Source of the DNA: an uncultured Sulfurovum sp.
Lineage (GTDB): Bacteria > Campylobacterota > Campylobacteria > Campylobacterales > Sulfurovaceae
DNA: 64,000 nt
Direction: 5' to 3'
Assembly: GCA_913055205.1 (NCBI GenBank)
Contig: CAJXJN010000011.1
Span: 1 to 64,000, forward strand
In this document: in pieces, positions 1 to 64,000 of the stretch
Layout of the letters: each line of letters opens with the position of its first letter
How positions within the stretch are numbered: the stretch's first letter is position 1
Notes under the pieces: generated by a model
The model's input: the letters and a program-made list of their open reading frames with translations, nothing else
Databases searched by the model: none
What the model was told of the DNA's origin: nothing
Made by a program: the position numbers and the translations under genes

Positions 1-24
1 CTAAGGAATTAGCTGCTTGATTGA

Positions 25-384
25 GGTGAAATTGCACTTATGATTTGAATGGGCGATTTTAGTTCTATTGGTACTACTATATTACAGCCTATATCTCTTG
101 GTATTATTGCAGGTCTTGTTTTAGGAAAAGTTATAGGGATATTTGGAGTAGCATGGTTAGCTATAAAACTAAAAATAGCAACACTTCCTCAAGGAAGTAC
201 AATGAGTCAAATATTTGGTGTAGCATTTTTAGGTGGTATTGGTTTTACTATGTCTATCTTTGTAGCTGATTTAGCATTTTTAGGTTCTCCTGAACTTATT
301 TTTCAAGCAAAAGTAGGTATTTTAGCAGCTTCATTATTTGCTGGATTCTTTGGATATTTTTGGCTTAAACATATAGCAAGATAA
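25..384 (+). pseudogene. nhaA: nhaA Na+/H+ antiporter, 3' remnant
   Basis: The 111 codons from 49 match the last third of NhaA. They hold the LGIIAGL and GKVIGI segments, the LPQGST loop and the GIGFTMSIFVADLAF transmembrane stretch typical of the family, ending in GYFWL. Whole NhaA proteins are about 390 aa. The same frame upstream has TGA at 46-48, TGA at 22-24 and TAG at 10-12, while the residues around them (IAL..., GDF) still resemble the FALANAG-VDF region. This therefore looks like a decayed 3' end rather than a gene entering from the window edge. The 5' part lies outside the window, so a frameshifted but longer gene cannot be excluded. Confidence 0.7.
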
Positions 385-398
385 AGCTTATAAGAAAA

Positions 399-414
399 CC
401 TCTACTTTTAGAGG
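399..414 (+). terminator. terminator-like hairpin after nhaA remnant
   Basis: A perfect 6-bp stem CCTCTA/TAGAGG with a CTTT loop lies 15 bases after the nhaA stop. No U-tract follows, so it is a weak terminator at best. Confidence 0.3.
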
Positions 415-473
415 GGTTGGAAAATGGAAGGATTACCCAGGTTCAAAATGTAAAGAATTGGTAAAGTAAAAGA

Positions 474-513
474 CATAACAAGTACGCGGGCTGAACACCC
501 GCCCCCCGTTATG
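474..513 (+). repeat. attC-like imperfect hairpin
   Basis: CATAAC (474-479) is complementary to GTTATG (508-513), and GCGGG (486-490) to CCCGC (498-502), leaving a 7-base loop. The arms ATAACAA...GTTATGC have the look of integron cassette attC ends, and an ATG with coding sequence follows 27 bases later. A second CATAAC directly followed by GTTATC lies at 674-685, exactly 200 bases on. At 40 bases it is shorter than usual attC sites, and no integrase is in the window, so this is tentative. Confidence 0.3.
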
Positions 514-539
514 CATCAAATAATCAACAAGGACAATCA

Positions 540-671
540 ATGAGTAACCATCAAATTTTTTTATCGCATATTCATGAAGAAAAAGAATTAGCTATTTTAA
601 TCAAGGATGCAATTGAAGCTGAATTTTCTGGCCTTCTCGTTCCACCTCTCCGTAGGTGGAATGCATAGGCA
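540..671 (+). pseudogene. TIR-domain protein, N-terminal remnant
   Basis: ATG at 540 opens 43 codons. The first about 31 residues (FLSHIHEEKELA, then KDAIEAEFSG) match the start of bacterial TIR (Toll/interleukin-1 receptor) domain proteins: the SH of the FLSH strand followed by the first helix. After FSG the frame runs straight into a palindromic repeat (636-666) and stops at 669-671. The rest of the TIR domain, including the expected FVSSDG region, is missing. A full TIR domain is about 130-150 aa, so this is a truncated relic. A GGACAA upstream could be its ribosome site. The family call rests on one short segment. Confidence 0.5.
636..666. repeat. palindromic repeat, CTCGTTCC...GGAATGCATA type
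   Basis: TTCCACCT (640-647) pairs perfectly with AGGTGGAA (654-661) across a 6-base loop. The flanks CTCGT and TGCATA are shared in kind with the palindrome at 859-883, suggesting one dispersed family. This copy breaks the TIR-type reading frame. Confidence 0.5.
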
Positions 672-811
672 GTCATAACGTTATCTCCAATATGATATGA
701 CTAAAAATATTACAATCTGACATATAATTACTCTACACCTCTAAATCCTACTACAATAAACAAAAAAGAGTAATCATGGGCAGAAAATGTGCTGAAATTT
801 TGTTTGCATCT

Positions 812-837
812 GTAGGGGCAATCCTTTATGGTTGCCC
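812..837. repeat. palindromic repeat, GTAGGGG...CCC type
   Basis: GGGCAA...TTGCCC forms the stem inside GTAGGGGCAATCC TTTATGG TTGCCC. The layout is the same as the repeat at 44085-44109 read on the other strand (GTAGGGGTGCCCC TTGTGGG TACCC). Confidence 0.45.
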
Positions 838-858
838 ATGAACGGGGGGATGTTTCCT

Positions 859-883
859 CATCCCAAGCTCCAGCTTGGGGATG
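859..883. repeat. palindromic repeat, CATCCCAAGCT...AGCTTGGGGATG
   Basis: An 11-bp stem with one bulged G and a two-base loop. It belongs with the repeat at 636-666 by its CTCATCCC and GGGATGCATA ends. Confidence 0.5.
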
Positions 884-1084
884 CATATGTGACTGATACA
901 TCCCAAAAAAAGCGATCATCGCACCCGTAAGAGTCAGATGATACCAATAGCACTACCCCCTCCCTTACCTTATTCCACATCTTCCAATATAAAACATAAC
1001 CTCCACTTAGATATAATACCGTTTATATGTTCCGGATCAGGAGATACGGAACGAGTGAAATAGTATTTATACAAGGATAACTCT

Positions 1085-2326
1085 ATGAAAATACTCGTAG
1101 CCGACTACATCTACACTCCTAATGGATATGTAGAATACCAAGCTGTTGCATTTGATAAGCAGATCAAAGCAGTTGACAGCTTGGAAAACCTGCTTCAAAC
1201 TTACCCTGAAGCCCAGATCATCAGAACAGAGCCCCACTCTGTCATCTACCCCGGGTTCATTAACACCCATGTGCATTTGGAGTTCTCGGCAAACAAGACT
1301 TCACTGAAATACGGCTCATTCATGCCCTGGCTTGATTCGGTCATTGCAAACAGAGATGAACTGATGCAGGTATGCGACAACAAGATGATGATGCAGGAGT
1401 GCGATGCGATGTTACGCTCAGGTATTACCTCATTTGGAGCCATATCAAGTTTCGGTGCTGAGCTTGAAGTATGTCAGCAAACACCTCAAAGAGTCGTATT
1501 TTTCAATGAACTCATAGGCTCCAACGCCCAATATGCCGATATACTCTACGGTGATTTTCTTGAACGGCTCAATGCATCACAGAGTTGTAACCCAGATCAG
1601 CGGATCACGCCGGCTATAGCCATACACTCACCCTACTCTGTACATCCTGTACTTCTACAAAAAGCAGTCACTTTAGCCAAACAAAACAAACTTCCACTCT
1701 CAGCACACTTCTTGGAATCACAAGCAGAGAGAGAGTGGCTGGAGTCAGGTTCAGGAGAGTTAAAAACATTTTTTGAAAAATACTTTAACACTTCAACCCC
1801 CGTCACCAACATAGAGGAGTTCATGGTTGCTTTTGATACCTACCCTACACACTTTACCCACTGTGTACAGGCAACAAAAGCGGAGTTGAAGCACTTAAGC
1901 GACAAAGGACACTCCATCGCCCACTGTCCACGCTCCAACCGTTATCTAGGCTGTGGAAGACTTAAGATCGAAGAACTTGACCTTCCTTTCTCTGTAGCTA
2001 CAGACGGACTGAGTTCAAATGACTCGTTAAGTATCTTTGATGAACTTAGAGCTGCCCTTATGTTGCATAATGATATACCTATACAAACACTGGCTGGACA
2101 ACTCATAAAAGCAACAACTGCGGATGCTGCAGATATACTCGGTCTGAATTGTGGTAAGATAGAAGCAGACAAATGGGCCGATCTTGCAGTGATCACACTG
2201 CCGGATATGCCTCAGACCAAAGAGGAGATAGCACTTTGGAGTATCATTCACACAAAAGAAGTATCAGAAGTGTATATTGAAGGAATTAAAGTAACTCCTT
2301 CTTTCAATGAAGAAGAAAAAGTATAG
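1085..2326 (+). CDS. aminofutalosine deaminase-like amidohydrolase
   Basis: This is a metal-dependent amidohydrolase of the aminofutalosine deaminase group. In Campylobacterota, members of this group convert 6-amino-6-deoxyfutalosine to a futalosine derivative in menaquinone synthesis. Visible metal ligands are H62 and H64 (NTHVHLEF), H208 (SAHFLES), H259 (THC) and D307 (ATDGLSSND), in the usual order of the family. The 413-aa length fits. An AAGGA lies 9 bases before the ATG. sppA follows after 9 bases, so the two are probably co-transcribed. The exact substrate is inferred from taxonomy and family; other chlorohydrolase/deaminase activities are possible. Confidence 0.8.
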   Translation: MKILVADYIYTPNGYVEYQAVAFDKQIKAVDSLENLLQTYPEAQIIRTEPHSVIYPGFINTHVHLEFSANKTSLKYGSFMPWLDSVIANRDELMQVCDNKMMMQECDAMLRSGITSFGAISSFGAELEVCQQTPQRVVFFNELIGSNAQYADILYGDFLERLNASQSCNPDQRITPAIAIHSPYSVHPVLLQKAVTLAKQNKLPLSAHFLESQAEREWLESGSGELKTFFEKYFNTSTPVTNIEEFMVAFDTYPTHFTHCVQATKAELKHLSDKGHSIAHCPRSNRYLGCGRLKIEELDLPFSVATDGLSSNDSLSIFDELRAALMLHNDIPIQTLAGQLIKATTADAADILGLNCGKIEADKWADLAVITLPDMPQTKEEIALWSIIHTKEVSEVYIEGIKVTPSFNEEEKV

Positions 2327-2335
2327 GAGAAGAAT

Positions 2336-3190
2336 ATGTTCAGTACTATAGGAAAAATCATCAAATGGATCGGTCAACACTTTATGGGAATGCTCTTTTT
2401 ACTCATTGCATTTGTGGTACTGATGCCAAAAGCACCTTCTCAGCTCAGCCCTGCAAATTTACAGGAGATAGAACTTACGGGCCCCATCATGAATGCTGAT
2501 GCGATCATCAAAGAGATAGAAGAGGCACAAAAGAACCCTCGCATCAAAGGAGTACTGCTAAGTGTAAACTCCCCAGGAGGTTCAGTTCCTCCTTCTATAG
2601 AGATAGCCTACGCCATTAAAGAACTTAAAAAACACAAACCTGTCATTGCCTATGCCAGTGGTATTATGGCAAGCGGAAGCTACTACAGTTCCATCTATGC
2701 CACTAAGATCATCGCCAACCCGGGTTCTGTCGTAGGGTCTATCGGAGTCATCATGGAAAGTGCCAATATCAAAGAACTTATGGATAAGATCGGTATAAAA
2801 ACACAGATAGTCAAACAGGGTACTTTCAAAGAAGCCGGTACACCAACCAGAGAGTGGACACCTCAGGAACGTGCAGAACTTGAAAGACTTACTAAAGATA
2901 CCTACGATCTTTTTATTCATGATGTAGCTACGGCAAGAGGTTTAGATATCAATGCTTCAAAAAACTATGCAGATGCACACATTTTCTCTTCAAAAAGAGC
3001 AAAAGAAGTAGGACTTATAGACGAAATAGGTGTCAAAAGCCAAGCTAAATTGCAAATAGAAAAACTGGCAAAAGTCGAAAAACCGATATGGAAAGAGAAA
3101 GATAAACTTGAAGCATTTATGGAGAGACTGGAGAATAAAAGCATTTTAAAATTGCAGAGTTACTTTTATGGGTTAAAATCGTCATTTTAG
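2336..3190 (+). CDS. sppA: signal peptide peptidase SppA (S49)
   Basis: This is a membrane-anchored serine protease of family S49 that degrades cleaved signal peptides. One transmembrane segment spans about residues 13-31, followed by a ClpP-like fold. The catalytic Ser/Lys pair can be placed at S113 (GIMASGSYY) and K165 (QGTFKEAGTP). The NSPGG (78-82) and PGSVVGSIGV (129-138) segments are family hallmarks. At 284 aa it is the short single-domain form common outside the enteric bacteria. AGGAGA precedes the ATG. Its 3' end overlaps the convergent CAP-domain gene by 4 bases. Confidence 0.92.
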   Translation: MFSTIGKIIKWIGQHFMGMLFLLIAFVVLMPKAPSQLSPANLQEIELTGPIMNADAIIKEIEEAQKNPRIKGVLLSVNSPGGSVPPSIEIAYAIKELKKHKPVIAYASGIMASGSYYSSIYATKIIANPGSVVGSIGVIMESANIKELMDKIGIKTQIVKQGTFKEAGTPTREWTPQERAELERLTKDTYDLFIHDVATARGLDINASKNYADAHIFSSKRAKEVGLIDEIGVKSQAKLQIEKLAKVEKPIWKEKDKLEAFMERLENKSILKLQSYFYGLKSSF

Positions 3191-4434
3191 AGAACCGATA
3201 AAGTAACCCTTCTTCCCCCTGCTTTTAAAATAATTTTTTTAGCTGAACTCTTCTTTGGGATCGTGACCAAAAGTGTATTTTGATCCAAAGAAGAGATATC
3301 CGGTCCACCCGTGGAGTATATACCTCTCAGTACATCTTTGTTAGATTTAGGTTCAAAATAGAAGACCATTCTTTCTCCTCTTTTCACATTGAGTTCAGTT
3401 CTTTTTTTAGTGATCTTATAGTATATGCCCTGAGGCTTTTTTGTTTTGAATTTCCAATACTTTTTCACCCTCTTCCCGTCAGCTATAGCTTCAAATTCTA
3501 CTTGATATGTTGCATCATATTCCAATCTTTTTAAAGGCATAAATGCAAACTGTAATGTAGTGAAACGATGATTTTTATCATTTCTATGGGTAAGGATCTT
3601 ATACTTTTCTACTGCTTTGCCTTCTGCATCAAAAAGACGAAATTTTTTAAGCTTTATCTTTTTATAAAAGGCTGGATTGAACTGTACGCTCACAGGATAA
3701 CCACTCACTTTAGATCCGGGAAGAGGATGCGGATGTTCAGTATAAAATACAGGAGATACATTCTTGGCATCAGGATAAGGGAAAAGCACTATACGACTGT
3801 TTTTTCTTCTGTGTGCCTCCTGTTTCTGTTCATAGAGATACTTCGGCACTATATGACTATTATTTTTGCACAGATTTTGGATATAGTAGGTACCGTTTTG
3901 CATAGTAAAATCCATTTTGCACAATTGAGCCGTAGCACTGGAACCGATATCATATACAAAAGAAGAACTCACCTTTTGCTTTTTCTTGGTAAAAGCACTG
4001 CCTATACCTATCTCGTCTTTATCAAAATTCAAAAAGACAAAACGGTGATAAATGGCTGCAAATAAGGTATCTATGGATTGATGAAAGGTTTTTGTATTGA
4101 CAGTAATATTCTCCATCACCGCTTTAGAGACATATCCTGCAGACAGGACTCTATCGCTGGGAGCACGTCCTGTGTATCCACTTTTTCCTCTTTGTTCATA
4201 GTGCCCGTTCTTCTGATGTCTGATGAGATAATCGGCATGTGATTTGGCTGACCTATCAAGCTGTGTGTTAGACTTAAACTCGATAAGTCCTGCATCTTGA
4301 CGGATAGTGTTGAGATACGCAAGTGCACCTTGATGCTCTTTAGCATCAAGCGTAAGAAAAGTAAGTAGAAGAACAACGACAAAGCGCAGCAATGATTTTA
4401 ACCTAAAGTTCAGAACTTGCTTGTAAAAAATCAT
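3187..4434 (-). CDS. secreted CAP/SCP-domain protein
   Basis: The N-terminal 165 or so residues form a CAP (SCP/PR1) domain: YLNTIRQDAGL, an SAKSHADYL helix with its His, NGHYEQRGKSGYTGRAPSDR, and the A-VMENI strand. A hydrophobic leader (LLRFVVVLLLTFLTLDA) points to export. The C-terminal half is a beta-rich, Lys-rich region without a recognised domain. The frame can open at TTG (4440) or at ATG (4434); I chose the ATG. Its 5' end overlaps the trans-sulfuration gene by about 32 bases, so it is probably the last gene of that operon. CAP proteins are often cell-wall or protease-like, but the function here is unknown. Confidence 0.75.
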   Translation of the reverse strand: MIFYKQVLNFRLKSLLRFVVVLLLTFLTLDAKEHQGALAYLNTIRQDAGLIEFKSNTQLDRSAKSHADYLIRHQKNGHYEQRGKSGYTGRAPSDRVLSAGYVSKAVMENITVNTKTFHQSIDTLFAAIYHRFVFLNFDKDEIGIGSAFTKKKQKVSSSFVYDIGSSATAQLCKMDFTMQNGTYYIQNLCKNNSHIVPKYLYEQKQEAHRRKNSRIVLFPYPDAKNVSPVFYTEHPHPLPGSKVSGYPVSVQFNPAFYKKIKLKKFRLFDAEGKAVEKYKILTHRNDKNHRFTTLQFAFMPLKRLEYDATYQVEFEAIADGKRVKKYWKFKTKKPQGIYYKITKKRTELNVKRGERMVFYFEPKSNKDVLRGIYSTGGPDISSLDQNTLLVTIPKKSSAKKIILKAGGRRVTLSVL

Positions 4435-5656
4435 CCGCAATAGCTTTTGGGTCTTCTAAACCTATAGAGACACGAATGAAGCCCTCATCCACCCCTAAAA
4501 AACTACGTGTTTGGGTGTCAAAATCACTGTAAATGGTACTGGTCATATGTAGTGCAAGTGTTCTGTTGTCACCTATATTTGCTGTTTGTGTCACCAACTT
4601 AAGGCTATTGAGCAGAGCAAATGCTCTCTCTTTTGTCCCACAGTTTAAACCTAAGAGAGGACCACACCCTTGTTTGAAGTCTGACTTATACCGTGCATGG
4701 TCAGGACTTTTTATAAGGGAAGGATGGTTTACACTCACACCTTCAGGTAACTTCTCATCAAGTATCTTCGCTACACTCTCAACGCTGGCATTCACTCTCT
4801 CTACTCTAAGTGCAAGGGTCTCTAAACCTAGCAATGTCAAGAATGAACCAAAAGCATTGGCTGTCATCCCCATATCTCTTATGGCACGCTTTTTACAAAT
4901 AGGTATAAAAGCTTTTTTACCCATCTTTTTGACGATCTTATGCATATCTGCATACTTGTTATTCAGAAGTTTGTCACCCCCTTCTTTCACTGCTCTAAAT
5001 ACTGCAACACCACCAAGTGCAGCAGAGTGCCCACTCATATTTTTTGTACTGGAATGCACCACGATGTCCACGCCCAGTTCCAATGGTCTCACAATGAGTG
5101 GTGTAGCGGTATTGTCCACGACTAAAAGTGTCTCATAAACATTACACAGATCTGCTATCTTTTTGATATCTGGAAGTCTAAGATTTGGATTTCCCACACT
5201 CTCCATAAGTACCATCTTTACACCCGCTTTGAGTCTAGCTTCTATATGCGTAAAATCATCTACATCGCAAAAGCTATTGGTCACACCAAAACGTCTCATC
5301 GTTTCATTAATAAGCGTATAAGTACCGCCAAAAAATCCACCGATACAAAGTACTTCATCCCCGGCTTTTAAAAAAGCTGTAGTCACCATAGCAATAGCAC
5401 CCATCCCGGAAGATGTAGCAATAGCACCTAAACCACCTTCCATCTTACTCACTACTGACTCCAATTTGGCATTGGTAGGATTTCCTACTCTTGCATAAAG
5501 GGGACTGTTAACCTCACCGGCGAAAATACCCTCTGCCGTCTCCGCATCTTCATATCCGAAAGCTGCAGAGGGAGTAATCGTTGGCGCAACAGGTCCTACT
5601 TTAGAACCTATATTTTGCACCAATAGCGTATTGAAGTAATTGAAATCTTTTATCAT
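4403..5656 (-). CDS. trans-sulfuration enzyme (O-acetylhomoserine sulfhydrylase-like)
   Basis: This is a PLP-dependent Cys/Met-metabolism enzyme of 417 aa. The PLP lysine is K205 in HSSTKNMSGHS. The Y54-R56 pair (LYARVGNPT), the SSGMGAI segment (82-88) and D181 (VVDNTATP) are family hallmarks. Such enzymes use O-acetylhomoserine and sulfide to make homocysteine, or act as methionine gamma-lyase; sequence alone does not separate these. The upstream Rrf2 regulator starts 11 bases away and resembles regulators of cysteine metabolism, which favours a sulfur-assimilation role. Confidence 0.82.
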   Translation of the reverse strand: MIKDFNYFNTLLVQNIGSKVGPVAPTITPSAAFGYEDAETAEGIFAGEVNSPLYARVGNPTNAKLESVVSKMEGGLGAIATSSGMGAIAMVTTAFLKAGDEVLCIGGFFGGTYTLINETMRRFGVTNSFCDVDDFTHIEARLKAGVKMVLMESVGNPNLRLPDIKKIADLCNVYETLLVVDNTATPLIVRPLELGVDIVVHSSTKNMSGHSAALGGVAVFRAVKEGGDKLLNNKYADMHKIVKKMGKKAFIPICKKRAIRDMGMTANAFGSFLTLLGLETLALRVERVNASVESVAKILDEKLPEGVSVNHPSLIKSPDHARYKSDFKQGCGPLLGLNCGTKERAFALLNSLKLVTQTANIGDNRTLALHMTSTIYSDFDTQTRSFLGVDEGFIRVSIGLEDPKAIADDFLQASSEL

Positions 5657-5667
5657 AATAATATTTC

Positions 5668-6081
5668 CTATATCGAATAATTCAATGTTTGATTCGCTTT
5701 GTGTTGATAATTTTTAAGTTCCGAAAGAGGGATATTGAAGACATTTGAAACCCCCTCTTTTATATCTTCCCAAAAGAGTTTCAACGTAGGATTGTCTGTT
5801 TTGCATACATCAGAGAGCGCATCTGTTTCCAATATCATAACAATATCTTTCAGTGTAATATCTTTAAGCTCTTTAGCAAGCTTGTATCCGCCACGGGCAC
5901 CTTTGACACTTGTCAGAATACCCTGTTTTCTAAGTTCTAAAAGTATCTGTTCTAAAAAGTTTTGAGGGACAGAAGCACGTGCTGCTATCTCTTTAATTTT
6001 CAGTACTTCATTACCCTGTATAGAATCCAGCTCATGAAGTGCTGCTACAGCATAGATGGTTTTAGTGGAAATTCCTGTCAT
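5668..6081 (-). CDS. Rrf2-family transcriptional regulator
   Basis: The 137-aa protein has the Rrf2 winged helix: the TIYAVAALHEL helix, IKEIAARASVPQNFLEQIL as the HTH, and the SVKGARGGYKLAK wing. IscR and NsrR have three clustered cysteines for an Fe-S cluster, but this protein has only one Cys (C93). It is therefore more like the CymR type, which senses cysteine status through a partner enzyme. It lies between a DUF4395 gene (20-base overlap at its start) and the trans-sulfuration enzyme, so it probably controls this operon. Confidence 0.85.
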   Translation of the reverse strand: MTGISTKTIYAVAALHELDSIQGNEVLKIKEIAARASVPQNFLEQILLELRKQGILTSVKGARGGYKLAKELKDITLKDIVMILETDALSDVCKTDNPTLKLFWEDIKEGVSNVFNIPLSELKNYQHKANQTLNYSI

Positions 6082-6517
6082 TTTTAAATGCCTTTAGCAA
6101 TTGAATAGCATAGTATATCTTACATCCTATACAAAAATCGAATAATGCTTCAAGTAATGCACAAGTAAGTAAAATAGTGGTTATAAATGCCGCTATCTCA
6201 ACAGCTCCACCGATATAAAAGAGACTCAAGAAGAATGAAGTGATCAATCCAAGATACAAAGCAAAGCGTTTAGGTGACTCATCACACAATTTTGGCTCTG
6301 TTCCCCATCCATTTAACATAATTTTTCCTATTGTATGAAATGGACTCAATCCTGTTATACGTAATGCACGTACTGCAAAATCAAATAGGAGTATCAAAGC
6401 AAAAAGTTTCTCCTGTGTAAAAAGTAATGCTAACGTGAAGAGTACAACCTGAAAAGAGATAATTCTCATCATATTAGTATCAACTCTTCTGGTAGAGATG
6501 GGGCATGATGGTGACAT
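6062..6517 (-). CDS. DUF4395 membrane protein
   Basis: A small integral membrane protein of 151 aa. The N-terminal CPISTRRVDTN is characteristic of DUF4395, followed by transmembrane segments around 17-50 and 85-125 and a CIGCK motif near the C-terminus. Cysteines at both ends could form a redox pair; DUF4395 proteins are often found beside sulfur and thioredoxin genes. It is the first gene of the DUF4395, Rrf2, trans-sulfuration and CAP run. Function unknown. Confidence 0.8.
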   Translation of the reverse strand: MSPSCPISTRRVDTNMMRIISFQVVLFTLALLFTQEKLFALILLFDFAVRALRITGLSPFHTIGKIMLNGWGTEPKLCDESPKRFALYLGLITSFFLSLFYIGGAVEIAAFITTILLTCALLEALFDFCIGCKIYYAIQLLKAFKNDRNFH

Positions 6518-6543
6518 ATTCTTTCCTTGTAATTCTTTTATTT

Positions 6544-6688
6544 AGCACCTCTAAATACCCTAGAGTTTCACAACATTCTTATTTTCCCGAGTTATTTTAA
6601 CAATATAAAGGGGGGGGAAAGAACAATTTTCCCGGAAAAACTAAAATGCCCTTGTCCATTGTAATCGTCTAGGGTTTTTAGAAGTGCT
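6544..6688. mobile_element. small element with 21-bp terminal inverted repeats (MITE-like)
   Basis: AGCACCTCTAAATACCCTAGA (6544-6564 plus one base) is matched by its reverse complement at 6668-6688 in 19 of 21 positions. The 145-bp unit has no coding capacity and contains a G8 run. It sits in the upstream region of the DUF4395 operon and may carry or displace its promoter. From 6689 to 6885 I see only AT-rich sequence. Confidence 0.5.
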
Positions 6689-6887
6689 TTTTAATTATCA
6701 TTCAATAATTATGAGTGTAGTCTAACTAAAAATAATTTTAATGTCAAGTAAATCTATAGGTTTTATTACATTAAGGCAAACTATGTAATAAAATTACAAA
6801 ACAACATTGATAAAAAATTTCATATCAATCCACAGTCCATTGACAATCATCATAGAGAGTAAGGGAAGAAAGAAAGCAAATTCTTAT

Positions 6888-6918
6888 ACACAATACATGC
6901 ACACTTTCCTATTATAAT
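6888..6918 (+). promoter_or_regulatory. phased direct-repeat operator and -10, copy a
   Basis: ACACAATACAT (6888-6898) and GCACACTTTCC (6899-6909) are two 11-base half sites in tandem, followed directly by TATAAT (6913-6918). This is one of five such sites in the metal island (see copies b-e) and drives the small repeat protein at 6986. Confidence 0.6.
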
Positions 6919-6985
6919 TCACTTGTAATCAGGGTTTAACCTCATGGTTTTCCCTAAATTTTATTACAAATCCAAAGGATAGAAA

Positions 6986-7306
6986 ATGAAAAAATTAATT
7001 TTAGCAAGTATACTTTCAATGGGATTCGTATATGCAAATAAAGCGGAGGTTGAATTGGAACATGCATTAAAAACTGCACCAAGTATAGAAAGTCAGGCAG
7101 GTGATATGTCAAAAATGAAAGCTGCCGGTAAATGTAACGCAGATCAAAGCGGTAAAATAAAAGTAAAAGTAAACAAACCTGTAAAAGCTCCTACCAAAGG
7201 GGAAATTGAGTTGGAACATGCACTCAAAACAGCAACAGGTGATGACAGTATAGACGGTGATATGAAAAAAATGAAAGCTGCAGGTAAGTGTAACTCCGGC
7301 CAGTAA
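6986..7306 (+). CDS. secreted protein with two internal repeats
   Basis: A 106-aa protein with a signal peptide (1-17, cut after VYA). The mature part is essentially two copies of one unit: EVELEHALKTA...GDMSKMKAAGKCN (21-51) and EIELEHALKTA...GDMKKMKAAGKCN (73-103), joined by a Lys/Pro linker. Each unit ends with a single Cys (C50, C102) in a KMKAAGKC context. That resembles the M-K-C-x-P-G-K-C motif of other proteins in the island with the first Cys lost. I do not recognise the family. The shared operator and position next to the multicopper oxidase suggest a periplasmic metal-binding or stress role. Confidence 0.7.
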   Translation: MKKLILASILSMGFVYANKAEVELEHALKTAPSIESQAGDMSKMKAAGKCNADQSGKIKVKVNKPVKAPTKGEIELEHALKTATGDDSIDGDMKKMKAAGKCNSGQ

Positions 7307-7365
7307 ATACAAATTATGTGTATACTGGCAGCAGTATGCATTCTTTCATCATTACTCTCCTTCTT

Positions 7366-7397
7366 ACTCCCAAATACATTTTGGGAGTTCTTTTTTT
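7366..7397 (+). terminator. rho-independent terminator
   Basis: The stem ACTCCCAAA (7366-7374) / TTTGGGAGT (7380-7388) is followed by CTTTTTTT. It is well placed to end the transcript of the repeat protein. Confidence 0.85.
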
Positions 7398-7418
7398 ACT
7401 GAATATCCGATCAAACTT

Positions 7419-7520
7419 TTACAGATAGAGTCTAAATTCAGCCCCTTCATTTACAGCTGAATCCAGTTCAATCTTTATTCCATACTCATCGCAGATACTT
7501 TTAACCATAATTTTAAGCCT
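7419..7520 (-). pseudogene. sensor histidine kinase, C-terminal remnant
   Basis: On the minus strand, about 30 codons ending in TAA at 7419-7421 read LKIMVKSICDEYGIK, then IELDSAVNEGAEFRLYL. This matches the end of a HATPase_c domain, the GLxIVKxI helix and the last strand. In-frame TAG lies just upstream, and nothing more of the kinase is present. The fragment is reminiscent of the intact kinase at 20907-22100 (GLSIVKKITDEYNIQIEVES). It suggests that a two-component pair once stood beside the copper oxidase. Confidence 0.6.
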
Positions 7521-7549
7521 CTATGACATAGATAGTATGTATAGAATAT

Positions 7550-7590
7550 GCAGATATATGCACACTTCATACACGTTAACCCATTATCAT
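7550..7590 (+). promoter_or_regulatory. phased direct-repeat operator and -10, copy b
   Basis: GCAGATATAT (7550-7559), GCACACTTCAT (7560-7570) and ACACGTTAACC (7571-7581) are stacked at 11-base steps. TATCAT (7585-7590) is a likely -10 box. The spacing between CACACTT and the -10 (17 bases) equals that in copy e. Confidence 0.6.
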
Positions 7591-7618
7591 ACTTCAAACA
7601 GAAAAAGGCTTTAAGATA

Positions 7619-9031
7619 ATGAAACGTAGAGAATTTTTAGCACTTAGTAGTGTAGCTGCATTATGTATTGTTACAGGATGCGGAGGAGGCAACAGTTCAG
7701 TGTCTTCTGCTGGCATAAAATTAAAACCACTACCTATCCCTGAACTTTTAACCCCTACAGACAAACTAGGTGTAAAACATTATGATCTTACCGTACAAGA
7801 GGCAACACATGACTTCTTTAATGGAATTGCTACCCATACCTTTGCCATAAACAGTACCTACCTTGGACCTACTTTACTTATACAAAATGGTGACACAGTT
7901 TCCATCAATTATAAGAACACCCTTAATGAAGAGATAAGCATGCATGGTCATGGTATGCATTTACCACCATCAATGGATGGTACGGCACATCAGCCCATTG
8001 TTCCAGGAGAAACATGGTCTGCCACTTATACAGTCAATCAAAAAGCTTGTACAAACTGGTATCATCCTCATACTATGAACAAAACAGCAGAACACGTCTA
8101 TAAGGGTTTGGCAGGGCTCATCATCATAGAAGACAGTGAGAGTCAAAAACTAGACTTACCTAAACGATATGGTATTGATGACATTCCTCTAGTATTACAA
8201 GACAGAAATTTCAATAATGGTCAAATAGACTATGATCCAAGTATGATGGATATCATGCATGGATATAAAGGTAATACATTTATCGCAAATGGTGCCATAG
8301 AGCCAACCCTTGACGTAGAAAATAAAGAGATACGTTTCCGTATACTGAATGGATCAAACTCATCCATTTATGAACTTGGCTTTTCTGATGGGCGAACTTT
8401 TAAACAGATTGCTACAGACAATGCCTTTTTAGAAGCACCTGTAGAGATGACAAAACTCATACTTTCACCAGCTGAACGTGCGGAAATAGTGGTAGATTTC
8501 AGTACATCATTAAACCAAAAGATTGTTTTTAAAGAATTTAGAGAAAACAAAACATTTGTCACTGTTAATGTAAGCAAATCTGCAACTGTAACAACCATGC
8601 TGCCAAACAGCTTAACAAAACTTACAAAACTTGCCCCTTCTACAGCTGTAAGAACAAGATCATTCGTTCTCTCCGGTATGATGGGTAGCTTTGAGATCAA
8701 TGGCAAATCTATGGATATCAACCACATAGATGAAAATGTACCTCTAAATGATGTAGAAATTTGGGAGATCACCAATGATATGATGGTTGACCATAATTTT
8801 CACATTCACGCTACACACTTCATGATCATTGAGAGAAACGGTGGTACTGCAAATGTTGCACCCAATGAAAAAGGGTATAAAGATGTCGTCTACATTCCAG
8901 CCAATGAGAGCGTAAAGTTCATAGTAAAAATGGAGGATTACAGTGATAATACTGTGCCATATATGTACCACTGTCATTTCCTGGAACATGAGGATGCAGG
9001 AATGATGGGTCAATTTATAGTAACTGCATAA
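7619..9031 (+). CDS. multicopper oxidase, Tat/lipoprotein type
   Basis: A three-cupredoxin oxidase of 470 aa that probably oxidises Cu(I) in the periplasm. The leader has a Tat-like KRREFL motif and a lipobox (VTGC, C21). All four copper-ligand clusters are visible: HGHGMH (about 108), WYHPHT (about 147), HNFHIHATHF (about 391) and YHCHFLEHEDAGMMG (about 450), with Met as probable axial type-1 ligand. It is preceded by operator copy b and followed by a small membrane protein and a copB relic, the usual CopA/CopB company. CueO-like or CopA-like copper tolerance is the most likely role. Confidence 0.88.
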   Translation: MKRREFLALSSVAALCIVTGCGGGNSSVSSAGIKLKPLPIPELLTPTDKLGVKHYDLTVQEATHDFFNGIATHTFAINSTYLGPTLLIQNGDTVSINYKNTLNEEISMHGHGMHLPPSMDGTAHQPIVPGETWSATYTVNQKACTNWYHPHTMNKTAEHVYKGLAGLIIIEDSESQKLDLPKRYGIDDIPLVLQDRNFNNGQIDYDPSMMDIMHGYKGNTFIANGAIEPTLDVENKEIRFRILNGSNSSIYELGFSDGRTFKQIATDNAFLEAPVEMTKLILSPAERAEIVVDFSTSLNQKIVFKEFRENKTFVTVNVSKSATVTTMLPNSLTKLTKLAPSTAVRTRSFVLSGMMGSFEINGKSMDINHIDENVPLNDVEIWEITNDMMVDHNFHIHATHFMIIERNGGTANVAPNEKGYKDVVYIPANESVKFIVKMEDYSDNTVPYMYHCHFLEHEDAGMMGQFIVTA

Positions 9032-9088
9032 AGAGACACCATGATCTATACAACATAACATTTAGACATAAAACATGTTAGCATAGTT

Positions 9089-9121
9089 ACACATTATATA
9101 CACACTTCAGATGTAAACTAT
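9089..9121 (+). promoter_or_regulatory. phased direct-repeat operator, copy c
   Basis: ACACATTATAT (9089-9099) and ACACACTTCAG (9100-9110) are followed by ATGTAAACTAT. The first 20 bases differ from copy e by one base. It lies 30 bases before the 36-aa protein gene; TATATA/TATAAC at 9121-9128 may serve as -10. Confidence 0.55.
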
Positions 9122-9150
9122 ATATAACAAAACATCAAAAAGGATTCAAA

Positions 9151-9261
9151 ATGAATAACATCGAACATGGCTTTGGTATGGCATTTGGCGGGTGGTTGAT
9201 ACCACTTTTAATCATAGGTCTTCTTTTCTATTTTTTTCAAAAAAAAGGAAATACTAAATAG
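9151..9261 (+). CDS. 36-aa single-pass membrane protein
   Basis: ATG at 9151 with AAGGA upstream opens 36 codons. The product has a short N-terminus (MNNIEHGFGMAFGGW), one transmembrane helix (LIPLLIIGLLFYFF) and a basic tail (QKKGNTK). The shape resembles the small SHOCT-like or copper-cluster membrane peptides found next to multicopper oxidases. It has its own copy of the island operator, which supports it being a real gene. No known family is assigned. Confidence 0.6.
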   Translation: MNNIEHGFGMAFGGWLIPLLIIGLLFYFFQKKGNTK

Positions 9262-9265
9262 TTAG

Positions 9266-9465
9266 CCCAAGATATCCTTGATAGACGATATGCAATTAGG
9301 CTCCGGACTCTCATCCATAGAAGCAGGCTTGCGTTTACGCTACGAGTTCATTCGTGAATTTGCGCCTATGTAGGAGTTACATAGGAGAATACCTTTGGAG
9401 ATACAAGAGATTATAATCCGGTCAATGAAATGTCACTGCTTGTAGATATACGTTTTTGGTTTTAA
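9266..9465 (+). pseudogene. copB: copB copper resistance protein B, C-terminal remnant
   Basis: From 9266 the frame reads LGSGLSSIEAGLRLRY, then EFIREFAP, the conserved end of the CopB/PcoB outer-membrane protein. After FAP the frame must shift by one base to continue as YVGVT-stop-ENTFGDTRDYNPVNEMS and LLVDIRFWF with TAA at 9463-9465. The gene thus has one frameshift, one in-frame TAG where CopB has a Trp or similar residue, and no 5' part. The stop of the 36-aa gene is 4 bases upstream, so the 5' two thirds were deleted. Confidence 0.72.
9367..9385. repeat. short inverted repeat inside copB relic
   Basis: CTATGTA GGAGT TACATAG is a 7-bp stem lying over the frameshift/stop region of the copB remnant. 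Confidence 0.3.
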
Positions 9466-9496
9466 TATGAATTTTTTGAGAACTTCTTTCCCTCAA

Positions 9497-9519
9497 CCTT
9501 CCCGACCCGGCCGGGAAGG
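9497..9519 (+). terminator. GC-rich hairpin after copB relic
   Basis: CCTTCCCG (9497-9504) pairs with CGGGAAGG (9512-9519). There is no U-tract. It may be the old terminator of the oxidase-copB operon. Confidence 0.4.
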
Positions 9520-9599
9520 CAGTAATAAATCTCCCCCCTTCAATAACACAAATTGACAATTTCATCTTGCAATATATATACTCCATTTAATCAACTTCT

Positions 9600-9628
9600 A
9601 CACACATTTTACACACGAGAGGTATAAA
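9600..9628 (+). promoter_or_regulatory. phased direct-repeat operator and -10, copy d
   Basis: ACACACATTTT (9600-9610) and ACACACGAGAG (9611-9621) repeat at 11 bases, with TATAAA at 9623-9628 as -10. It drives the periplasmic protein gene at 9697. A tiny open frame (9629-9652) follows, probably by chance. Confidence 0.55.
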
Positions 9629-9696
9629 ATGAAAATGAGTCGAATACTCTAAATGTGGTATTCTAGAAAAAAGACAACAAAAAGAAAGGATCAGTT

Positions 9697-10143
9697 ATGC
9701 TATTTAAAAAAATATTTATTTTTTTGTTTTTTATTTTTAGCACAAATTTTGTAATGGCTGAACATGCACAACGTCATCAAACGGTTGATGGGTTAAGTAT
9801 TTATTTTGGTGCCATTCCGGCACAACTTATAGGCGGACATGGTTCAATGCACCGTACCAGAGGTATGAAACATGGAAAACATACTTATCATATGCTTGTT
9901 GCCATATTTGACAACAATTCGGAAAAACGCATCACCGATGCCATGGTCAAAGCCACTGTAACATCTTTAAATACAAAAAGAGAGACCAAAAGACTTGAAC
10001 CTATGCATGGCGATCTAGTAAGTTATGGAAATTTCTTTGAGCTGACGGAAACGACACCCTATACAATAAGAGTTGAAATACAACGCCCGGACAGTGGAAA
10101 AAAATCCATTGCCGAATTTACGTTTACGAGACCACGGAATTAA
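9697..10143 (+). CDS. periplasmic His/Met-rich protein
   Basis: A 148-aa protein with a signal peptide (cut near VMA, residue 21), then a beta-rich domain. Residues about 45-67 are rich in His and Met (GGHGSMHRTRGMKHGKHTYHM), a plausible Cu or other metal site. The protein resembles conserved proteobacterial periplasmic proteins of the pattern DGL-IYFGxxPAxLI...YHMLVAxFD, for which I know no assigned function. An AAAGGA ribosome site is well placed. Its own operator copy ties it to the metal regulon. Confidence 0.75.
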   Translation: MLFKKIFIFLFFIFSTNFVMAEHAQRHQTVDGLSIYFGAIPAQLIGGHGSMHRTRGMKHGKHTYHMLVAIFDNNSEKRITDAMVKATVTSLNTKRETKRLEPMHGDLVSYGNFFELTETTPYTIRVEIQRPDSGKKSIAEFTFTRPRN

Positions 10144-10304
10144 AGTACGTTCATTATCGTATTATCATAAATCAGAACGGGAAGCTGACATGAACAGCGA
10201 AACAAAAAGTATGCATTCGGGTCTCCTCATTCTCCTCGTTCCCATGTACAACGTATGTATAGCCAAGAGAGATGTAACGAGAGAAGATCCTAACAATATT
10301 TCAG

Positions 10305-10317
10305 TATAATCCCATTA
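10305..10317 (+). promoter_or_regulatory. -10 box of an apparently leaderless hrpB transcript
   Basis: TATAAT at 10305-10310 ends seven bases before the hrpB ATG (10317), and no ribosome binding site lies between. Transcription would begin at or next to the start codon. No clear -35 was seen. Confidence 0.4.
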
Positions 10318-12824
10318 TGCAAACCCTACCCATCACCCAAGTCATCCCCGAAGTCAAAGAGAAACTGCAGAGCCATACCCGTCTCGTACTCCAGGCACCT
10401 CCGGGAGCAGGAAAAACCACAGCTTTACCTCTGGCACTCTTAGATGAGCCTTGGTTGGAGGGCAGGAAGATACTCATGCTTGAGCCCAGACGTTTGGCTG
10501 TGCGTGCTTCGGCTGCCCGGATGGCTGAGATGTTGGGCAAAAAAGATGGAAAAGATGAGAAAGTGGGAGAACGCATAGGGTATCAGATAAAGATGGAATC
10601 TGTGCAGAGTAAGCAGACCCAGATACTCATCGTCACTGAGGGCATCTTGACGCGTAAGCTTCAGCATGATCCCAGCCTGGAAGATGTGGCTCTCATCATT
10701 TTCGATGAGTTTCATGAACGCTCTTTACATGCGGACTTGTCTTTAGCCTTGGCATTGGAGTCTCAGGCTGTGTTGCGTGAGGATTTGAAGATACTCATCA
10801 TGTCTGCTACGCTGAACACTTCTGCCATCTCTACGCTCTTAAATGATGCACCCGTCATCCAAAGTGAGGGGCGTGCTTTTCCTGTGAAGCGTCACTACCT
10901 CCCTGCCCACACCCCGGCACCAAGCAAAAAAGAGTTACCCACTTTTGTGCATAGACTCCTGCACAAGCTTCTGGCAGAAGAAGAAGGAAACATACTTGTA
11001 TTTCTCTCAGGCATAAGAGAGATAAAGGCTGTGGAGAAGCTTTTGAACAGTAGAAAACCAAAAGACGTCTACATCTCCACCCTCTACGGAAACCTAAGCA
11101 AAGAAGCCCAGGACAAAGCCATCAAAGCACCGCCCGAAGGCTCGCGAAAAATGGTACTGAGTACGAACATCGCACAAACCTCTCTCACCATAGAAGGCAT
11201 TAAGATAGTCGTGGACTCCGGGCTTCAAAATGTCTCTGTCTTTAACCCCTTTTCAGGCATGAACAAGCTAGAGAGCCAGTTCATCTCCCAAGACTCTGCC
11301 ACACAAAGAGCAGGACGTGCAGGACGTTTGAGCGCAGGGAAAGCCTACCACCTCTGGCACAAAAGCAAGATACTTTTAACACACGACACCCCGGAGATCC
11401 TCCTGGCAGACCTTAGCCCTATGCTGCTGGACCTTGCACTGTGGGGTAACGACGACATAGAGAGCCTCTCATGGATGGACACCCCACCCAGCTCTGCCGT
11501 CAAACATGCCAAAGAACTCCTGGCACAACTCGGAGCTGTAGATGAGAAGGGTATCATCACCGCACATGGCAAGCAGATGAACCGTTTTGGTCTGCACCCC
11601 CGTTTGGCACATATGATGCTTAAAGCCAAAGCATTGGGGCTTAGCTACGAAGCTTCCCTGCTGGCGGTACTGCTCTCAGAAAAAGAGATCTACCGTAACG
11701 CTTTTGGTTATGCAGACCTGCGTGAACGCGTTATGGTCTTGCATGATGTCGCACAAAATGTAAAGGTAGACAGCAGCCTCATAAACCTCAAACAGTGCCA
11801 GTACCTCCTACGCCTTGCCAAGCGCATAGAACCTGTACAAAGTGCGGAGATAAACAGAGAAATGCTAGGCGTACTCCTGGCCTTTGCCTACCCTGACCGC
11901 ATCGCCAGACAACGGGACGAAAAGGCAGGCTCCTACCTGCTCTCCAATGCCAAAGGTGCGGTACTCCACAGAGCAGATGAGCTTTTTCACTCACGCTTTT
12001 TGGTCATTGCTGACCTTGATGCACGAAGCAAAGAAGCCAGCATCTACAAAGCCATAGAACTCACCCAGGCACAGATAGAAGAGCACCTTCAAGAGCAGAT
12101 AGCCGTGAAAGATCAAGTCCTTTGGAATGACGCACAGAAAAGAGTAGAAGTCAAAAAAGTACATAAGCTGGGTGCCATTCTGCTCCGAGAAACACAGATC
12201 ACCAACACTAAAAACCCTGAAGTGTTAGAGGTGTTACTGGATGAGTTGGAGGCGTTAGGCTTAGAGGCATTGGCATGGAATAAAGAGGCCAAACAGCTTA
12301 AAGATAGAGTGACTTTTCTGAACCATCACGGCATGGATCTCCCTGACTTTTCAGAAGAGTATTTGGAAGAAAACATGGACGAGTGGTTAGCCCCCTATCT
12401 CACCAATGTCACCTCACTCAAAGCCTGCCAAAACCTAAACTTCACGCAAATTCTTTTAGGCTTGCTAAGCTTCGAACAGACCCAAGCCCTGGACACCCTG
12501 GCACCCACAAAACTCAAAGTTGCCAGCGGTTCACACATACCCATAGACTACACCAACCCGGCTCAACCCGTCCTGGCGGTACGTCTGCAAGAGATGTTCG
12601 GTACCAGGCAAACACCCGCGGTACTGGGCGGAAAAGTAAAACTCATGATCCACCTACTCTCCCCAGCCTCACGTCCCATGCAAGTCACCCAAGACCTGGA
12701 GAGCTTTTGGGCGAACACTTATGATGAAGTGAAAAAAGAGTTGAGAGGAAAGTACAAAAAGCATTATTGGCCGGATGACCCTTTGGCAGCACAGGCTACT
12801 TCTAGGACAAAGAAGTTTATGTAA
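10317..12824 (+). CDS. hrpB: ATP-dependent helicase HrpB
   Basis: A DEAH-box helicase of 835 aa. Walker A is APPGAGKTT (K33), the DEFH box sits near residue 128, and SATLN follows (motif III). The QRAGRAGR motif VI and the C-terminal HrpB region (SGSHIPIDY, FGTRQTPAV...HLLSP, FWANTYDEVKKELRGKYKKHYWPDDP) are complete. The cellular role of HrpB is poorly defined. Its codon use looks more GC-rich than the genes around it, and it interrupts the metal island, which may mean acquisition or a separate insertion. Confidence 0.93.
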   Translation: MQTLPITQVIPEVKEKLQSHTRLVLQAPPGAGKTTALPLALLDEPWLEGRKILMLEPRRLAVRASAARMAEMLGKKDGKDEKVGERIGYQIKMESVQSKQTQILIVTEGILTRKLQHDPSLEDVALIIFDEFHERSLHADLSLALALESQAVLREDLKILIMSATLNTSAISTLLNDAPVIQSEGRAFPVKRHYLPAHTPAPSKKELPTFVHRLLHKLLAEEEGNILVFLSGIREIKAVEKLLNSRKPKDVYISTLYGNLSKEAQDKAIKAPPEGSRKMVLSTNIAQTSLTIEGIKIVVDSGLQNVSVFNPFSGMNKLESQFISQDSATQRAGRAGRLSAGKAYHLWHKSKILLTHDTPEILLADLSPMLLDLALWGNDDIESLSWMDTPPSSAVKHAKELLAQLGAVDEKGIITAHGKQMNRFGLHPRLAHMMLKAKALGLSYEASLLAVLLSEKEIYRNAFGYADLRERVMVLHDVAQNVKVDSSLINLKQCQYLLRLAKRIEPVQSAEINREMLGVLLAFAYPDRIARQRDEKAGSYLLSNAKGAVLHRADELFHSRFLVIADLDARSKEASIYKAIELTQAQIEEHLQEQIAVKDQVLWNDAQKRVEVKKVHKLGAILLRETQITNTKNPEVLEVLLDELEALGLEALAWNKEAKQLKDRVTFLNHHGMDLPDFSEEYLEENMDEWLAPYLTNVTSLKACQNLNFTQILLGLLSFEQTQALDTLAPTKLKVASGSHIPIDYTNPAQPVLAVRLQEMFGTRQTPAVLGGKVKLMIHLLSPASRPMQVTQDLESFWANTYDEVKKELRGKYKKHYWPDDPLAAQATSRTKKFM

Positions 12825-12891
12825 AAATGTTTGATATACTCTTTATGCTGAAATATCATAATAGGAGGACACTTTGTTCCTCTAATAAATA

Positions 12892-12924
12892 GTTGCACGT
12901 TCCCGTGGAGCGGAAAGGTGCAAC
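12892..12924. repeat. inverted repeat GTTGCAC...GTGCAAC
   Basis: A 7-bp stem (12892-12898 / 12918-12924). The following GC-rich stretch also contains GTGGAGCGGA and TCCGCTCC, which can pair. It lies between hrpB and the efflux operon and looks like a small dispersed palindrome rather than a gene. Confidence 0.35.
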
Positions 12925-13041
12925 AGGCGCGCTGATCACTGAACGTGACCTTCTGCCATCTGCCGGTCTCCGCTCCGCTACAACCAACAAATGACAGGAT
13001 TTCCCTCGTCCCCAAGCTTGTATAACCAAGAGACATCATTT

Positions 13042-13083
13042 ACACATTATATGCACACTTCTTACACACAATTAAGATAGAAT
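13042..13083 (+). promoter_or_regulatory. phased direct-repeat operator and -10, copy e
   Basis: This is the clearest copy: ACACATTATAT (13042-13052), GCACACTTCTT (13053-13063) and ACACACAATTA (13064-13074) repeat with an 11-base period. TAGAAT (13078-13083) is a likely -10. It drives the CusCBA-type efflux operon. Confidence 0.65.
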
Positions 13084-13113
13084 AAAAGTAATTTACATAG
13101 TTTAGGATAAAAT

Positions 13114-14307
13114 ATGCGTATCTTTCTCTCTCTTTTACTTACATTGGGACTGCTTCAGGCACAGAGTATCGATCAGCTTGTCGGACAGTCACTTAAGAAA
13201 CACCCTTCACTCAAAACCATACAACATCGGCTCTCTGCTATGGATGAGCGTATAGCAAAAAGTCAAAAGTGGGCAAACCCTGACCTTTCACTGACGATCA
13301 ATGACATACAATTCCGTAAACCTTTTGACCGTTCTTTGGAACGGATGCAATATCATGCCATAAACTTCAAACAGAAGTTTCCCTGGTTTGGAAAACTTGC
13401 TGCAAGAAAAACCTATGCCCTGGAACAAAAATATGTTGTTCTGGATTCCTACCAGGCAGCAAGGGTACAGCTGGCTCTACAAATCAGAATTACAGCCTAC
13501 ACGATTAAAGAGCTTGAAGCCCGTATCACTATTTTACGTAAATATATACAACTGGCAAAACAGAACATCAAACTCTATACAGATACTATTTCCACGAACG
13601 GTATGAGCCATGCAGACAGTATTAGTGCAGAGCTTTCACTCTCTAAAATAGAGATACGTCAGGAGCATTACAGATCACTGCTTAGATCTCAAAAAGAAAA
13701 ACTCTCTTATTTGGTACAACAAAGAGTTACAACCATCAAGGACAAACTGCGTATGCAAAAACCAGGTTCCCTCCAAAGATATCTTGCCAAACGCTCAAAT
13801 AATCCTACCTATCGTATGAAACTTTCACAGAATAGAGCTGCAGGTGCAAACAAAACACTTGTTGATATGGAAATACACCCTGACCCTTATGTCAAAGTCG
13901 GATATTTCAATCGTCCTGATTTTCCTGACTATGCTTCCGTGACAGTAGGTCTCTCTCTGCCACTCTACGGTACGGAAAAACTCAACTCGGAAATAGCCAG
14001 GAAAGAAGCACTTTCAAGTATGAGTGATTCCCTGGATTACAAAGTATTTTTAGAGAGTGAAATACGTGCGAACTATGCGAAACTGAAAGAGGCGTACCAT
14101 ATTTACAACATTATACAGAACAAAAGCCTTCCACAGTTGGGACATATGCTTGAACTAAGCTCTTCTGCCATTGAAGAGGGTGCAGATCTTTTTACCTATA
14201 CCAACATACTTGAACAGAAACTGGCACTGGAAGAGGAGAGCATCGCTGTCAAAGCGGAGTTTCTACGTACAAAAGCCAAACTTAAAGCACTTACAGGAGA
14301 AATATAA
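13114..14307 (+). CDS. TolC-family outer membrane efflux protein (CusC-like)
   Basis: A 397-aa outer-membrane channel subunit with signal peptide (1-17, LLQA). Long alpha-helical segments contain the TolC-type repeats (HPSLKTIQHRLSAMDERIAKSQKWANPDLSLTIND and its second-half partner DPYVKVGYFNRPDFPDYASVTVGLSLPL, quoted here as two landmarks in the N- and C-terminal halves, residues about 30 and 250). It is the first gene of a three-gene efflux operon; its stop overlaps the next ATG by one base. The family pairing with a heavy-metal RND pump suggests Cu(I)/Ag(I) export. Confidence 0.85.
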   Translation: MRIFLSLLLTLGLLQAQSIDQLVGQSLKKHPSLKTIQHRLSAMDERIAKSQKWANPDLSLTINDIQFRKPFDRSLERMQYHAINFKQKFPWFGKLAARKTYALEQKYVVLDSYQAARVQLALQIRITAYTIKELEARITILRKYIQLAKQNIKLYTDTISTNGMSHADSISAELSLSKIEIRQEHYRSLLRSQKEKLSYLVQQRVTTIKDKLRMQKPGSLQRYLAKRSNNPTYRMKLSQNRAAGANKTLVDMEIHPDPYVKVGYFNRPDFPDYASVTVGLSLPLYGTEKLNSEIARKEALSSMSDSLDYKVFLESEIRANYAKLKEAYHIYNIIQNKSLPQLGHMLELSSSAIEEGADLFTYTNILEQKLALEEESIAVKAEFLRTKAKLKALTGEI

Positions 14308-15416
14308 TGTACAGATACACCATCATTTTATTATTCATCTTTATCACGACTGCCCAGGCAGAAATGAAATGTGAAGCAGGGAAATGCAGTACGGGGAAAG
14401 AGACAACTACAAAAGAGGTCGTAAAAAAAGAACCTGTCAAAAGTACTATCGAAAAACCCAAAAGAGAACATACACCTACCATTGAACAGCTTTTCAATGT
14501 CAGAACGGTAAAAGTGACCACTCAAAAGAGTGCACACAAGCAGACAAACTACGGATACATCGTAGCAGAGGACTCTCTTAAAACAGATGTAGTTGCATGG
14601 TATTCCGGATTTGTCGAAAGTCTCTATGCCGATACACTGTACAAAAAAGTCACGAAAGGGGAAACATTGGCAAAAGTCTACTCTCCTGAAGTCTATAAAG
14701 CAAAACAGAATTATTTGAATTCGATCAGATTTCATGCCAAACGTTCCTCTCCTGCTATGGTAAAAAGTGCAAGGATCAAACTTGAACTTCTTAATGTAAG
14801 TTCCCAGGAGATCGACCGTATCAACCAAACGCAAAAAGTTGAAAAATACACCAGCATCATCGCCCCTGTCTCTGGCTGGATATTTGAAAAGAATATCAAT
14901 CAGGGTTCCTCTTTCAGCAGTAAGAAAAAACTTTTCCAGATCGTTAGTTTGAAGAAGGTCTGGATGGAGGTAAAACTTTATCAAAATGAGTTGGAAAAAC
15001 TAAACGCTTTTAAGGATTTCACAGTAAAAGTAAAAGGAATCAACCACACATTTAAAGCCGCCAGATCTCTACTCTACCCTATGCTCGATCCAAAAGAGGC
15101 AACAGCTACATTACGTTTAGAGTTAGATAACCATGAAGGGCTCTTGAAACCGGGAATGTATGCAAAAGTATATGCTTCTGCCGGTACAGCTTCCCATCTT
15201 GTCATCCCTCGTACTGCTGCCATGCGTAAAAACGGTACCTGGTATGCCTTTCTTGCTACAGAGTTTAAAGGCGAGTATGAACCGATACAGATCGAAGTCA
15301 AACCACTTGACAATACCTATTTTGAACTCTTATCGGGTCTAAATGAAGGTGATACTATCGTAAATAATGCACTCTTTATGATGGACTCAGATGCCCAGAT
15401 CAACAGTATATATTAG
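14307..15416 (+). CDS. cusB: heavy-metal efflux periplasmic adaptor (CusB-like)
   Basis: A membrane fusion protein of 369 aa. The signal peptide is cut after AQA (18), so the mature protein begins with EMKCEAGKC, placing C22 and C27 at its N-terminus. E. coli CusB uses a Met-based copper site in the same place; here a Cys pair could serve. Downstream are the barrel-sandwich hybrid (VAWYSGFVESLYA..., YTSIIAPVSGWIFEKN) and beta-barrel (LVIPRTAAMRKNGTWYAFL). It starts one base inside the TolC-like gene and is 9 bases from the pump gene. Confidence 0.87.
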   Translation: MYRYTIILLFIFITTAQAEMKCEAGKCSTGKETTTKEVVKKEPVKSTIEKPKREHTPTIEQLFNVRTVKVTTQKSAHKQTNYGYIVAEDSLKTDVVAWYSGFVESLYADTLYKKVTKGETLAKVYSPEVYKAKQNYLNSIRFHAKRSSPAMVKSARIKLELLNVSSQEIDRINQTQKVEKYTSIIAPVSGWIFEKNINQGSSFSSKKKLFQIVSLKKVWMEVKLYQNELEKLNAFKDFTVKVKGINHTFKAARSLLYPMLDPKEATATLRLELDNHEGLLKPGMYAKVYASAGTASHLVIPRTAAMRKNGTWYAFLATEFKGEYEPIQIEVKPLDNTYFELLSGLNEGDTIVNNALFMMDSDAQINSIY

Positions 15417-15425
15417 GAAATTGGT

Positions 15426-18400
15426 ATGATTGAAAAATTAATATCCTTTAGTGTTAAGAACCGTTTTTTAGTCCTCATGGCTACCCTCTTCATCATTTTG
15501 GGATCTATCTGGTCTATGAGGAATACTCCTTTGGATGCCCTGCCTGACCTCTCACCTCCTCAGGTCATCGTACAGGTGACATGGAAGGGACAGAGTCCGG
15601 AGATCATTGAAGACCAGGGAACATACCCTTTGGTTTCACAATTTCTGGCTATCTCGAACATTGAAACTGTACGCGGTTTTTCTACCTATGAAAATGCTCT
15701 GATCTACATCATCTTTAAAGAAGATACTGATCTTTACTGGGCACGTTCCCGTGTACTTGAACAACTGGCATCTATTCAAAGTCAACTTCCTGATAACATG
15801 GAGGTTGCTCTTGGTCCGGATGCTTCCGGTGTAGGCTGGGCATTTGAATATGCATTGACATCCAAGACCAAAACACTGGATGAACTGCGTACTCTGCAGG
15901 ACTACTACTACAAATATGCATTGATGGGTGTAGATGGAGTAAGTGAAGTGGCAAGCATTGGTGGGTTCGTACCTACATACCAGATCACTGTAAACAACGA
16001 TGCACTGGTACAATACAACCTTTCTATCAAAGATATCTCTAAAACACTTAAGGACAATAACAATGACACAGGCGGCCGGATCGTTATTCAAAATGGGTAC
16101 GAGTGGATGGTACAAGCCAAAGGATACATCAAGGACCTGGATGAGATACGTGATCTTGTCATCACTACTAAAGACGGTGTACCTCTTACGCTTTCCCAGG
16201 TAGGCCGTGTAGAGATGGTACCCGCTGCAAGAAGAGGTATGGCAGACCTCAATGGTGAGGGAGAAGTCGTCGGCGGTATAGTCATGGTACGGTATGGTGA
16301 AGATGTCTATGGTGCACTTGAACGTATCAATGCAAAAATGAAAGAACTCAAAGTAGAAGGGGTGGATGTCATTACCACCTATGACCGTTCAAGCCTCATT
16401 GACAAAGCTATTGATACACTCAAGACCACATTGGTAGAAGAGAGTATCATCGTTGTCATCATCATCGGACTTTTTTTACTCCACTTACGCTCTTCGCTCA
16501 TCGTACTTATCGTTCTGCCTCTTACCATAGGTTTGACTTTTTTACTGATGAAACTCTTTGGTATAGGCTCCAACATCATGAGTCTGGGAGGGATAGCCAT
16601 TGCCATCGGTGCCATGGTAGATGCCTCCATCGTCATGATAGAAAATGCACATAAAGCCATCCATAAACTGGAGCACAAACAGGGTAGAACGCTTACAGAC
16701 CAGGAACGTATCGCCAGCATCGTCAAAGCTTCACAGGTCGTAGGCCGCCCTATCTTTTTTGCTCTGGCTTTGGTGGTTGTCTCTTTTCTACCTATCTTTG
16801 CACTTTCAGGACAGGAAGGGCTTCTCTTTACACCTCTGGCATTCACTAAAACCTTTGCGATGACAGCAGGGGCACTTCTGGCAGTGACGCTTGTACCTGT
16901 ATTGATGATCTATTTTGTAAAAGGAAAGATCATCCCCGAATCGAAAAATCCACTGAATCGTTTCTTTATCTGGCTCTATCACCCTATTTTGGTGTATGGA
17001 TTAAAACTCAAATATCTGGTAATCGCACTTGCAATCGGCGTACTTGTTTTTATGGTACCGCTTTACCAAAAGCTCAACTGGGAATTCATGCCTATGCTCA
17101 ATGAACAGAGTGTGATGTATATGCCTGTTACCCCGTATGGTATCTCTGTGGACCAAAGTAAGGCACTCACTCAGAAAACCGATAAGATCATTAAGAGTTT
17201 TCCCGAAGTAGCTACCGTCTTTGGAAAAGGAGGCCGTGCAAACACTGCGACTGACCCTGCTCCACTGGGGATGCTGGAGACCATCATCACTTTTAAGCCA
17301 AAAAGTGAGTGGAGAGAAGGTATGACACATGAAAAACTTATGGCAGAGATGGAAAAAGCTTTGCAGGTACCGGGTCTTGTAAACTCATGGACCTACCCTA
17401 TACGCGGGCGTATCGATATGTTGCTCTCCGGTATCCGTACCCCTATAGGGATCAAACTCTATGGAAAAGATGCTAAGGGTCTGCAGGAAGTAGCACAAAA
17501 GATAGAAAGCAGACTTCGTGACCTTAAAAGTACACAATCCGTCTTCTCAGATCAGGCAAGTGCAGGATTTTTTATAGATATAGATATTGATACAGAAGCC
17601 CTCAAACGTTACGGTATCAGCAAGAACCTCATACAGGAGTACACTTCTACTGCTATAGGTGGTAAGAAGATCACTACCATGTACAAAGGTTTGGAGCGTT
17701 ACCCTATCGCCCTTCGTTTTGAAGAGGAGGAGCGGCGTAACCTTGATGATATCCGTAATATACAGGTCAAGACCCCTCTTGGTTTTGTTCCCCTTTCTAC
17801 TTTTGCAAAGGTGGAGTACCGTGAAAGTGCCTCTGTCATAAAGAGTGAAATGGCTACCCCGGTAACCTTTGTCTATATTACACCACAACCAAGTATAAGT
17901 GCCACAAAATACAAGGAAGAAGCTACACAAGCACTTAAAGATATTCAGCTTCCTGCCGGATATTACATCGAGTGGGCAGGACAGACAGAATATTTAGAAT
18001 CTGCCATGAAAAAGATAAAATGGATCATCCCGACTGTACTGTTGGTTATCTTGGTACTCATCTATTTTGCATTAGGAAAGATGATACCTACACTCATCGT
18101 TTTCTTTACACTGCCGTTTGCCCTGTTGGGTGGACTTATCTACATAGATATGCTGCAGTTCAACATGAGTATAGCAGTGATAGTGGGCTTTTTGGCCTTG
18201 CTGGGTGTTGCCGCAGAAACAGCCATAGTCATGATCGTATACTTGCAGGAGAGTGTAGAAGAGATGCGTGAGAAAATGGGAGAGAAGTTTGATAAAACAG
18301 ATCTTTCTGATGCTATTTATGAAGGTGCTGTACAAAGAGTACGACCAAAACTCATGACAGTCTTTGCCATTTTGGCAGGGCTTCTTCCTATTATGTACAC

Positions 18401-18542
18401 AACAGGTGTAGGATCTGAAGTCATGCAGCGTATTGCAGCACCAATGATAGGAGGAGTCGTAAGTTCAGCCATATTAAGTCTGCTACTGATACCTATCTTT
18501 TATGAGATCTATGAGAAAAAACAGTTGAAGAAAAAAAGATAA
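15426..18542 (+). CDS. cusA: heavy-metal RND efflux pump (CusA/CzcA family)
   Basis: A 1038-aa inner-membrane proton/metal antiporter with 12 expected transmembrane segments. It has the first segment at about 10-30, the N-terminal porter signature PLDALPDLSPPQVIVQV (34-50), the TM4 signature AIAIGAMVDASIVMIENAHK and a Met-rich second periplasmic half (MLNEQSVMYMPV). The HME subfamily is clear. Choice of copper or silver over zinc or cobalt rests on neighbours (multicopper oxidase, copB relic). It closes the operon begun at 13114. Confidence 0.93.
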   Translation: MIEKLISFSVKNRFLVLMATLFIILGSIWSMRNTPLDALPDLSPPQVIVQVTWKGQSPEIIEDQGTYPLVSQFLAISNIETVRGFSTYENALIYIIFKEDTDLYWARSRVLEQLASIQSQLPDNMEVALGPDASGVGWAFEYALTSKTKTLDELRTLQDYYYKYALMGVDGVSEVASIGGFVPTYQITVNNDALVQYNLSIKDISKTLKDNNNDTGGRIVIQNGYEWMVQAKGYIKDLDEIRDLVITTKDGVPLTLSQVGRVEMVPAARRGMADLNGEGEVVGGIVMVRYGEDVYGALERINAKMKELKVEGVDVITTYDRSSLIDKAIDTLKTTLVEESIIVVIIIGLFLLHLRSSLIVLIVLPLTIGLTFLLMKLFGIGSNIMSLGGIAIAIGAMVDASIVMIENAHKAIHKLEHKQGRTLTDQERIASIVKASQVVGRPIFFALALVVVSFLPIFALSGQEGLLFTPLAFTKTFAMTAGALLAVTLVPVLMIYFVKGKIIPESKNPLNRFFIWLYHPILVYGLKLKYLVIALAIGVLVFMVPLYQKLNWEFMPMLNEQSVMYMPVTPYGISVDQSKALTQKTDKIIKSFPEVATVFGKGGRANTATDPAPLGMLETIITFKPKSEWREGMTHEKLMAEMEKALQVPGLVNSWTYPIRGRIDMLLSGIRTPIGIKLYGKDAKGLQEVAQKIESRLRDLKSTQSVFSDQASAGFFIDIDIDTEALKRYGISKNLIQEYTSTAIGGKKITTMYKGLERYPIALRFEEEERRNLDDIRNIQVKTPLGFVPLSTFAKVEYRESASVIKSEMATPVTFVYITPQPSISATKYKEEATQALKDIQLPAGYYIEWAGQTEYLESAMKKIKWIIPTVLLVILVLIYFALGKMIPTLIVFFTLPFALLGGLIYIDMLQFNMSIAVIVGFLALLGVAAETAIVMIVYLQESVEEMREKMGEKFDKTDLSDAIYEGAVQRVRPKLMTVFAILAGLLPIMYTTGVGSEVMQRIAAPMIGGVVSSAILSLLLIPIFYEIYEKKQLKKKR

Positions 18543-18567
18543 AGCATATCTCATACATAAAAAAACT

Positions 18568-18669
18568 GTAGGTCGGGGTACCCTTACCCCGACAATGATA
18601 TGCATATGATAAAATACAAACATAATATAGAAAAACATATTTACGTCGGGGTGAAACACCCCGACCTAC
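18568..18669. mobile_element. MITE-like palindromic element, GTAGGTCGGGG ends
   Basis: GTAGGTCGGGG (18568-18578) is exactly matched by CCCCGACCTAC (18659-18669). Each end is itself a hairpin (CGGGGTACCCTTACCCCG and CGGGGTGAAACACCCCG). The 102-bp unit has no gene and lies between cusA and the lipoprotein gene. Confidence 0.6.
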
Positions 18670-18682
18670 GAAAGGAAAAAAC

Positions 18683-18734
18683 ATGACAAGAATTAAAATT
18701 CAGTGCAAGCGAGGCACTAAATGCTGAGTCGTAA
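18683..18734 (+). promoter_or_regulatory. leader shared with uvrA, including ribosome site
   Basis: About 50 of 57 bases, from ATGACAAGAA through GAGGCACTAAATG and on to GTAAAA, match the uvrA leader (63263-63316, minus strand). It contains the GAGG ribosome site and start codon of the lipoprotein and an overlapping 14-codon frame (18683-18727). Confidence 0.55.
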
Positions 18735-19113
18735 AATAAAAACAAAACTTCTATCACTATCACTACTTACCATCACTCTTCTTCTAACCGGCTGTAGCGA
18801 CAAAGAGAAAACAAAATCCATCACAGAAGGCGGCATGAAATGTGGTCCAGGCAAATGTGGTGCAAGTATGGTCGATGGTTCTGCCGTACTGGTAAAAAAG
18901 AAAATGAATATTTTAAACCAGCTAAAAGAGGATGACAACAGACGGGACTGTGTACTTAAAGCAACAACAACAAAGGCTCTTTATAACTGTGTACGTGTAG
19001 AAAAAACCGGAAGGCTCAGTACAAAATGTTCAAGTGACAATACCAAGCAAGCACCTAAAAAAGAGGTATCAACTATGAAATGTGCTCCGGGTAAATGTGG
19101 AAATGGCATGTAA
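18721..19113 (+). CDS. lipoprotein with two MKCxPGKCG motifs
   Basis: A 130-aa lipoprotein (lipobox LTGC, C25). Right after the anchor is M39-K-C-G-P-G-K-C-G47, and the C-terminus carries a second copy, M119-K-C-A-P-G-K-C-G127. Three more cysteines (C77, C90, C103) lie between, in a region that looks like a small c-domain or linker. I know no family name. Two Cys pairs on a membrane-tethered periplasmic protein next to a copper pump suggest Cu(I) or other soft-metal binding. GAGG lies 7 bases before the ATG, inside a leader shared with uvrA. Confidence 0.75.
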   Translation: MLSRKIKTKLLSLSLLTITLLLTGCSDKEKTKSITEGGMKCGPGKCGASMVDGSAVLVKKKMNILNQLKEDDNRRDCVLKATTTKALYNCVRVEKTGRLSTKCSSDNTKQAPKKEVSTMKCAPGKCGNGM

Positions 19114-19148
19114 TGAATTTTTTTAGGGGAGAAAATAAAAGATAAAAG

Positions 19149-19176
19149 CTTTCAAAAGCCAAAAGGCTTTTGAAAA
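19149..19176. terminator. bidirectional terminator
   Basis: CTTTCAAAAGCC (19149-19160), AAAA loop, GGCTTTTGAAA(A)G (19165-19176) form a 12-bp stem between convergent genes. On the minus strand it is followed by CTTTTATCTTTTATTTT. Confidence 0.75.
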
Positions 19177-19182
19177 GAAGGA

Positions 19183-19479
19183 TTACTTCATCGCAGCAAT
19201 ATGCTCTGCAACAGCTTTGATAGCAGCATCATCCATAGAAGCTACTTGACCTTTCATAAGTGCACCCATACCGTGTTGGTTAAGTGTACCTGCTTTATAA
19301 CCGTTAAGTTGCTCAATTGTTTTTGCAGCATCTTGACCTTTGATGATAGCAGATTTACCAAGTGCAGCTTTTTCACCGTTTGTACCATGACAACCAGCAC
19401 ATTTAGCATATGCAGCAGCACCGTCAGCCATAAGTAGTGTAGATCCAGCGAATAACATTGCGATTGCGATTTTTTTCAT
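19183..19479 (-). CDS. class I cytochrome c (c553-like)
   Basis: A periplasmic monohaem cytochrome of 98 aa. It has a signal peptide (cut near LMA, residue 18), the haem-binding CAGCH motif, and a distal Met in GMGALMKGQV. The layout is that of the c553/c551 electron carriers of Campylobacterota. It stands alone on the minus strand with a terminator at its 3' end. It probably carries electrons to or from periplasmic oxidoreductases. Confidence 0.9.
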   Translation of the reverse strand: MKKIAIAMLFAGSTLLMADGAAAYAKCAGCHGTNGEKAALGKSAIIKGQDAAKTIEQLNGYKAGTLNQHGMGALMKGQVASMDDAAIKAVAEHIAAMK

Positions 19480-19569
19480 TTTAATTCCTTTTGAATGATT
19501 TGTTTTATTGATGACAAACCAAGTCTGTCATCATTCCCTCTAATGGATTCGTAATAATATACTTGTCTA

Positions 19570-19588
19570 ACTTAATATAGAATTAAGT
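19570..19588 (-). terminator. AT-rich hairpin
   Basis: ACTTAAT/ATTAAGT forms a 7-bp stem just after the stop of the 19595 gene on the minus strand; weak terminator. Confidence 0.35.
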
Positions 19589-19594
19589 TTTAAC

Positions 19595-19909
19595 TTAACA
19601 ACTTGGTACGTTACCTGAATCAGATGCATACTCATGCGCGAAATCGTAAATATGAGGAACATATTTCTCTTTTAGTTTTACACCCGGGCAGATCTTTGCA
19701 GCTTCTTCAGCAAATTTACCTGCACCATTGATTTTTTCCCACTCATCCTGTGTATGTTTTGCAGCAAATTTAGCACCGGAGAAACCACATACAGCTTTCA
19801 TTTTCTTCATATAAAGTTTTTGGCCTTTTTTTACATCTGCAGAAGCAGTAGTTGAAAGTACAGCCAGTCCAAGTAAAGCAGAAACTGCTATTTTAGTCAT
19901 TTTAGTCAT
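19595..19909 (-). CDS. CGFSG/HTQDEWE periplasmic protein, paralogue 1
   Basis: A 104-aa exported protein (signal peptide cut near ASA, 24). The core is KKGQKLYMKKMKAVCGFSG, then FAAKHTQDEWE, an ICP cysteine and a C-terminal YASDSGNVPSC. Related proteins in this phylum are often called cytochrome c-like, but no CxxCH is present, so haem attachment is not supported. Three conserved Cys and one His could bind metal or form disulfides. It is a clear paralogue of the next gene and lies in the metal island. Confidence 0.72.
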   Translation of the reverse strand: MTKMTKIAVSALLGLAVLSTTASADVKKGQKLYMKKMKAVCGFSGAKFAAKHTQDEWEKINGAGKFAEEAAKICPGVKLKEKYVPHIYDFAHEYASDSGNVPSC

Positions 19910-19984
19910 TTAATATCCTTTTGATTTTAAGATGAGAGATGATAACATGAAATTGTGAAAAGATTGTGAAAAGATTGTGAATAA

Positions 19985-20024
19985 AAAGAAAAAAGTAGAA
20001 GCAGAAAAGAAAAAACTGCTTCTA
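19985..20024 (-). terminator. rho-independent terminator
   Basis: On the minus strand TAGAAGCAG and CTGCTTCTA form a 9-bp stem, followed by CTTTTTTCTTTTTAT. It ends the 20075 gene. Confidence 0.75.
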
Positions 20025-20074
20025 TAAGTTACACTTGCTGAAAAATTTAAACTTATAATAAATATTGTTTTACC

Positions 20075-20395
20075 TTAACATTTAGGTACGACTCCGTCAC
20101 TTGCATACTTCACAGAAAAATCATATACATGTTTCCACCATGAAGGTTTGATCTTGTTCAATTTTAAACGAGGGCAGATCTTTTTTGCTTCTGCTTGAAA
20201 TTTTCCCTCATCATAGATCTCTTCCCACTCATCCTGTGTATGATTTCTGGCAAAACGTACGCCGGAAAATCCACATTTTTTACGAAACTTCTTTTTAAAG
20301 AGTTTTTGTCCTTTTGTTGCTCCCGCAGTTACTGTTGTCGGCATACTAGCCGTTATGAAAAGTGCCAATGCCACTATCCCAATTATTTTCTTCAT
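20075..20395 (-). CDS. CGFSG/HTQDEWE periplasmic protein, paralogue 2
   Basis: A 106-aa exported protein (signal peptide cut near VTA, 24). It shares KKCGFSG, RNHTQDEWE, a KICP cysteine and a DFxxKYASD...VPxC end with the 19595 product, in the same order and spacing. The two genes have separate terminators, so each may be its own unit. No CxxCH. The duplication suggests a dosage or specialised role that I cannot name. Confidence 0.72.
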   Translation of the reverse strand: MKKIIGIVALALFITASMPTTVTAGATKGQKLFKKKFRKKCGFSGVRFARNHTQDEWEEIYDEGKFQAEAKKICPRLKLNKIKPSWWKHVYDFSVKYASDGVVPKC

Positions 20396-20446
20396 CCTTC
20401 AACCTTCCTCGTTAGTATAATTTATTATTATCCTGCACTATTGTAT

Positions 20447-20782
20447 CTACTTCAACTTATCAAAAACCTTAAACTTTTCCCAATATATATCTATTGCTTT
20501 ATTAAGTTCTTCATCGCTTAACTTACTCTTCTTTTTTATTCCGTAATTATCAATAAAAAGTTCCGACATCACTGAAATACTTTTAGAGGGATAGCGTAAA
20601 TAGTGTTTGAGTCCTGCTTTGACGTTTTCTTCTCCGCTGTATAGCTGCAAATATTTTTTAAACATTTGTTGTAATGTAGTTGGTAATTCTTTATGACACT
20701 CCACACAATGACGTTCATAAGCATCTTGTGCCCATAATTGACTTAAAGAAAACAAAGTTAAAATTATTATTGTTTTGATCAC
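20447..20782 (-). CDS. small monohaem cytochrome c
   Basis: A longer frame opens at 20890, but the GTG at 20782 has an ideal AAGGAG and is followed by a signal peptide (IKTIIILTLFSLSQLWAQ), so I start there (111 aa). The haem motif CVECH follows directly after the signal peptide, then a helical, Lys-rich tail. The upstream extension reads through a repeat-like segment and has no family support. It lies between the kinase gene and the CGFSG pair; it may be an electron carrier or sensor partner. Confidence 0.72.
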   Translation of the reverse strand: MIKTIIILTLFSLSQLWAQDAYERHCVECHKELPTTLQQMFKKYLQLYSGEENVKAGLKHYLRYPSKSISVMSELFIDNYGIKKKSKLSDEELNKAIDIYWEKFKVFDKLK

Positions 20783-20812
20783 ACTATTCTCCTTTTGCAA
20801 CAATTTGCATTT

Positions 20813-20910
20813 AGTTAACGGTTTTGCCTCCACGGCTACACTCCGTTCCGACCGTTCCGGTTCCGAACCTACAAACGTGAAGCAGTTCACGTTTACTTAA
20901 CGGTTCTCAC
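20813..20910. repeat. inserted palindrome-rich segment with flanking direct repeats
   Basis: TTAGTTAACGGTT and TTACTTAACGGTT flank a GC-richer segment of about 75 bases with CGTTCCGACCGTTCCGG and the palindrome ACGTGAA-GCAG-TTCACGT (20872-20889). It sits between the stop of the histidine kinase gene and the cytochrome, and looks like a small inserted element. Confidence 0.35.
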
Positions 20911-22100
20911 CATTTTAACACCACCTTTGTTCCTTCTCCTTCTTTTGACTCTACTTCTATCTGTATATTATATTCATCAGTGATCTTTTTAACGATACTT
21001 AAGCCTATACCAAAGCCACCTTCGCTTTTATTAAATCTCATATAACGATCAAACATAAATGGTATCTTCTCTTCTGCTATTCCGATCCCTGTATCCCATA
21101 TCATCAACATATTTTGACGCAGCTTTATACCTACTATACCTCCACGTTTGTTATATTTGATCGCATTGGATATAAGATTGTCGATCACACGGGTGAACTT
21201 TTGTTTATCTGCTGTTATTGTTGTATTTTCCAAATCTAAATGATATTCCAACTGCTTGGATTCGGCTAAAATAGAAAAATATTCTGCTCTGTCCCGCAAG
21301 AGGGTTTGAAGCGCTATACTTTCATCTTCATTCTCTTTCTCCTGCTCCAGGGTCAGATAGGTCAGATCCTTATAAAGTGTCGAAACTGTTTTGGCTGCAA
21401 TATTGATACGTGTCAATTTTTTCTTATTCTTCTCTACCATGACATCTGTATCCATCATCTCTATGTTGGCAAGTATCGCTGAAAGAGGCGTATTGAGTTC
21501 ATGGGTCGTATCTTTGATGAACCTGTCAAGCAGCATGATCGAGTCACGCATAGGTTTCAGAAAGAGTTTTGCGAGTAAAAGACCGAATACCATAAAAAGA
21601 AAAAATGCAATAAGACCATAACCTGCAATATGTTTCCATATCTCTTCACGCCATACTCCGTCATCTTCCACTTCTATAATAAGATATTTGGTACCCAAAT
21701 AGTATGTATCCAATGTTTTTACAAAATGTATATATTTTTTACTTTTTGTAATATATATCTCTTCATCAAAATGTATATGTTCATCTTCTAATAAAGAAAA
21801 GATCTTCATGAACTCTATATCATAAATCGCGGATCTGAATCGCGGATCACGAGGATACGTATTTCTCTCAGGAAAAAAGTAATGCAGTACTTTAAGTCTT
21901 TTTGTCTGTATATAAGCATATTTTGAAAGTGCCGCACGCTGCTCTGCCAACATTAATTTCTCTTGACTCTGATAGTAAAAAGCCGAAAGCAGAGAGATCA
22001 TAAGAATGACCATCGCTACATAAAGTGTTAAAAATCTAAGAAGGGATTTCTTTTCACTTTTCAGTAATGAATTTGTAACCTTGCTTTTTGATACTAACAA
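20907..22100 (-). CDS. sensor histidine kinase
   Basis: A membrane kinase of 397 aa. It has TM1 at about 23-42, a periplasmic loop of about 115 residues and TM2 at about 160-180. The phospho-acceptor is H200 in THELNTPLSAIL, and the ATPase domain shows NLISNAIKYN, DTGIGI and GFGIGLSIV. The sensor loop has no recognised domain and few His, Cys or Met residues. Its start overlaps the response regulator gene by 47 bases, typical of a co-transcribed pair. Its place at the end of the metal island suggests it controls the phased operators; this is inference. Confidence 0.88.
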   Translation of the reverse strand: MLVSKSKVTNSLLKSEKKSLLRFLTLYVAMVILMISLLSAFYYQSQEKLMLAEQRAALSKYAYIQTKRLKVLHYFFPERNTYPRDPRFRSAIYDIEFMKIFSLLEDEHIHFDEEIYITKSKKYIHFVKTLDTYYLGTKYLIIEVEDDGVWREEIWKHIAGYGLIAFFLFMVFGLLLAKLFLKPMRDSIMLLDRFIKDTTHELNTPLSAILANIEMMDTDVMVEKNKKKLTRINIAAKTVSTLYKDLTYLTLEQEKENEDESIALQTLLRDRAEYFSILAESKQLEYHLDLENTTITADKQKFTRVIDNLISNAIKYNKRGGIVGIKLRQNMLMIWDTGIGIAEEKIPFMFDRYMRFNKSEGGFGIGLSIVKKITDEYNIQIEVESKEGEGTKVVLKW

Positions 22101-22725
22101 TTCTTTCCTTACCTATGATCTTACGAAGATTTTTGATATAGGTACGCAGTGCTGAGTCGCTAGGCTCCTCATCAAAATCCCATAAATGTTTATAAATACG
22201 TTCGTGTGCAATGACCTCTCCCTCTCTTTTCATGAAAAGATTCAAGAGTCTTGACTCTTTATTGCCTAATGGAACACTTTTCCCATCAATGATCAGTTCA
22301 CTGTTTTTAATATCATAAGCGATATTTTCAGCGATCTGTATCAACTCTTTATTTTCATGGAAAAAACCTCTTTTAAGCAGTGTCTCTACACGTATATGTA
22401 ATTCTTTAAGTACGAAAGGTTTACGGATATAGTCATCACAACCGCTCTCGAACCCTTTTTCCAGGTCATCTACAGAATCCATGGAAGTAATATAGATTGC
22501 AGGAGCAACAACCCCTTCCTCCCTGCTCTCTTTAAGCAGATCGAAACCATTGATACCAGGTGTATTTACATCCAGAAGAAGCAGATCATATTTACTCTCA
22601 TACAGTTTATCCTGTGCTTCGTGCCCATCATACACACTGACTACTTCATAGCCCTTTTCTTCAAGAAATTCTGTCACTGTTTCATTCAGATTTGCATCAT
22701 CTTCCAATAATAATATTTTACTCAT
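22054..22725 (-). CDS. OmpR-family response regulator
   Basis: A 223-aa regulator. The receiver domain (1-120) has the acid pair D9-D10, phospho-acceptor D52 (LLLLDVNTPG) and K102 near RKP. The C-terminal winged helix shows LGNKESRLLNLFM, DEEPSDSALRTYIKNLRKIIG and KKQGYKF. OmpR-type regulators bind direct repeats with a 10-11 base period, which is the form of the five operator copies in this island. It is cotranscribed with the kinase; trxC lies 9 bases upstream on the same strand. Confidence 0.9.
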   Translation of the reverse strand: MSKILLLEDDANLNETVTEFLEEKGYEVVSVYDGHEAQDKLYESKYDLLLLDVNTPGINGFDLLKESREEGVVAPAIYITSMDSVDDLEKGFESGCDDYIRKPFVLKELHIRVETLLKRGFFHENKELIQIAENIAYDIKNSELIIDGKSVPLGNKESRLLNLFMKREGEVIAHERIYKHLWDFDEEPSDSALRTYIKNLRKIIGKERIVSIKKQGYKFITEK

Positions 22726-22734
22726 TAACTCTCT

Positions 22735-23163
22735 TTACAGGTATTGTCTTACCCAGCTCTGTAAACGTCCTGCACTCAGGGCACCACTCAGTCTGTCAAC
22801 CTCTTTGCCGTTTTTAAAGATGATCAAAGTAGGAATACTCTGTATACCATACTGTGCACCTAAAGCCTGCTGTTCCTCCGTATTTACTTTTAGGAATTGC
22901 GCCTGAAGAGGCATTGACAAAGCAGCTTCTTCAAATGCCGGTGCCATTTGCAGACAGGGACCACACCAGGGTGCCCAAAAGTCTACCACTACAGGAATAT
23001 CACTATTCACTAAAAAGGTACCAAGTTTTCCTGCATCTACAGAAACTGGTCTGCTATCAAGCAGTGACTGTTTACACGCACCACAGTTTGCCTTGGCATA
23101 ACTCTCTTTTTTAGGAATACGATTAACCTTGAGACAATGTGGACATACAACATTAACATTCAT
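22735..23163 (-). CDS. trxC: thioredoxin 2 (TrxC)
   Basis: A 142-aa thioredoxin with an N-terminal zinc-binding domain (C7, C10, C27, C30 as CPHC and CGAC) and a thioredoxin fold with active site W66-C67-G-P-C70. The cis-Pro lies in QSIPTLIIF. This layout is that of TrxC. It heads the trxC, regulator, kinase run, which links thiol redox with the sensor system. ATG at 23163 with AGGTTT upstream. Confidence 0.93.
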   Translation of the reverse strand: MNVNVVCPHCLKVNRIPKKESYAKANCGACKQSLLDSRPVSVDAGKLGTFLVNSDIPVVVDFWAPWCGPCLQMAPAFEEAALSMPLQAQFLKVNTEEQQALGAQYGIQSIPTLIIFKNGKEVDRLSGALSAGRLQSWVRQYL

Positions 23164-23247
23164 AAAAAACCTCCAAGAATCATCATTATTTTTATTTTCT
23201 TAGGTATTATAGCAAATAAAGTAAATACAATATAAATAGGATAATAA

Positions 23248-23775
23248 ATGGCAATAAAAGAACTCATAATAGGTGGTGGATGTTTCTGGTGTACGGAGGC
23301 AGTATTTGAACTGCTTAAAGGAGTAAGTGATGTAGAGAGCGGTTATGCCAACGGCCATACGCCTGATCCAACTTACAGAGACATCTGCACAGGAGAGACG
23401 GGACATGCCGAAGTCATCAAGATCACCTATGATGACTCTATTATTACAGCAGATACGCTTTTAGACATTTTCTTTGTGGTACACAATCCTACTACCCTTA
23501 ACTATCAGGGAGCAGACAGAGGTACACAGTACCGTTCTACAATTCTGTATACGGATGAAGAGACAAAAGAGGCTGCATTGGCAGCAAAAGAGAGAGCACA
23601 GGCAGACTATACTGACCCAATTGTTACAGTTATAGAACCACTGGATCTCTATTACCCTGCCGAAGCCTACCATCAGGACTATTACCGTCAGAATCAAATG
23701 CAGGGGTATTGTATGGCAGTCATACCGCCGAAGTTGGCAAAGTTGAAGGCTAAGTTTGCCAAGGAAATGGTGTAG
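23248..23775 (+). CDS. msrA: peptide methionine sulfoxide reductase MsrA
   Basis: A 175-aa MsrA that reduces methionine-S-sulfoxide in proteins. The active site is GGCFWC (catalytic C12), with the SGYANGHTPDPTY and GHAEVIKITYDD segments and the YHQDYY end. It appears cytosolic, with no leader. AGGA lies before the ATG. It is divergent from the trxC run; both repair thiol or methionine oxidation. Confidence 0.95.
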   Translation: MAIKELIIGGGCFWCTEAVFELLKGVSDVESGYANGHTPDPTYRDICTGETGHAEVIKITYDDSIITADTLLDIFFVVHNPTTLNYQGADRGTQYRSTILYTDEETKEAALAAKERAQADYTDPIVTVIEPLDLYYPAEAYHQDYYRQNQMQGYCMAVIPPKLAKLKAKFAKEMV

Positions 23776-23778
23776 AGA

Positions 23779-24252
23779 CTACACCAATGCTTTTAACTCA
23801 TCCACGGCATAAGCAAAATCTTTACCTTTATACGGGGTGTGGTTCAATCTTGCAGCAAGTTCCAGTTCATCTTCTGTCATATTGTAGTACTTTAGCATAT
23901 GTATCATATCGTTCATGACACCCATTACTCTTCTGTTTGAAGTCTTGGCATAACTAATATGCTCTACACTCTTGACCATCTTCACGATTTGTGCAAGTTT
24001 AAAGCCATCTCTATACATAAGCTCTTGTAGGTATGCTCCTATGGGTTCGTCTATAGTTTTCATGGTGGCTTTGGTCACACCATAGATAAATACAGAGTAG
24101 TAGCTCTCGTTGTGTGTCACAAGCAGACAGTTTTTACGTCCTATCTTAAAGATATTTCCGTGCCATAGATTGAGTGGCTCTTCATCGATTGGTACATCAT
24201 CTGCTTTGATGTTTAACAGGTCTTGTAGTTTTTTAGTGGCTTGGATGATCAT
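23779..24252 (-). CDS. DUF6933-like protein
   Basis: A 157-aa soluble protein beginning MIIQATKKLQDLL, with NLWHGNIFKIGRKNCLLVTHNESYYSVF in two landmarks (residues about 28 and 42). These features match the DUF6933 family. Function unknown. It starts 8 bases after the specificity-subunit gene on the same strand, so it may be transcribed with the restriction-modification pair, but nothing shows it is part of that system. Confidence 0.6.
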   Translation of the reverse strand: MIIQATKKLQDLLNIKADDVPIDEEPLNLWHGNIFKIGRKNCLLVTHNESYYSVFIYGVTKATMKTIDEPIGAYLQELMYRDGFKLAQIVKMVKSVEHISYAKTSNRRVMGVMNDMIHMLKYYNMTEDELELAARLNHTPYKGKDFAYAVDELKALV

Positions 24253-24260
24253 AACACTAT

Positions 24261-25385
24261 TTAGCTTCTTTTATTGTCAACATACAACAGCACATCTTTT
24301 ATAACCAATTTTTGAACAGCAGAAATGAGTGTTCCCATGAGTTTATAATCTGGTTGGTTATTTTTTGTTGGGAGTGAAATATTTAATTCATCTGCATCTT
24401 TTGCATAAAAATTTCTACCATAATGAAATTCTCCCGTATAAGATGATTTATGAATTGCTGCTGTTACAAAAATTGACGCAAATTTAGGCAAATCTTCAGT
24501 ATGAACAACTGCAATATGGTCATCTCCTCCATATTTATAGTTTCTGTATTTCGCAGAGCCAAACATATCAATTGTTGTAGTATTCTCTGAAAAAACATCA
24601 ACATCATTTCCAATAAATGCTGAAATTCCTTCATCAGTTTCACCAGCTGTTACAAAGGGTAAAGTTCCTGAAACTCTATCTGCACTTTTTAGGCGTTTGC
24701 CACGAGTAGATTTTCCAAATAATTTTTCAAGATTAAAGGTTTCCCATTGCATATTTTCAAAATCCTCTAAAACCTGCTCCTCTTCACTAGTTAAAGTATA
24801 ATCTTCTAAACCATTAGCCGCAAGATATGCCTCAAGCTCTGCTATTCGCTCTGCCTCTAATTCTGATATAAAACTCTCCATAAAATCAAAATCTATTTTG
24901 CCATTTTTTGTTGGGAGTTTTATTAATTGGTTTGCAATAATTTTTACATTAAAACTTGAACCACCCCAAGTAAAAGAACTAAAAGATTTTGTCATTGCCA
25001 AAACAAAAAAGAGTGCATTTTGTTTATTAAATTTATCATCTTTAGGTTTAATAATTTTTATTTTATCACCTGTAAAATATGGTTTTTCTTGATAAAACAT
25101 TGTTGCTGTATCTTGCCCAAATGAGATTGTATTTCCTTCATTTAAAAATTGCTTATCTTCATTGATATAACCACGAACACCATTATTTAAACTTGTTCTA
25201 ACAACATAAGGTTTGCCATTTTCTGAAATTGTTATTTTATTTGCATCAAATCGTTTTTTATAAGAATTTATCTCAAACAAATCCCCAATCCTAAACTCTC
25301 CCCACTCAACTTTCTCTAAGTTTTTGTTGAGTGGGGTATCTACTTTCCCTGACTTTGACCTTTTAAAATAGTAGAAACTTCCCAA
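24261..25385 (-). CDS. restriction-modification specificity subunit (BcgI B-like)
   Basis: A 374-aa protein with two target-recognition halves: the first around FRIGDLFEINSYKKRF to LIKLPTKNGKIDFDFM, and the second around FNLEKLFGKSTRGKRL to ISLPTKNNQPDYKLM. A helical spacer lies between (ELEAERIAELEAYL). This symmetric shape is that of type I HsdS and the BcgI B subunit. The frame opens at TTG (25385) inside the restored 3' end of the RM gene; a later start is possible. Size (374 against 341 for BcgI B) fits. Confidence 0.78.
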   Translation of the reverse strand: MGSFYYFKRSKSGKVDTPLNKNLEKVEWGEFRIGDLFEINSYKKRFDANKITISENGKPYVVRTSLNNGVRGYINEDKQFLNEGNTISFGQDTATMFYQEKPYFTGDKIKIIKPKDDKFNKQNALFFVLAMTKSFSSFTWGGSSFNVKIIANQLIKLPTKNGKIDFDFMESFISELEAERIAELEAYLAANGLEDYTLTSEEEQVLEDFENMQWETFNLEKLFGKSTRGKRLKSADRVSGTLPFVTAGETDEGISAFIGNDVDVFSENTTTIDMFGSAKYRNYKYGGDDHIAVVHTEDLPKFASIFVTAAIHKSSYTGEFHYGRNFYAKDADELNISLPTKNNQPDYKLMGTLISAVQKLVIKDVLLYVDNKRS

Positions 25386-25409
25386 GCCAAATAGTCACTG
25401 ACAGTTTTT

Positions 25410-27362
25410 TTAAAATCTTCCAAAGTGGGTTTGGTATCTATGGGGGGCTGTTTGGTTCCAGTCTGCCCCATTTTCAGGGTCTATGGTGCCTTCATGATAC
25501 TCTTTTTCTGTAAAGATATTGAGCTTACTTTTGCCAAAACGCACTAAGTTTACCAGCTCCTCATATCGCTCTTTTGCATTGTCTGTATCTTTTAGATTAT
25601 TACTTGCTTTTTTACGGTTACTTCTAGTATAGCCATCGTTAGAGAAGTCTATGAATTTTACCATCTCATCTTTGTGATGCCTTTCGTTTACTTTAAAAAC
25701 ATATATATTGGTCTGCACACTTGATTTACCTATAAAAATATCTACAGGCATCTTGATACTTGCTATAAGCGTATGTTTTTTTAGTATCTCTTTGTTGTAC
25801 TCTATCGCTTTTCCCGAGCCTGCCGAATTTTGTATGATGATAGCAGCATAACCTTTATTCATCATATTTAGCGCTTTGAGAACAAAGTTCATACCATTAC
25901 CCGGAGCTGAGTATGGTGGGTTCAATATAAAAGCATCAGCAGGGAATTTACTGTCTGTATCACCAAAACCATAATTACCGTCAAAATCTACCAATGAATC
26001 TTTGTTTAAAATATTTGAGCTTCCATCACCCATAAGAATCATATTTAAAATAGCCAACATATAGACACTAGAAAGCAACTCTAGTCCAAGCAGTTGTTCA
26101 GATTTGATTTTAATCTCTTTTTGGGTAAGCTCATTGGGTGAAGTGATATTCTCTTTTGCATCAATGAGCATCTCATTCATGGCAGCTACCAATAAACCTG
26201 CAGAACCAGTCGCAAAATCCCATACATATGAGTCTTTATTGACTCTTGCCAATTTTACTAAAAGTGTAGCTATGTAAGAGGGAGTTAGTACCACATCATT
26301 AAGTTTGTCTTGTGAAAAACCAAGCCAACCATACATCTCATTAAATAGCTTTCCTGTAAAATCAGTGGTTAAGCCTATTTTATAATATATCCCTAAATCA
26401 TCTACAATTTTTGTAAAAACCCTTTTAAGTTGACTCTCACCATTTTTTACTTTGTTTATATTTTCAGTGGTAAGTGTATTTTCTAATGTTCTTACAATTA
26501 AATCTCTCTTCTCTTTAGGAATCTGTTTTTCACCTAAAAAAGCTTTGATTTTTCTTACTGCAATATCTCCATCTCTATTACCCTCTTCGGTAGAAGATAT
26601 TAACTCAGATTTGTCAAGTGGAGCAACTTTTCCAGGTATGCCAAGTGTCGCTATGATAGAAGCAGCCACAAGATAGACACGATCACTTTCAGATAAGCCT
26701 TTTTCATTTTCGTAGATGTCATTGTTGAGTTTTTTTAAGCTTGTATCAATCTCTTTTTCTCGTTGCTCTTTGAGCTTGTCAAGCTCCTCTTGTGAGAGAC
26801 TTAATTTTTTTACTTGCTCAATAAATTTATTAAAATTTTTAGGTGCTAAAAATGAAAAGTCTGAGAATTCTCCAACCTTTTGTCCTGCTCCAAGATTCTC
26901 TCTTGAAACATAATAGACACCAATTTCATGTTTGATTTTTCCACTTTCATCTTTATAGCCTGTCATTCCAATGGCAATAATGTCTGTATAGCTAGTATGA
27001 TGCAAGAGAGCATTTGCATAATGGACTGCTCCATTGACTGCATAAGAGTTTATATTTTTAAAATGGGGTTCATTTTTAGCAGTTCTATTTTCAACTTGTT
27101 TGCTCTTGTCTAATTTTACAAGTTTATTTTTGTAGCCTTTGTATTCAATAAGAATAGGATAGTAGTCTAAATTTTTATCTTGCAGTAATAATTTAGCATC
27201 AGGACGGTTTGCTCCTGTTCCACCATTTTTAGTAAAATAATCACTAAGTGCTTGATCTATCTCACTGTTTAAAGATTCCTGCTCTAGCTTGTAATCTAAC
27301 TTATAAGATTTTAGCCATCCATTAGCTAAATCTGTAATATTTGGTTCTATTGATTTTGCCAT
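25410..27362 (-). CDS. fused endonuclease-methyltransferase (BcgI A-like), frameshifted 3' end
   Basis: A 650-aa protein. The N-terminal nuclease has a PD-(D/E)xK pattern (D55 in RPDAKLL, E73-x-K75 in IEYKG). The C-terminal half is an N6-adenine methyltransferase with motif I DFATGSAG (about 380) and motif IV NPPYS (about 480). Size and layout match BcgI A (about 640 aa), a type IIB enzyme that cuts on both sides of its site. Near the end, a C6 run on the minus strand (25442-25447) throws the frame into HRYQTHFGRF-stop. With five Cs it would continue PIDTKPTLEDFKK, then TVSDYLAWEVSTIL, and stop at 25340, a typical family end. Confidence 0.78.
   Translation of the reverse strand: MAKSIEPNITDLANGWLKSYKLDYKLEQESLNSEIDQALSDYFTKNGGTGANRPDAKLLLQDKNLDYYPILIEYKGYKNKLVKLDKSKQVENRTAKNEPHFKNINSYAVNGAVHYANALLHHTSYTDIIAIGMTGYKDESGKIKHEIGVYYVSRENLGAGQKVGEFSDFSFLAPKNFNKFIEQVKKLSLSQEELDKLKEQREKEIDTSLKKLNNDIYENEKGLSESDRVYLVAASIIATLGIPGKVAPLDKSELISSTEEGNRDGDIAVRKIKAFLGEKQIPKEKRDLIVRTLENTLTTENINKVKNGESQLKRVFTKIVDDLGIYYKIGLTTDFTGKLFNEMYGWLGFSQDKLNDVVLTPSYIATLLVKLARVNKDSYVWDFATGSAGLLVAAMNEMLIDAKENITSPNELTQKEIKIKSEQLLGLELLSSVYMLAILNMILMGDGSSNILNKDSLVDFDGNYGFGDTDSKFPADAFILNPPYSAPGNGMNFVLKALNMMNKGYAAIIIQNSAGSGKAIEYNKEILKKHTLIASIKMPVDIFIGKSSVQTNIYVFKVNERHHKDEMVKFIDFSNDGYTRSNRKKASNNLKDTDNAKERYEELVNLVRFGKSKLNIFTEKEYHEGTIDPENGADWNQTAPHRYQTHFGRF
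25442..25447 (-). repeat. C6 homopolymer at the RM frameshift
   Basis: Six Cs on the coding strand. One fewer would restore about 36 more family-like residues to the RM subunit and overlap the S gene. It is either a phase-variable tract, a fixed mutation or a sequence error. Confidence 0.6.
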
Positions 27363-27606
27363 CTTAACTCTCCCGTATTATGAAGGATATTTTACCCAAA
27401 CAACACTTTGACACCTACTAAAGAAAATGTTATTTTATATCAGCAAGATATGACAATTTATCATATTTTTATCTTCATCCCTCTAAAAAAGCTATACTTC
27501 ACCCGTACCCTTTTACATGGGGTAGTGTTCTAACTTTTATATCATTTAGGTCAGGCTAGGAATTTATAGTGTGGGCGGTAAAAATTTGAGATGAAGGGGT
27601 ACATAT

Positions 27607-27717
27607 ATGGAAATACTGTTTTCTGTACTATTTCTTATGCTTGGAATAATACAAGCCATATTTATGTGGTTAAATTATAAAGAGTGTAAGCAACAAAAGA
27701 ACACAGACAAAGACTAA
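27607..27717 (+). CDS. 36-aa membrane peptide
   Basis: ATG at 27607 with AAGGGG 5 bases before it opens 36 codons. The product has one transmembrane helix (LFSVLFLMLGIIQAIFMWL) and a short charged tail (NYKECKQQKNTDKD). A terminator-like hairpin follows 16 bases after the stop. It stands alone in a 460-base gap; the 240 bases before it show no other feature. No family recognised. Confidence 0.5.
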   Translation: MEILFSVLFLMLGIIQAIFMWLNYKECKQQKNTDKD

Positions 27718-27733
27718 AGTCTAGTCTCACAAG

Positions 27734-27759
27734 GTTTAGAGAGGCGCAACTCTCTAGAC
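27734..27759 (+). terminator. terminator-like hairpin
   Basis: GTTTAGAGAG (27734-27743) and CTCTCTAGAC (27750-27759) form a 10-bp stem (one G-T pair) after the 36-aa gene. It is followed by TTCTG rather than a U-run. Confidence 0.5.
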
Positions 27760-27822
27760 TTCTGTGTACCCTTCCTAATATTTTACACCATCAAACTTTA
27801 AAACTATATAAAAGATATCAAG

Positions 27823-28020
27823 CTATCTCTCCAAAGGATTATCACTCCGCTTCTTCACTTTTCTCTCCTGCTCTTCAGAGATATTAGGCTGCGAAAACTC
27901 TACTTTTCCATAGATGATACACCCTCTGCATCCGGGATCACAGACATGGGAGAGTTTCATGCACCACTCTTTTATATCACCATTCTTACCTAAATACTGA
28001 CATCCCCAACCACTGGCCAT
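27823..28020 (-). CDS. small Cys-rich protein
   Basis: A 65-aa soluble protein with five cysteines: C7 (GWGCQYL), C20 (EWC), C27, C31 and C34 (VCDPGCRGC). The CxxxCxxC pattern and the tight packing suggest a zinc or iron-sulfur site. The N-terminal MASGWGCQY looks conserved in kind, and the C-terminal 25 residues are charged and probably unstructured. No known family is assigned. Confidence 0.6.
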   Translation of the reverse strand: MASGWGCQYLGKNGDIKEWCMKLSHVCDPGCRGCIIYGKVEFSQPNISEEQERKVKKRSDNPLER

Positions 28021-28069
28021 ACTAATATACTCCTCTATTATTTATTGGTCGGCTAAAGCCAACCCTACT

Positions 28070-28345
28070 TTAATATCTGATTTCAAAACCGTCTGTAGTA
28101 AATTCTGCATCATCTATGATCTCATATTTCACATCTTCCACAGAACTTAAGGGGGATCCCTCTTTAAGTATCTGTATGAATGTATCAAGATCATCATCAA
28201 AGACTTCTGCTACCACTTCAACTGTGCCATCAGATAAATTTTGGATGTATCCTTTAAACTGTTTCTTCATTAATGCCTGTGAAACGAACTTTCTATAGAA
28301 TACACCCTGCACTCTACCAAAAATGACAAATCTGTACCACTCCAT
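28070..28345 (-). CDS. acyP: acylphosphatase
   Basis: A 91-aa acylphosphatase that hydrolyses carboxyl-phosphate bonds. The active-site loop is GRVQGVFYRKF (catalytic R about 18) and the second signature is GYIQNLSDGTVEV (Asn about 36). Its start is 2 bases from the stop of the TerB-like gene, so they form one unit. Confidence 0.93.
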   Translation of the reverse strand: MEWYRFVIFGRVQGVFYRKFVSQALMKKQFKGYIQNLSDGTVEVVAEVFDDDLDTFIQILKEGSPLSSVEDVKYEIIDDAEFTTDGFEIRY

Positions 28346-28347
28346 CC

Positions 28348-28791
28348 TTACACTTCTCCATACTCTTCTTTAAGATTTTGCAGGAACTCCAAAATACGTG
28401 TTTGAAACAGTACTTCTTCTTCATTTTCATCATCCAGACACTCATGCAGCTGCATAAGCATATCCATATCTATTTTTTGGGCAAAACGTTTTACCTCTTT
28501 TGTCTCTCGTTCCACAAGCATAACAAGATGTTCAAAATCGAGTCCATTCTGGGTAATGATCTTATTGTGATATTCATTTACCGTATCTATGAGTAACTCT
28601 GCCCTGTCATGATCATCATCATAAATAGTATATGCTATCTCTTTGAGTTTCTGTTTTTCACATTCATCTATCTCTCCATTGGAAGAAACCATCAATGTCA
28701 GGATCTTTGCACGGTATTCCAGAGAGCTATGGTGATAAACTAGAAACTCTCTGAACATTTTGGTTACTTTACGTTTAAAGATCTTAAACAT
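28348..28791 (-). CDS. TerB-like protein
   Basis: A 147-aa helical protein. The SSNGEIDECEKQKLKEIA segment is the metal-binding loop of the TerB (tellurite-resistance-like) fold, followed by acidic helices. TerB-like domains bind divalent metal ions, but the cellular role is not known. It is basic at the N-terminus (FKIFKRKVTKMFREF) and has no leader. It is cotranscribed with acyP. Confidence 0.62.
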   Translation of the reverse strand: MFKIFKRKVTKMFREFLVYHHSSLEYRAKILTLMVSSNGEIDECEKQKLKEIAYTIYDDDHDRAELLIDTVNEYHNKIITQNGLDFEHLVMLVERETKEVKRFAQKIDMDMLMQLHECLDDENEEEVLFQTRILEFLQNLKEEYGEV

Positions 28792-28881
28792 TTTTTTCCT
28801 TCATACTCTATGATATAATTAACACCATTTTAACAAAAAAATACTATAGTTCTATAATTTTTAAATCAAAGAGGCATATGA

Positions 28882-29667
28882 ATGAACAATATCGATCTTG
28901 TCATCATCCTTAGTACTGCTTTTTTAGGCAGCGTAGGACACTGCATTGGGATGTGTGGAGGCATTGTCGTAGCCTATAGCTCTACAAAAATCGACCAGAC
29001 TTCATCATGGACACGACAAACCATCTCTCATCTTGCCTATAACTTTGGGCGTGTAATGACCTACACTATCTTGGGTGCCATGTTTGGTCTTCTGGGCAAA
29101 GCCATTGCCTTTACCCCTACAACAAAAGGTGTGCTTTTTGTACTTACAGGTATTTTGATGATCTTGGCAGGATCATCCCTTATAGGTAATCTCAAGTTTC
29201 TCAACTCTGCAGAGTGGTCTGTCTCCAAAAACAGCTGGTACCAAAACAGTTTTAGAAAACTCATTAGCAGCAAATCACTGCAAAGCTTCTTTCTGCTTGG
29301 TATGCTTAACGGTATCATCCCCTGTGGTCTTGTCTACTCTTTTGCTATTTTTGCAGCAAGTACGGCAAGCCCGTTATGGGGAGCTATTGTTATGGCAACC
29401 TTTGGATTGGCCACCATTCCTGCCCTTTTCTTTTTAGGTACCATTACCAGATTCTTGCAAAAAGGATCTCTTCGGGGAACCATGATGAAACTCGCTGCCA
29501 TGCTTGTTATCTTTTACGGGTTCTACACGCTTTACAAAGGGTATAAGTTCATCGCTCACCCTAAAGAGACACAAGAGATGATAGACAGTATGCAAACAGG
29601 AAGCATCAAGAGTAAACTGGAAGGCAAATGTGGAGGCATGAAGTGTGCTCCCGGAAAATGTGGTTAA
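28882..29667 (+). CDS. UreH/TauE-like membrane protein with C-terminal MKCAPGKCG
   Basis: A 261-aa polytopic membrane protein of the DsbD-like/UreH_2 type. Its first helix carries GHCIGMCGG (C21, C25), the Cys pair typical of family members linked to cytochrome oxidase copper loading or cytochrome biogenesis. Six helices are visible. The C-terminus ends GKCGGMKCAPGKCG, four Cys in 13 residues, the same motif as in the 18721 lipoprotein and the CusB-like protein. This suggests metal capture or handover at the membrane. It stands alone on the plus strand. Confidence 0.78.
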   Translation: MNNIDLVIILSTAFLGSVGHCIGMCGGIVVAYSSTKIDQTSSWTRQTISHLAYNFGRVMTYTILGAMFGLLGKAIAFTPTTKGVLFVLTGILMILAGSSLIGNLKFLNSAEWSVSKNSWYQNSFRKLISSKSLQSFFLLGMLNGIIPCGLVYSFAIFAASTASPLWGAIVMATFGLATIPALFFLGTITRFLQKGSLRGTMMKLAAMLVIFYGFYTLYKGYKFIAHPKETQEMIDSMQTGSIKSKLEGKCGGMKCAPGKCG

Positions 29668-29724
29668 CATCTTATTTATCTTTTTATCTTACAATGGATA
29701 TGTTTTTTATTAAAAGGAGAAAAC

Positions 29725-29940
29725 ATGTCAAAATTAGTAAAAGTAATCGAAGTTCTGGCTCAATCAGAAAAATCGTGGGAAGATGCAGCTGCAGCTGCAG
29801 TAAATGCAGCAAGTAAAAGTATCGATAATATCAGGTCTATCAATATTACGAACATGAGTGCGAAAGTAGATAATGGCAAGATCATTAAATACCGTATCAA
29901 TGCAAAGATCTCTTTTGCAATTGGCAAAAAGAGATCATAA
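29725..29940 (+). CDS. dodecin
   Basis: A 71-aa dodecin, a flavin-binding storage protein that forms hollow dodecamers. The pattern V-KVIEVLAQSEKSWEDAAAAAV, then RSINITNMSAKVDNGKI, and YRINAKISF is diagnostic. A strong AAAAGGAG lies before the ATG. It stands between the UreH-like gene and truD. Confidence 0.92.
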   Translation: MSKLVKVIEVLAQSEKSWEDAAAAAVNAASKSIDNIRSINITNMSAKVDNGKIIKYRINAKISFAIGKKRS

Positions 29941-30022
29941 GCCCTTCTATTCGTAGGCAAGAATATACCCTGAAAGAAGTGCTTTTAGGGTACACACGCT
30001 ACATTTTGGGTATAATTCACCC

Positions 30023-31123
30023 ATGAATCACATTAAAATTTACGCTTACAACCATACCCCACTTCAGTTTGATTTTAAACAAACTATAGAACGTTTTTTT
30101 GTTGAAGAGATACCTCTTTACAGTTTTACAGGAAACGGAAATTATCTTATATTAAAAATTAAAAAAACAGACATGAGTACATGGAAGCTCATCACTGTAT
30201 TAGCCAAAGCCACAGGATTACAAGAGCGTGACATTGGATATGCGGGCTTAAAAGATAAAAATGCAACCACTATACAGTATATTTCTCTACCGAAAAAGTA
30301 TGAAAAGGAACTCAACAAAAACCTCACCACAGAGAAGATAGAAATACTTGAACGTACCTATAACAAAACTCCCATCAAAATAGGACATCTTAAAGGCAAC
30401 AGATTTTCCATCATCCTGCACCATATCAACGAAAAAGACGCAAAGTTTTTTAATACCACTGCAAAAATGATGCAAAGTAAAGGCATACCCAACTACTACG
30501 GCTACCAACGTTTCGGTGAAGACAGCAAAAGTTACCTACAGGGTAAAGAGATAGCCCACTCTGGGAAAAAGCTCAAAGGAAGCAAAGAGAAACTGCTCGT
30601 ATCTGCCTACCAAAGTCACCTCTTTAACAAATGGCTCGCTCAAAGGGTCAAGCTCTCTACCATCATCGCAACGGACAAAGCAGACGTAGCAGCAAAAAAA
30701 CTCAAGTATCCTCTTGAACTTGTCAAAGTCCTGGCTAAACAGCCTCAGCTCTTTAAACTCTTTTTAGGGGATGTCATCATGCCTTACCCTTACGGAAAAA
30801 CGAACTTTGTTAAAGATATGCATCAAAGTGCCCAAGCATTTGAACTCAAAAAGATAGCCCCGACAGGACTACTCTGCGGAGCCAATGCTCTACGAGCCAA
30901 AAGTGATGCCTACCACCTCGAAGAAGCGTATGATGATACGGAACTTTCCAGCCTAAAAGGAGACAGACGTTTCGCCTGGATATGGCCCAAGGAGGTAGAG
31001 ACTGTATATGATAAAGAAGCAAAAAAACTTACTGTAGATTTCTACCTTCCAAAAGGATCTTATGCAACTACTTTTTTAGAAGAGATCGGGAAGTTTTCAT
31101 TGAAAGAAGAGAAAAGAGACTAA
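30023..31123 (+). CDS. truD: tRNA pseudouridine(13) synthase TruD
   Basis: A 366-aa TruD that makes pseudouridine at position 13 of tRNA-Glu. The catalytic Asp lies in GYAGLKDKNATTIQ (about 80), and the NYYGYQRFG motif and the split insertion domain are present. It ends at 31123, one base from the convergent small Cys protein gene. Confidence 0.94.
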   Translation: MNHIKIYAYNHTPLQFDFKQTIERFFVEEIPLYSFTGNGNYLILKIKKTDMSTWKLITVLAKATGLQERDIGYAGLKDKNATTIQYISLPKKYEKELNKNLTTEKIEILERTYNKTPIKIGHLKGNRFSIILHHINEKDAKFFNTTAKMMQSKGIPNYYGYQRFGEDSKSYLQGKEIAHSGKKLKGSKEKLLVSAYQSHLFNKWLAQRVKLSTIIATDKADVAAKKLKYPLELVKVLAKQPQLFKLFLGDVIMPYPYGKTNFVKDMHQSAQAFELKKIAPTGLLCGANALRAKSDAYHLEEAYDDTELSSLKGDRRFAWIWPKEVETVYDKEAKKLTVDFYLPKGSYATTFLEEIGKFSLKEEKRD

Positions 31124-31303
31124 CTACTTCTCCTCTTTTCCATCATCTTTTTTGGGAAGAAACTTACCACAGCCTTTATCCGGTGTTCCGCCAAAACTTT
31201 TTACTTCTCTTGCCGTGCCGTTTTCATAAATGACTGTTCTTTGACAATTTGGTGCTTCCACACAACTTTCGTTACTACATCCTACATCTTCCGGTACTGC
31301 CAT
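31124..31303 (-). CDS. small Cys-containing protein
   Basis: ATG at 31303 with AAGGA upstream opens 59 codons. The protein begins MAVPEDVGCSNESCVEAPNC and has cysteines at 9, 14, 20 and about 49 (DKGCGKF), with a Lys-rich end. The CxxxxCxxxxxC spacing could bind zinc. It is too small to be picked up easily but has good start signals. It sits 27 bases from the multihaem cytochrome stop on the same strand. Confidence 0.6.
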   Translation of the reverse strand: MAVPEDVGCSNESCVEAPNCQRTVIYENGTAREVKSFGGTPDKGCGKFLPKKDDGKEEK

Positions 31304-31330
31304 TTTATTTCCTTTTCTTTATTATTTTAA

Positions 31331-32434
31331 TTATTTTTTGATCTCAAAACTTTTTGTTTTAAAGAGATGAAACTTGGTTGCCACTTCACTCTTTTCCAAG
31401 CCCAACCCTTTAAGCATTTTGGGATTGACCAGATAATACCCGATCGATACTTCAACTTTATCACCTTTCTGTAACGTATAGTTGTAGCTTAGAACTCTTT
31501 TTTCATTGCCTTTTACTGCTGTATCCTTTACTACCTCTTTTGCAAGCCAGGGAGGTGTCGGTTTGCCATTCGCACCAATGACTCTTGCAAAATTCCTATT
31601 TGGCAGTTCAATTGTTTTCCCCTCTCTTGTTATCCTGGTTCTTACCTGCATTACACGCATAGGATGCAAGGACAAGGCATGAGTGCTTTTGTTCTCAATA
31701 ATGACATCGAATGTATTAGTATTTTCTTTAAGATTCAACTCAACATATTGACTTAACATATCTTGATGCACATGTGTTCCGGGAAAACCATGAAAAGTAT
31801 GTTCTTTGGTCTCATGGAGGTTTGAAACACTCCCTTTGACTTTTGGCATATGACAACTTACACAATTGTCGCGTTCAAGTTCATATTTGACATTCGTAGA
31901 ACATACATTCATATCATACTTGTTTTTCTTATGCGAATGACAACCTATACAGACATTACCACTGTTAAAATGGGCACTGTTTGTTTTGATTTTATGAAAA
32001 GGAGACTCGATATGCTCTTTTAATGAACCGAAATAAGATTTTTCCTCTTTCGAGATCACATTCATATTCATCATTCTGTCATGTTTGATGAACTCTATTC
32101 TATGACAGTACGCACAGGAGATTCCCTCTCTCTGGGTACTGCTGTTGGCATCAGGGACAACACCGTTATTTGTTTTAACCAGTTCCTCTATGTTGGAAGC
32201 AGCAGGAGTATGGCATTTAGCACATGCATAAGACTCAAGTTTTGTATTTTTAGGATGTTTCTTCCAGACAGCAGCATGGATCTCATCATCAAAAATAGAT
32301 GCTTTGGCATGTTGTGTTGACGTAAATTCTTTATAGATGGAAGGATGACATTCTTTACAGGTCTCACTGGGTTCGAAACTATAATTCGCATATACTGCAT
32401 ATGTCAATAAAAAAAGTGTAAGAACCTGTTTCAT
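31331..32434 (-). CDS. pentahaem cytochrome c (c554-like)
   Basis: A 367-aa periplasmic protein with signal peptide (1-16). It has five CxxCH motifs: CKECH (after SET), CAKCH, CAYCH, CIGCH and CVSCHMP. The layout resembles the cytochrome c554/c-prime group, which accepts electrons in nitrogen or sulfur oxidation. The C-terminal third is a beta-rich domain without haem. No catalytic partner lies beside it, so the reaction is unknown. Confidence 0.85.
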   Translation of the reverse strand: MKQVLTLFLLTYAVYANYSFEPSETCKECHPSIYKEFTSTQHAKASIFDDEIHAAVWKKHPKNTKLESYACAKCHTPAASNIEELVKTNNGVVPDANSSTQREGISCAYCHRIEFIKHDRMMNMNVISKEEKSYFGSLKEHIESPFHKIKTNSAHFNSGNVCIGCHSHKKNKYDMNVCSTNVKYELERDNCVSCHMPKVKGSVSNLHETKEHTFHGFPGTHVHQDMLSQYVELNLKENTNTFDVIIENKSTHALSLHPMRVMQVRTRITREGKTIELPNRNFARVIGANGKPTPPWLAKEVVKDTAVKGNEKRVLSYNYTLQKGDKVEVSIGYYLVNPKMLKGLGLEKSEVATKFHLFKTKSFEIKK

Positions 32435-32517
32435 GATAGCTCCATGGATTATTATTTTAATAATCCTGAATTATACTGGTATAACTTAAATCTATTGTTA
32501 AATGAGTACTTTTACTG

Positions 32518-33852
32518 CTAACGTCTGTCTCTTCCCTTTTTATTTTTCTTCTCATCTTTCGGTTTTGCTGCATCAAATGCTTTAAAGCCGTCACGCTTTG
32601 TAGTCTTTCTCTTCTTTTTTGTAGGGGCACCGCTGCTCTTTTTCTTTTTGCCAAAAGCACCATGGGTCTTTTTTTTATGGTCCGTTGTTTTTCTCGCACC
32701 TCTTTGTTTGACTGTTACTTTGGGAGCATAACCTTCAAGTTCCTCCTGGGGAATAGACTTGCCAAGCAGACGTTCCACATCCTTCAATGCTACCGTTTCA
32801 GAAGGTGAGATAAGTGTGATAGCCAAACCTTTTGCTCCTGCCCGGCCGGTACGGCCTATGCGATGGATATAATCTCCTGTAACATGAGGAATATCATAAT
32901 TTATTACTACTTCCAATGCAGGTATATCCAAACCGCGTGCTGCAATATCTGTAGCAACAAGTACACGTACTTTCCCTTCTCTAAAACCTTCCAGAGCACG
33001 ACTGCGTTCACCGGAACTCCTGTCACCGTGTATCACAGAGGTTTTAAGTCCGGAGAGATTGAGTTCTTTGGCTACTTCATCGGCAAGTTCCTTTTTACGG
33101 ATAAAAACAAGTACCTGTTTATAATTGCGTGAGCCTATAAGATAAGAAAGCAATTCATTTTTCTTCTCTTTTTCAACAGGATAGACGACCTGTTCTACAG
33201 AATGTGCAGAAGTTCCCATACTGTCCACTTCTATGAGTTTCGGTCTATGAAGGATCTGTTCTGCCAATCGTTTTACAGAACCGGAAAGTGTTGCTGAAAT
33301 AAATATATTTTGTCGTCTCTGTGGCAAATGCTGGAGTATTTTGCTTACTTCATGTACAAAACCCATATCCAAAATAGTATCGGCTTCATCCAGAACCAGG
33401 TAGTCTACACTTTCAAGGTTAACGTTCTTTTGTCCTATGTGCTCCAAAAGCCGCCCACTGGTAGCTACGATGATATCTACACCTGCTTTGAGTCTGTTGG
33501 CCTGTGCTGTAAGATTCGAACCGCCATAAAGTACCGTACTTTTTAAAGGCAGATATTTGCCATATGTTTCAATGCTCTCATGTACCTGCTTCGCCAATTC
33601 ACGCGTCGGTACTAAAATAACTGCCTTGGGATAATGTTGTCCATCTTTGAATCTTTTGGTTAATTCCTGAAGTATAGGTAAAGAGAATCCTGCTGTCTTC
33701 CCTGTACCCGTCTGTGCCCCTGCCATGATATCACGATGGGTGAACATCGCAGGGATAAGTACCTTTTGTATGGGTGTAGCACTTTCATACCCTTTCTCTT
33801 TAAGGGCTTTTAATATTTCCGGAAAAAGTCCTAATGTTTCTAATGACATCAA
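32518..33852 (-). CDS. DEAD-box RNA helicase (RhlE-like)
   Basis: A 444-aa RNA helicase. Motifs in order: ATPIQ, AQTGTGKT (Walker A), PTRELA, DEAD, SAT, GDRSSGERSR and HRIGRTGRAG. The 60-residue Lys/Arg-rich tail (KKTHGAFGKKKKSSGAPTK, KGRDRR) probably binds RNA and fits RhlE. Its start overlaps the CNNM gene stop by 4 bases. Confidence 0.9.
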   Translation of the reverse strand: MMSLETLGLFPEILKALKEKGYESATPIQKVLIPAMFTHRDIMAGAQTGTGKTAGFSLPILQELTKRFKDGQHYPKAVILVPTRELAKQVHESIETYGKYLPLKSTVLYGGSNLTAQANRLKAGVDIIVATSGRLLEHIGQKNVNLESVDYLVLDEADTILDMGFVHEVSKILQHLPQRRQNIFISATLSGSVKRLAEQILHRPKLIEVDSMGTSAHSVEQVVYPVEKEKKNELLSYLIGSRNYKQVLVFIRKKELADEVAKELNLSGLKTSVIHGDRSSGERSRALEGFREGKVRVLVATDIAARGLDIPALEVVINYDIPHVTGDYIHRIGRTGRAGAKGLAITLISPSETVALKDVERLLGKSIPQEELEGYAPKVTVKQRGARKTTDHKKKTHGAFGKKKKSSGAPTKKKRKTTKRDGFKAFDAAKPKDEKKNKKGRDRR

Positions 33853-34901
33853 TCTAGTGTAAACTCAGTATTTTCAAGTCTTCGCTTAAGACGCATCTTA
33901 CGTTTTGCCACTTCACGCATATCTGCATCACTGTCACTCTCATCTACTATTTCAACCCCCAAAATGGTCTCTACACAATCTTCGAGAGTAACGATACCTT
34001 CAGTCTGGTCATAGGAGTCAAGTACCAGGAACATATGCTCTTTTTTCTTGATGAACAGGTCGAGTGCCATAGAAACAGGGATATTCTCGTTGATCTTGAA
34101 AATATTTTTTTCTATACTTTTAAGCATGACACTGTCATCTTCAAGTGCTTGTTTAAATATCTTCTTCGTCATGACTATACCTGTAATATTTTCAAGATTC
34201 CCATCAAAGACAGGTACTCTTGAAAATTTGAAGATCGCCGGTTCATTCTCAACGATATCCTTAATGGTACGGTTACCGTCCAAAGCAAAGACAACAGTCC
34301 GGGGAGTAAGGATCTCATGAATTTTTATCTTATCCAGGAGCAGGATATTTTCAATAACATCAGATTCCTGCTCATCAAGCACTCCCTCACCTTCACTCAT
34401 AAGTGTACTCTCTATCAGTTCTTCTTTTGTAAGGCTCATCCCTTCATCATCTTTCTTGATACGGTTCGTTAAGAACAGGGTCATAAGTATTATGGGATAG
34501 GTGATCCATATAAAGAACTGTATGAAATACGCTGCAACAGGCGCCAGAGATTTCCAATAGACCGCCCCAATAGTCTTGGGAATGATCTCTGAAAGAAACA
34601 AAATAGCGAAAGTCAGAATAATAGAAACATAAAAAACAGCACCTGTACCATAAATACTTTCAGCCTGTGCTCCGACTGCAGCTGCACCAAGTGTATTTGC
34701 AATAGTATTTAAAATAAGTATTGAAGCAATAGATTTATGGATGTTGGTCTTATGTGCTTTAAGAAGTCTTCCTACACTTGGCCGGTCCTTTTCCAATACT
34801 GAAATATAAGGCATATTGACAGAAAGCAACACAGACTCCAATACAGAACAGATAAATGAGATTATCACTGCAGCTAAAAAATATAAAATTAACAAGTCCA
34901 T
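33849..34901 (-). CDS. CNNM/HlyC-CorC family membrane protein
   Basis: A 350-aa protein with an N-terminal DUF21 membrane domain (four helices, residues 1-150), then two CBS domains (LTPRTVVFALDG and MALDLFIKKKEHMFLVLD). The end stops soon after the second CBS, so the usual CorC_HlyC ion-sensing domain is short or missing. The family controls Mg2+/Co2+ transport. mgtE lies just upstream on the same strand, so both may act in magnesium balance. Confidence 0.85.
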   Translation of the reverse strand: MDLLILYFLAAVIISFICSVLESVLLSVNMPYISVLEKDRPSVGRLLKAHKTNIHKSIASILILNTIANTLGAAAVGAQAESIYGTGAVFYVSIILTFAILFLSEIIPKTIGAVYWKSLAPVAAYFIQFFIWITYPIILMTLFLTNRIKKDDEGMSLTKEELIESTLMSEGEGVLDEQESDVIENILLLDKIKIHEILTPRTVVFALDGNRTIKDIVENEPAIFKFSRVPVFDGNLENITGIVMTKKIFKQALEDDSVMLKSIEKNIFKINENIPVSMALDLFIKKKEHMFLVLDSYDQTEGIVTLEDCVETILGVEIVDESDSDADMREVAKRKMRLKRRLENTEFTLD

Positions 34902-34929
34902 TTAAATAAAAAAATCCTTATAATGAAAT

Positions 34930-36258
34930 TTACAATAAAATAATGGTCGCCAGACCTAAAAAACTAAAGAAACCTACTACGTCTGTGATCGTTGTAAGTA
35001 TCACTGTGCTTCCGATAGCCGGATCGATATCCAACTTTTTGAGCAGCAAAGGGATCATGGAACCAAAAAATCCTGCACTCAGCAGATTAATGATCATGGA
35101 AAGTGCTATCACCACACCCAACATCCCTTTATCAAACCATATAGAAGCTATAATGCCTATGATTATAGCAAAAATAAATCCATTTGCAAGAGAAAGGATC
35201 ACCTCTTTTTTAATGGTCCTGAAGGCATCATGTTTTGCGATGTCACCCAGTGCAAGCTGACGTACAACGACCGTAAGACTCTGTGTCCCTGCATTTCCGC
35301 CCATTGATGCGACAATAGGCATCAATACCGCTAAAGCTACATAACTCTGCAGGGTACTTTCAAATATACCTATGACCAATGACGCCGCAATAGCCGTAAT
35401 AAGGTTAATACCTAACCAAACTGCTCTCGACTTTCCCGCTTTTAGAAGATCATAATCTTCTTCAGCAGCATCATTTACCCCGGCCAGGTTATATATTTGG
35501 TCCGTTGCATGTTCATTCATAATATCATAAATATCATCTGAAGTGATACGACCGAGTAATACGCCGTCGTCATTGACAATAGGCATTGAACTTAAGTCAT
35601 ACTCCTGGAATTTTTGGACAACATCACGAATATCATCATGGTCATGTCCGACAACAGGTTTATATTTTTCAGGATTTTCTTCAATATTCTCCTGCAGTGT
35701 TTTATCAAAATCAAACACAAGAAGATTATCCAGACCTACACCGTAGCGTAAAATATTATTTTCATCTGTTACAAAAAGATAATTGACATTTTCAAGTTCA
35801 TCTTTTCTTCTGAGTTCTGCAAACTCTTTGATGACATCATGTACAGTATGATGCAGATTGGCAGTATAGACTTCAACCTGCATATATGCCCCGGCTTCAT
35901 CTTCATTATACTGTTTGAGCTGTATAATATCTGCCTGGTCATCTTTATGCAGCTGGTTAAATACCGCCTTTGCTATATTATGATCAACTTCTTCAAGTTC
36001 CTGGATAAAGTCTGTCTGGTCATCCGATTCAAGTTCTGCAACAGATTCCGCAAGTTCCTGAGGCGTAAAGGATTCAACAACATCTTCAAAATATCTGTCC
36101 GGAAGCTCAAGTGCTACATCTGCAATAAGTTCTTTAGGAATAGACTGTACAGCTTCGTTAAAACTTTTCTCATCCAGATCTTTAAGAAGCTTGGCTATCT
36201 CGGAGGGATGCAGTTCATCATGTGGATGTGCATTTAAATATTCTGTAAGTTTGTCCAT
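34930..36258 (-). CDS. mgtE: magnesium transporter MgtE
   Basis: A 442-aa magnesium channel. The cytosolic N domain (1-125) comes first, then two CBS domains (about 130-245), and five transmembrane helices with MGGNAGTQSLTVVVRQLALG, the MgtE pore signature. Mg2+ bound between N and CBS domains gates the channel in this family. Upstream of the CNNM gene by 28 bases. Confidence 0.94.
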   Translation of the reverse strand: MDKLTEYLNAHPHDELHPSEIAKLLKDLDEKSFNEAVQSIPKELIADVALELPDRYFEDVVESFTPQELAESVAELESDDQTDFIQELEEVDHNIAKAVFNQLHKDDQADIIQLKQYNEDEAGAYMQVEVYTANLHHTVHDVIKEFAELRRKDELENVNYLFVTDENNILRYGVGLDNLLVFDFDKTLQENIEENPEKYKPVVGHDHDDIRDVVQKFQEYDLSSMPIVNDDGVLLGRITSDDIYDIMNEHATDQIYNLAGVNDAAEEDYDLLKAGKSRAVWLGINLITAIAASLVIGIFESTLQSYVALAVLMPIVASMGGNAGTQSLTVVVRQLALGDIAKHDAFRTIKKEVILSLANGFIFAIIIGIIASIWFDKGMLGVVIALSMIINLLSAGFFGSMIPLLLKKLDIDPAIGSTVILTTITDVVGFFSFLGLATIILL

Positions 36259-36352
36259 ACTGTCCCCCCTCTTATGATAGTAATTGATTTATGGCATTAT
36301 ACTTGAATTTATTGAATAAAGGTATAAGAAAAAAAGTTTAAGGAAAATCAAG

Positions 36353-36366
36353 GGGGAGTACTCCCC
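36353..36366 (-). terminator. terminator of the DUF2892 gene
   Basis: GGGGAGTACTCCCC is a perfect palindrome after the 36379 stop on the minus strand. It is followed by CTTGATTTTCC and later a T7 run. Confidence 0.55.
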
Positions 36367-36378
36367 GCTTAATGTAGA

Positions 36379-36567
36379 TTATTTAACCGGTACATCACAT
36401 TTTTTAGTGATAATGCAAAGCGGACAGAAATTTGAAAGTCCTGCAACAAGCGGGATAACACCTAAATAGAACCATGCATTACCTGAGTAGATACCATAAC
36501 CGATAAGTGCTGAACCAAGAGCAATTCTAAAAGTACGACAAAATTTTCTTATTTTATTTATATCCAT
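36379..36567 (-). CDS. DUF2892 (YgaP-type) membrane protein
   Basis: A 62-aa protein with two transmembrane segments (FRIALGSALIGYGIY and AWFYLGVIPLVAGLS) and the CPLC motif of the DUF2892/YgaP group, plus one further Cys. Members are often fused to or near rhodanese and sulfur-handling proteins. None lies next to it here. Confidence 0.82.
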   Translation of the reverse strand: MDINKIRKFCRTFRIALGSALIGYGIYSGNAWFYLGVIPLVAGLSNFCPLCIITKKCDVPVK

Positions 36568-36679
36568 AATGTTTCCTTTGAAATATTTTTGACACTATAC
36601 AATAGATAGCTTATAAAATAATTAAGGGTACCTCAAAATAGAAGATACTCATAAAGTCTCTCAGTGTCAGTGTAGGATC

Positions 36680-36699
36680 TTTCCCTCAAAAGAGGGAAA
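36680..36699 (-). terminator. hairpin after pckA
   Basis: TTTCCCTC (36680-36687) AAAA GAGGGAAA (36692-36699) lies 7 bases after the pckA stop on the minus strand. No long U-run follows. Confidence 0.5.
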
Positions 36700-36706
36700 T
36701 AGAAGA

Positions 36707-38299
36707 TTAAAGTTGAGGACCTGCTGATGCATAGTCGAATTCATCACCATTATCATCATAACGACGGAAATTTTCCTGGAACATTTTAGCCAGTTTTGCA
36801 AGCATGGCATCATACTCTGCTTTGTCTTCCCATGTTTCTCTTGGATTAAGCACTTTATTGTCTTTGACACCATCCAGTGCTTTGGGTATTTTAAGATTGA
36901 AAGTATCAAGTGTATCAAATTCCGCATCATTGATGGAACCGTTCAAAATACCGTCAATACATGCTCTTGTGTCTTTAATACTCATTCTTTTACCTGTACC
37001 GTAAGGACCGCCTGTCCAACCGGTATTTACAAGATAGACATTTACACCATGTTCATCTATCTTTTTACCAAGAAGTTTTGCATACACAGTAGGATGCAGT
37101 GGTAAGAATGCTTCACCGAAACATGCAGAGAACGTAGCAACCGGTTCAGTGATACCTCTCTCCGTTCCTGCCACTTTAGCTGTATACCCGCTAAGGAAAT
37201 AGTACATTGCCTGTTCTTTGGTAAGTTTGCTTACCGGAGGAAGTACTCCAAATGCATCTGCAGTAAGGAAAATGATATTATTTGGATGTCCTGCCTGAAG
37301 ATCCGGCTTATGATTTGCTATATGTTCTATCGGATAAGATACTCGTGTATTTTCTGTTTTGGAACCATCCGTATAATCTACCTTGCCTGTTGCATCTGCA
37401 ACAACGTTTTCCAAAAGTGCATCTTTCACAATGGCACCAAAAATCTCTGGCTCAGACTTGGCATCCAAATTAATGACTTTTGCATAACATCCACCCTCGA
37501 AGTTAAAGACACCATTATCATCCCAACCATGTTCATCATCACCTATAAGTGCTCTGTTTGGATCTGTTGAAAGAGTAGTTTTACCTGTACCTGAAAGTCC
37601 GAAGAAAAGACATACATCATCATCTTTACCTACGTTTGCAGAACAGTGCATAGGGAGTTTACCCTCAAGCGGCAACCAATAGTTCATCATAGAGAAGATA
37701 CCTTTTTTCATCTCTCCGCCATACCAGGTACCACCGATAATAGAAATATTATCTTCTATATTGAATACCACATAAACATCAGAGTTAAGTCCATGCTCTT
37801 TATAATTTTCATCTACTGTTTTACATGCATTGTAAACAGTGAAATCCGGTTCAAAGTCCTCTAACTCTTCTTCTGTCGGACGGATAAACATATTTTTAAC
37901 AAAATGTGCCTGCCATGCTACTTCAGAGATAAATCTTATCGATCTTCTACTTGCAGCACTTGCACCTGCAAAAACATCTGTTATATAGATATTTTTACCG
38001 GAAAGTTGCGTCAATGTAAGATCCAACAACTCTTCATAGATCTCTCTTTTCATCGGTTTATTAACATCACCCCAAGCAATATATTTGTTTGAAGGCTCTT
38101 GATCCACAAAATATTTATCTTTTGGACTACGTCCTGTGAAGATACCTGTATCACACATTGCTGTGCCTGATGTGGAGATCTTACACTCTCCACTGTTTAC
38201 TTCGTGCGCTTGCAACTCATCATAACTTAAATTGTAGTAGATATCACCGATATCCTTCAATCCTAGTTTATCAAGTCCGTTGGGCGTTTTGGTACTCAT
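36707..38299 (-). CDS. pckA: ATP-dependent phosphoenolpyruvate carboxykinase
   Basis: This PEPCK interconverts oxaloacetate and PEP with ATP. It has the P-loop [11 protein letters not shown] (about 236), [12 protein letters not shown], and the [21 protein letters not shown] metal/nucleotide region (two landmarks around 258). A longer frame opens at 38341, but the ATG at 38299 has AGAGG upstream and gives the usual 530 aa. It is 16 bases after oadB, the last gene of the operon. With OadGAB it links oxaloacetate to both PEP and pyruvate. Confidence 0.95.
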
Positions 38300-38315
38300 T
38301 GTATCCTCTTTATTT

Positions 38316-39662
38316 TTATTTAAATATTGACAGCAATACACCTGCTGCTACAGCTGAACCGATAACACCGGCCACATTCGGGCCCATAGCGTGCATAAGC
38401 AGAATATTACCCGGTTTTTCTTCAGAACCTACTTTTGAGGCCACACGTGCTGCCATCGGTACCGCAGAAACCCCTGCTGCACCGATAAGCGGGTTAATAG
38501 GTTCTTTGGATAACTTGTTCATAAGCTTTGCCATAAGCACACCTGCAGCAGTTCCTCCTGCAAAAGCAAGAAGACCGATCACCATGATCCCCAATGTTTC
38601 TGCTACAAGAAATTTGTCTGCCTGAAGTGTCATACCGACACCAAAACCAAGGAAAATAGTTACAATATTGATAAGAGAGTTTTGCATCTCATTAGACAAT
38701 CTGTCAACTACACCGGATTCTTTGGCAAAATTACCAAAAGCAAATGATCCCATAAGCGGTGCAGCATCAGGCAAAATAAGTGCAATCATCATTACTACGA
38801 CAAGAGGGAAGATCAATTTCTCCATTCTATGTACTTTTCTTGTTGTTTTCATGACAATCTGACGCTCTTCTTTGGTTGTAAGTGCTCTCATTATCGGCGG
38901 CTGTATTACCGGAACCAGTGCCATATAGGAATACGCCGCAACGGCGATAGCACCCAGCATTTCAGGTGCCAAAGCAGAAGCAATAAAGATGGAGGTCGGG
39001 CCATCAGCACCACCAATAATACTGATAGCTGCAGATTGCTTCAGTGTGAAGTCAACCATGCCTGTGTATTGGGAAAGTGCCGCTGCCCCTACCAGTGAAC
39101 CGAAAATTCCAAACTGTGCTGCACCGCCAAGCAGTGCTGTTTTGGGGTTGGAGAGCAAAGGACCGAAGTCTGTCATGGCTCCAACACCCATAAAGATAAG
39201 CAGCGGGAAAAATTCATTCGCAATACCCATATTATAGATGATACCAAGCATTCCGTGAGGACCGGTCATATTTGCAATAGGAATATTGGCGAGCAATCCA
39301 CCAAAAGCAATGGGAAGAAGGAGAAGTGGTTCAAAACCTTTTCCAATAGCTAAATAGAAGAGTATAAAAATAATCAAAAACATGATCACACGTCCCCAAC
39401 TCTGTGCAAAGTGGGACATTTCCACACCTTGACCATTTTTCACACCGTCTTTAGGATTTACAATGGCATCCAAACCTGTCGTATGAAAGAATGAAATGAT
39501 CAAGTCTGTCACACTTTTCGGCTGATAGGTCGCCTTTTCCTGTGCAATCAACTGCTCCTGAGTCTTAAACTCAGATGCTGATGCATGTTCACTCGCTGTT
39601 GCTGCATTTGTCAAAAAGGCAAAGGCAAACAGCAACGAGAGTAAAAGATGTTTGAACTTCAT
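38316..39662 (-). CDS. oadB: oxaloacetate decarboxylase, beta subunit (Na+ pump)
   Basis: A 448-aa membrane subunit that couples decarboxylation of carboxybiotin to Na+ export. It has an N-terminal extension with a leader-like segment (1-23), then nine or so helices. The family signatures [17 protein letters not shown] and [14 protein letters not shown] (with the Asp used for Na+/H+ transfer) are clear. Two bases from oadA. Confidence 0.93.
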
Positions 39663-39664
39663 AC

Positions 39665-41452
39665 TTACTCCATTGTGGCCAAAAGTTGTGCGTCTGCTAC
39701 TGCGTCATTGACATTGACATTGATTGAAACAATTTTGCCTGCTTTAGGCGCAGCAATATCAATTTCCATTTTCATTGCTTCAAGGATCATGATCACATCA
39801 CCCTCTGCTACCGTATCACCCGGATTTTTAATGATCTTCCATACATTACCCGGTGTTTGTGAGAGTATCTCTACGCTTCCCGCACCACCTGTTGGTGCTG
39901 CCGGAGCCGCTGACGAAGCTGAAGCTGCTGTTGTTGCAGGTGCGATTTGGATATCACCTTCACCCTCTGCTACCTGTACGCTATATTGTTTACCATCTAC
40001 TACTACTGTATAATTTCCTGCCATTTCTGCTTCTCCACTATTATTTTTACCTTTTCTTACCATGAGAGGGCCCTCACCCTTCAAGAACGCAATACCTTTT
40101 TGATCACATGCACCTGCAATGAAAATGTTTTCATCTGTTGTCTCAAGACCTTCATCTTCAAGTATTTTTTTCCAATGTGCGATAGATTTTGTCTCATCTC
40201 TATCTGCGATATCTAAAGGGTTTTCTGTTGTTGGTTCCAAGTCAAGTTTCTCAGATGCGAATTTAATGATCTCATCATCCGCTTTAACCGGTGTTTTACC
40301 AAAATAACCAAGTACCATACGCCCGTATCCCGGAGCGATCTGCTTCCATGGCCCAAACATGACGTTTGCATACGCCTGTTGCCAGTAGAATTGGCTTACC
40401 GGTGTTACCGATGTACCGTAACCACCACGTTCTACTACCTCTTTCATGGCAGCGATCACTTCGTCAAATTTCTCTAAGTCTCCACTATCTCTCATCATTT
40501 GCGTGTTGGCTGTTAAAGCACCGCCTGGCATAGGTGAGAATGGGATAAGTGGTGAAACCTGTGTTGCTTCAGGTGGTATCATATACTCTGCAAGACACTC
40601 TTTGAGTCTCTCTTCATACTTAAGTACTTTATCTAATTTTAAGTCACCAAGGTTATAGTTTGTTCCTTTGGTTGCATGAAGCATCGTAAGGATATCGGGT
40701 TGAGATGTACCACCACTAACCGGTGATGCTGCCATATCGATACCATTTGCTCCTGCTTCAAGTGCTGCAAGATAAGAAGCTACAGATACACCTGCTGTTT
40801 CATGCGTATGAAGTCTAAGATGTACACTGTCCCCTAGAAGATTTCTAGCCATAGCGATCGTTTCATAGACTTTATGAGGATTTGCTGTACCGGATGCATC
40901 TTTAAAGCAAACGCTGTCAAAAGAGATACCGCTGTCTAAAATATTTCTAAGTGTTTTTTCATAAAAAGCCACATCATGTGCCCCATTACATCCCGGTGGC
41001 AGGTCCATCATAGTTACCACAACTTCATGGTTCAGACCATGCTTCTTGATCATCTCTGCAGAAAAGGCAAGGTTATTCACATCATTCAGTGCATCAAAAT
41101 TACGTACTGTCGTAGTACCGTGTTTTTTGAACATTTTGGCAAAGAGATCGATCATCTCACGACTGCCTGTATCAAGCATTACCGTGTTGATACCACGTGA
41201 GAGTACTTGTAAATTTGCATCAGGGCCAACGATCTCTCTAAAACCATCCATCATTTCAAATGCATTTTCCTGAAGATAAAAGAAAAGGGACTGGAATCTT
41301 GCTCCACCACCAAATTCAAAGTGTGTAATACCTGCTTGTTTCGCTGCTTCTACTGCAGGGAAAAAATCATCCATAAGGACACGACCACCAAAGACAGATT
41401 GAAATCCGTCTCTAAAAGTTGTATCCATTACATCAATATATTTTTTAGCCAT
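39665..41452 (-). CDS. oadA: oxaloacetate decarboxylase alpha subunit (or PycB)
   Basis: A 595-aa carboxyltransferase-biotin carrier protein. It has [10 protein letters not shown] at the start, the catalytic HTHETAGV region and [10 protein letters not shown], a long linker, then a biotinyl domain with K561 (EAMKMEI). In other Campylobacterota the related PycB is part of pyruvate carboxylase, but here the gene lies between oadG and oadB, which favours the Na+-pumping decarboxylase. It may run either way depending on membrane energy. Confidence 0.92.
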
Positions 41453-41467
41453 TTATGATACCTTAGT

Positions 41468-41704
41468 TTACGATTTATTTTTACGAAATTCTGTAATTGC
41501 TGCTACAATTGCTGCTACATGATGTGCTTCTTCTGTAGCATCTTTGGAAGAGGTTGGCACTTCCGGTGCTTTCTCTGGGAAGTATTTATTAATAATTTTA
41601 GCCTGCAGCTTCATTATTTCTACAAGTACAACTAGGAATACAAAGACGATCAACATCCCTAATACCATGAATTTTAGGCTTTCGCCTACTAAATTAATTT
41701 CCAT
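41468..41704 (-). CDS. oadG: oxaloacetate decarboxylase gamma subunit
   Basis: A 78-aa subunit with one N-terminal transmembrane helix (LKFMVLGMLIVFVFLVVLVEIM) and a Pro/Ala linker (PEKAPEVPTSSKDA). This is the usual small gamma subunit that holds alpha to beta. It is the first gene of the oadG, oadA, oadB, pckA operon, 15 bases before oadA. Confidence 0.85.
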   Translation of the reverse strand: MEINLVGESLKFMVLGMLIVFVFLVVLVEIMKLQAKIINKYFPEKAPEVPTSSKDATEEAHHVAAIVAAITEFRKNKS

Positions 41705-41773
41705 ACGGACACCTTCTTATTTAGTTTTCAAATTTTAAAACAGTTTTGCTTGCTGTTAGTTAAAAAAGAAGAA

Positions 41774-43156
41774 TTATCTTCTCTTTTTTCTACGATTGTT
41801 ATTTCGTGTAGCTTTTTGTTCACTTACATACCCCTGCATCATCTCATCTACGGTATTTTGATCAAAACCGATTTGAGTCCCCACATTATGTTTTTCATGT
41901 TCTATAAAATAAGAGATAAGCTTTTCTAAAAGTACCTCTTGATCCATCTCTTTCATATGGTCTAACATCTCTGGCACATTCATATGTATATGCATATCTC
42001 TGATTTTATCAGCCAAATATTCACGACTGGTATCATCAAGTCCTTCACCTCCCTGGATAGTAGCAAGACGCATATCTGCTCCTACCTCTTTTTGGATACG
42101 TTGCAACTCTCTGAACTCTTCAGTAGTAACCAAAGTAATTGCTTGACCACTCTTACCTGCACGTCCTGTACGACCAATGCGATGTACATAACTTTGCGGA
42201 TCAAAAGGAATGTGGTAGTTAAAAACATGCGTAACATCTTTCACATCAAGTCCACGTGCTGCTACATCTGTAGCCACCATGATCTTCGTCTGCCCTCTTC
42301 TGTACGCTTTGATCACTACTTCTCTGTCCATCTGCTCCAAATCACCATGCAAACCTGCTGCATTAAATCCTAACGCCCGCAAATGTTCAGTCAGTCTATC
42401 TACTTCTCTTTTCATACGACAGAAGATAATACACTTATTGGTATCTTCTGTTTCAAGCAGTTTCACGATAGCCTCATCTCTTTGATTTTCTTCTATCACA
42501 TAATAACGCTGGTCAATAACATTATTGGTTGTCTCTTCATCTCCTACTACGGAGATGAACTCCGGTCTATAAAGAATACTGTTTGCAAGCTCTTTGATAG
42601 GCTCCGGCATCGTTGCAGAAAAAAGAAGTGTTTGTCTGTTTTGAGGGATATACTCAAAGATCTCTTTGATCTCTTCCAAAAATCCCATATCAAGCATCTC
42701 ATCTGCTTCATCAAGTATTACTATCTCAGGGTTGAAAACATCGATCTTCCCTTTTTTGTAAAGGTCTTTGAGTCTTCCCGGTGTTGCCACAACGATCTGC
42801 ACACCTTTATGGATAAGTGCGATCTGACGGCCATAGCCTACACCACCATAGACTGTAAGTGTTCTAATACCTGCAAAACGTCCAAGATGATAAAGTTCAT
42901 CTGCCACTTGTGTTGCCAACTCTCTTGTAGGTGTAATGACCAAAGCTCTTTCTATCTCACCTTTGGCAAGTTTATCCATCATAGGAAGACCAAAGGCAGC
43001 TGTTTTACCTGTACCTGTATGGGCTTGTCCTACCATATCACTACCGCTGGCAATGATGGGAATAGCCATCTTTTGAATAGGACTTGGCTCCCTAAAACCT
43101 GCTATCTTCACCCCTTTAGCTATATCACGGTGAAAATCAAATTCGTTAAATTTCAT
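41774..43156 (-). CDS. DEAD-box RNA helicase (CsdA/DeaD-like)
   Basis: A 460-aa helicase with SPIQKMAIP, AHTGTGKT, PTRELA, DEAD, SAT and HRIGRTGRAGK. The C-terminal 80 residues are mixed charged helices ending in a short basic RRKKRR. It is distinct from the helicase at 32518; many Campylobacterota have one or two such genes. It probably acts in ribosome assembly or mRNA decay in the cold. Confidence 0.9.
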   Translation of the reverse strand: MKFNEFDFHRDIAKGVKIAGFREPSPIQKMAIPIIASGSDMVGQAHTGTGKTAAFGLPMMDKLAKGEIERALVITPTRELATQVADELYHLGRFAGIRTLTVYGGVGYGRQIALIHKGVQIVVATPGRLKDLYKKGKIDVFNPEIVILDEADEMLDMGFLEEIKEIFEYIPQNRQTLLFSATMPEPIKELANSILYRPEFISVVGDEETTNNVIDQRYYVIEENQRDEAIVKLLETEDTNKCIIFCRMKREVDRLTEHLRALGFNAAGLHGDLEQMDREVVIKAYRRGQTKIMVATDVAARGLDVKDVTHVFNYHIPFDPQSYVHRIGRTGRAGKSGQAITLVTTEEFRELQRIQKEVGADMRLATIQGGEGLDDTSREYLADKIRDMHIHMNVPEMLDHMKEMDQEVLLEKLISYFIEHEKHNVGTQIGFDQNTVDEMMQGYVSEQKATRNNNRRKKRR

Positions 43157-43245
43157 AATATATGACCTTCATAATAAATGTCCAAAAATATTTTTTGAAC
43201 TTAATGAAATTTCCCGTAAGAAATTTTATAAATTCAATACTTGTC

Positions 43246-43298
43246 GTAGGGGTCAAGCCCTGTCTTGACCCTGGACAGACACAGAGGTCTGTCCCTAC
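43246..43298. repeat. palindromic repeat, GTAGGGGTCAAG...CCCTAC
   Basis: The outer ends GTAGGG and CCCTAC pair. Inside are two smaller hairpins, GGTCAAG...CTTGACC and GGACAGA...TCTGTCC. The unit lies just after the uppP stop (minus strand) and may act as its terminator. Confidence 0.5.
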
Positions 43299-43301
43299 AG
43301 A

Positions 43302-44066
43302 TCAGATCAGCATTAACAGAATGATCCCAAAAATAATCCTATAAATACCAAACGCAACAAATGTAAACCGTTGTATAAAGGCAAGGAAAAGTTTAATGGT
43401 AAGATATGCCACAACAAATGCTGTAATAAAACCTATCACAAACGCACCCCAATTTGCATCAGCAAACTCTTGATAGTGTTTAAGCAAATCATAGCCACTG
43501 ACTGCTGCCATAACTGGAATTGCAAGCAAAAAAGAAAATTCTGCAGAGGCTTTTCTGTCAAGCCCTGTCAAAAGCCCACCAATGATAGTCGCTCCTGCTC
43601 TGCTTGTCCCCGGTATGAGTGAAAATATTTGTGCAATACCTATCCATAGTGCTTGCATAGTACTTATCTTTTCCACATCCTTCACATGTATCTCTTTCTC
43701 TTTATAAAAATACTCCACCACAAGAAACACGATACCGCCTATAATAAACATCCATGCTACCGTTTGAACATTAAAAAGTGTTTTGATCTGATCTTTGAAA
43801 ATAAAGCCGACTATGGCAAGAGGGAGGAAAGCAACAAACAGTTTTACCCAGAGATCTATCTTTTTAAATGTGATCTTCTCTTTATAAATGAGCATCACTG
43901 CCAAGATAGCGGCAAATTGGATAATCACTTCATAGGCTTTGGTCACGGCATCTTGAGAAACACCCAGAAATTCACTTGCAACGATCATATGGCCGGTTGA
44001 AGAGATGGGTAAAAACTCTGTAAACCCTTCGATAATACCGATGATTATCGCTTGAAAAATATCCAC
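43302..44066 (-). CDS. uppP: undecaprenyl-diphosphatase UppP
   Basis: A 254-aa integral membrane phosphatase that recycles undecaprenyl pyrophosphate for cell-wall synthesis. Signatures are [16 protein letters not shown] (E, P and S of the active site) and [15 protein letters not shown] longer frame begins at 44096, but GTG at 44066 has AAGGAT upstream and gives the usual start [13 protein letters not shown]. Confidence 0.94.
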
Positions 44067-44084
44067 TAATTTTATCCTTAAGAT

Positions 44085-44109
44085 GGGTACCCACAAGGGG
44101 CACCCCTAC
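44085..44109. repeat. palindromic repeat, GGGTACCC...GGGGCACCCCTAC
   Basis: The reverse complement GTAGGGGTGCCCCTTGTGGG, then TACCC, has the same layout as the unit at 812-837. It sits between the ABC exporter stop and uppP start. Confidence 0.45.
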
Positions 44110-44110
44110 A

Positions 44111-45889
44111 CTATATCATACTACTAAAGTAGCTCTCATCTTTAGTCAATAGTTCTTTTGGTGTTCCACTATCAACTACATAACCATCTTCCAACACATA
44201 GATGAACTCAGCACTTTTAATAGTGCTGAGTCTATGTGCAATGGTGATGACTGTTTTATCTGCCAAAAAGCTCTGAAGTGCTTCAAAGAGTTTAGCTTCT
44301 GTATGGACATCAAGTGCCGAGGTTGATTCATCAAAGATAACCACCTTCGGATCAGAGAGAACCATTCTTGCGATAGCTACTCTTTGCCTCTGTCCTCCAC
44401 TCAGCTTGATACCATCTTTCCCCACAAGAGTATCAAGACCTAACTCTAAACGCTCTATGACATCATCAAGCTGTGCGATATGCAGTGCATTTTTTATCTG
44501 CACGTCACTGTAAGCTTTCCCAAGCGTTAGATTAAAACGCATTGTATCATTAAAGAGTTTAGGATGTTGTAAAATGAGATGAATATTTTCCCGGATCGTT
44601 GAAAGTTTCAATACTTTATTGGAAACATCTCCATACAGTATCTCACCCTCATCCAACGGATAGAAACCTACAAGTATGTTTGCCAAAGTAGTCTTTCCGC
44701 TCCCGCTGGCACCGACGATAGCAACTTTGGAAGCTTTAGGTATCTTTATATTAATATTTTCCAATATAGGTTTATTTTCAAGATATGAAAAAGAGAGATT
44801 CTTCACTTCTATCCCAATGGAACCCGGACTTTCAAAAGGATCAGTATCCTGCTCCACAAGAGGTTCCTGTTCCATCTCGTATATACTGTTGATACGTTTA
44901 CAGGCAGCTTTGGCCGTGGCAAGTACATACTGAAAGTTGATAATATCCTGTGTAGGAGAGACCATTACCCATAGATAGGAAAAAATAGCAAGCATCAACC
45001 CGACACTCAGATCACTATATGCCACAGCCAGAATACTCACTGCTCTAAAGACTTCATATCCAGCCAGAAATACCAAATATGAGAACTTGATGGCGGCATC
45101 ACTCTTGTAACCATAGTTTACAGAGTGTTCTTTTAACTCTTTTGCTTTGGCTTCACTCTGTTTAAAGAAATACTCTTCTTTGTTAGCTGCACGTATTTGA
45201 TGAAAGAGTTCAAGCGTCTCGGTCAGGGAAGACTGGAAAAGCTCTACGGCTTTGTTCTCCTCTTTTTTAAGCTTACCGATATTTCGGGACAACTTTACAG
45301 TAAAAAGTACTACGATCGGATTGGTGATCAGAATGAACAGTGCGAGTTGCCAATGTATCCAAAGCAATACCACAGCAGAGAATACCAGTATCAGTACAGC
45401 AACAATAAGTTTAGAGATAGTGGAACTGACAAAACCGTCTATCGTTTCTACATCTGTAACAAGTTTGGAAGTGACTGCCCCTACTCTTATCATCTCATAC
45501 TCTTTGAGTGAAACTCTTTTAAGGTGGCGAAGCAGAGACTCTCTCATCTTAAAAGTAATATTTTTTGATATGGAAACAAAGATCTTAGTCTGAACTATCG
45601 ACAGCAACGTACTTAATGCACGCAAGATCAAGATCAGAGCCAAAATACCGAGTACATACCCTTTGGTATCTGTCGTCCAGAAATGTTCAGAGATAAAAGA
45701 GATGAAATGGTGGTCTTTTCCTAAAAGAAGTTCATCTACCAGCAGAGGGATAAAAAGTGGTATGATCACCACAAGTAGTGTAGCAAGAATGGCGATTATA
45801 TTACCAAAGACAAGTTCTTTTTTATGCTGTAGCAACTGCCCTACTATGCTTTTGATGCTACAAAAGTGTGTAAGGCTTTTCTCTCTCAT
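44111..45889 (-). CDS. ABC exporter, fused permease and ATPase
   Basis: A 592-aa half-transporter with a six-helix permease domain (1-330) and an ATPase with Walker A GASGSGKTT, signature LSGGQRQRVAIARM, Walker B VVIFDES and the H-loop IAHRLST. It forms a homodimer or heterodimer. The family includes lipid and drug exporters such as MsbA; the substrate is unknown. It overlaps serB by one base and may be co-transcribed with it. Confidence 0.88.
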   Translation of the reverse strand: MREKSLTHFCSIKSIVGQLLQHKKELVFGNIIAILATLLVVIIPLFIPLLVDELLLGKDHHFISFISEHFWTTDTKGYVLGILALILILRALSTLLSIVQTKIFVSISKNITFKMRESLLRHLKRVSLKEYEMIRVGAVTSKLVTDVETIDGFVSSTISKLIVAVLILVFSAVVLLWIHWQLALFILITNPIVVLFTVKLSRNIGKLKKEENKAVELFQSSLTETLELFHQIRAANKEEYFFKQSEAKAKELKEHSVNYGYKSDAAIKFSYLVFLAGYEVFRAVSILAVAYSDLSVGLMLAIFSYLWVMVSPTQDIINFQYVLATAKAACKRINSIYEMEQEPLVEQDTDPFESPGSIGIEVKNLSFSYLENKPILENINIKIPKASKVAIVGASGSGKTTLANILVGFYPLDEGEILYGDVSNKVLKLSTIRENIHLILQHPKLFNDTMRFNLTLGKAYSDVQIKNALHIAQLDDVIERLELGLDTLVGKDGIKLSGGQRQRVAIARMVLSDPKVVIFDESTSALDVHTEAKLFEALQSFLADKTVITIAHRLSTIKSAEFIYVLEDGYVVDSGTPKELLTKDESYFSSMI

Positions 45890-46524
45890 TAAAGCGTGTC
45901 TACAATATCAAGTATTTGTGTCAAGTCTTTTTCCTCCACACAATGTGTTGCAGCCTCTTTGAGCACTGGCTTTGCACAAAATGCCACTCTGGTATCTGCA
46001 TGGGCAAACATACTAAGATCATTGGCCCCATCCCCCACTACAAGAGTATCTTCACGTGAGATGCCCAGTAATTTTTGCATACGGACTATCATATCTCCTT
46101 TAGCATCAGAGTACATCATCTCTCCACCTACTCTACCGGTGAGTATTCCATTCTCGTCATGTAAAAAGTTTGAAAAGTCTGCATCTAAGTCTAAGGCTTT
46201 TGCCGCCGGTGCTGTTGCATTTCTGAATCCGCCAGAGAAACAGACTACAACATAGCCACGTTTTTTAAGCCCTGCCACTACTTCTAAAGCGCCTGGCATC
46301 ATAGGGAGATCGGCACAGATCGCATCTACTTTAGCTTTTTCCAAACCTTCCAAAAGCGCAACTCTGGATACAAGTGATTTGAAAAAGTCCATCTCTCCCG
46401 CCATAGCACGTTCTGTTATAGATGCTACTTCTTCTTCCAGTCCCAGCGGCGCTGCCAAAAAGTCGATGGTTTCACCATCCATCAGTGTTGAATCGAAGTC
46501 AAATACGGCTAGTTTTTTCATCAT
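45889..46524 (-). CDS. serB: phosphoserine phosphatase
   Basis: A 211-aa HAD phosphatase for the last step of serine synthesis. The nucleophile motif is FDFDSTLMDGET (D9, D11), followed by CFSGGF (motif II), K130s region and VGDGANDLSM (motif IV). It lacks the N-terminal ACT domains of longer SerB proteins. It is the first gene of a two-gene unit with the ABC exporter. Confidence 0.9.
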   Translation of the reverse strand: MMKKLAVFDFDSTLMDGETIDFLAAPLGLEEEVASITERAMAGEMDFFKSLVSRVALLEGLEKAKVDAICADLPMMPGALEVVAGLKKRGYVVVCFSGGFRNATAPAAKALDLDADFSNFLHDENGILTGRVGGEMMYSDAKGDMIVRMQKLLGISREDTLVVGDGANDLSMFAHADTRVAFCAKPVLKEAATHCVEEKDLTQILDIVDTL

Positions 46525-46563
46525 GTGTCCTATTAATATTTATAAATATATTATTGTTCTTTT

Positions 46564-46690
46564 GTCATTCTCGTGCTTGTACCTAAAGGTAAACATTTCA
46601 ATAACACGGGATCTGGAGTTTAGCAAACTGTGAATCTTAGATATCCTCTGTCGTTTAAATTCCAGATTCCCGATCATAGTCGGGAATGAC
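46564..46690. repeat. GTCATTC...GGGAATGAC palindromic repeat, divergent copy
   Basis: A 127-bp copy of the repeat seen at 47722, 47861 and 48033. Shared landmarks are CTCGTGCTTG, the GGGATCTGGAGTTT / AAATTCCAGATTCCC arms and the end TCGGGAATGAC. Confidence 0.6.
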
Positions 46691-46778
46691 GAGATGCATA
46701 TTGTATATTTTGGAAATGAATACTTATGCTTATTTTGGCTAAAATTATACCTAATAAACCAAAAATAAGAGTAAATTC

Positions 46779-47696
46779 ATGTTTGAAAAATTTTGCGACA
46801 TCCTTTGTAGTGATAAAAAGTTCATCACCGTTGAGATCAATCCGCCTCACGGGGCATCTATCGACGGTATTTTAGAAGATATCAGGAAACATAAACTCCA
46901 TGAGAAAGTCACAGGTTTTTCATGTACGGACAATCCTCTTGCCAAACTCAAAATGTCAGGAGTTCTCTCTGCCATCAAAGTACAGCAAACATTTAACAAA
47001 CCTGTCATTGCCACAATGAGTATGAGAGACAAAAACAAACTCTCACTGCAGTCTACTCTGCTTGGAGCAAATGATTTCGACCTGCGTTGCATTTTGGCTC
47101 TTACAGGTGACCCTGCAAAGTTCTCAGACCAACCGGAGGTAAAAGGGGTACTGGAGCGTGACTCTACCCTGCTTCTAAGCATTATCTACCACCTTAACAA
47201 CGGTGTGGACTACTCAAACAAACCACTCAACCCTGCTCCTAAGCCTATCTACCCTTTTGCAGTAAGTAACGCGTATGCAAAAGATATGAAAAATCTTCAA
47301 AAACGTATGGTTAAAAAGCTCAATTACGGTGCAAGAGCCATCATCACCCAACCCGTCTATGACTTGGAGAATGCCAAAAAGTTGCTTGCACTCTTTGAAG
47401 AGGCAAAAGAGATGAGCATAAGAGACACTGCCAAAGAAGCTCACCTCATACTGGGACAGTTCCCTATAGTAAGAGCCAGAACAGCCAACTTCATAGATGA
47501 CAAGGTCCCGGGCATCTCTGTACCAAAAGAGATCATAGACGAAATGAACCTAGCGGTCATGGACGGAGAGGACAAAGAACAAGAGGTAGGCTTTGCTCTC
47601 TCCAAAGCCATTTTTGATGATGTAATGAAAGCACATGGCAAGGTACATCTGATGACGCATAACCGGTTTGATCTGTGTTCGGAGTTGATAGGTTAG
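46779..47696 (+). CDS. metF: methylenetetrahydrofolate reductase family protein (MetF)
   Basis: A 305-aa TIM-barrel flavoprotein that reduces methylene-THF to methyl-THF for methionine synthesis. Landmarks are FITVEINPPHGA (E for proton transfer), FSCTDNPLAK, LALTGDP (flavin site) and IITQPVYD. It is shorter and more divergent than enteric MetF but complete. It stands alone on the plus strand. Confidence 0.82.
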   Translation: MFEKFCDILCSDKKFITVEINPPHGASIDGILEDIRKHKLHEKVTGFSCTDNPLAKLKMSGVLSAIKVQQTFNKPVIATMSMRDKNKLSLQSTLLGANDFDLRCILALTGDPAKFSDQPEVKGVLERDSTLLLSIIYHLNNGVDYSNKPLNPAPKPIYPFAVSNAYAKDMKNLQKRMVKKLNYGARAIITQPVYDLENAKKLLALFEEAKEMSIRDTAKEAHLILGQFPIVRARTANFIDDKVPGISVPKEIIDEMNLAVMDGEDKEQEVGFALSKAIFDDVMKAHGKVHLMTHNRFDLCSELIG

Positions 47697-47721
47697 CCAA
47701 AACAAAAAAAACTCAAGTACC

Positions 47722-47827
47722 CGTCATCCTCGTGCTTGACACGGGGATCTAGAGTTTTTGATATAGTGTATGTTGGATATTCTCTGCAGTTTGAATTCTA
47801 GATTCCCGATCGGGGTCGGGAATGACG
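47722..47827. repeat. CGTCATCC...GGGAATGACG palindromic repeat, copy B
   Basis: A 106-bp imperfect palindrome. The arms CGGGGATCTAGAGTTTTT and AATTCTAGATTCCCGATCG pair through most of their length. Copy C, 34 bases downstream, has the same length. Confidence 0.75.
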
Positions 47828-47860
47828 GAGAGATTTGATATTTATTTCAATTCTGAACTG

Positions 47861-47966
47861 CGTCATCCTCATGCTTGACACGGGGATCTAGAGTTTTTGA
47901 TATAGTGTATGTTGGATATTCTCTGCAGTTTGAATTCTAGATTCCCAATCGGGGTCGGGAATGACG
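47861..47966. repeat. CGTCATCC...GGGAATGACG palindromic repeat, copy C
   Basis: 106 bp, almost identical to copy B (visible changes are G to A at the CTCATGC and CCCAATC positions). A stray end fragment TTGGGAATGACAGG follows at 47995-48008. Confidence 0.75.
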
Positions 47967-48032
47967 GATAGAGATTTTCTTTATTTCAAAATATATTGGG
48001 AATGACAGGGACTTTTATTTTATTTAAGTTTT

Positions 48033-48174
48033 CGTCATCCTCGTGCTTGACACGGGGATCTAGAATTTTGAATAGAGTGTTGCTTCAAGTAGCTTAGATA
48101 TTCTATATCAGTTCAAATTCTAGATTGCCCGTAGGAAATACCCTTGGGGTGCCCGATCGGGGTCGGGAATGACG
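48033..48174. repeat. CGTCATCC...GGGAATGACG palindromic repeat, copy D
   Basis: 142 bp. It differs by a changed centre and an extra CCGTAGGAAATACCCTTGG segment near the right end. Confidence 0.7.
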
Positions 48175-48179
48175 GGAAT

Positions 48180-48464
48180 TTAAATTATACTTAAATACAA
48201 ATCCTTCCACTCAGGATTTGCTTTTTCTATGAGATCGATCTTCCATTGACGATTCCACTTCTTTAATTTCTTCTCTTTTTTAATAGCCTCTTCCATACTC
48301 TCATGCAATTCATAATAGACTAACATACCCACATGATACTCTTTTGTAAAACCATTCACCAAACTATTTTTGTGTTCATATACACGCTTAACTAAATCAG
48401 AAGTAACACCTATATAAAGCGTGCCTCCTTTTTTACTTGCCAATATATAAACAGCTGATTGCAA
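48180..48464 (-). CDS. GIY-YIG nuclease-domain protein
   Basis: A 94-aa single-domain GIY-YIG protein of the UPF0213/YhbQ type. The motif is YILASKKGGTLYIGVTSDLVKRVYEH in two landmarks, with Tyr, Arg (about 27) and a Glu further on. The cellular role of these small nucleases is unclear. The gene abuts a run of palindromic repeats. Confidence 0.88.
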   Translation of the reverse strand: MQSAVYILASKKGGTLYIGVTSDLVKRVYEHKNSLVNGFTKEYHVGMLVYYELHESMEEAIKKEKKLKKWNRQWKIDLIEKANPEWKDLYLSII

Positions 48465-48466
48465 TG

Positions 48467-49138
48467 TTATATCTGCTCCTCCACCCCATCAAAGATCAAC
48501 GGATAAAGCAAGCCATAAAGTGTAACGAACATCAAGGGAATAGCCCAGATGAGACCGATACCCATTGTAAGTACTCCAAGTCCGAAGATGAGACCCAAGA
48601 GGAACATCAGACCAAAGACCTTAAACCAGTTTTTTGTAACAGCTTTTCTTGAGAACTCCATCGCTTCCCAGACATTCATCCCTTTATCTGCGATAAGAGG
48701 AAGGGTAAAAACATAAGCAATACTAAGATAGATCCCGGGAACAATAAAAAGTAAAAAACCCAGTAAAGTCATAATATAGATCAAAATACCTGCCAATGAC
48801 AAATGCCCTATGATGTGATAATAGTCAAAAATAGACTTTAACTCTATGTTCTCTCCGCGTGAATGTTTAACTGCAAGCATCATAATGCCTACGATAAGAG
48901 GTATGAGTATAGGATAACTTAAGATACCAACGATTTGCTCATTAAGTATATTTGGTTCCGCAGGAGGTGGTGGAGAAGGAAAGAAAAGGCTTAAAACAGT
49001 ATGTGCAGCAATAGCCACTGCTATATAAATAAGAAAAGCAATAATAAAAGGCTGCTTCACACCTTCTATGCGGCGAAATCCCTCTTTTATCATCTCAATA
49101 ATCGAAAAATCATACTCTGGTATGTTTTCATTATTCAT
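48467..49138 (-). CDS. polytopic membrane protein, unknown
   Basis: A 223-aa integral membrane protein with about five or six helices, including FIIAFLIYIAVAIAAHTVL (30s), LSYPILIPLIVGIMMLAV (90s) and LLGFLLFIVPGIYLSIAYVF (145-165), and a Pro-rich loop (PSPPPPAEP). The GIYLSIAYVFTLPLIAD segment is common in membrane proteins of the DUF975 or glycerophosphodiesterase-anchor type. I cannot name the family. It is 2 bases from the nuclease gene. Confidence 0.65.
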   Translation of the reverse strand: MNNENIPEYDFSIIEMIKEGFRRIEGVKQPFIIAFLIYIAVAIAAHTVLSLFFPSPPPPAEPNILNEQIVGILSYPILIPLIVGIMMLAVKHSRGENIELKSIFDYYHIIGHLSLAGILIYIMTLLGFLLFIVPGIYLSIAYVFTLPLIADKGMNVWEAMEFSRKAVTKNWFKVFGLMFLLGLIFGLGVLTMGIGLIWAIPLMFVTLYGLLYPLIFDGVEEQI

Positions 49139-49241
49139 GTATACTCCTTTTATAATATAAATAATTATAACCTAAAAATAGAAATTTATTTATTCTTTAT
49201 TAAACATCTTTTGCTATACTCCCAAAAAAATAGGAGAAAAT

Positions 49242-49535
49242 ATGTCCGAATTAAAAAAATTCCGTCTTATCAATAAAATAGAAGGGTATTCCTTTATTAT
49301 CTTACTCTTTGTTGCTATGCCACTCAAATATGCATTTGGTTACCCAATGGCCACGAAAATAGCAGGAATGTTACATGGATTTCTCTTTTTAGCATTTATC
49401 TATCAACTTTTAGAAGCTACTCGTGACGTACCATTTAGTAAAAAAGAAGCAATACTCTACTTTGTTCTATCACTCGTACCGTTTGGCAGTTTCTATACGG
49501 ATAAACTCTGCAGAAGAAAACCGATCACTGCGTAA
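49242..49535 (+). CDS. DUF3817 membrane protein
   Basis: A 97-aa membrane protein of the DUF3817 (integral membrane YdzA-like) family: FRLINKIEGYSFIILLFVAMPLKY in two landmarks, HGFLFLAFIYQL and VPFGSFYTDKL. AGGAGA lies well before the ATG. The 3' end overlaps the convergent YqaA gene by 43 bases. Confidence 0.85.
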   Translation: MSELKKFRLINKIEGYSFIILLFVAMPLKYAFGYPMATKIAGMLHGFLFLAFIYQLLEATRDVPFSKKEAILYFVLSLVPFGSFYTDKLCRRKPITA

Positions 49536-49915
49536 CGTGTCGCTTTGGCTACAAAGACAATAAGTACAAACCACTTAAAGTTGTAGCGTAGTACCCCCGC
49601 GACAAAAGTCAACGGGTCCCCGATGATAGGTGCCCAGGACAAAAGTAGCGTCATTCCTCCAAATTTATCGAAAAAACCTTTTGCTTTATCCATCTTCTGT
49701 GTAGATAAATGCCCTTTTCTTTCAAGATAAGCTTCCCCTTTTAATCCCAACCAATAGTTGACCATGGAACCCAACGTATTACCTACAGACGCAAAGAGCC
49801 ACAGTAAAAAAAAGCTGTAGCCCTGTTCAATATCGTAAAGGAAAAGTGCTTCACTGCCCAGTGGTAAAAGTGTGGCAGCTCCAAAAGCAACAGCAAAGAG
49901 TGAAAGATAGACCAT
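49493..49915 (-). CDS. YqaA/DedA-like membrane protein
   Basis: A 140-aa VTT-domain (SNARE-associated) protein. It has the LPLGSEALFL start, GNTLGSMVNYWLG and the SWAPIIGDPLTFVAGVLRY loop with its Pro and Asp. DedA-type proteins are thought to move lipids across the membrane. Its start touches the LpxH-like gene stop. Confidence 0.85.
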   Translation of the reverse strand: MVYLSLFAVAFGAATLLPLGSEALFLYDIEQGYSFFLLWLFASVGNTLGSMVNYWLGLKGEAYLERKGHLSTQKMDKAKGFFDKFGGMTLLLSWAPIIGDPLTFVAGVLRYNFKWFVLIVFVAKATRYAVIGFLLQSLSV

Positions 49916-50604
49916 TACAGTGTTATAAAGAGCATATCAGCCTCTTTTATCACTCCTACTTGCCCTTGACATGCCAAGGAGGGTAAAGAGATATATTTGC
50001 CTAGCACTTTCGACTGGTGGAAATGTCCTTCTATCACAAGATCAGCCTCTTTATAGTACTCCAGTATATTCTCTACCTTTTTATCAAAATCTTCAAAAGT
50101 ATGGCAGATCTTTTTTTGAGAGAGTTTTTGCATATAATAGTTAATGATAGCTTTTTGGAAAGGTTTGAGTAGTGTCAGTATGGTTTTGTTTCGCAAGACT
50201 TTACAGTAGAGATCATAGCCAAAACCTGTAACATATTTATCACCATGAGAGATGGCAACCTTTTTTTCATCCAATGTAAACATGATGGGCTGTTGTTCTC
50301 TACTGTAAACTTTTATATCCGGAAAAACCTCTTTGAGACAAAAATCATGGTTGCCTTCAAAGTAATGTACCTCTAATTTTGTAGAAAGTTTACCCAGTAA
50401 TGCTATTGCTTCGGAAGAAAAAGTTTGGATGAAGTCATTGTATCCAAAGAGCAGATCAAAATTATCACCCATCAAAAAGAGCTGAGAAGTATTGATCTCA
50501 CCATTTTCCAACTTTTTAAGAAGCTCTAAAAAAGCATCTCCATGATGCGGATAGTGAGAGTCAGCGATGAAGATCGCCCCTTCTTTTATCTCTTCACGCT
50601 TCAC
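49915..50604 (-). CDS. lpxH: metallophosphoesterase, LpxH-like
   Basis: A 229-aa calcineurin-type phosphoesterase. Metal ligands are in order: ADSHYPHHGD, GDNFD, GNHD, SHGDKY and GHFHQS. The pattern fits UDP-2,3-diacylglucosamine pyrophosphatase of lipid A synthesis, but similar enzymes have other substrates. It overlaps the YqaA gene by one base. Confidence 0.75.
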   Translation of the reverse strand: MKREEIKEGAIFIADSHYPHHGDAFLELLKKLENGEINTSQLFLMGDNFDLLFGYNDFIQTFSSEAIALLGKLSTKLEVHYFEGNHDFCLKEVFPDIKVYSREQQPIMFTLDEKKVAISHGDKYVTGFGYDLYCKVLRNKTILTLLKPFQKAIINYYMQKLSQKKICHTFEDFDKKVENILEYYKEADLVIEGHFHQSKVLGKYISLPSLACQGQVGVIKEADMLFITL

Positions 50605-50626
50605 GCTTCACTCTTCACTTCATCGA

Positions 50627-51634
50627 TTACGGAACGTAAGAGATGACTGGTATCCCCATACCCTCATCATATCCGCACATAAGGTTTGCTGCGGCAAGTG
50701 CTTGTGAACTAGCTCCACGTAAAAGATTGTCTATAGCTGAACTCACAAAAAGTGCATTACCGTTCTTCGCTGCAAAAATGTCACAAAAGTGAGTACCTGC
50801 AGTACTTTTAATATCAACAGGTGTTTCACGTATACGGATAAACGGATCATTTTCATAGTGTTTTTTCAACACTTCAAGAGGATTGATCTCTTCTTTCAAA
50901 GTCGCATACACACTTACCAACTCACCGCGTGTAGCAGGGATAAGATGCGGTACAAAGTTGACATTCATCTTGGCACCATGTATCTTCTCTATCTTTTCTG
51001 CTATCTCCGGTGCATGACGATGCTTAAGTGGATTGTAGGCAAAGATGTTTTCATTCATATTTACAAAACTTGTCATTTCTGAAAGCTTCTTTCCTGCTCC
51101 ACTCAAGCCTGACTTTGCATCCACAAAAAGAGGTGCAGAGGTATCAATGTAAGGGATAAAAGGCAATATACCGAGCAGCGTTGCTGTAGGGTAACAGCCT
51201 GGTCCTGCAGCCAATTTCGCTTTCTTTAGGTCTTCTCTGTAATACTCGATAAGAGCATAGACAGAGTCATCCAAACGTGCTTTATCTTCATGTTCACAAT
51301 AATGCTCTTCGTAGGTATCAAGCTCTAAACGATAATCAGCAGAAAGATCAACAACTTTCACACCTTTATCTAGGAGCTCTTTTGCAAAGCCCATAGAGGT
51401 TTTATGAGGAAGTGCCAGGAAGACCAACTCGCAACGCTCAGCTGCAGAAGCTACATCCGCTTTTTCTACCGGAAGGCTTATTACATCTTCCAGAGAAGGA
51501 TGCAGTTGTTCTATCATCGTGTCACCTTGCGTGGTTGCAAGGTAAGTCAACTGAAAACCCGGATGACTCACTAACATTTTTACCAGTTCAAGACCTGTGT
51601 ATCCACTAGCCCCTACGATACCTACTTTTATCAT
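50627..51634 (-). CDS. argC: N-acetyl-gamma-glutamyl-phosphate reductase
   Basis: A 335-aa reductase for the third step of arginine synthesis. It has the NADP site GIVGASGYTGLELV, the catalytic Cys in AGPGCYPTA (about 148) and HRHAPEIAEKI further on. The size is that of the bacterial short form. Confidence 0.95.
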   Translation of the reverse strand: MIKVGIVGASGYTGLELVKMLVSHPGFQLTYLATTQGDTMIEQLHPSLEDVISLPVEKADVASAAERCELVFLALPHKTSMGFAKELLDKGVKVVDLSADYRLELDTYEEHYCEHEDKARLDDSVYALIEYYREDLKKAKLAAGPGCYPTATLLGILPFIPYIDTSAPLFVDAKSGLSGAGKKLSEMTSFVNMNENIFAYNPLKHRHAPEIAEKIEKIHGAKMNVNFVPHLIPATRGELVSVYATLKEEINPLEVLKKHYENDPFIRIRETPVDIKSTAGTHFCDIFAAKNGNALFVSSAIDNLLRGASSQALAAANLMCGYDEGMGIPVISYVP

Positions 51635-51694
51635 ACCTGACTCCTTGAGGTCAAGGGTTTACTTTTTGTTTCATAAAAACTCAACCCATGACCC

Positions 51695-52180
51695 CTATAT
51701 AATGATCTCTTCATATACTATCTCTTCGATATCATACACTTTTTTACCACTTGGAAGTGTTACCTCTATTTCATCACCCTCTTCTTTTCCTATGAGTGCT
51801 CTTGCCATAGGTGATTGAATAGAGATAAGCCCTGCTTGAGGATTTGACTCTTGCCCACCCACAATAGTGTATTTTATCTCTTCATCTGTTTCTTGGTCAG
51901 TCAAAATAACTGTCGAGCCAAAACTCACACGCTCATGTGCGAATATAGAGGGGTCAACCACTTGTGCTCTACCTACTACATCAGTAAGTTCAGCGATACG
52001 TGCTTCCATAAGCCCCTGCTTATCTTTGGCTGCATGATACTCTGCATTTTCCTTAAGGTCACCCAATTCTCTTGCTTCATCGATCACCTTGGCAATGACA
52101 CCTCTCTCAACAGATTTCAACTGTTCAAGTTCTTCTGAAAGCTTCACATACGTTGATCTTAACATCGGCTCTTTTTGCAC
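51695..52180 (-). CDS. greA: transcription elongation factor GreA
   Basis: A 161-aa factor that rescues backtracked RNA polymerase. The coiled coil (1-75) carries the acidic tip GDLKENAEYHAAKDKQ, and the C-terminal domain shows ISIQSPMARALIGKEEGDEIEV in two landmarks. Complete. Divergent from surE. Confidence 0.95.
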   Translation of the reverse strand: MQKEPMLRSTYVKLSEELEQLKSVERGVIAKVIDEARELGDLKENAEYHAAKDKQGLMEARIAELTDVVGRAQVVDPSIFAHERVSFGSTVILTDQETDEEIKYTIVGGQESNPQAGLISIQSPMARALIGKEEGDEIEVTLPSGKKVYDIEEIVYEEIII

Positions 52181-52273
52181 GATATATCCTTTAAAATAAT
52201 TGATTTATATATAGTTGCGTGTATTATACCAAAAAGGTTATAATAGCGCTAAAATAATCCAAAAAGTACACAA

Positions 52274-53053
52274 ATGAAGCAAATTTTAATTACAAATGAT
52301 GATGGTTTTGAATCTCATGGACTTCAATCGTTAGTTGAAGCACTTGAACCTCTGGGACACGTTACAGTAGTAGCTCCGACAACAGAAAAATCAGCCTGTG
52401 GGCACTCACTGACACTTACCAAACCATTACATTTCGTACATCTCGAAGAGAACTTTTATAAACTGGATGATGGTACTCCTTCAGACTGTATCTTTCTTTC
52501 ACTCACTAAACTTTTCAATAAAGAAAATAAACCTGATATTGTCATCTCAGGTATCAACATTGGTTCAAATATGGGAGAGGATATTACATACTCAGGTACA
52601 GCTTCTGCTGCTATGGAAGCTGTACTGCAAGGCATCCCATCCATCGCCATCTCTCAAGTCTACAGTAACAGTGGTGAAAGCATTGAAGAACTGGGGTATG
52701 ACTTAGCCAAAAAGAGCATAGCTACACTCGTACAAAAGATCTTTGATGGTGAGTTCCCCCTTCCTCCACGTAAATTTTTAAATATCAACATTCCGCCTAT
52801 TCCCTCTTCAGAATGTAAAGGGTTCAAAGTCACACGTGCCGGAAATCGTCTCTATGCGCATGATGCGGAAGTACACTACAATCCACGAGGAAAAGAGTAC
52901 TACTGGATAGGCTTACCTGCACTGGGATGGATGGAAACCAAAGGACATGTTACAGACTTTGAAGCCATCAATGATGGTTATATATCCATTACACCTATAC
53001 ATCTCGATATGACCAGTTATGATGATATTTCATCTTTGGAGTCGTGGCTGTGA
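52274..53053 (+). CDS. surE: 5'/3'-nucleotidase SurE
   Basis: A 259-aa survival protein with nucleotidase activity. Metal site residues are in ILITNDDGF (D8, D9), a Ser/Asn in SACGHSLT and N97 in GINIGSNMGEDITYSGT. The length is usual. Complete. Confidence 0.95.
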   Translation: MKQILITNDDGFESHGLQSLVEALEPLGHVTVVAPTTEKSACGHSLTLTKPLHFVHLEENFYKLDDGTPSDCIFLSLTKLFNKENKPDIVISGINIGSNMGEDITYSGTASAAMEAVLQGIPSIAISQVYSNSGESIEELGYDLAKKSIATLVQKIFDGEFPLPPRKFLNINIPPIPSSECKGFKVTRAGNRLYAHDAEVHYNPRGKEYYWIGLPALGWMETKGHVTDFEAINDGYISITPIHLDMTSYDDISSLESWL

Positions 53054-53071
53054 GGTTCCATTCAATAGAAT

Positions 53072-53096
53072 GTTTTTTGAGCAAAGCCCAAAAAAC
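53072..53096 (+). terminator. hairpin after surE
   Basis: GTTTTTTG (53072-53079) pairs with CAAAAAAC (53089-53096), extended by GC/GC, 18 bases after the surE stop. No U-run of its own beyond the stem. Confidence 0.45.
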
Positions 53097-53171
53097 TACG
53101 CTGATGCTATGCCCTCTTCAGCAGAGTGCTCACACGACCAGTCGTTTAAATAGCTATGATAAGGTTTAACA

Positions 53172-53807
53172 ATGAGGTTTGAAAGATGCCGCATGCTCTT
53201 CGGAGAGGAAGACTTTGATAGATTACAAAAAGCTAAGATACTCATCTTAGGTGTGGGTGGGGTAGGCTCTTATGCACTTGACTGCCTGTACCGTTCCGGG
53301 GTGAGTGACATTACCATATTGGACTACGATCGTTACGATGAAACAAACCAGAACAGGCAAATAGGTTCAGAAGCTGTAGGAGAAAGTAAAATAGAAACCT
53401 TGGCCAGACTCTACCCCGGCATACAGACCATACATCAGAAAATGGATATGGTGTGGGTAGAAGGCTTCGACTTTGAACCTTATGACATCATTATTGATGC
53501 GGCAGATACTACAAAAGTAAAAATAGAAGTTGCCAAAAAATGTTACAAAAAACTCATTATGTCCGTAGGCTCCGCCAAACGTTTTGAGACCAACAAAATA
53601 GAAGTAGCTTCCATCTGGAAAACCCACGGAGATGCACTCGCAAGAAAAATACGAAACGAACTTAAAAAAGCAAAGTTTGACAGGAATTTTACCGTAGTCT
53701 TCTCACCTGAAGAAGATAAATGTAAAGAGAAAGGGTCATGTGTAGCCGTAACCGGTGCTTTTGGGTTAACGATCTGTTCCGAGGCAATAAAGAGGATCCT
53801 TAAGTAG
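53172..53807 (+). CDS. tcdA: tRNA threonylcarbamoyladenosine dehydratase (TcdA)
   Basis: A 211-aa ThiF/E1-like enzyme that cyclises t6A in tRNA. It has the ATP site LGVGGVGSYALDCL, RNR-like TNQNRQ and DAADTTKVKI; the end carries GSCVAVTGAFG. The C-terminal extra helix of the E. coli enzyme is short. Other ThiF-like roles are less likely given the sequence start RFERCRMLFG. Confidence 0.88.
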   Translation: MRFERCRMLFGEEDFDRLQKAKILILGVGGVGSYALDCLYRSGVSDITILDYDRYDETNQNRQIGSEAVGESKIETLARLYPGIQTIHQKMDMVWVEGFDFEPYDIIIDAADTTKVKIEVAKKCYKKLIMSVGSAKRFETNKIEVASIWKTHGDALARKIRNELKKAKFDRNFTVVFSPEEDKCKEKGSCVAVTGAFGLTICSEAIKRILK

Positions 53808-53867
53808 CGTGGACCTCCAAAAGGCACCTCTTCCGGGATGCATTCCTCCCCACACTACAGAAGAAAA

Positions 53868-56800
53868 CTATTTTAGCTTTCTATTTCTTGCTGCTAAAAC
53901 TGTTAAAACAAACAATCCTGCTACAGCATAATAGATCCATACAGGAATAGGTACCGGGTCACCTGCTGCGTAAGAATGAAGTCCTGAGAGGTAATAGTTC
54001 ACTCCAAAATATGTCATGAGTACCGTGGAGTATGCCCAGGTAGATGCTACATTATAAATAAATGTAGATTTGAGTGCCGGTATAAATCTAAGGTGCAACA
54101 CTGTGGCATAGATAAGAATGGTTACTGCTGCCCAAGTCTCTTTTGAGTCCCAGCCCCAGTAGCGTCCCCAACTCTCATTTGCCCATACCCCGCCAAGGAA
54201 GTTACCGATAGTAAGCAGCATAAGCCCTATGATCAGTGCCATCTCTGAAAGGTTCGTCAACTCTTTAATGGAACGGTCTATGTTTTCATTACCATTTTTA
54301 CCTCTTATAATAAAGAGTATAAGTACCAATAGTGATAAAATAGATCCTAATCCAAAGAAACCATCACCAGAGATGATCGTTGCCACATGTATCATAAGCC
54401 AGTACGATTTAAGGACCGGTACAAGGTTTGTGATCTCCGGATTGATAAAGTTCATATGTGCCACACCCATCGTAATACCTGCCAAAATAGCAGTACCGGC
54501 CAATGCAAATGGTGATTTTCTTGCCAGTACGATCCCGGCAAAGACCGTAGCAGCTGCAATAAATACGATGGATTCATAGGCATTCGACCATGGTGCATGC
54601 CCTGCGATATACCAGCGTATACCCAACCCTATGATATGTAAAGTAAACCCTACAATAAGAATGCTCCATGCTCCTCGCATGATCCATTTCATAGAGAAAG
54701 CCGGTTTAATTACATTGATGAAAGCAAACACAAGAAGAAGAAGTCCCATAAGTAGATAGAGTGGTACCAGCTTACCAAAGAGTCCCAGCTTGTTATACCA
54801 TATCTCCATCTCTATATGTTTTGGGCTTGGAAGTACCGCTGCACCATAAGTTTGTTGATATTTTTGTATACCTCTTAAAGCCAGATCGGCATTCTCCCAT
54901 TTTCCTGTTTCCAGTGCCTGACCCACCATCATGAAATAGGCAGAGATACTCATTTTTACTTTTTGTATATCTTCCGGGGCAAAGGCTTTTAACGCATCCA
55001 TAGGTGCGAACCATTTATTGTTTTCATCGTTTGGTTTTGGATAGATACGCATCAAAGTACCCTGGTATACCATATAGGAGACATTAACACGTTCATCTAT
55101 TTTAATTAGCTCTTTATCGTATTGTGTCTTTTCCAACGGTTTTTTTCTGCTTGCATCAGTAACTGCTTTAAAAATTTTATAACTATTGTCTTTTTTACTG
55201 AAAAAGTCTGTAAATTTTGCGAATTTTGCATCTTCAGGCAAGCCCAGATCAAGGGCTATCTTTTTATGTCCTATCTTAATCATAGGTACATTTTGGTAAA
55301 GCTCCGGTTGCAAGACCATACCTATGAACATCTGCGTAGGCTCTAAGCCAAAAAGTGAGGATTTTCCTGTAATTTTGGCAATGACTTCATGCGCCACAGT
55401 ATCCATCGGTTTCATACGTCCCTGATGATCCTGTACAGCAAGCATCCCAAACTTTTTTGCATGGGCAGCATCATACGCTTGCATCTCTTTTTGTTGTTGA
55501 AGATCAAGCTGTGGCGAGGCAGCATTCACATCTTGCGGAACAAAAGCCAACAGCATAAAAAGTACCGCTACTGCTGCACCTTCCTGCAGTTTTCTTGCTC
55601 CTTTCAGAAGTTTCTGGAACCTTCCATTCGGGATGAACAGACTCCAGAGCATCCCCAGTGTCATTAAGATATACCCTATGTATGTCGGAAGTGTTCCCGG
55701 GTCATGGTTGACAGAAAGTACTGTTCCCTTCTCATCAGGATCATAAGAGGATTGGAAGAAACGATAATTTCTATGGTCTAAGATATGGTTCATATAAATT
55801 TTATACGGCATGTTGATATTTTGCTCTTTATCTATGAGCACGACATCACTTGCATACGATGCAGGTGTCATAGAACCGGGATATCGTTCCAACTTGAACT
55901 TCTCCAGTTTGATGGAAAATGGCAACTCTATGATCTTTGCACCGATACGCAAACTTATATCCACACCATCCAGTGTAAGTTTTTTCAACTCACCTGTCTG
56001 CCCTTTTCTTGGTTTACAGGTCACAACTTGACTTTTATCGCCTACACTTACTTTAAGTTGAATGAATTCTGCTTGGCCGGACTGTGTTTTAATATCATGC
56101 GAAACGGTTTTCAGACTCGCTTTTTCATGTATAGACTTTAAGACCACAGCATTACTTCCAAAACGATATAACATTCTTCGTGTAAGGTTGTTGTCACCAG
56201 CCATAAGCTCAGCCGACTCTTTCGTCTCCATATTGAGTGTTTTTAAGATAAACGGGAAATGCACTTTCAAAGAACCTGCTTCACCGCTTATCATGAATGT
56301 CGGTTTATCTGTTCTTGTATTTACCGTATTATACGCCACATAGAAACCACCAAAATCCTTGATACTTCCTTTTTCAAAATAGTGTATCTTTCCTTGACCG
56401 CCTGCCGAGACTTTCAACTCCAAGAGTGTTTTACCATGAGGATCCGATACAAGCTCTTGAGTCGCTGTAGGTAGATACTTAACCAACTCAATATCTACTT
56501 TTTTATCACCTAGTTTCAAGCTTTCAGATAAACTGTTTTTAGTCATTGTCGAGAAATACAACTCTTTTTCCAAAGAAGCATTTTTATCAGCACTTTTAGC
56601 ATAGACTTGCAGTATTTTTACATCGGAAACCATTAAATTTGTTGACTTCCCTTCTCTGATGTGCATAATACCTTCATAACCCACATAACGTGTAATAAGT
56701 GCACCTATAGCGATGATGAGAAATGACATATGGAAAAGGAATACCGGAAATTTTGTCTTATAGCTTTTATACTTTATTATCTGATATACCAGTATAGTTA

Positions 56801-56963
56801 TAAAATAGGCTAAAAAGAGTTCAAACCATTTGGCTTTATAGATGAGTGCCTGTGCCGTCTGTGTACCGTAATCATTTTCTATAAATGTTGCAGCACCTAC
56901 CAATACTCCAAAAATAAACAGCATAAAGACTGCCATTTTCATGGATAAAATATGTTTTAACAT
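53868..56963 (-). CDS. cytochrome c synthase CcsBA (fused)
   Basis: A 1031-aa fusion for system II cytochrome c maturation. The N-terminal half (1-465) is the ResB/CcsB part with its large periplasmic domain. The C-terminal third is CcsA with the haem-handling motif ESWGRYWGWDSKETW (about 935) and conserved His in MIHVATII and LHSYA. The fused form is characteristic of Campylobacterota. It serves all the c-type cytochromes in this window. It starts alone on the minus strand. Confidence 0.95.
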   Translation of the reverse strand: MLKHILSMKMAVFMLFIFGVLVGAATFIENDYGTQTAQALIYKAKWFELFLAYFITILVYQIIKYKSYKTKFPVFLFHMSFLIIAIGALITRYVGYEGIMHIREGKSTNLMVSDVKILQVYAKSADKNASLEKELYFSTMTKNSLSESLKLGDKKVDIELVKYLPTATQELVSDPHGKTLLELKVSAGGQGKIHYFEKGSIKDFGGFYVAYNTVNTRTDKPTFMISGEAGSLKVHFPFILKTLNMETKESAELMAGDNNLTRRMLYRFGSNAVVLKSIHEKASLKTVSHDIKTQSGQAEFIQLKVSVGDKSQVVTCKPRKGQTGELKKLTLDGVDISLRIGAKIIELPFSIKLEKFKLERYPGSMTPASYASDVVLIDKEQNINMPYKIYMNHILDHRNYRFFQSSYDPDEKGTVLSVNHDPGTLPTYIGYILMTLGMLWSLFIPNGRFQKLLKGARKLQEGAAVAVLFMLLAFVPQDVNAASPQLDLQQQKEMQAYDAAHAKKFGMLAVQDHQGRMKPMDTVAHEVIAKITGKSSLFGLEPTQMFIGMVLQPELYQNVPMIKIGHKKIALDLGLPEDAKFAKFTDFFSKKDNSYKIFKAVTDASRKKPLEKTQYDKELIKIDERVNVSYMVYQGTLMRIYPKPNDENNKWFAPMDALKAFAPEDIQKVKMSISAYFMMVGQALETGKWENADLALRGIQKYQQTYGAAVLPSPKHIEMEIWYNKLGLFGKLVPLYLLMGLLLLVFAFINVIKPAFSMKWIMRGAWSILIVGFTLHIIGLGIRWYIAGHAPWSNAYESIVFIAAATVFAGIVLARKSPFALAGTAILAGITMGVAHMNFINPEITNLVPVLKSYWLMIHVATIISGDGFFGLGSILSLLVLILFIIRGKNGNENIDRSIKELTNLSEMALIIGLMLLTIGNFLGGVWANESWGRYWGWDSKETWAAVTILIYATVLHLRFIPALKSTFIYNVASTWAYSTVLMTYFGVNYYLSGLHSYAAGDPVPIPVWIYYAVAGLFVLTVLAARNRKLK

Positions 56964-57055
56964 GGTTTAAAATCCTTCTATACGCATAAATTTCAAATTA
57001 ATAAGAAGCGATTATAGCTCATCTATGCTAATGGAATGTTAATTAAGAAAATATC

Positions 57056-59752
57056 TTACTTAAGTTCTCCCCAACTATTACCAACACTCACAGAACACTC
57101 CAAAGGCACATCAAGCTCTAATACATTTTCCATTGTATGTACAAAACGTTTAGATATCTCTTCAACCTTTTCCTCTTTGATCTCAAAGATAAGTTCATCA
57201 TGAATTTGCAGAAGCATAAAAGCATCAAGTTCTTCATCCCGTATCATACTGTCTATCTGATTCATAGAGAGTTTTATGAGATCTGCCGCAGAACCCTGGA
57301 ATACGGTATTAACCGACTCACGCATGAAGGCTGCTTTTTGCATACCATTGGCATTCTCATAGTCAAAAATACGTCTTCTTTTAAGTATAGTCTCAACATA
57401 ACCATCTATTTTTACCCTTTCCTGTATGCCTTCCAGGAAATGCTTCACCGTAGGAAATGACGCAAAATAATTGCTAATGATCTCTTTGGCTTCACCCGAA
57501 CTGATACCTAACTCATCAGAGAGTTTTTTAGGCCCCATCCCGTAAAGTAGTCCAAAGTTAACTGATTTGGCAAAATTTCGTTTCTCTTTAGCTTCATCTT
57601 CACCAAAAAGTTTTACTGCTGTAGCCATGTGTATATCAATATTATTATTGAAAGCTTCCATTAAAGCAGCATCTTTTGAAAAGTGTGCAAGCAGGCGAAG
57701 CTCAATTTGCGAGTAGTCTATACTGACTAATTTGTATCCCTCTCTGGCTACGAATGCCTCTCTCACAGAACGCCCCAGTACAGAGCGTACAGGGATATTT
57801 TGCAGGTTAGGGTCACGCGAACTTAAACGACCGGTTGCTGTACCCGTTTGTACAAAAGAGGTATAGATACGACCCTGTTCATCCTTCTTAGCAAGTTTAA
57901 GCAGAGGATCTACATAGGTAGAGAGTATTTTCTGGTACTCCCGATACTCAAGTATCTTTTCTATAACGGGATGTTCTCCCCTAAGGGACTGAAGTACAGC
58001 TTCATTGGTGCTGTACCCTGTTTTTGTTTTCTTGCCACCTTTGAGTCCTATCTGTTGGAACAGTACCACACCGAGTTGCTGAGTAGATTTGATATTGAAC
58101 TCAGACCCACTCAGTGCATAGATCTCTTGCGTTAAAGTTGCAAGATCCCCACTTAATGTTTTTTGCAAACTCTGTAGTTTTGACTGGTCTACTCTTATCC
58201 CTAAGCGTTCCATACGGATAAGTACATTGATAAAAGGGTACTCTACATTCTTTGCTTCAGTTAAAAGATGGGTAAGTGATGAAAGTTCCATCTTTTTTTT
58301 GATCGTTCCATAAAGCATGAAAGTCATCCAGGCATCTTCTGCTGCATAAAAAGTCGCATTATCTATAGACACAGCAGAAAAATCTTCCCCTTTTTTTACC
58401 ATCTCTTTAAACGGTTTCATCTCATACTTAAAGAACTTCTTTGCCAAAGCATCAAGCCCTACTTTGCTTCCGGGATCAGAAAGCCATGCCATGATCATCG
58501 TATCTGCATAAGGAGTAATTTCATCAAAACCGTACTGGTTATAGAGCAAAGAGAGATCAAACTTTAGATTTTGTCCTATCACTTTATGTTTCAGTAGTTT
58601 TTTGAGTGATACGATCGCATCATCTATGTGTACCTGTTCTTCTACACCCAGATAACTATGTCCTACAGGTACATAATATGCCTTATCTGTTGCCGTACAA
58701 AAACTAAATCCGACCATCTTGGCTACTTTGGTATCCAATCCTGTAGTTTCTGTATCAAAAGCTACGATCGTATCACTATCTATGGCATCAATCACGGCAT
58801 CTAACTTCTCTTTTGTATCTAAAGTTACTGCTTCAAAACTGAGTGTCGGCTCTTTTGGCTTGGGCTTGATCACATCACTGCAGCCTGCTTCATTCTGCCC
58901 TGCTTGTGCCTTTTTGATCGCATGTTTCATCTCATACTGTTCGAATTCATCTACCAAACAGCTCAAATAATTTCTGTCTTCAAAGACAAAACTCTCAAGA
59001 TCAAGATCTTTAAATACATCTGTTCTCATAGTTACCAGTTCACGTGACAAAAAGGCTTTCTCTTTACTCTCCAGTAAGAGCTTTTGTATACGAGGGGTTC
59101 CACATTTTTCAATATTGGCATAAATATTCTCAAGAGTATGAAATTCATTGATCAGTTTTGCCGCTCCTTTGACTCCTATTCCTTTAACTCCAGGAACATT
59201 GTCCGAGCTGTCTCCTACTATTGCCTGAAAGTCAACAAAATCTTTAGGATTTACCCCGAATTTCTCTATACATGCCTGCTCATCTACCTCTTTTTTCTTT
59301 ACAGAATCATACATTACGACCATGCCGTCATCAATAAGCTGATAGAGATCTTTATCATGCGAAACAATACGTACTTTCATTCCCTGTTCTTTGGCGAACT
59401 TTGTCACTGTAGTGATCACATCATCTGCTTCATATCCTTCACGGGAAAGGTTTGCAAAACCCATCTGTTCTATCCAGTCTATGGCAACAGGAAGTTGTTT
59501 TGTCAGATCTTCAGGCGGTGCTTCACGATTCGCTTTATACTCAGGGTAGAGTTCATTTCGAAACGTTTTCCCTTTACTGTCAAGTGCAAATACGAGATAG
59601 TCTGTACTATGGTCACGATGTAGAGAATCAACAAGATTGATAAACCCTGTGAGTAAACCCGTAGGAAAACCTTCCGAGTTACGTAAAGGAGGAAGTGCAA
59701 AATAAGAACGAAAGAAAAAGCCGAATGTGTCTATTATGGTAATTGTTTTCAA
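57056..59752 (-). CDS. polA: DNA polymerase I
   Basis: An 898-aa enzyme. The 5'-3' nuclease comes first (FGFFFRSYFALPPL, then DSSDNVPGVKGIG). The 3'-5' exonuclease keeps its acids (FDTETTGLD, GQNLKFDLSLL, YAAEDAWMT), so proofreading should work. The polymerase part has motif A SIDYSQIELRLLAHFS and motif C LLQIHDELIFEI. Complete. Confidence 0.96.
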   Translation of the reverse strand: MKTITIIDTFGFFFRSYFALPPLRNSEGFPTGLLTGFINLVDSLHRDHSTDYLVFALDSKGKTFRNELYPEYKANREAPPEDLTKQLPVAIDWIEQMGFANLSREGYEADDVITTVTKFAKEQGMKVRIVSHDKDLYQLIDDGMVVMYDSVKKKEVDEQACIEKFGVNPKDFVDFQAIVGDSSDNVPGVKGIGVKGAAKLINEFHTLENIYANIEKCGTPRIQKLLLESKEKAFLSRELVTMRTDVFKDLDLESFVFEDRNYLSCLVDEFEQYEMKHAIKKAQAGQNEAGCSDVIKPKPKEPTLSFEAVTLDTKEKLDAVIDAIDSDTIVAFDTETTGLDTKVAKMVGFSFCTATDKAYYVPVGHSYLGVEEQVHIDDAIVSLKKLLKHKVIGQNLKFDLSLLYNQYGFDEITPYADTMIMAWLSDPGSKVGLDALAKKFFKYEMKPFKEMVKKGEDFSAVSIDNATFYAAEDAWMTFMLYGTIKKKMELSSLTHLLTEAKNVEYPFINVLIRMERLGIRVDQSKLQSLQKTLSGDLATLTQEIYALSGSEFNIKSTQQLGVVLFQQIGLKGGKKTKTGYSTNEAVLQSLRGEHPVIEKILEYREYQKILSTYVDPLLKLAKKDEQGRIYTSFVQTGTATGRLSSRDPNLQNIPVRSVLGRSVREAFVAREGYKLVSIDYSQIELRLLAHFSKDAALMEAFNNNIDIHMATAVKLFGEDEAKEKRNFAKSVNFGLLYGMGPKKLSDELGISSGEAKEIISNYFASFPTVKHFLEGIQERVKIDGYVETILKRRRIFDYENANGMQKAAFMRESVNTVFQGSAADLIKLSMNQIDSMIRDEELDAFMLLQIHDELIFEIKEEKVEEISKRFVHTMENVLELDVPLECSVSVGNSWGELK

Positions 59753-59871
59753 GAAAAAGCCTAATTTTTTATGTATTTTAACCTATTAACTGTTAGAAGT
59801 TGCTCTTATTTTCATCTTCATTTAATTTGATCTTAATATATTAACTGTTATGATTAAAAAAATATATGAAT

Positions 59872-59938
59872 AAAGCTAAACTATTTGTGAAAATAGGACG
59901 GAAAGCCACGGGTCTTCTTAAGGCAGCCGGGTTGCTCA
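59872..59938 (+). ncRNA. cyclic-di-GMP-I (GEMM) type riboswitch
   Basis: The sequence AAAGCTAAACTATT...AATAGGACGGAAAGCC, then ACGGGTCTTCTTAAGGC and AGCCGGGTTGCT, follows the GEMM-I pattern. P1 is AGC (59874-59876) with GCT (59934-59936). P2 is CTATT/AATAG, then the GGACGxAAAGCC and GCCGGGTTGC core. The usual GGACGCAAAGCC has G here in place of C (GGACGGAAAGCC). A second hairpin CTCAAAT (59935-59941) / ATTTGAG (59958-59964) reuses the 3' P1 bases, a possible switch. The ribosome site of the 59987 gene follows. Confidence 0.75.
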
Positions 59939-59986
59939 AATCGACACTTGAATAAATATTTGAGATGTAAAAAGAGGAGTGACCAT

Positions 59987-60400
59987 ATGACCGTAACAGC
60001 CCATGTAATGCATGCAACAGTAACACACCCCCCACTAGAAAAAGATATCGGATCATCTGCAAAAGAAAGACATATCGGATCATCTGCAAAATTCTCACAA
60101 AAAGAAGTTCATTTTTCAGATACACCTCTTTTTTTTCCCAGAGGTCTTGAAAAACTGTTTTTAGCCATCTATTTTATTTCTTTGCCTTATTTAGCCGGTC
60201 TTCTTTTTCTTTTCTTTTATATTTCCGAAAGGAAGGTTAAACTTTTTTTCTCACTCTTTGATCAATCATCTTTTATCTTAACCTGGGCTATAGGATATGA
60301 AGCGATAGCAGCTCTTATCATGCTTTATATTGTTAAAATGGGTCTAACTTTTGCTTATGGAAGTCAGAAACAAAAAAGAAAACAGTTTCGTCGGCCGTAA
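59987..60400 (+). CDS. two-helix membrane protein under riboswitch control
   Basis: A 137-aa protein from ATG 59987 with AGAGGAG 8 bases upstream (a longer frame from TTG 59948 has no site). The N-terminal 50 residues are soluble and hold a tandem repeat, IGSSAK(ER)H and IGSSAKFS. Two transmembrane helices follow (LFLAIYFISLPYLAGLLFLFFY in parts, and AIAALIMLYIVKMGLTF). The end is very basic. No family recognised. Its leader carries a c-di-GMP-I type riboswitch, so expression should follow the second messenger, pointing to surface or lifestyle functions. Confidence 0.7.
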   Translation: MTVTAHVMHATVTHPPLEKDIGSSAKERHIGSSAKFSQKEVHFSDTPLFFPRGLEKLFLAIYFISLPYLAGLLFLFFYISERKVKLFFSLFDQSSFILTWAIGYEAIAALIMLYIVKMGLTFAYGSQKQKRKQFRRP

Positions 60401-60410
60401 TTATTTTTAT

Positions 60411-60439
60411 AAAAAGGGTCTTCTGAAAACAGGAAGACT
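60411..60439 (-). terminator. terminator of uvrA
   Basis: On the minus strand GTCTTC, loop CTGTTTTCA, GAAGAC is followed by CCTTTTTATAAAAAT, 15 bases after the uvrA stop. The stem may also serve the convergent 59987 gene. Confidence 0.7.
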
Positions 60440-60453
60440 AAAGAGCTATGACT

Positions 60454-63279
60454 CTATATTAACTCTTTAGCCAGATACTCACCGGTATAACTTCCCGTCT
60501 GCTCATACTCCTCAGCCAACTTCTCCGGAGAACCCGTCGCAATGATCAGTCCCCCCTTGTTTCCACCTTCCGGTCCCATATCTATGATGTAATCTGCATT
60601 TTTAACCATATCCAAGTTGTGTTCAATAACCACTACAGAGTTTCCAAGTTCAACAAGATGATGCAATACACCGGTCAGTCTGTCTACATCTGCAAAGTGA
60701 AGCCCGGTAGTGGGTTCATCCAGGATGTAAAGTGTTTTTCCGGTATCTTTACGGCTTAACTCTTTACTAAGCTTAATACGCTGTGCCTCACCACCTGAAA
60801 GTGTAGTTGCATTTTGCCCAAGTGTAATGTAGTCCAAACCTACATCTGTCAGTGTCTTGAGCTTAACAGCTATAGCAGGAATGGCTTTGAAGAACTCTAA
60901 TGCCTCCCCTACACTCATAGCCAATACATCAGCAATAGACTTCCCTTTATACAACACTTCTCTTGTCTGTGCATTATAACGCGTACCATCACAGGCATCA
61001 CAGCTTACAAGCACATCCGGTAAAAAGTGCATCTCTATCTTGATCTGTCCGTCACCCTGACACTTCTCACATCGTCCGCCTTTGACATTAAAAGAGAAAC
61101 GTCCTATTTTATAGCCTCTCAATTCTGCTTCTTTCGTTTGTGCAAAGAGTTTACGTATCTCATCCATGATACCTGTATAGGTTGCAGGGTTTGAGCGCGG
61201 AGTTCGTCCTATAGGGCTTTGATCAAGGTAGATGACTTTATCAAGCTTCTCAAGTCCTGTGATCTCTACACCATCTACTTTATTGACCTTTCTTGCATGG
61301 TTAAGCAACTCTCTTGCTACAGGGAGTAAAGTTTGAAGTATCAGTGAACTTTTACCGCTTCCGCTTACACCCGTGATGCACACAAGGTTCCTGAGCGGTA
61401 TCTTTGCATCAAGTTTTTCAATGTTATTCAGGGTTACATTTTTTATCTCTATCCACTCTTTTTGCGGGTTGTCATGGCTATAAGCTATCTCTTTTTTACC
61501 ATAAAGATAGTCAGCCGTAAGTGTTTTGGCACGTGAAAGTTTCTTTGCATCCCCGGCAAAGACTATCTCTCCACCAAACTCTCCTGCACCGGGACCTATA
61601 TCTATGATAAAATCCGCTGCAAGAATCGTCTCTTTATCATGCTCTACTACGATAACAGAGTTTCCCTTATCCCGCAGAGAGTTCAATGTACGAATCAGTT
61701 TCATGGTATCGCGTTCATGCAATCCGATACTGGGCTCATCCAGTACATACATCACACCTGTAAGTCCCGAACCTATTTGTGAAGCAATACGGATACGCTG
61801 TGCCTCACCTCCGGAAATGGTTCTTGCATCACGATTTAACGAAATATATCCCAATCCAACATCATACAAAAAGAAGAGTCTCTCCTGAAGTTCTTTAAGT
61901 ATAGACTCTGCTATCATCTTTTGCTGTTCACTCAAATGAGAAAAACTCTTCTCGTCGGCAAAATAAGCATAAGATTTTTCAATAGGCATATCAATAATAT
62001 CAGCAATATTCTTGCCCTCTATCTTCACAGCCAAAGAGCGTGGTCTAAGTCTGTGTCCGTTACATTTGTCACATACTTTTTCGGTCATATATTCAGAGAG
62101 GTCTTTCTCATCTTTGAACATATCATGTGCAAACTTCACAACCCCCGGCCATTCACGTTTGAGTTTATGACGCTTCCATGTAAAATCAACCGTACCGCCG
62201 ATACCATAAAGTATAGCTTTTTGTTGATATTCAGGAAGTTCACCGTAAGGTATTTTAATGTCAATATCATTTTGTTCACAAAAAGCATTGAGAAATTTAG
62301 TATAGTAACTCTTATTAAAACCGTACATGATTTTGACTGCACCCTTCTCAATAGAGAGTTCTTGGTCTATGACCTTTTTGAGGTCTATGGCATAACGGAT
62401 CCCCAACCCATCACAGGCAGGACAAGCACCTTTTGGTGAATTAAATGAAAAGCTTACGGGCTCCAAAGGTTCAAAACTCAACTTGCAATCAAAACATGCC
62501 AAGTGCTCAGAGTAGTGAATATGCTGTCTGTCCAAGTCCAACTCTTCAAAGTTTAGTACTTCGATCTCCATCTCTCCGTAACTCTCTTTTAGTGCTTTCT
62601 CTACATCTTGCCCTATACGGTCACGACTCTCTTCTTTAACCACTACTCTATCGACTACCACTTTAATGGTATGCTTCTTCGTTTTAGAGAGTTCTATCTC
62701 ATCATCAAGGCGCACCATTACACCATCTATCATAGCACGTACATAGCCCTTGTGTCGCAGTGACTCCAGCATATCTGAAAAAGTACCCTTTTTCTCTTTG
62801 ACAAGTGGTGCCATAATGACAAGTTTTGCGCCGTCAGGCAGCTTCAGTACCTCTTCGATAATATCACTTGCGGACATCGATGAGATAGGCTTTCCACACT
62901 CATGGCAATGCTGTTCTCCCACACGTGCAAAAAGCAGTCTAAGATAATCATAGATCTCTGTGATCGTCCCTACCGTAGAACGAGGGTTTTTAGAGGTTGT
63001 CTTCTGGTCGATGGCAATAGCCGGTGTAAGCCCTTCTATCTTATCGACATCAGGCTTCCCTACCCGTCCTAAAAACTGTCTGGCATAGCTTGAGAGTGAC
63101 TCTATATAACGTCTTTGCCCCTCAGCATAAAGTGTGGAAAAGGCTAATGTAGATTTACCGCTTCCTGAAATACCTGTAATGACTACAAGCTTGTTTTTAG
63201 GGATACTGATGTTTATATTTTTTAAGTTGTTTTCTCTTGCACCATAAACATGTATCATATCTTTTTTACAACTCGGCAT
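60454..63279 (-). CDS. uvrA: excinuclease ABC subunit A
   Basis: A 941-aa damage-recognition ATPase of nucleotide excision repair. It has Walker A GISGSGKST and GVSGSGKSS, two ABC signatures (ISGGEAQRI, LSGGEAQRI) and zinc-finger Cys groups (CHECGKP, CFDCKL...CPACDG, CEKCQGDG...CDACDG). The start at 63279 has GTGAGG 7 bases upstream; a second ATG (63258, MIHVYGAR) would also fit the family. The leader is shared with the 18721 lipoprotein. Confidence 0.95.
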   Translation of the reverse strand: MPSCKKDMIHVYGARENNLKNINISIPKNKLVVITGISGSGKSTLAFSTLYAEGQRRYIESLSSYARQFLGRVGKPDVDKIEGLTPAIAIDQKTTSKNPRSTVGTITEIYDYLRLLFARVGEQHCHECGKPISSMSASDIIEEVLKLPDGAKLVIMAPLVKEKKGTFSDMLESLRHKGYVRAMIDGVMVRLDDEIELSKTKKHTIKVVVDRVVVKEESRDRIGQDVEKALKESYGEMEIEVLNFEELDLDRQHIHYSEHLACFDCKLSFEPLEPVSFSFNSPKGACPACDGLGIRYAIDLKKVIDQELSIEKGAVKIMYGFNKSYYTKFLNAFCEQNDIDIKIPYGELPEYQQKAILYGIGGTVDFTWKRHKLKREWPGVVKFAHDMFKDEKDLSEYMTEKVCDKCNGHRLRPRSLAVKIEGKNIADIIDMPIEKSYAYFADEKSFSHLSEQQKMIAESILKELQERLFFLYDVGLGYISLNRDARTISGGEAQRIRIASQIGSGLTGVMYVLDEPSIGLHERDTMKLIRTLNSLRDKGNSVIVVEHDKETILAADFIIDIGPGAGEFGGEIVFAGDAKKLSRAKTLTADYLYGKKEIAYSHDNPQKEWIEIKNVTLNNIEKLDAKIPLRNLVCITGVSGSGKSSLILQTLLPVARELLNHARKVNKVDGVEITGLEKLDKVIYLDQSPIGRTPRSNPATYTGIMDEIRKLFAQTKEAELRGYKIGRFSFNVKGGRCEKCQGDGQIKIEMHFLPDVLVSCDACDGTRYNAQTREVLYKGKSIADVLAMSVGEALEFFKAIPAIAVKLKTLTDVGLDYITLGQNATTLSGGEAQRIKLSKELSRKDTGKTLYILDEPTTGLHFADVDRLTGVLHHLVELGNSVVVIEHNLDMVKNADYIIDMGPEGGNKGGLIIATGSPEKLAEEYEQTGSYTGEYLAKELI

Positions 63280-63316
63280 TTAGTGCCTCACTGTACTGAA
63301 ATTTATTTCTTGTCAT
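63263..63316 (-). promoter_or_regulatory. uvrA leader shared with the 18721 lipoprotein
   Basis: From ATG at 63316 to the uvrA start and a few bases beyond, the sequence is near-identical (about 50 of 57) to 18683-18738. A 16-codon frame (63266-63316, MTRNKFQYSEALNAEL) overlaps the uvrA start codon, which could couple translation. Confidence 0.5.
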
Positions 63317-63333
63317 CTATCTCAAATCCTATA

Positions 63334-64000
63334 TTAAAACCAAATTTTCTTTACTAACATACCCAATGCAAACACATAAAGTACCAACAATGCCATCTTG
63401 TGATTTTTAGAGGTCACATGATCTTTTAACCATATCCCTAATGCCACACCCACAAGTGAAGCCACTGCTACAACTAAACCATTGGAAAAATCAATTGTTC
63501 CTGTTGTCAAACGACTTATGAGCCCTGCAATAGAAGAAAACACTACAAAGAAAAGCCCTGCACTCACTGCCTTTTTGATAGGGTAATGCAATAAACCTAC
63601 CAAAAGTGGTGTCAAAATGATAGAACCACCGATACCAAGTGTAATGGAAAAGATACCTATCGCTAGTCCTATACCAAAAAGCAAGCCTTTATGAAGCGAT
63701 CTTGTTTGTGCGTCATCTTCATGATTTTTGGAGAAAAAGAGTCTAAAGAGTGCAAAAAGAATCAAACTGAAGAAGGTAAATTGTAACACTGCATCTGCAA
63801 TGAACTGTGTGACATATCCACCGATGTACCCACCTGCAAATCCACCAAGCCCTACAAAGATACCCTCACCTATGATGAGAGAACCTTTTTTATGATTCAG
63901 ATAAGAACCGAAGATAGAAGAAAATACCATCTGGACGATAGAGATACCAATAGCATCTTTGATCTCAAAGCCAAGTGCCAAAAGTACAGGCACAAGGATC
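63334..64000 (-). CDS. TSUP (TauE/SafE) permease, partial
   Basis: The last 222 or so codons of a sulfite-exporter-family permease. The reading frame runs past the window end; the GTG near 63993 lies inside the ILVPVLLALGF helix and is not the true start. It has the ALGFEIKDAIGISIVQM and GIGGSIILTPLLVGLL repeats, the two halves of the family. Substrates range from sulfite and sulfoacetate to other anions; here unknown. Confidence 0.85.
   Translation of the reverse strand, partial: ILVPVLLALGFEIKDAIGISIVQMVFSSIFGSYLNHKKGSLIIGEGIFVGLGGFAGGYIGGYVTQFIADAVLQFTFFSLILFALFRLFFSKNHEDDAQTRSLHKGLLFGIGLAIGIFSITLGIGGSIILTPLLVGLLHYPIKKAVSAGLFFVVFSSIAGLISRLTTGTIDFSNGLVVAVASLVGVALGIWLKDHVTSKNHKMALLVLYVFALGMLVKKIWF

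Follow-up and report, generated by a model that had tools for sequence, protein, structure and literature searches.

Genes and Promoter Boxes of the Metal Island

The window (the whole 64,000-nt stretch of DNA analyzed here) belongs to an uncultured Sulfurovum sp. whose assembly is 86% complete and consists of 47 contigs. It carries a metal island with genes for a repeat protein, a multicopper oxidase, a His/Met-rich protein and a CusCBA pump, together with the two-component system RR1/HK1 (Table 1). CusA from the window scored 1035.6 bits against the CusA/CzcA model TIGR00914 (cut-off 701.45), as expected of a heavy-metal RND pump.

A 36-aa open reading frame in the island had been described as a peptide. 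Comparison of its translation with intact homologues of 68-70 aa showed that it is no separate kind of gene but the relic of a SHOCT-domain membrane protein, truncated by an in-frame TAG which is followed by the remnant LAQDILDRRYA. Read by eye, the downstream sequence holds what is left of the SHOCT tail, and its shifted frames contain C-terminal remains of a CopB-like outer-membrane protein; MQLGSGLSSIEAGLRLRYEFIREFAP and ENTFGDTRDYN...FWF were matched to the C-terminus of L082:6175-6855.

Table 1. Positions of promoter boxes, regulators and gene relics. Coordinates without a prefix are those of the window.
Feature	Coordinates	Strand	TANNNT	Description
Box a	6888..6918	+	6913-6918	ACACA-N6-GCACA-N9-TATAAT; putative promoter of 106-aa repeat protein (6986-7306); exact composite, matrix rank 5
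Box b	7560..7590	+	7585-7590	GCACA-N6-ACACG-N9-TATCAT; putative promoter of multicopper oxidase (7619-9031); one mismatch, matrix rank 4
Box c	9089..9119	+	9114-9119	ACACA-N6-ACACA-N9-TAAACT; putative promoter of truncated SHOCT-domain gene; exact composite, matrix rank 3
36-aa ORF	9151..9261	+		Truncated SHOCT-domain membrane protein
Remnant	9262..9466	+		SHOCT tail and CopB-like C-terminus, by-eye reading
Box d	9600..9630	+	9625-9630	ACACA-N6-ACACA-N9-TAAAAT; putative promoter of His/Met-rich protein (9697-10143); exact composite, matrix rank 2
Box e	13042..13083	+	13078-13083	Half sites at 13042, 13053 and 13064, N9, TAGAAT; putative cusCBA promoter (13114-18542); exact composite, matrix rank 1
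Sister box	19939..19970	-		TTCACA-N5-TTCACA-N9-TATCAT; precedes 104-aa protein gene (19595-19909), beside RR1
HK1	20907..22100	-		Histidine kinase paired with RR1; Pfam HisKA and HATPase_c
RR1	22054..22725	-		OmpR-family response regulator; Pfam receiver and Trans_reg_C domains, recognition helix, box linkage
RR2	L082:11211-11864 (~G000:C18:23210-23863)			OmpR-type regulator, contig 18; full-length OmpR-family profile matches and alignment with RR1
HK2	L082:11857-13014			Kinase paired with RR2, contig 18

Two or three half sites with a period of exactly 11 bp were found at all five island promoters. On recheck of the window, all eleven half-site coordinates of the preliminary description were correct, as were the identity of 19 of 20 bases between copies c and e and the 17-base gap from CACACTT to the -10 box in b and e. 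The half site had been given as RCACAnTT. Its RCACA part holds, and the nTT part is unconserved; since the doubled form also lacks an exact match in the window, this definition was dropped. The conserved core is the hexamer TRCACA, whose leading T lay outside the search pattern yet is present at 94-100%. Box b, which ends 28 nt before the ATG of the multicopper oxidase gene, deviates by a single base in its second half site (ACACG).

In all five copies the last half site is followed by N9 and TANNNT. This fixed distance, which is absent from the preliminary description, is a stronger feature than the repeat alone.

Chance Expectation and Conservation

RCACA-N6-RCACA was found five times on the plus strand of the window, each time within one of the four exact promoters, two of these occurrences being in e; the minus strand had none. 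Dinucleotide shuffles of the window gave means of 0.30 (plus) and 0.21 (minus). The full composite, RCACAN6RCACAN9TANNNT, occurs at four exact sites and, with one mismatch, at box b, against 0.003 (plus) and 0.007 (minus) in shuffles. In the spacing spectrum, 11 bp was the sole spacing to stand out. A matrix trained only on the cusC boxes of ten relatives, and thus out of sample, placed the five window boxes at ranks 1-5 among ~128,000 positions on both window strands.

The same geometry was recovered elsewhere in the genus. In the cus loci of relatives, the spacing of half-site pairs peaks at 11 bp (26 pairs, every other spacing ≤7) and the gap to TANNNT peaks at 9 (n = 21, runner-up 5). Across 41 Sulfurovum genomes the composite gave 221 matches compared with 16 for a reversed control. 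The genomes were covered by pattern searches and by fetched stretches. Some composite matches are coding or ambiguous and were set aside as unfit to be regulon members, among them one in an aspartokinase-like frame (G034:C4) and repeated GCACA...CAGATAGG words.

Target Genes

The signal is common to the genus, with the same gene families downstream. Most relatives examined carry the composite at their orthologous cusC promoter, and boxes were also found upstream of rep-family genes, of HisMet orthologues (L072 and L185) and of intact SHOCT, MCO2 and CopB genes. At least 49 of the 113 distinct boxes in the fetched loci precede query families, namely cusC (13), MCO (9), SHOCT (6), HisMet (6), rep (6), DUF302 (4), RR2 (3) and copA (2); this is a lower bound because the copA query start was over-long. 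For the most part, the recognized targets are copper genes (cusC, Cu-ATPase, multicopper oxidases, His/Met protein and repeat protein), and several independent copper-handling families are preceded by boxes. As the same families carry the box in relatives, the earlier proposal of a single metal regulon of the OmpR/PhoB direct-repeat type, including the genes named in the island, is supported at the sequence level. The recognized regulon would comprise copper/silver genes, and induction by Cu or Ag is predicted.

Candidate Regulators

In many relatives RR1 likewise follows cusCBA, and it has a box of its own. This TTCACA box accompanies RR1 in nearly all relatives, also where TRCACA boxes and a CusA orthologue are lacking. 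Beside it in the window lies the sister box, with a third TTCACA copy 11 bp upstream, reaching 19981. TTCACA-N5-TTCACA-N9-TANNNT was found in exact form upstream of the cytochrome-like gene adjoining RR1 at 36 of the 52 RR1 loci that have this gene; on inspection, the other 16 are mostly one or two bases off. When positions were compared by hand, the TTCACA box was tied to RR1 in 29 of 36 RR1-bearing genomes. Most likely, RR1 reads TTCACA rather than TRCACA.

A second system, RR2/HK2, is encoded on contig 18 in an operon with the order box, Cu-ATPase (YHS, heavy-metal type), RR2, HK2 and SO_0444 Cu/Zn exporter. Of 20 RR2 loci, 8 have a TRCACA box no more than 1.5 kb from RR2. Either an exact or near box directly upstream of RR2, or one ahead of or at the start of a copA gene that itself precedes RR2, was found in 15 genomes (G000, G002, G003, G005, G009, G012, G013, G014, G015, G016, G018, G019, G024, G028, and G062). 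In G062, RR2/HK2 adjoin a HisMet gene and cusC-cusA, with near-boxes. Genomes with RR2 have a median of six boxes and those without it three (p = 0.0008; p = 0.006 among genomes ≥90% complete), p-values that are optimistic because the genomes share ancestry. No link was found between RR1 presence and box number in these related genomes (p = 0.40, likewise optimistic). From its place in box-headed operons, RR2 rather than a paralogue is most likely the reader of TRCACA. It may not be the sole reader, since some RR2-less genomes keep TRCACA boxes. G020 (100% complete) and G029 (99%) retain the cusC box with no RR2 at the cut-off used, and G027 (14 boxes), G001 and G060 have boxes without RR2, some of them upstream of genes that show no evident tie to copper. 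Apparent loss of RR2 in G008 and G022 was discounted as evidence, since in both the contig ends at copA.

These genomes bear on the possibility that TRCACA is a clade-wide code for several OmpR paralogues (RR1, RR2 and two on contigs 24 and 29), in which the spacer or the active kinase determines specificity. The recognition helices of the four are very similar to near-identical, so cross-binding is possible. Such a code would also fit the boxes that precede non-metal genes or occur in genomes lacking RR2, and a minority variant in which a G precedes the second half site (e.g., TTGGCACA and TTGACACA). RR1, however, already has its conserved TTCACA box, and no TANNNT-linked box of either the TRCACA or the TTCACA type was found within 1.5 kb of the contig-24 and contig-29 type regulators. 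A shared code is held unlikely.

The preliminary description had named the regulator at 22054 (RR1) as the reader of the five boxes. It lies on the same contig, its recognition helix resembles that of RR2, and in G020 and G029 it accompanies the cusC box where RR2 is missing. Yet RR1 is tied to TTCACA and had no TRCACA box closer than 1.5 kb in 34 genomes, and G006 and G017 have RR1 with neither a TRCACA box nor a CusA orthologue. Conversely, G019, G028 and G063 keep TRCACA boxes without RR1; G019 has one at cusC, and in G019 and G063 the TTCACA box is gone as well while the TRCACA boxes adjoin RR2. With RR2 linked to the box, the assignment to RR1 is held improbable. That AT-rich intergenic DNA yields the boxes by chance, or as a common trait of its promoters, has a negligible probability: single CACA-rich words are common, but the motif exceeds chance in the shuffles, the reversed control and the out-of-sample ranking, and it is conserved before orthologous genes.

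Proposed Mechanism

In relatives as at the five sites, 11-bp tandem half sites hold a fixed place before the -10 box, as in OmpR/PhoB class-II boxes. Judged by this architecture, the box is an OmpR-type class-II promoter code, to which a winged-helix regulator is predicted to bind. We propose, with a probability of roughly two in three, that a copper/silver-responsive regulator of the OmpR family activates transcription from the five boxes, RR2/HK2 being its most likely identity here. Two regulator subunits (three at e) would bind the TRCACA half sites head to tail and, with half sites one helical turn apart, would lie on the same face of the DNA. The last half site takes the -35 position, 9 bases from the -10 box, so the bound regulator would substitute for the -35 contact and recruit RNA polymerase (class-II activation). 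HK2, as putative sensor of periplasmic copper or silver, would phosphorylate RR2, which would turn on the ATPase, exporter, multicopper oxidases, repeat protein, His/Met protein and CusCBA. As RR2 lies in a box-headed operon, it would also activate its own synthesis.

Relation to Known Systems

The CusR site of E. coli is an inverted repeat. DccRS of Campylobacter jejuni reportedly uses the box wTTCAC-N6-TTCACw, a direct repeat of 11-bp period that closely resembles the TTCACA box linked to RR1; in the literature searched, no DccR direct-repeat box, and no TTCAC-type Campylobacter response-regulator box for copper or DccR, was found. CusRS, CopRS and SilRS (TIGR01387 and TIGR01386) control Cus-type efflux, Cu-ATPases and multicopper oxidases, as proposed here, although RR1 (126 bits) and RR2 (87 bits) score far below the cut-off of 279 of TIGR01387, the model for heavy-metal response regulators of the CopR/CusR/SilR type.

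A close likeness in geometry is the box of the OmpR-family regulator HP1043/HsrA of Helicobacter pylori, in which a pair of direct hexamers, separated by 5 bp (11 bp center to center), overlaps the promoter in place of the -35 box (PMC5253667). HP1043/HsrA also works as an activator (PMC8345958). Its hexamer is TTTAAG rather than TRCACA, and it is an essential orphan regulator of housekeeping genes rather than of metal genes. In Sulfurospirillum, the OmpR-family PceP/RR2 recognizes CTATA repeats with 6-nt gaps (11-bp period, three at pceAB) which overlap the -35 region, although the authors propose binding to copies 17 bp apart; another of its binding targets is the promoter region of the two-component operon that encodes it, and it differs from the Sulfurovum system in sequence (CTATW) and in responding to tetrachloroethene (PMC7755780). 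An OmpR-type two-component system for copper homeostasis is known in the same phylum, CrdRS (HP1365/HP1364) of H. pylori (PMC9449129), and no description of its binding site was found in the literature searched. The same holds for any response-regulator binding site of Sulfurovum. The architecture is known, while the sequence, the regulon and the sister code are apparently undescribed.

Significance for Sulfurovum

Sulfurovum is common at metal-rich hydrothermal vents. The boxes provide a sharp promoter code for its copper defense, together with a corrected regulator assignment. The TRCACA and TTCACA codes share one geometry (hexamer, 5-bp spacer, hexamer, 9 bp, -10 box), and we hold it an even chance that two paralogous two-component systems of one genus use sister codes essentially one half-site base apart, TRCACA for copper (RR2) and TTCACA for a cytochrome/thioredoxin-linked system (RR1). 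If so, a single base pair, recognized by helices that are very much alike, would keep the two pathways insulated from each other, and this natural pair of near-identical codes would be useful for studying how paralogous response regulators are kept apart.

Architecture of the TRCACA box

The preliminary description had placed half sites repeated at 11 bp upstream of five metal-island genes (promoters a to e, preceding a repeat protein, a multicopper oxidase (MCO), a 36-aa open reading frame (ORF), a His/Met protein and cusCBA), and on re-examination all of its coordinates and sequence identities for these half sites were correct. RCACA pairs at 11 bp occur five times on the forward strand of the window and not at all on the reverse strand, against 0.2-0.3 in shuffled sequences. 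Exactly nine nucleotides separate the last half site from a TANNNT -10 box in each of the five promoters. This N9-TANNNT linkage is a stronger signal than had been reported initially. Four exact copies of the composite RCACAN6RCACAN9TANNNT fall in the window and promoter b deviates by a single mismatch; the expected number per strand in shuffles of the window is 0.003-0.007. Because T occupies the base preceding the half sites, a position outside the search pattern, in 94-100% of boxes, the half-site unit is TRCACA and the spacer is 5 bp long.

The HP1043 box (TTTAAG-N5-TTTAAG at 11 bp) has this layout too, and the same 11-bp period recurs in the PceP box of Sulfurospirillum. The TRCACA box follows an already known layout, with a motif and predicted regulon different from those of both boxes.

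Conservation across Sulfurovum

The genome from which the window derives (1.66 Mb, 86% complete; the window is its contig 11) belongs to the Sulfurovum lineage of the Campylobacterales (Campylobacterota), and similarity comparison identified Sulfurovum as the source of the closest relatives of the window's regulator. In a genus-wide comparison of 41 Sulfurovum genomes, the composite was matched 221 times, compared with 16 times for the reversed pattern. The cus loci of relatives show a peak pair spacing of 11 bp and a peak gap to TANNNT of 9. With a matrix trained only on the cusC boxes of ten relatives, leaving the window out, the window's five sites took ranks 1 to 5 among approximately 128,000 positions, and a second register of box e ranked sixth. 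Within the order as a whole, a few genera have the composite often and most have it rarely or not at all; in the same family, the sampled genera other than Sulfurovum have 0 or 1 matches.

Genes downstream of the boxes

TRCACA boxes were found upstream of cusC, where the -10 box typically lies 26-37 nt from the start, of Cu-ATPases with YHS and heavy-metal-binding domains, and of two MCO types. They also precede genes for SHOCT small proteins, His/Met and repeat proteins, DUF302 proteins and RR2, the response regulator of a second regulator/kinase pair (RR2/HK2) in the same genome. Some predicted targets have no evident copper link, for example a DsbD-like protein and a haem-binding protein. 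Further boxes of the window's own genome are listed in the table.

Positions of boxes and of other features discussed in the text
Feature	Position	Strand	Description
Sister box, TTCACA-N5-TTCACA-N9-TANNNT	window 19939-19970 (third copy extending to 19981)	-	three TTCACA copies at 11 bp, preceding the gene for the 104-aa protein next to RR1
Second box set, own genome	contig 18		box, Cu-ATPase, RR2, HK2, SO_0444 Cu/Zn exporter, in this order
Divergent box, own genome	contig 18		box, MCO, CopB-like gene, in this order
Decayed operon behind box c	window 9151-9466		36-aa ORF and CopB-like fragments
MKC(A/G)PGKCG proteins	window 18721-19113 and 28882-29667		two proteins sharing the motif
228-aa protein genes (L083, L084)	own genome, G000:C5:31861 and 32792		approximately 930 bp apart

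The 36-aa ORF behind promoter c is a SHOCT-domain protein interrupted by an in-frame TAG, and pieces of a CopB-like outer-membrane protein lie behind it. This segment is what is left of a SHOCT-MCO-CopB operon that has decayed, with its promoter box remaining intact.

Several other arrangements were observed. At one locus (L227, G019:C56) the interval between RR2 and a repeat-protein gene holds two divergent boxes separated by approximately 10 bp, a pair predicted to form a compact two-way copper promoter. Two near-identical genes on contig 5 of the window's genome encode 228-aa secreted or outer-membrane-like proteins, and each has a box of another flavour (GCACATCTTTGGCACAT...). A composite box is near-identical between L199 (G003:C2:285571) and G027:C6:210745; in G003 the gene behind it is grpE-like, which may link this box type to heat shock. 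Lastly, the MKC(A/G)PGKCG motif is common to two proteins of the window, one near the copper island and the other a DsbD_2-type membrane protein, and is possibly a shared metal-binding tag.

A sister box beside RR1

RR1 is the OmpR-family response regulator encoded in the window. A search for its own targets led to a TTCACA version of the box, present as a triple repeat upstream of the adjoining cytochrome-like 104-aa protein gene and conserved with RR1 throughout Sulfurovum. The exact TTCACA composite occurs in 34 of the 41 genomes, with few control matches, and 29 of the 36 genomes that carry RR1 have it no more than 3 kb from this regulator (positions compared by hand). A separate collection of 80 RR1 loci, partially overlapping with the same genomes, gave no opposite-strand and no control matches to the TTCACA box. 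The 104-aa gene is present in 52 of these loci, with an exact box no more than 150 bp upstream in 36; on inspection, the remaining 16 mostly have a box that deviates by one or two bases. Only 5 loci of this collection of 80 contain TRCACA boxes.

Candidate readers of the TRCACA box

Against the heavy-metal regulator model TIGR01387, both RR1 and RR2 score below the cut-off. RR1 is present in 36 and RR2 in 19 of the 41 genomes. In tests that disregard the relatedness of the genomes and count each as independent, box number is higher in genomes with RR2 than in those without (median 6 vs 3, p = 0.0008); under the same treatment of the 41 genomes, no association with RR1 presence was found (p = 0.40). 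When one-base variation was allowed in the last half site, a TRCACA-type box was found within 1.5 kb at 8 of 20 RR2 loci and at none of 34 RR1 loci. In longer stretches, most genomes with a readable upstream region have a box ahead of RR2, either immediately or with copA in between.

The recognition helices of RR1, RR2 and two other paralogues are very similar. The cusC box persists in G020 and G029, which lack RR2, and three further genomes (G027, G001 and G060) have boxes without RR2, part of them at other genes. Because the helices are alike and boxes occur in these RR2-less genomes, RR2 is put forward only as the best single candidate reader of TRCACA in this genome, and the TRCACA code may be shared among regulators.
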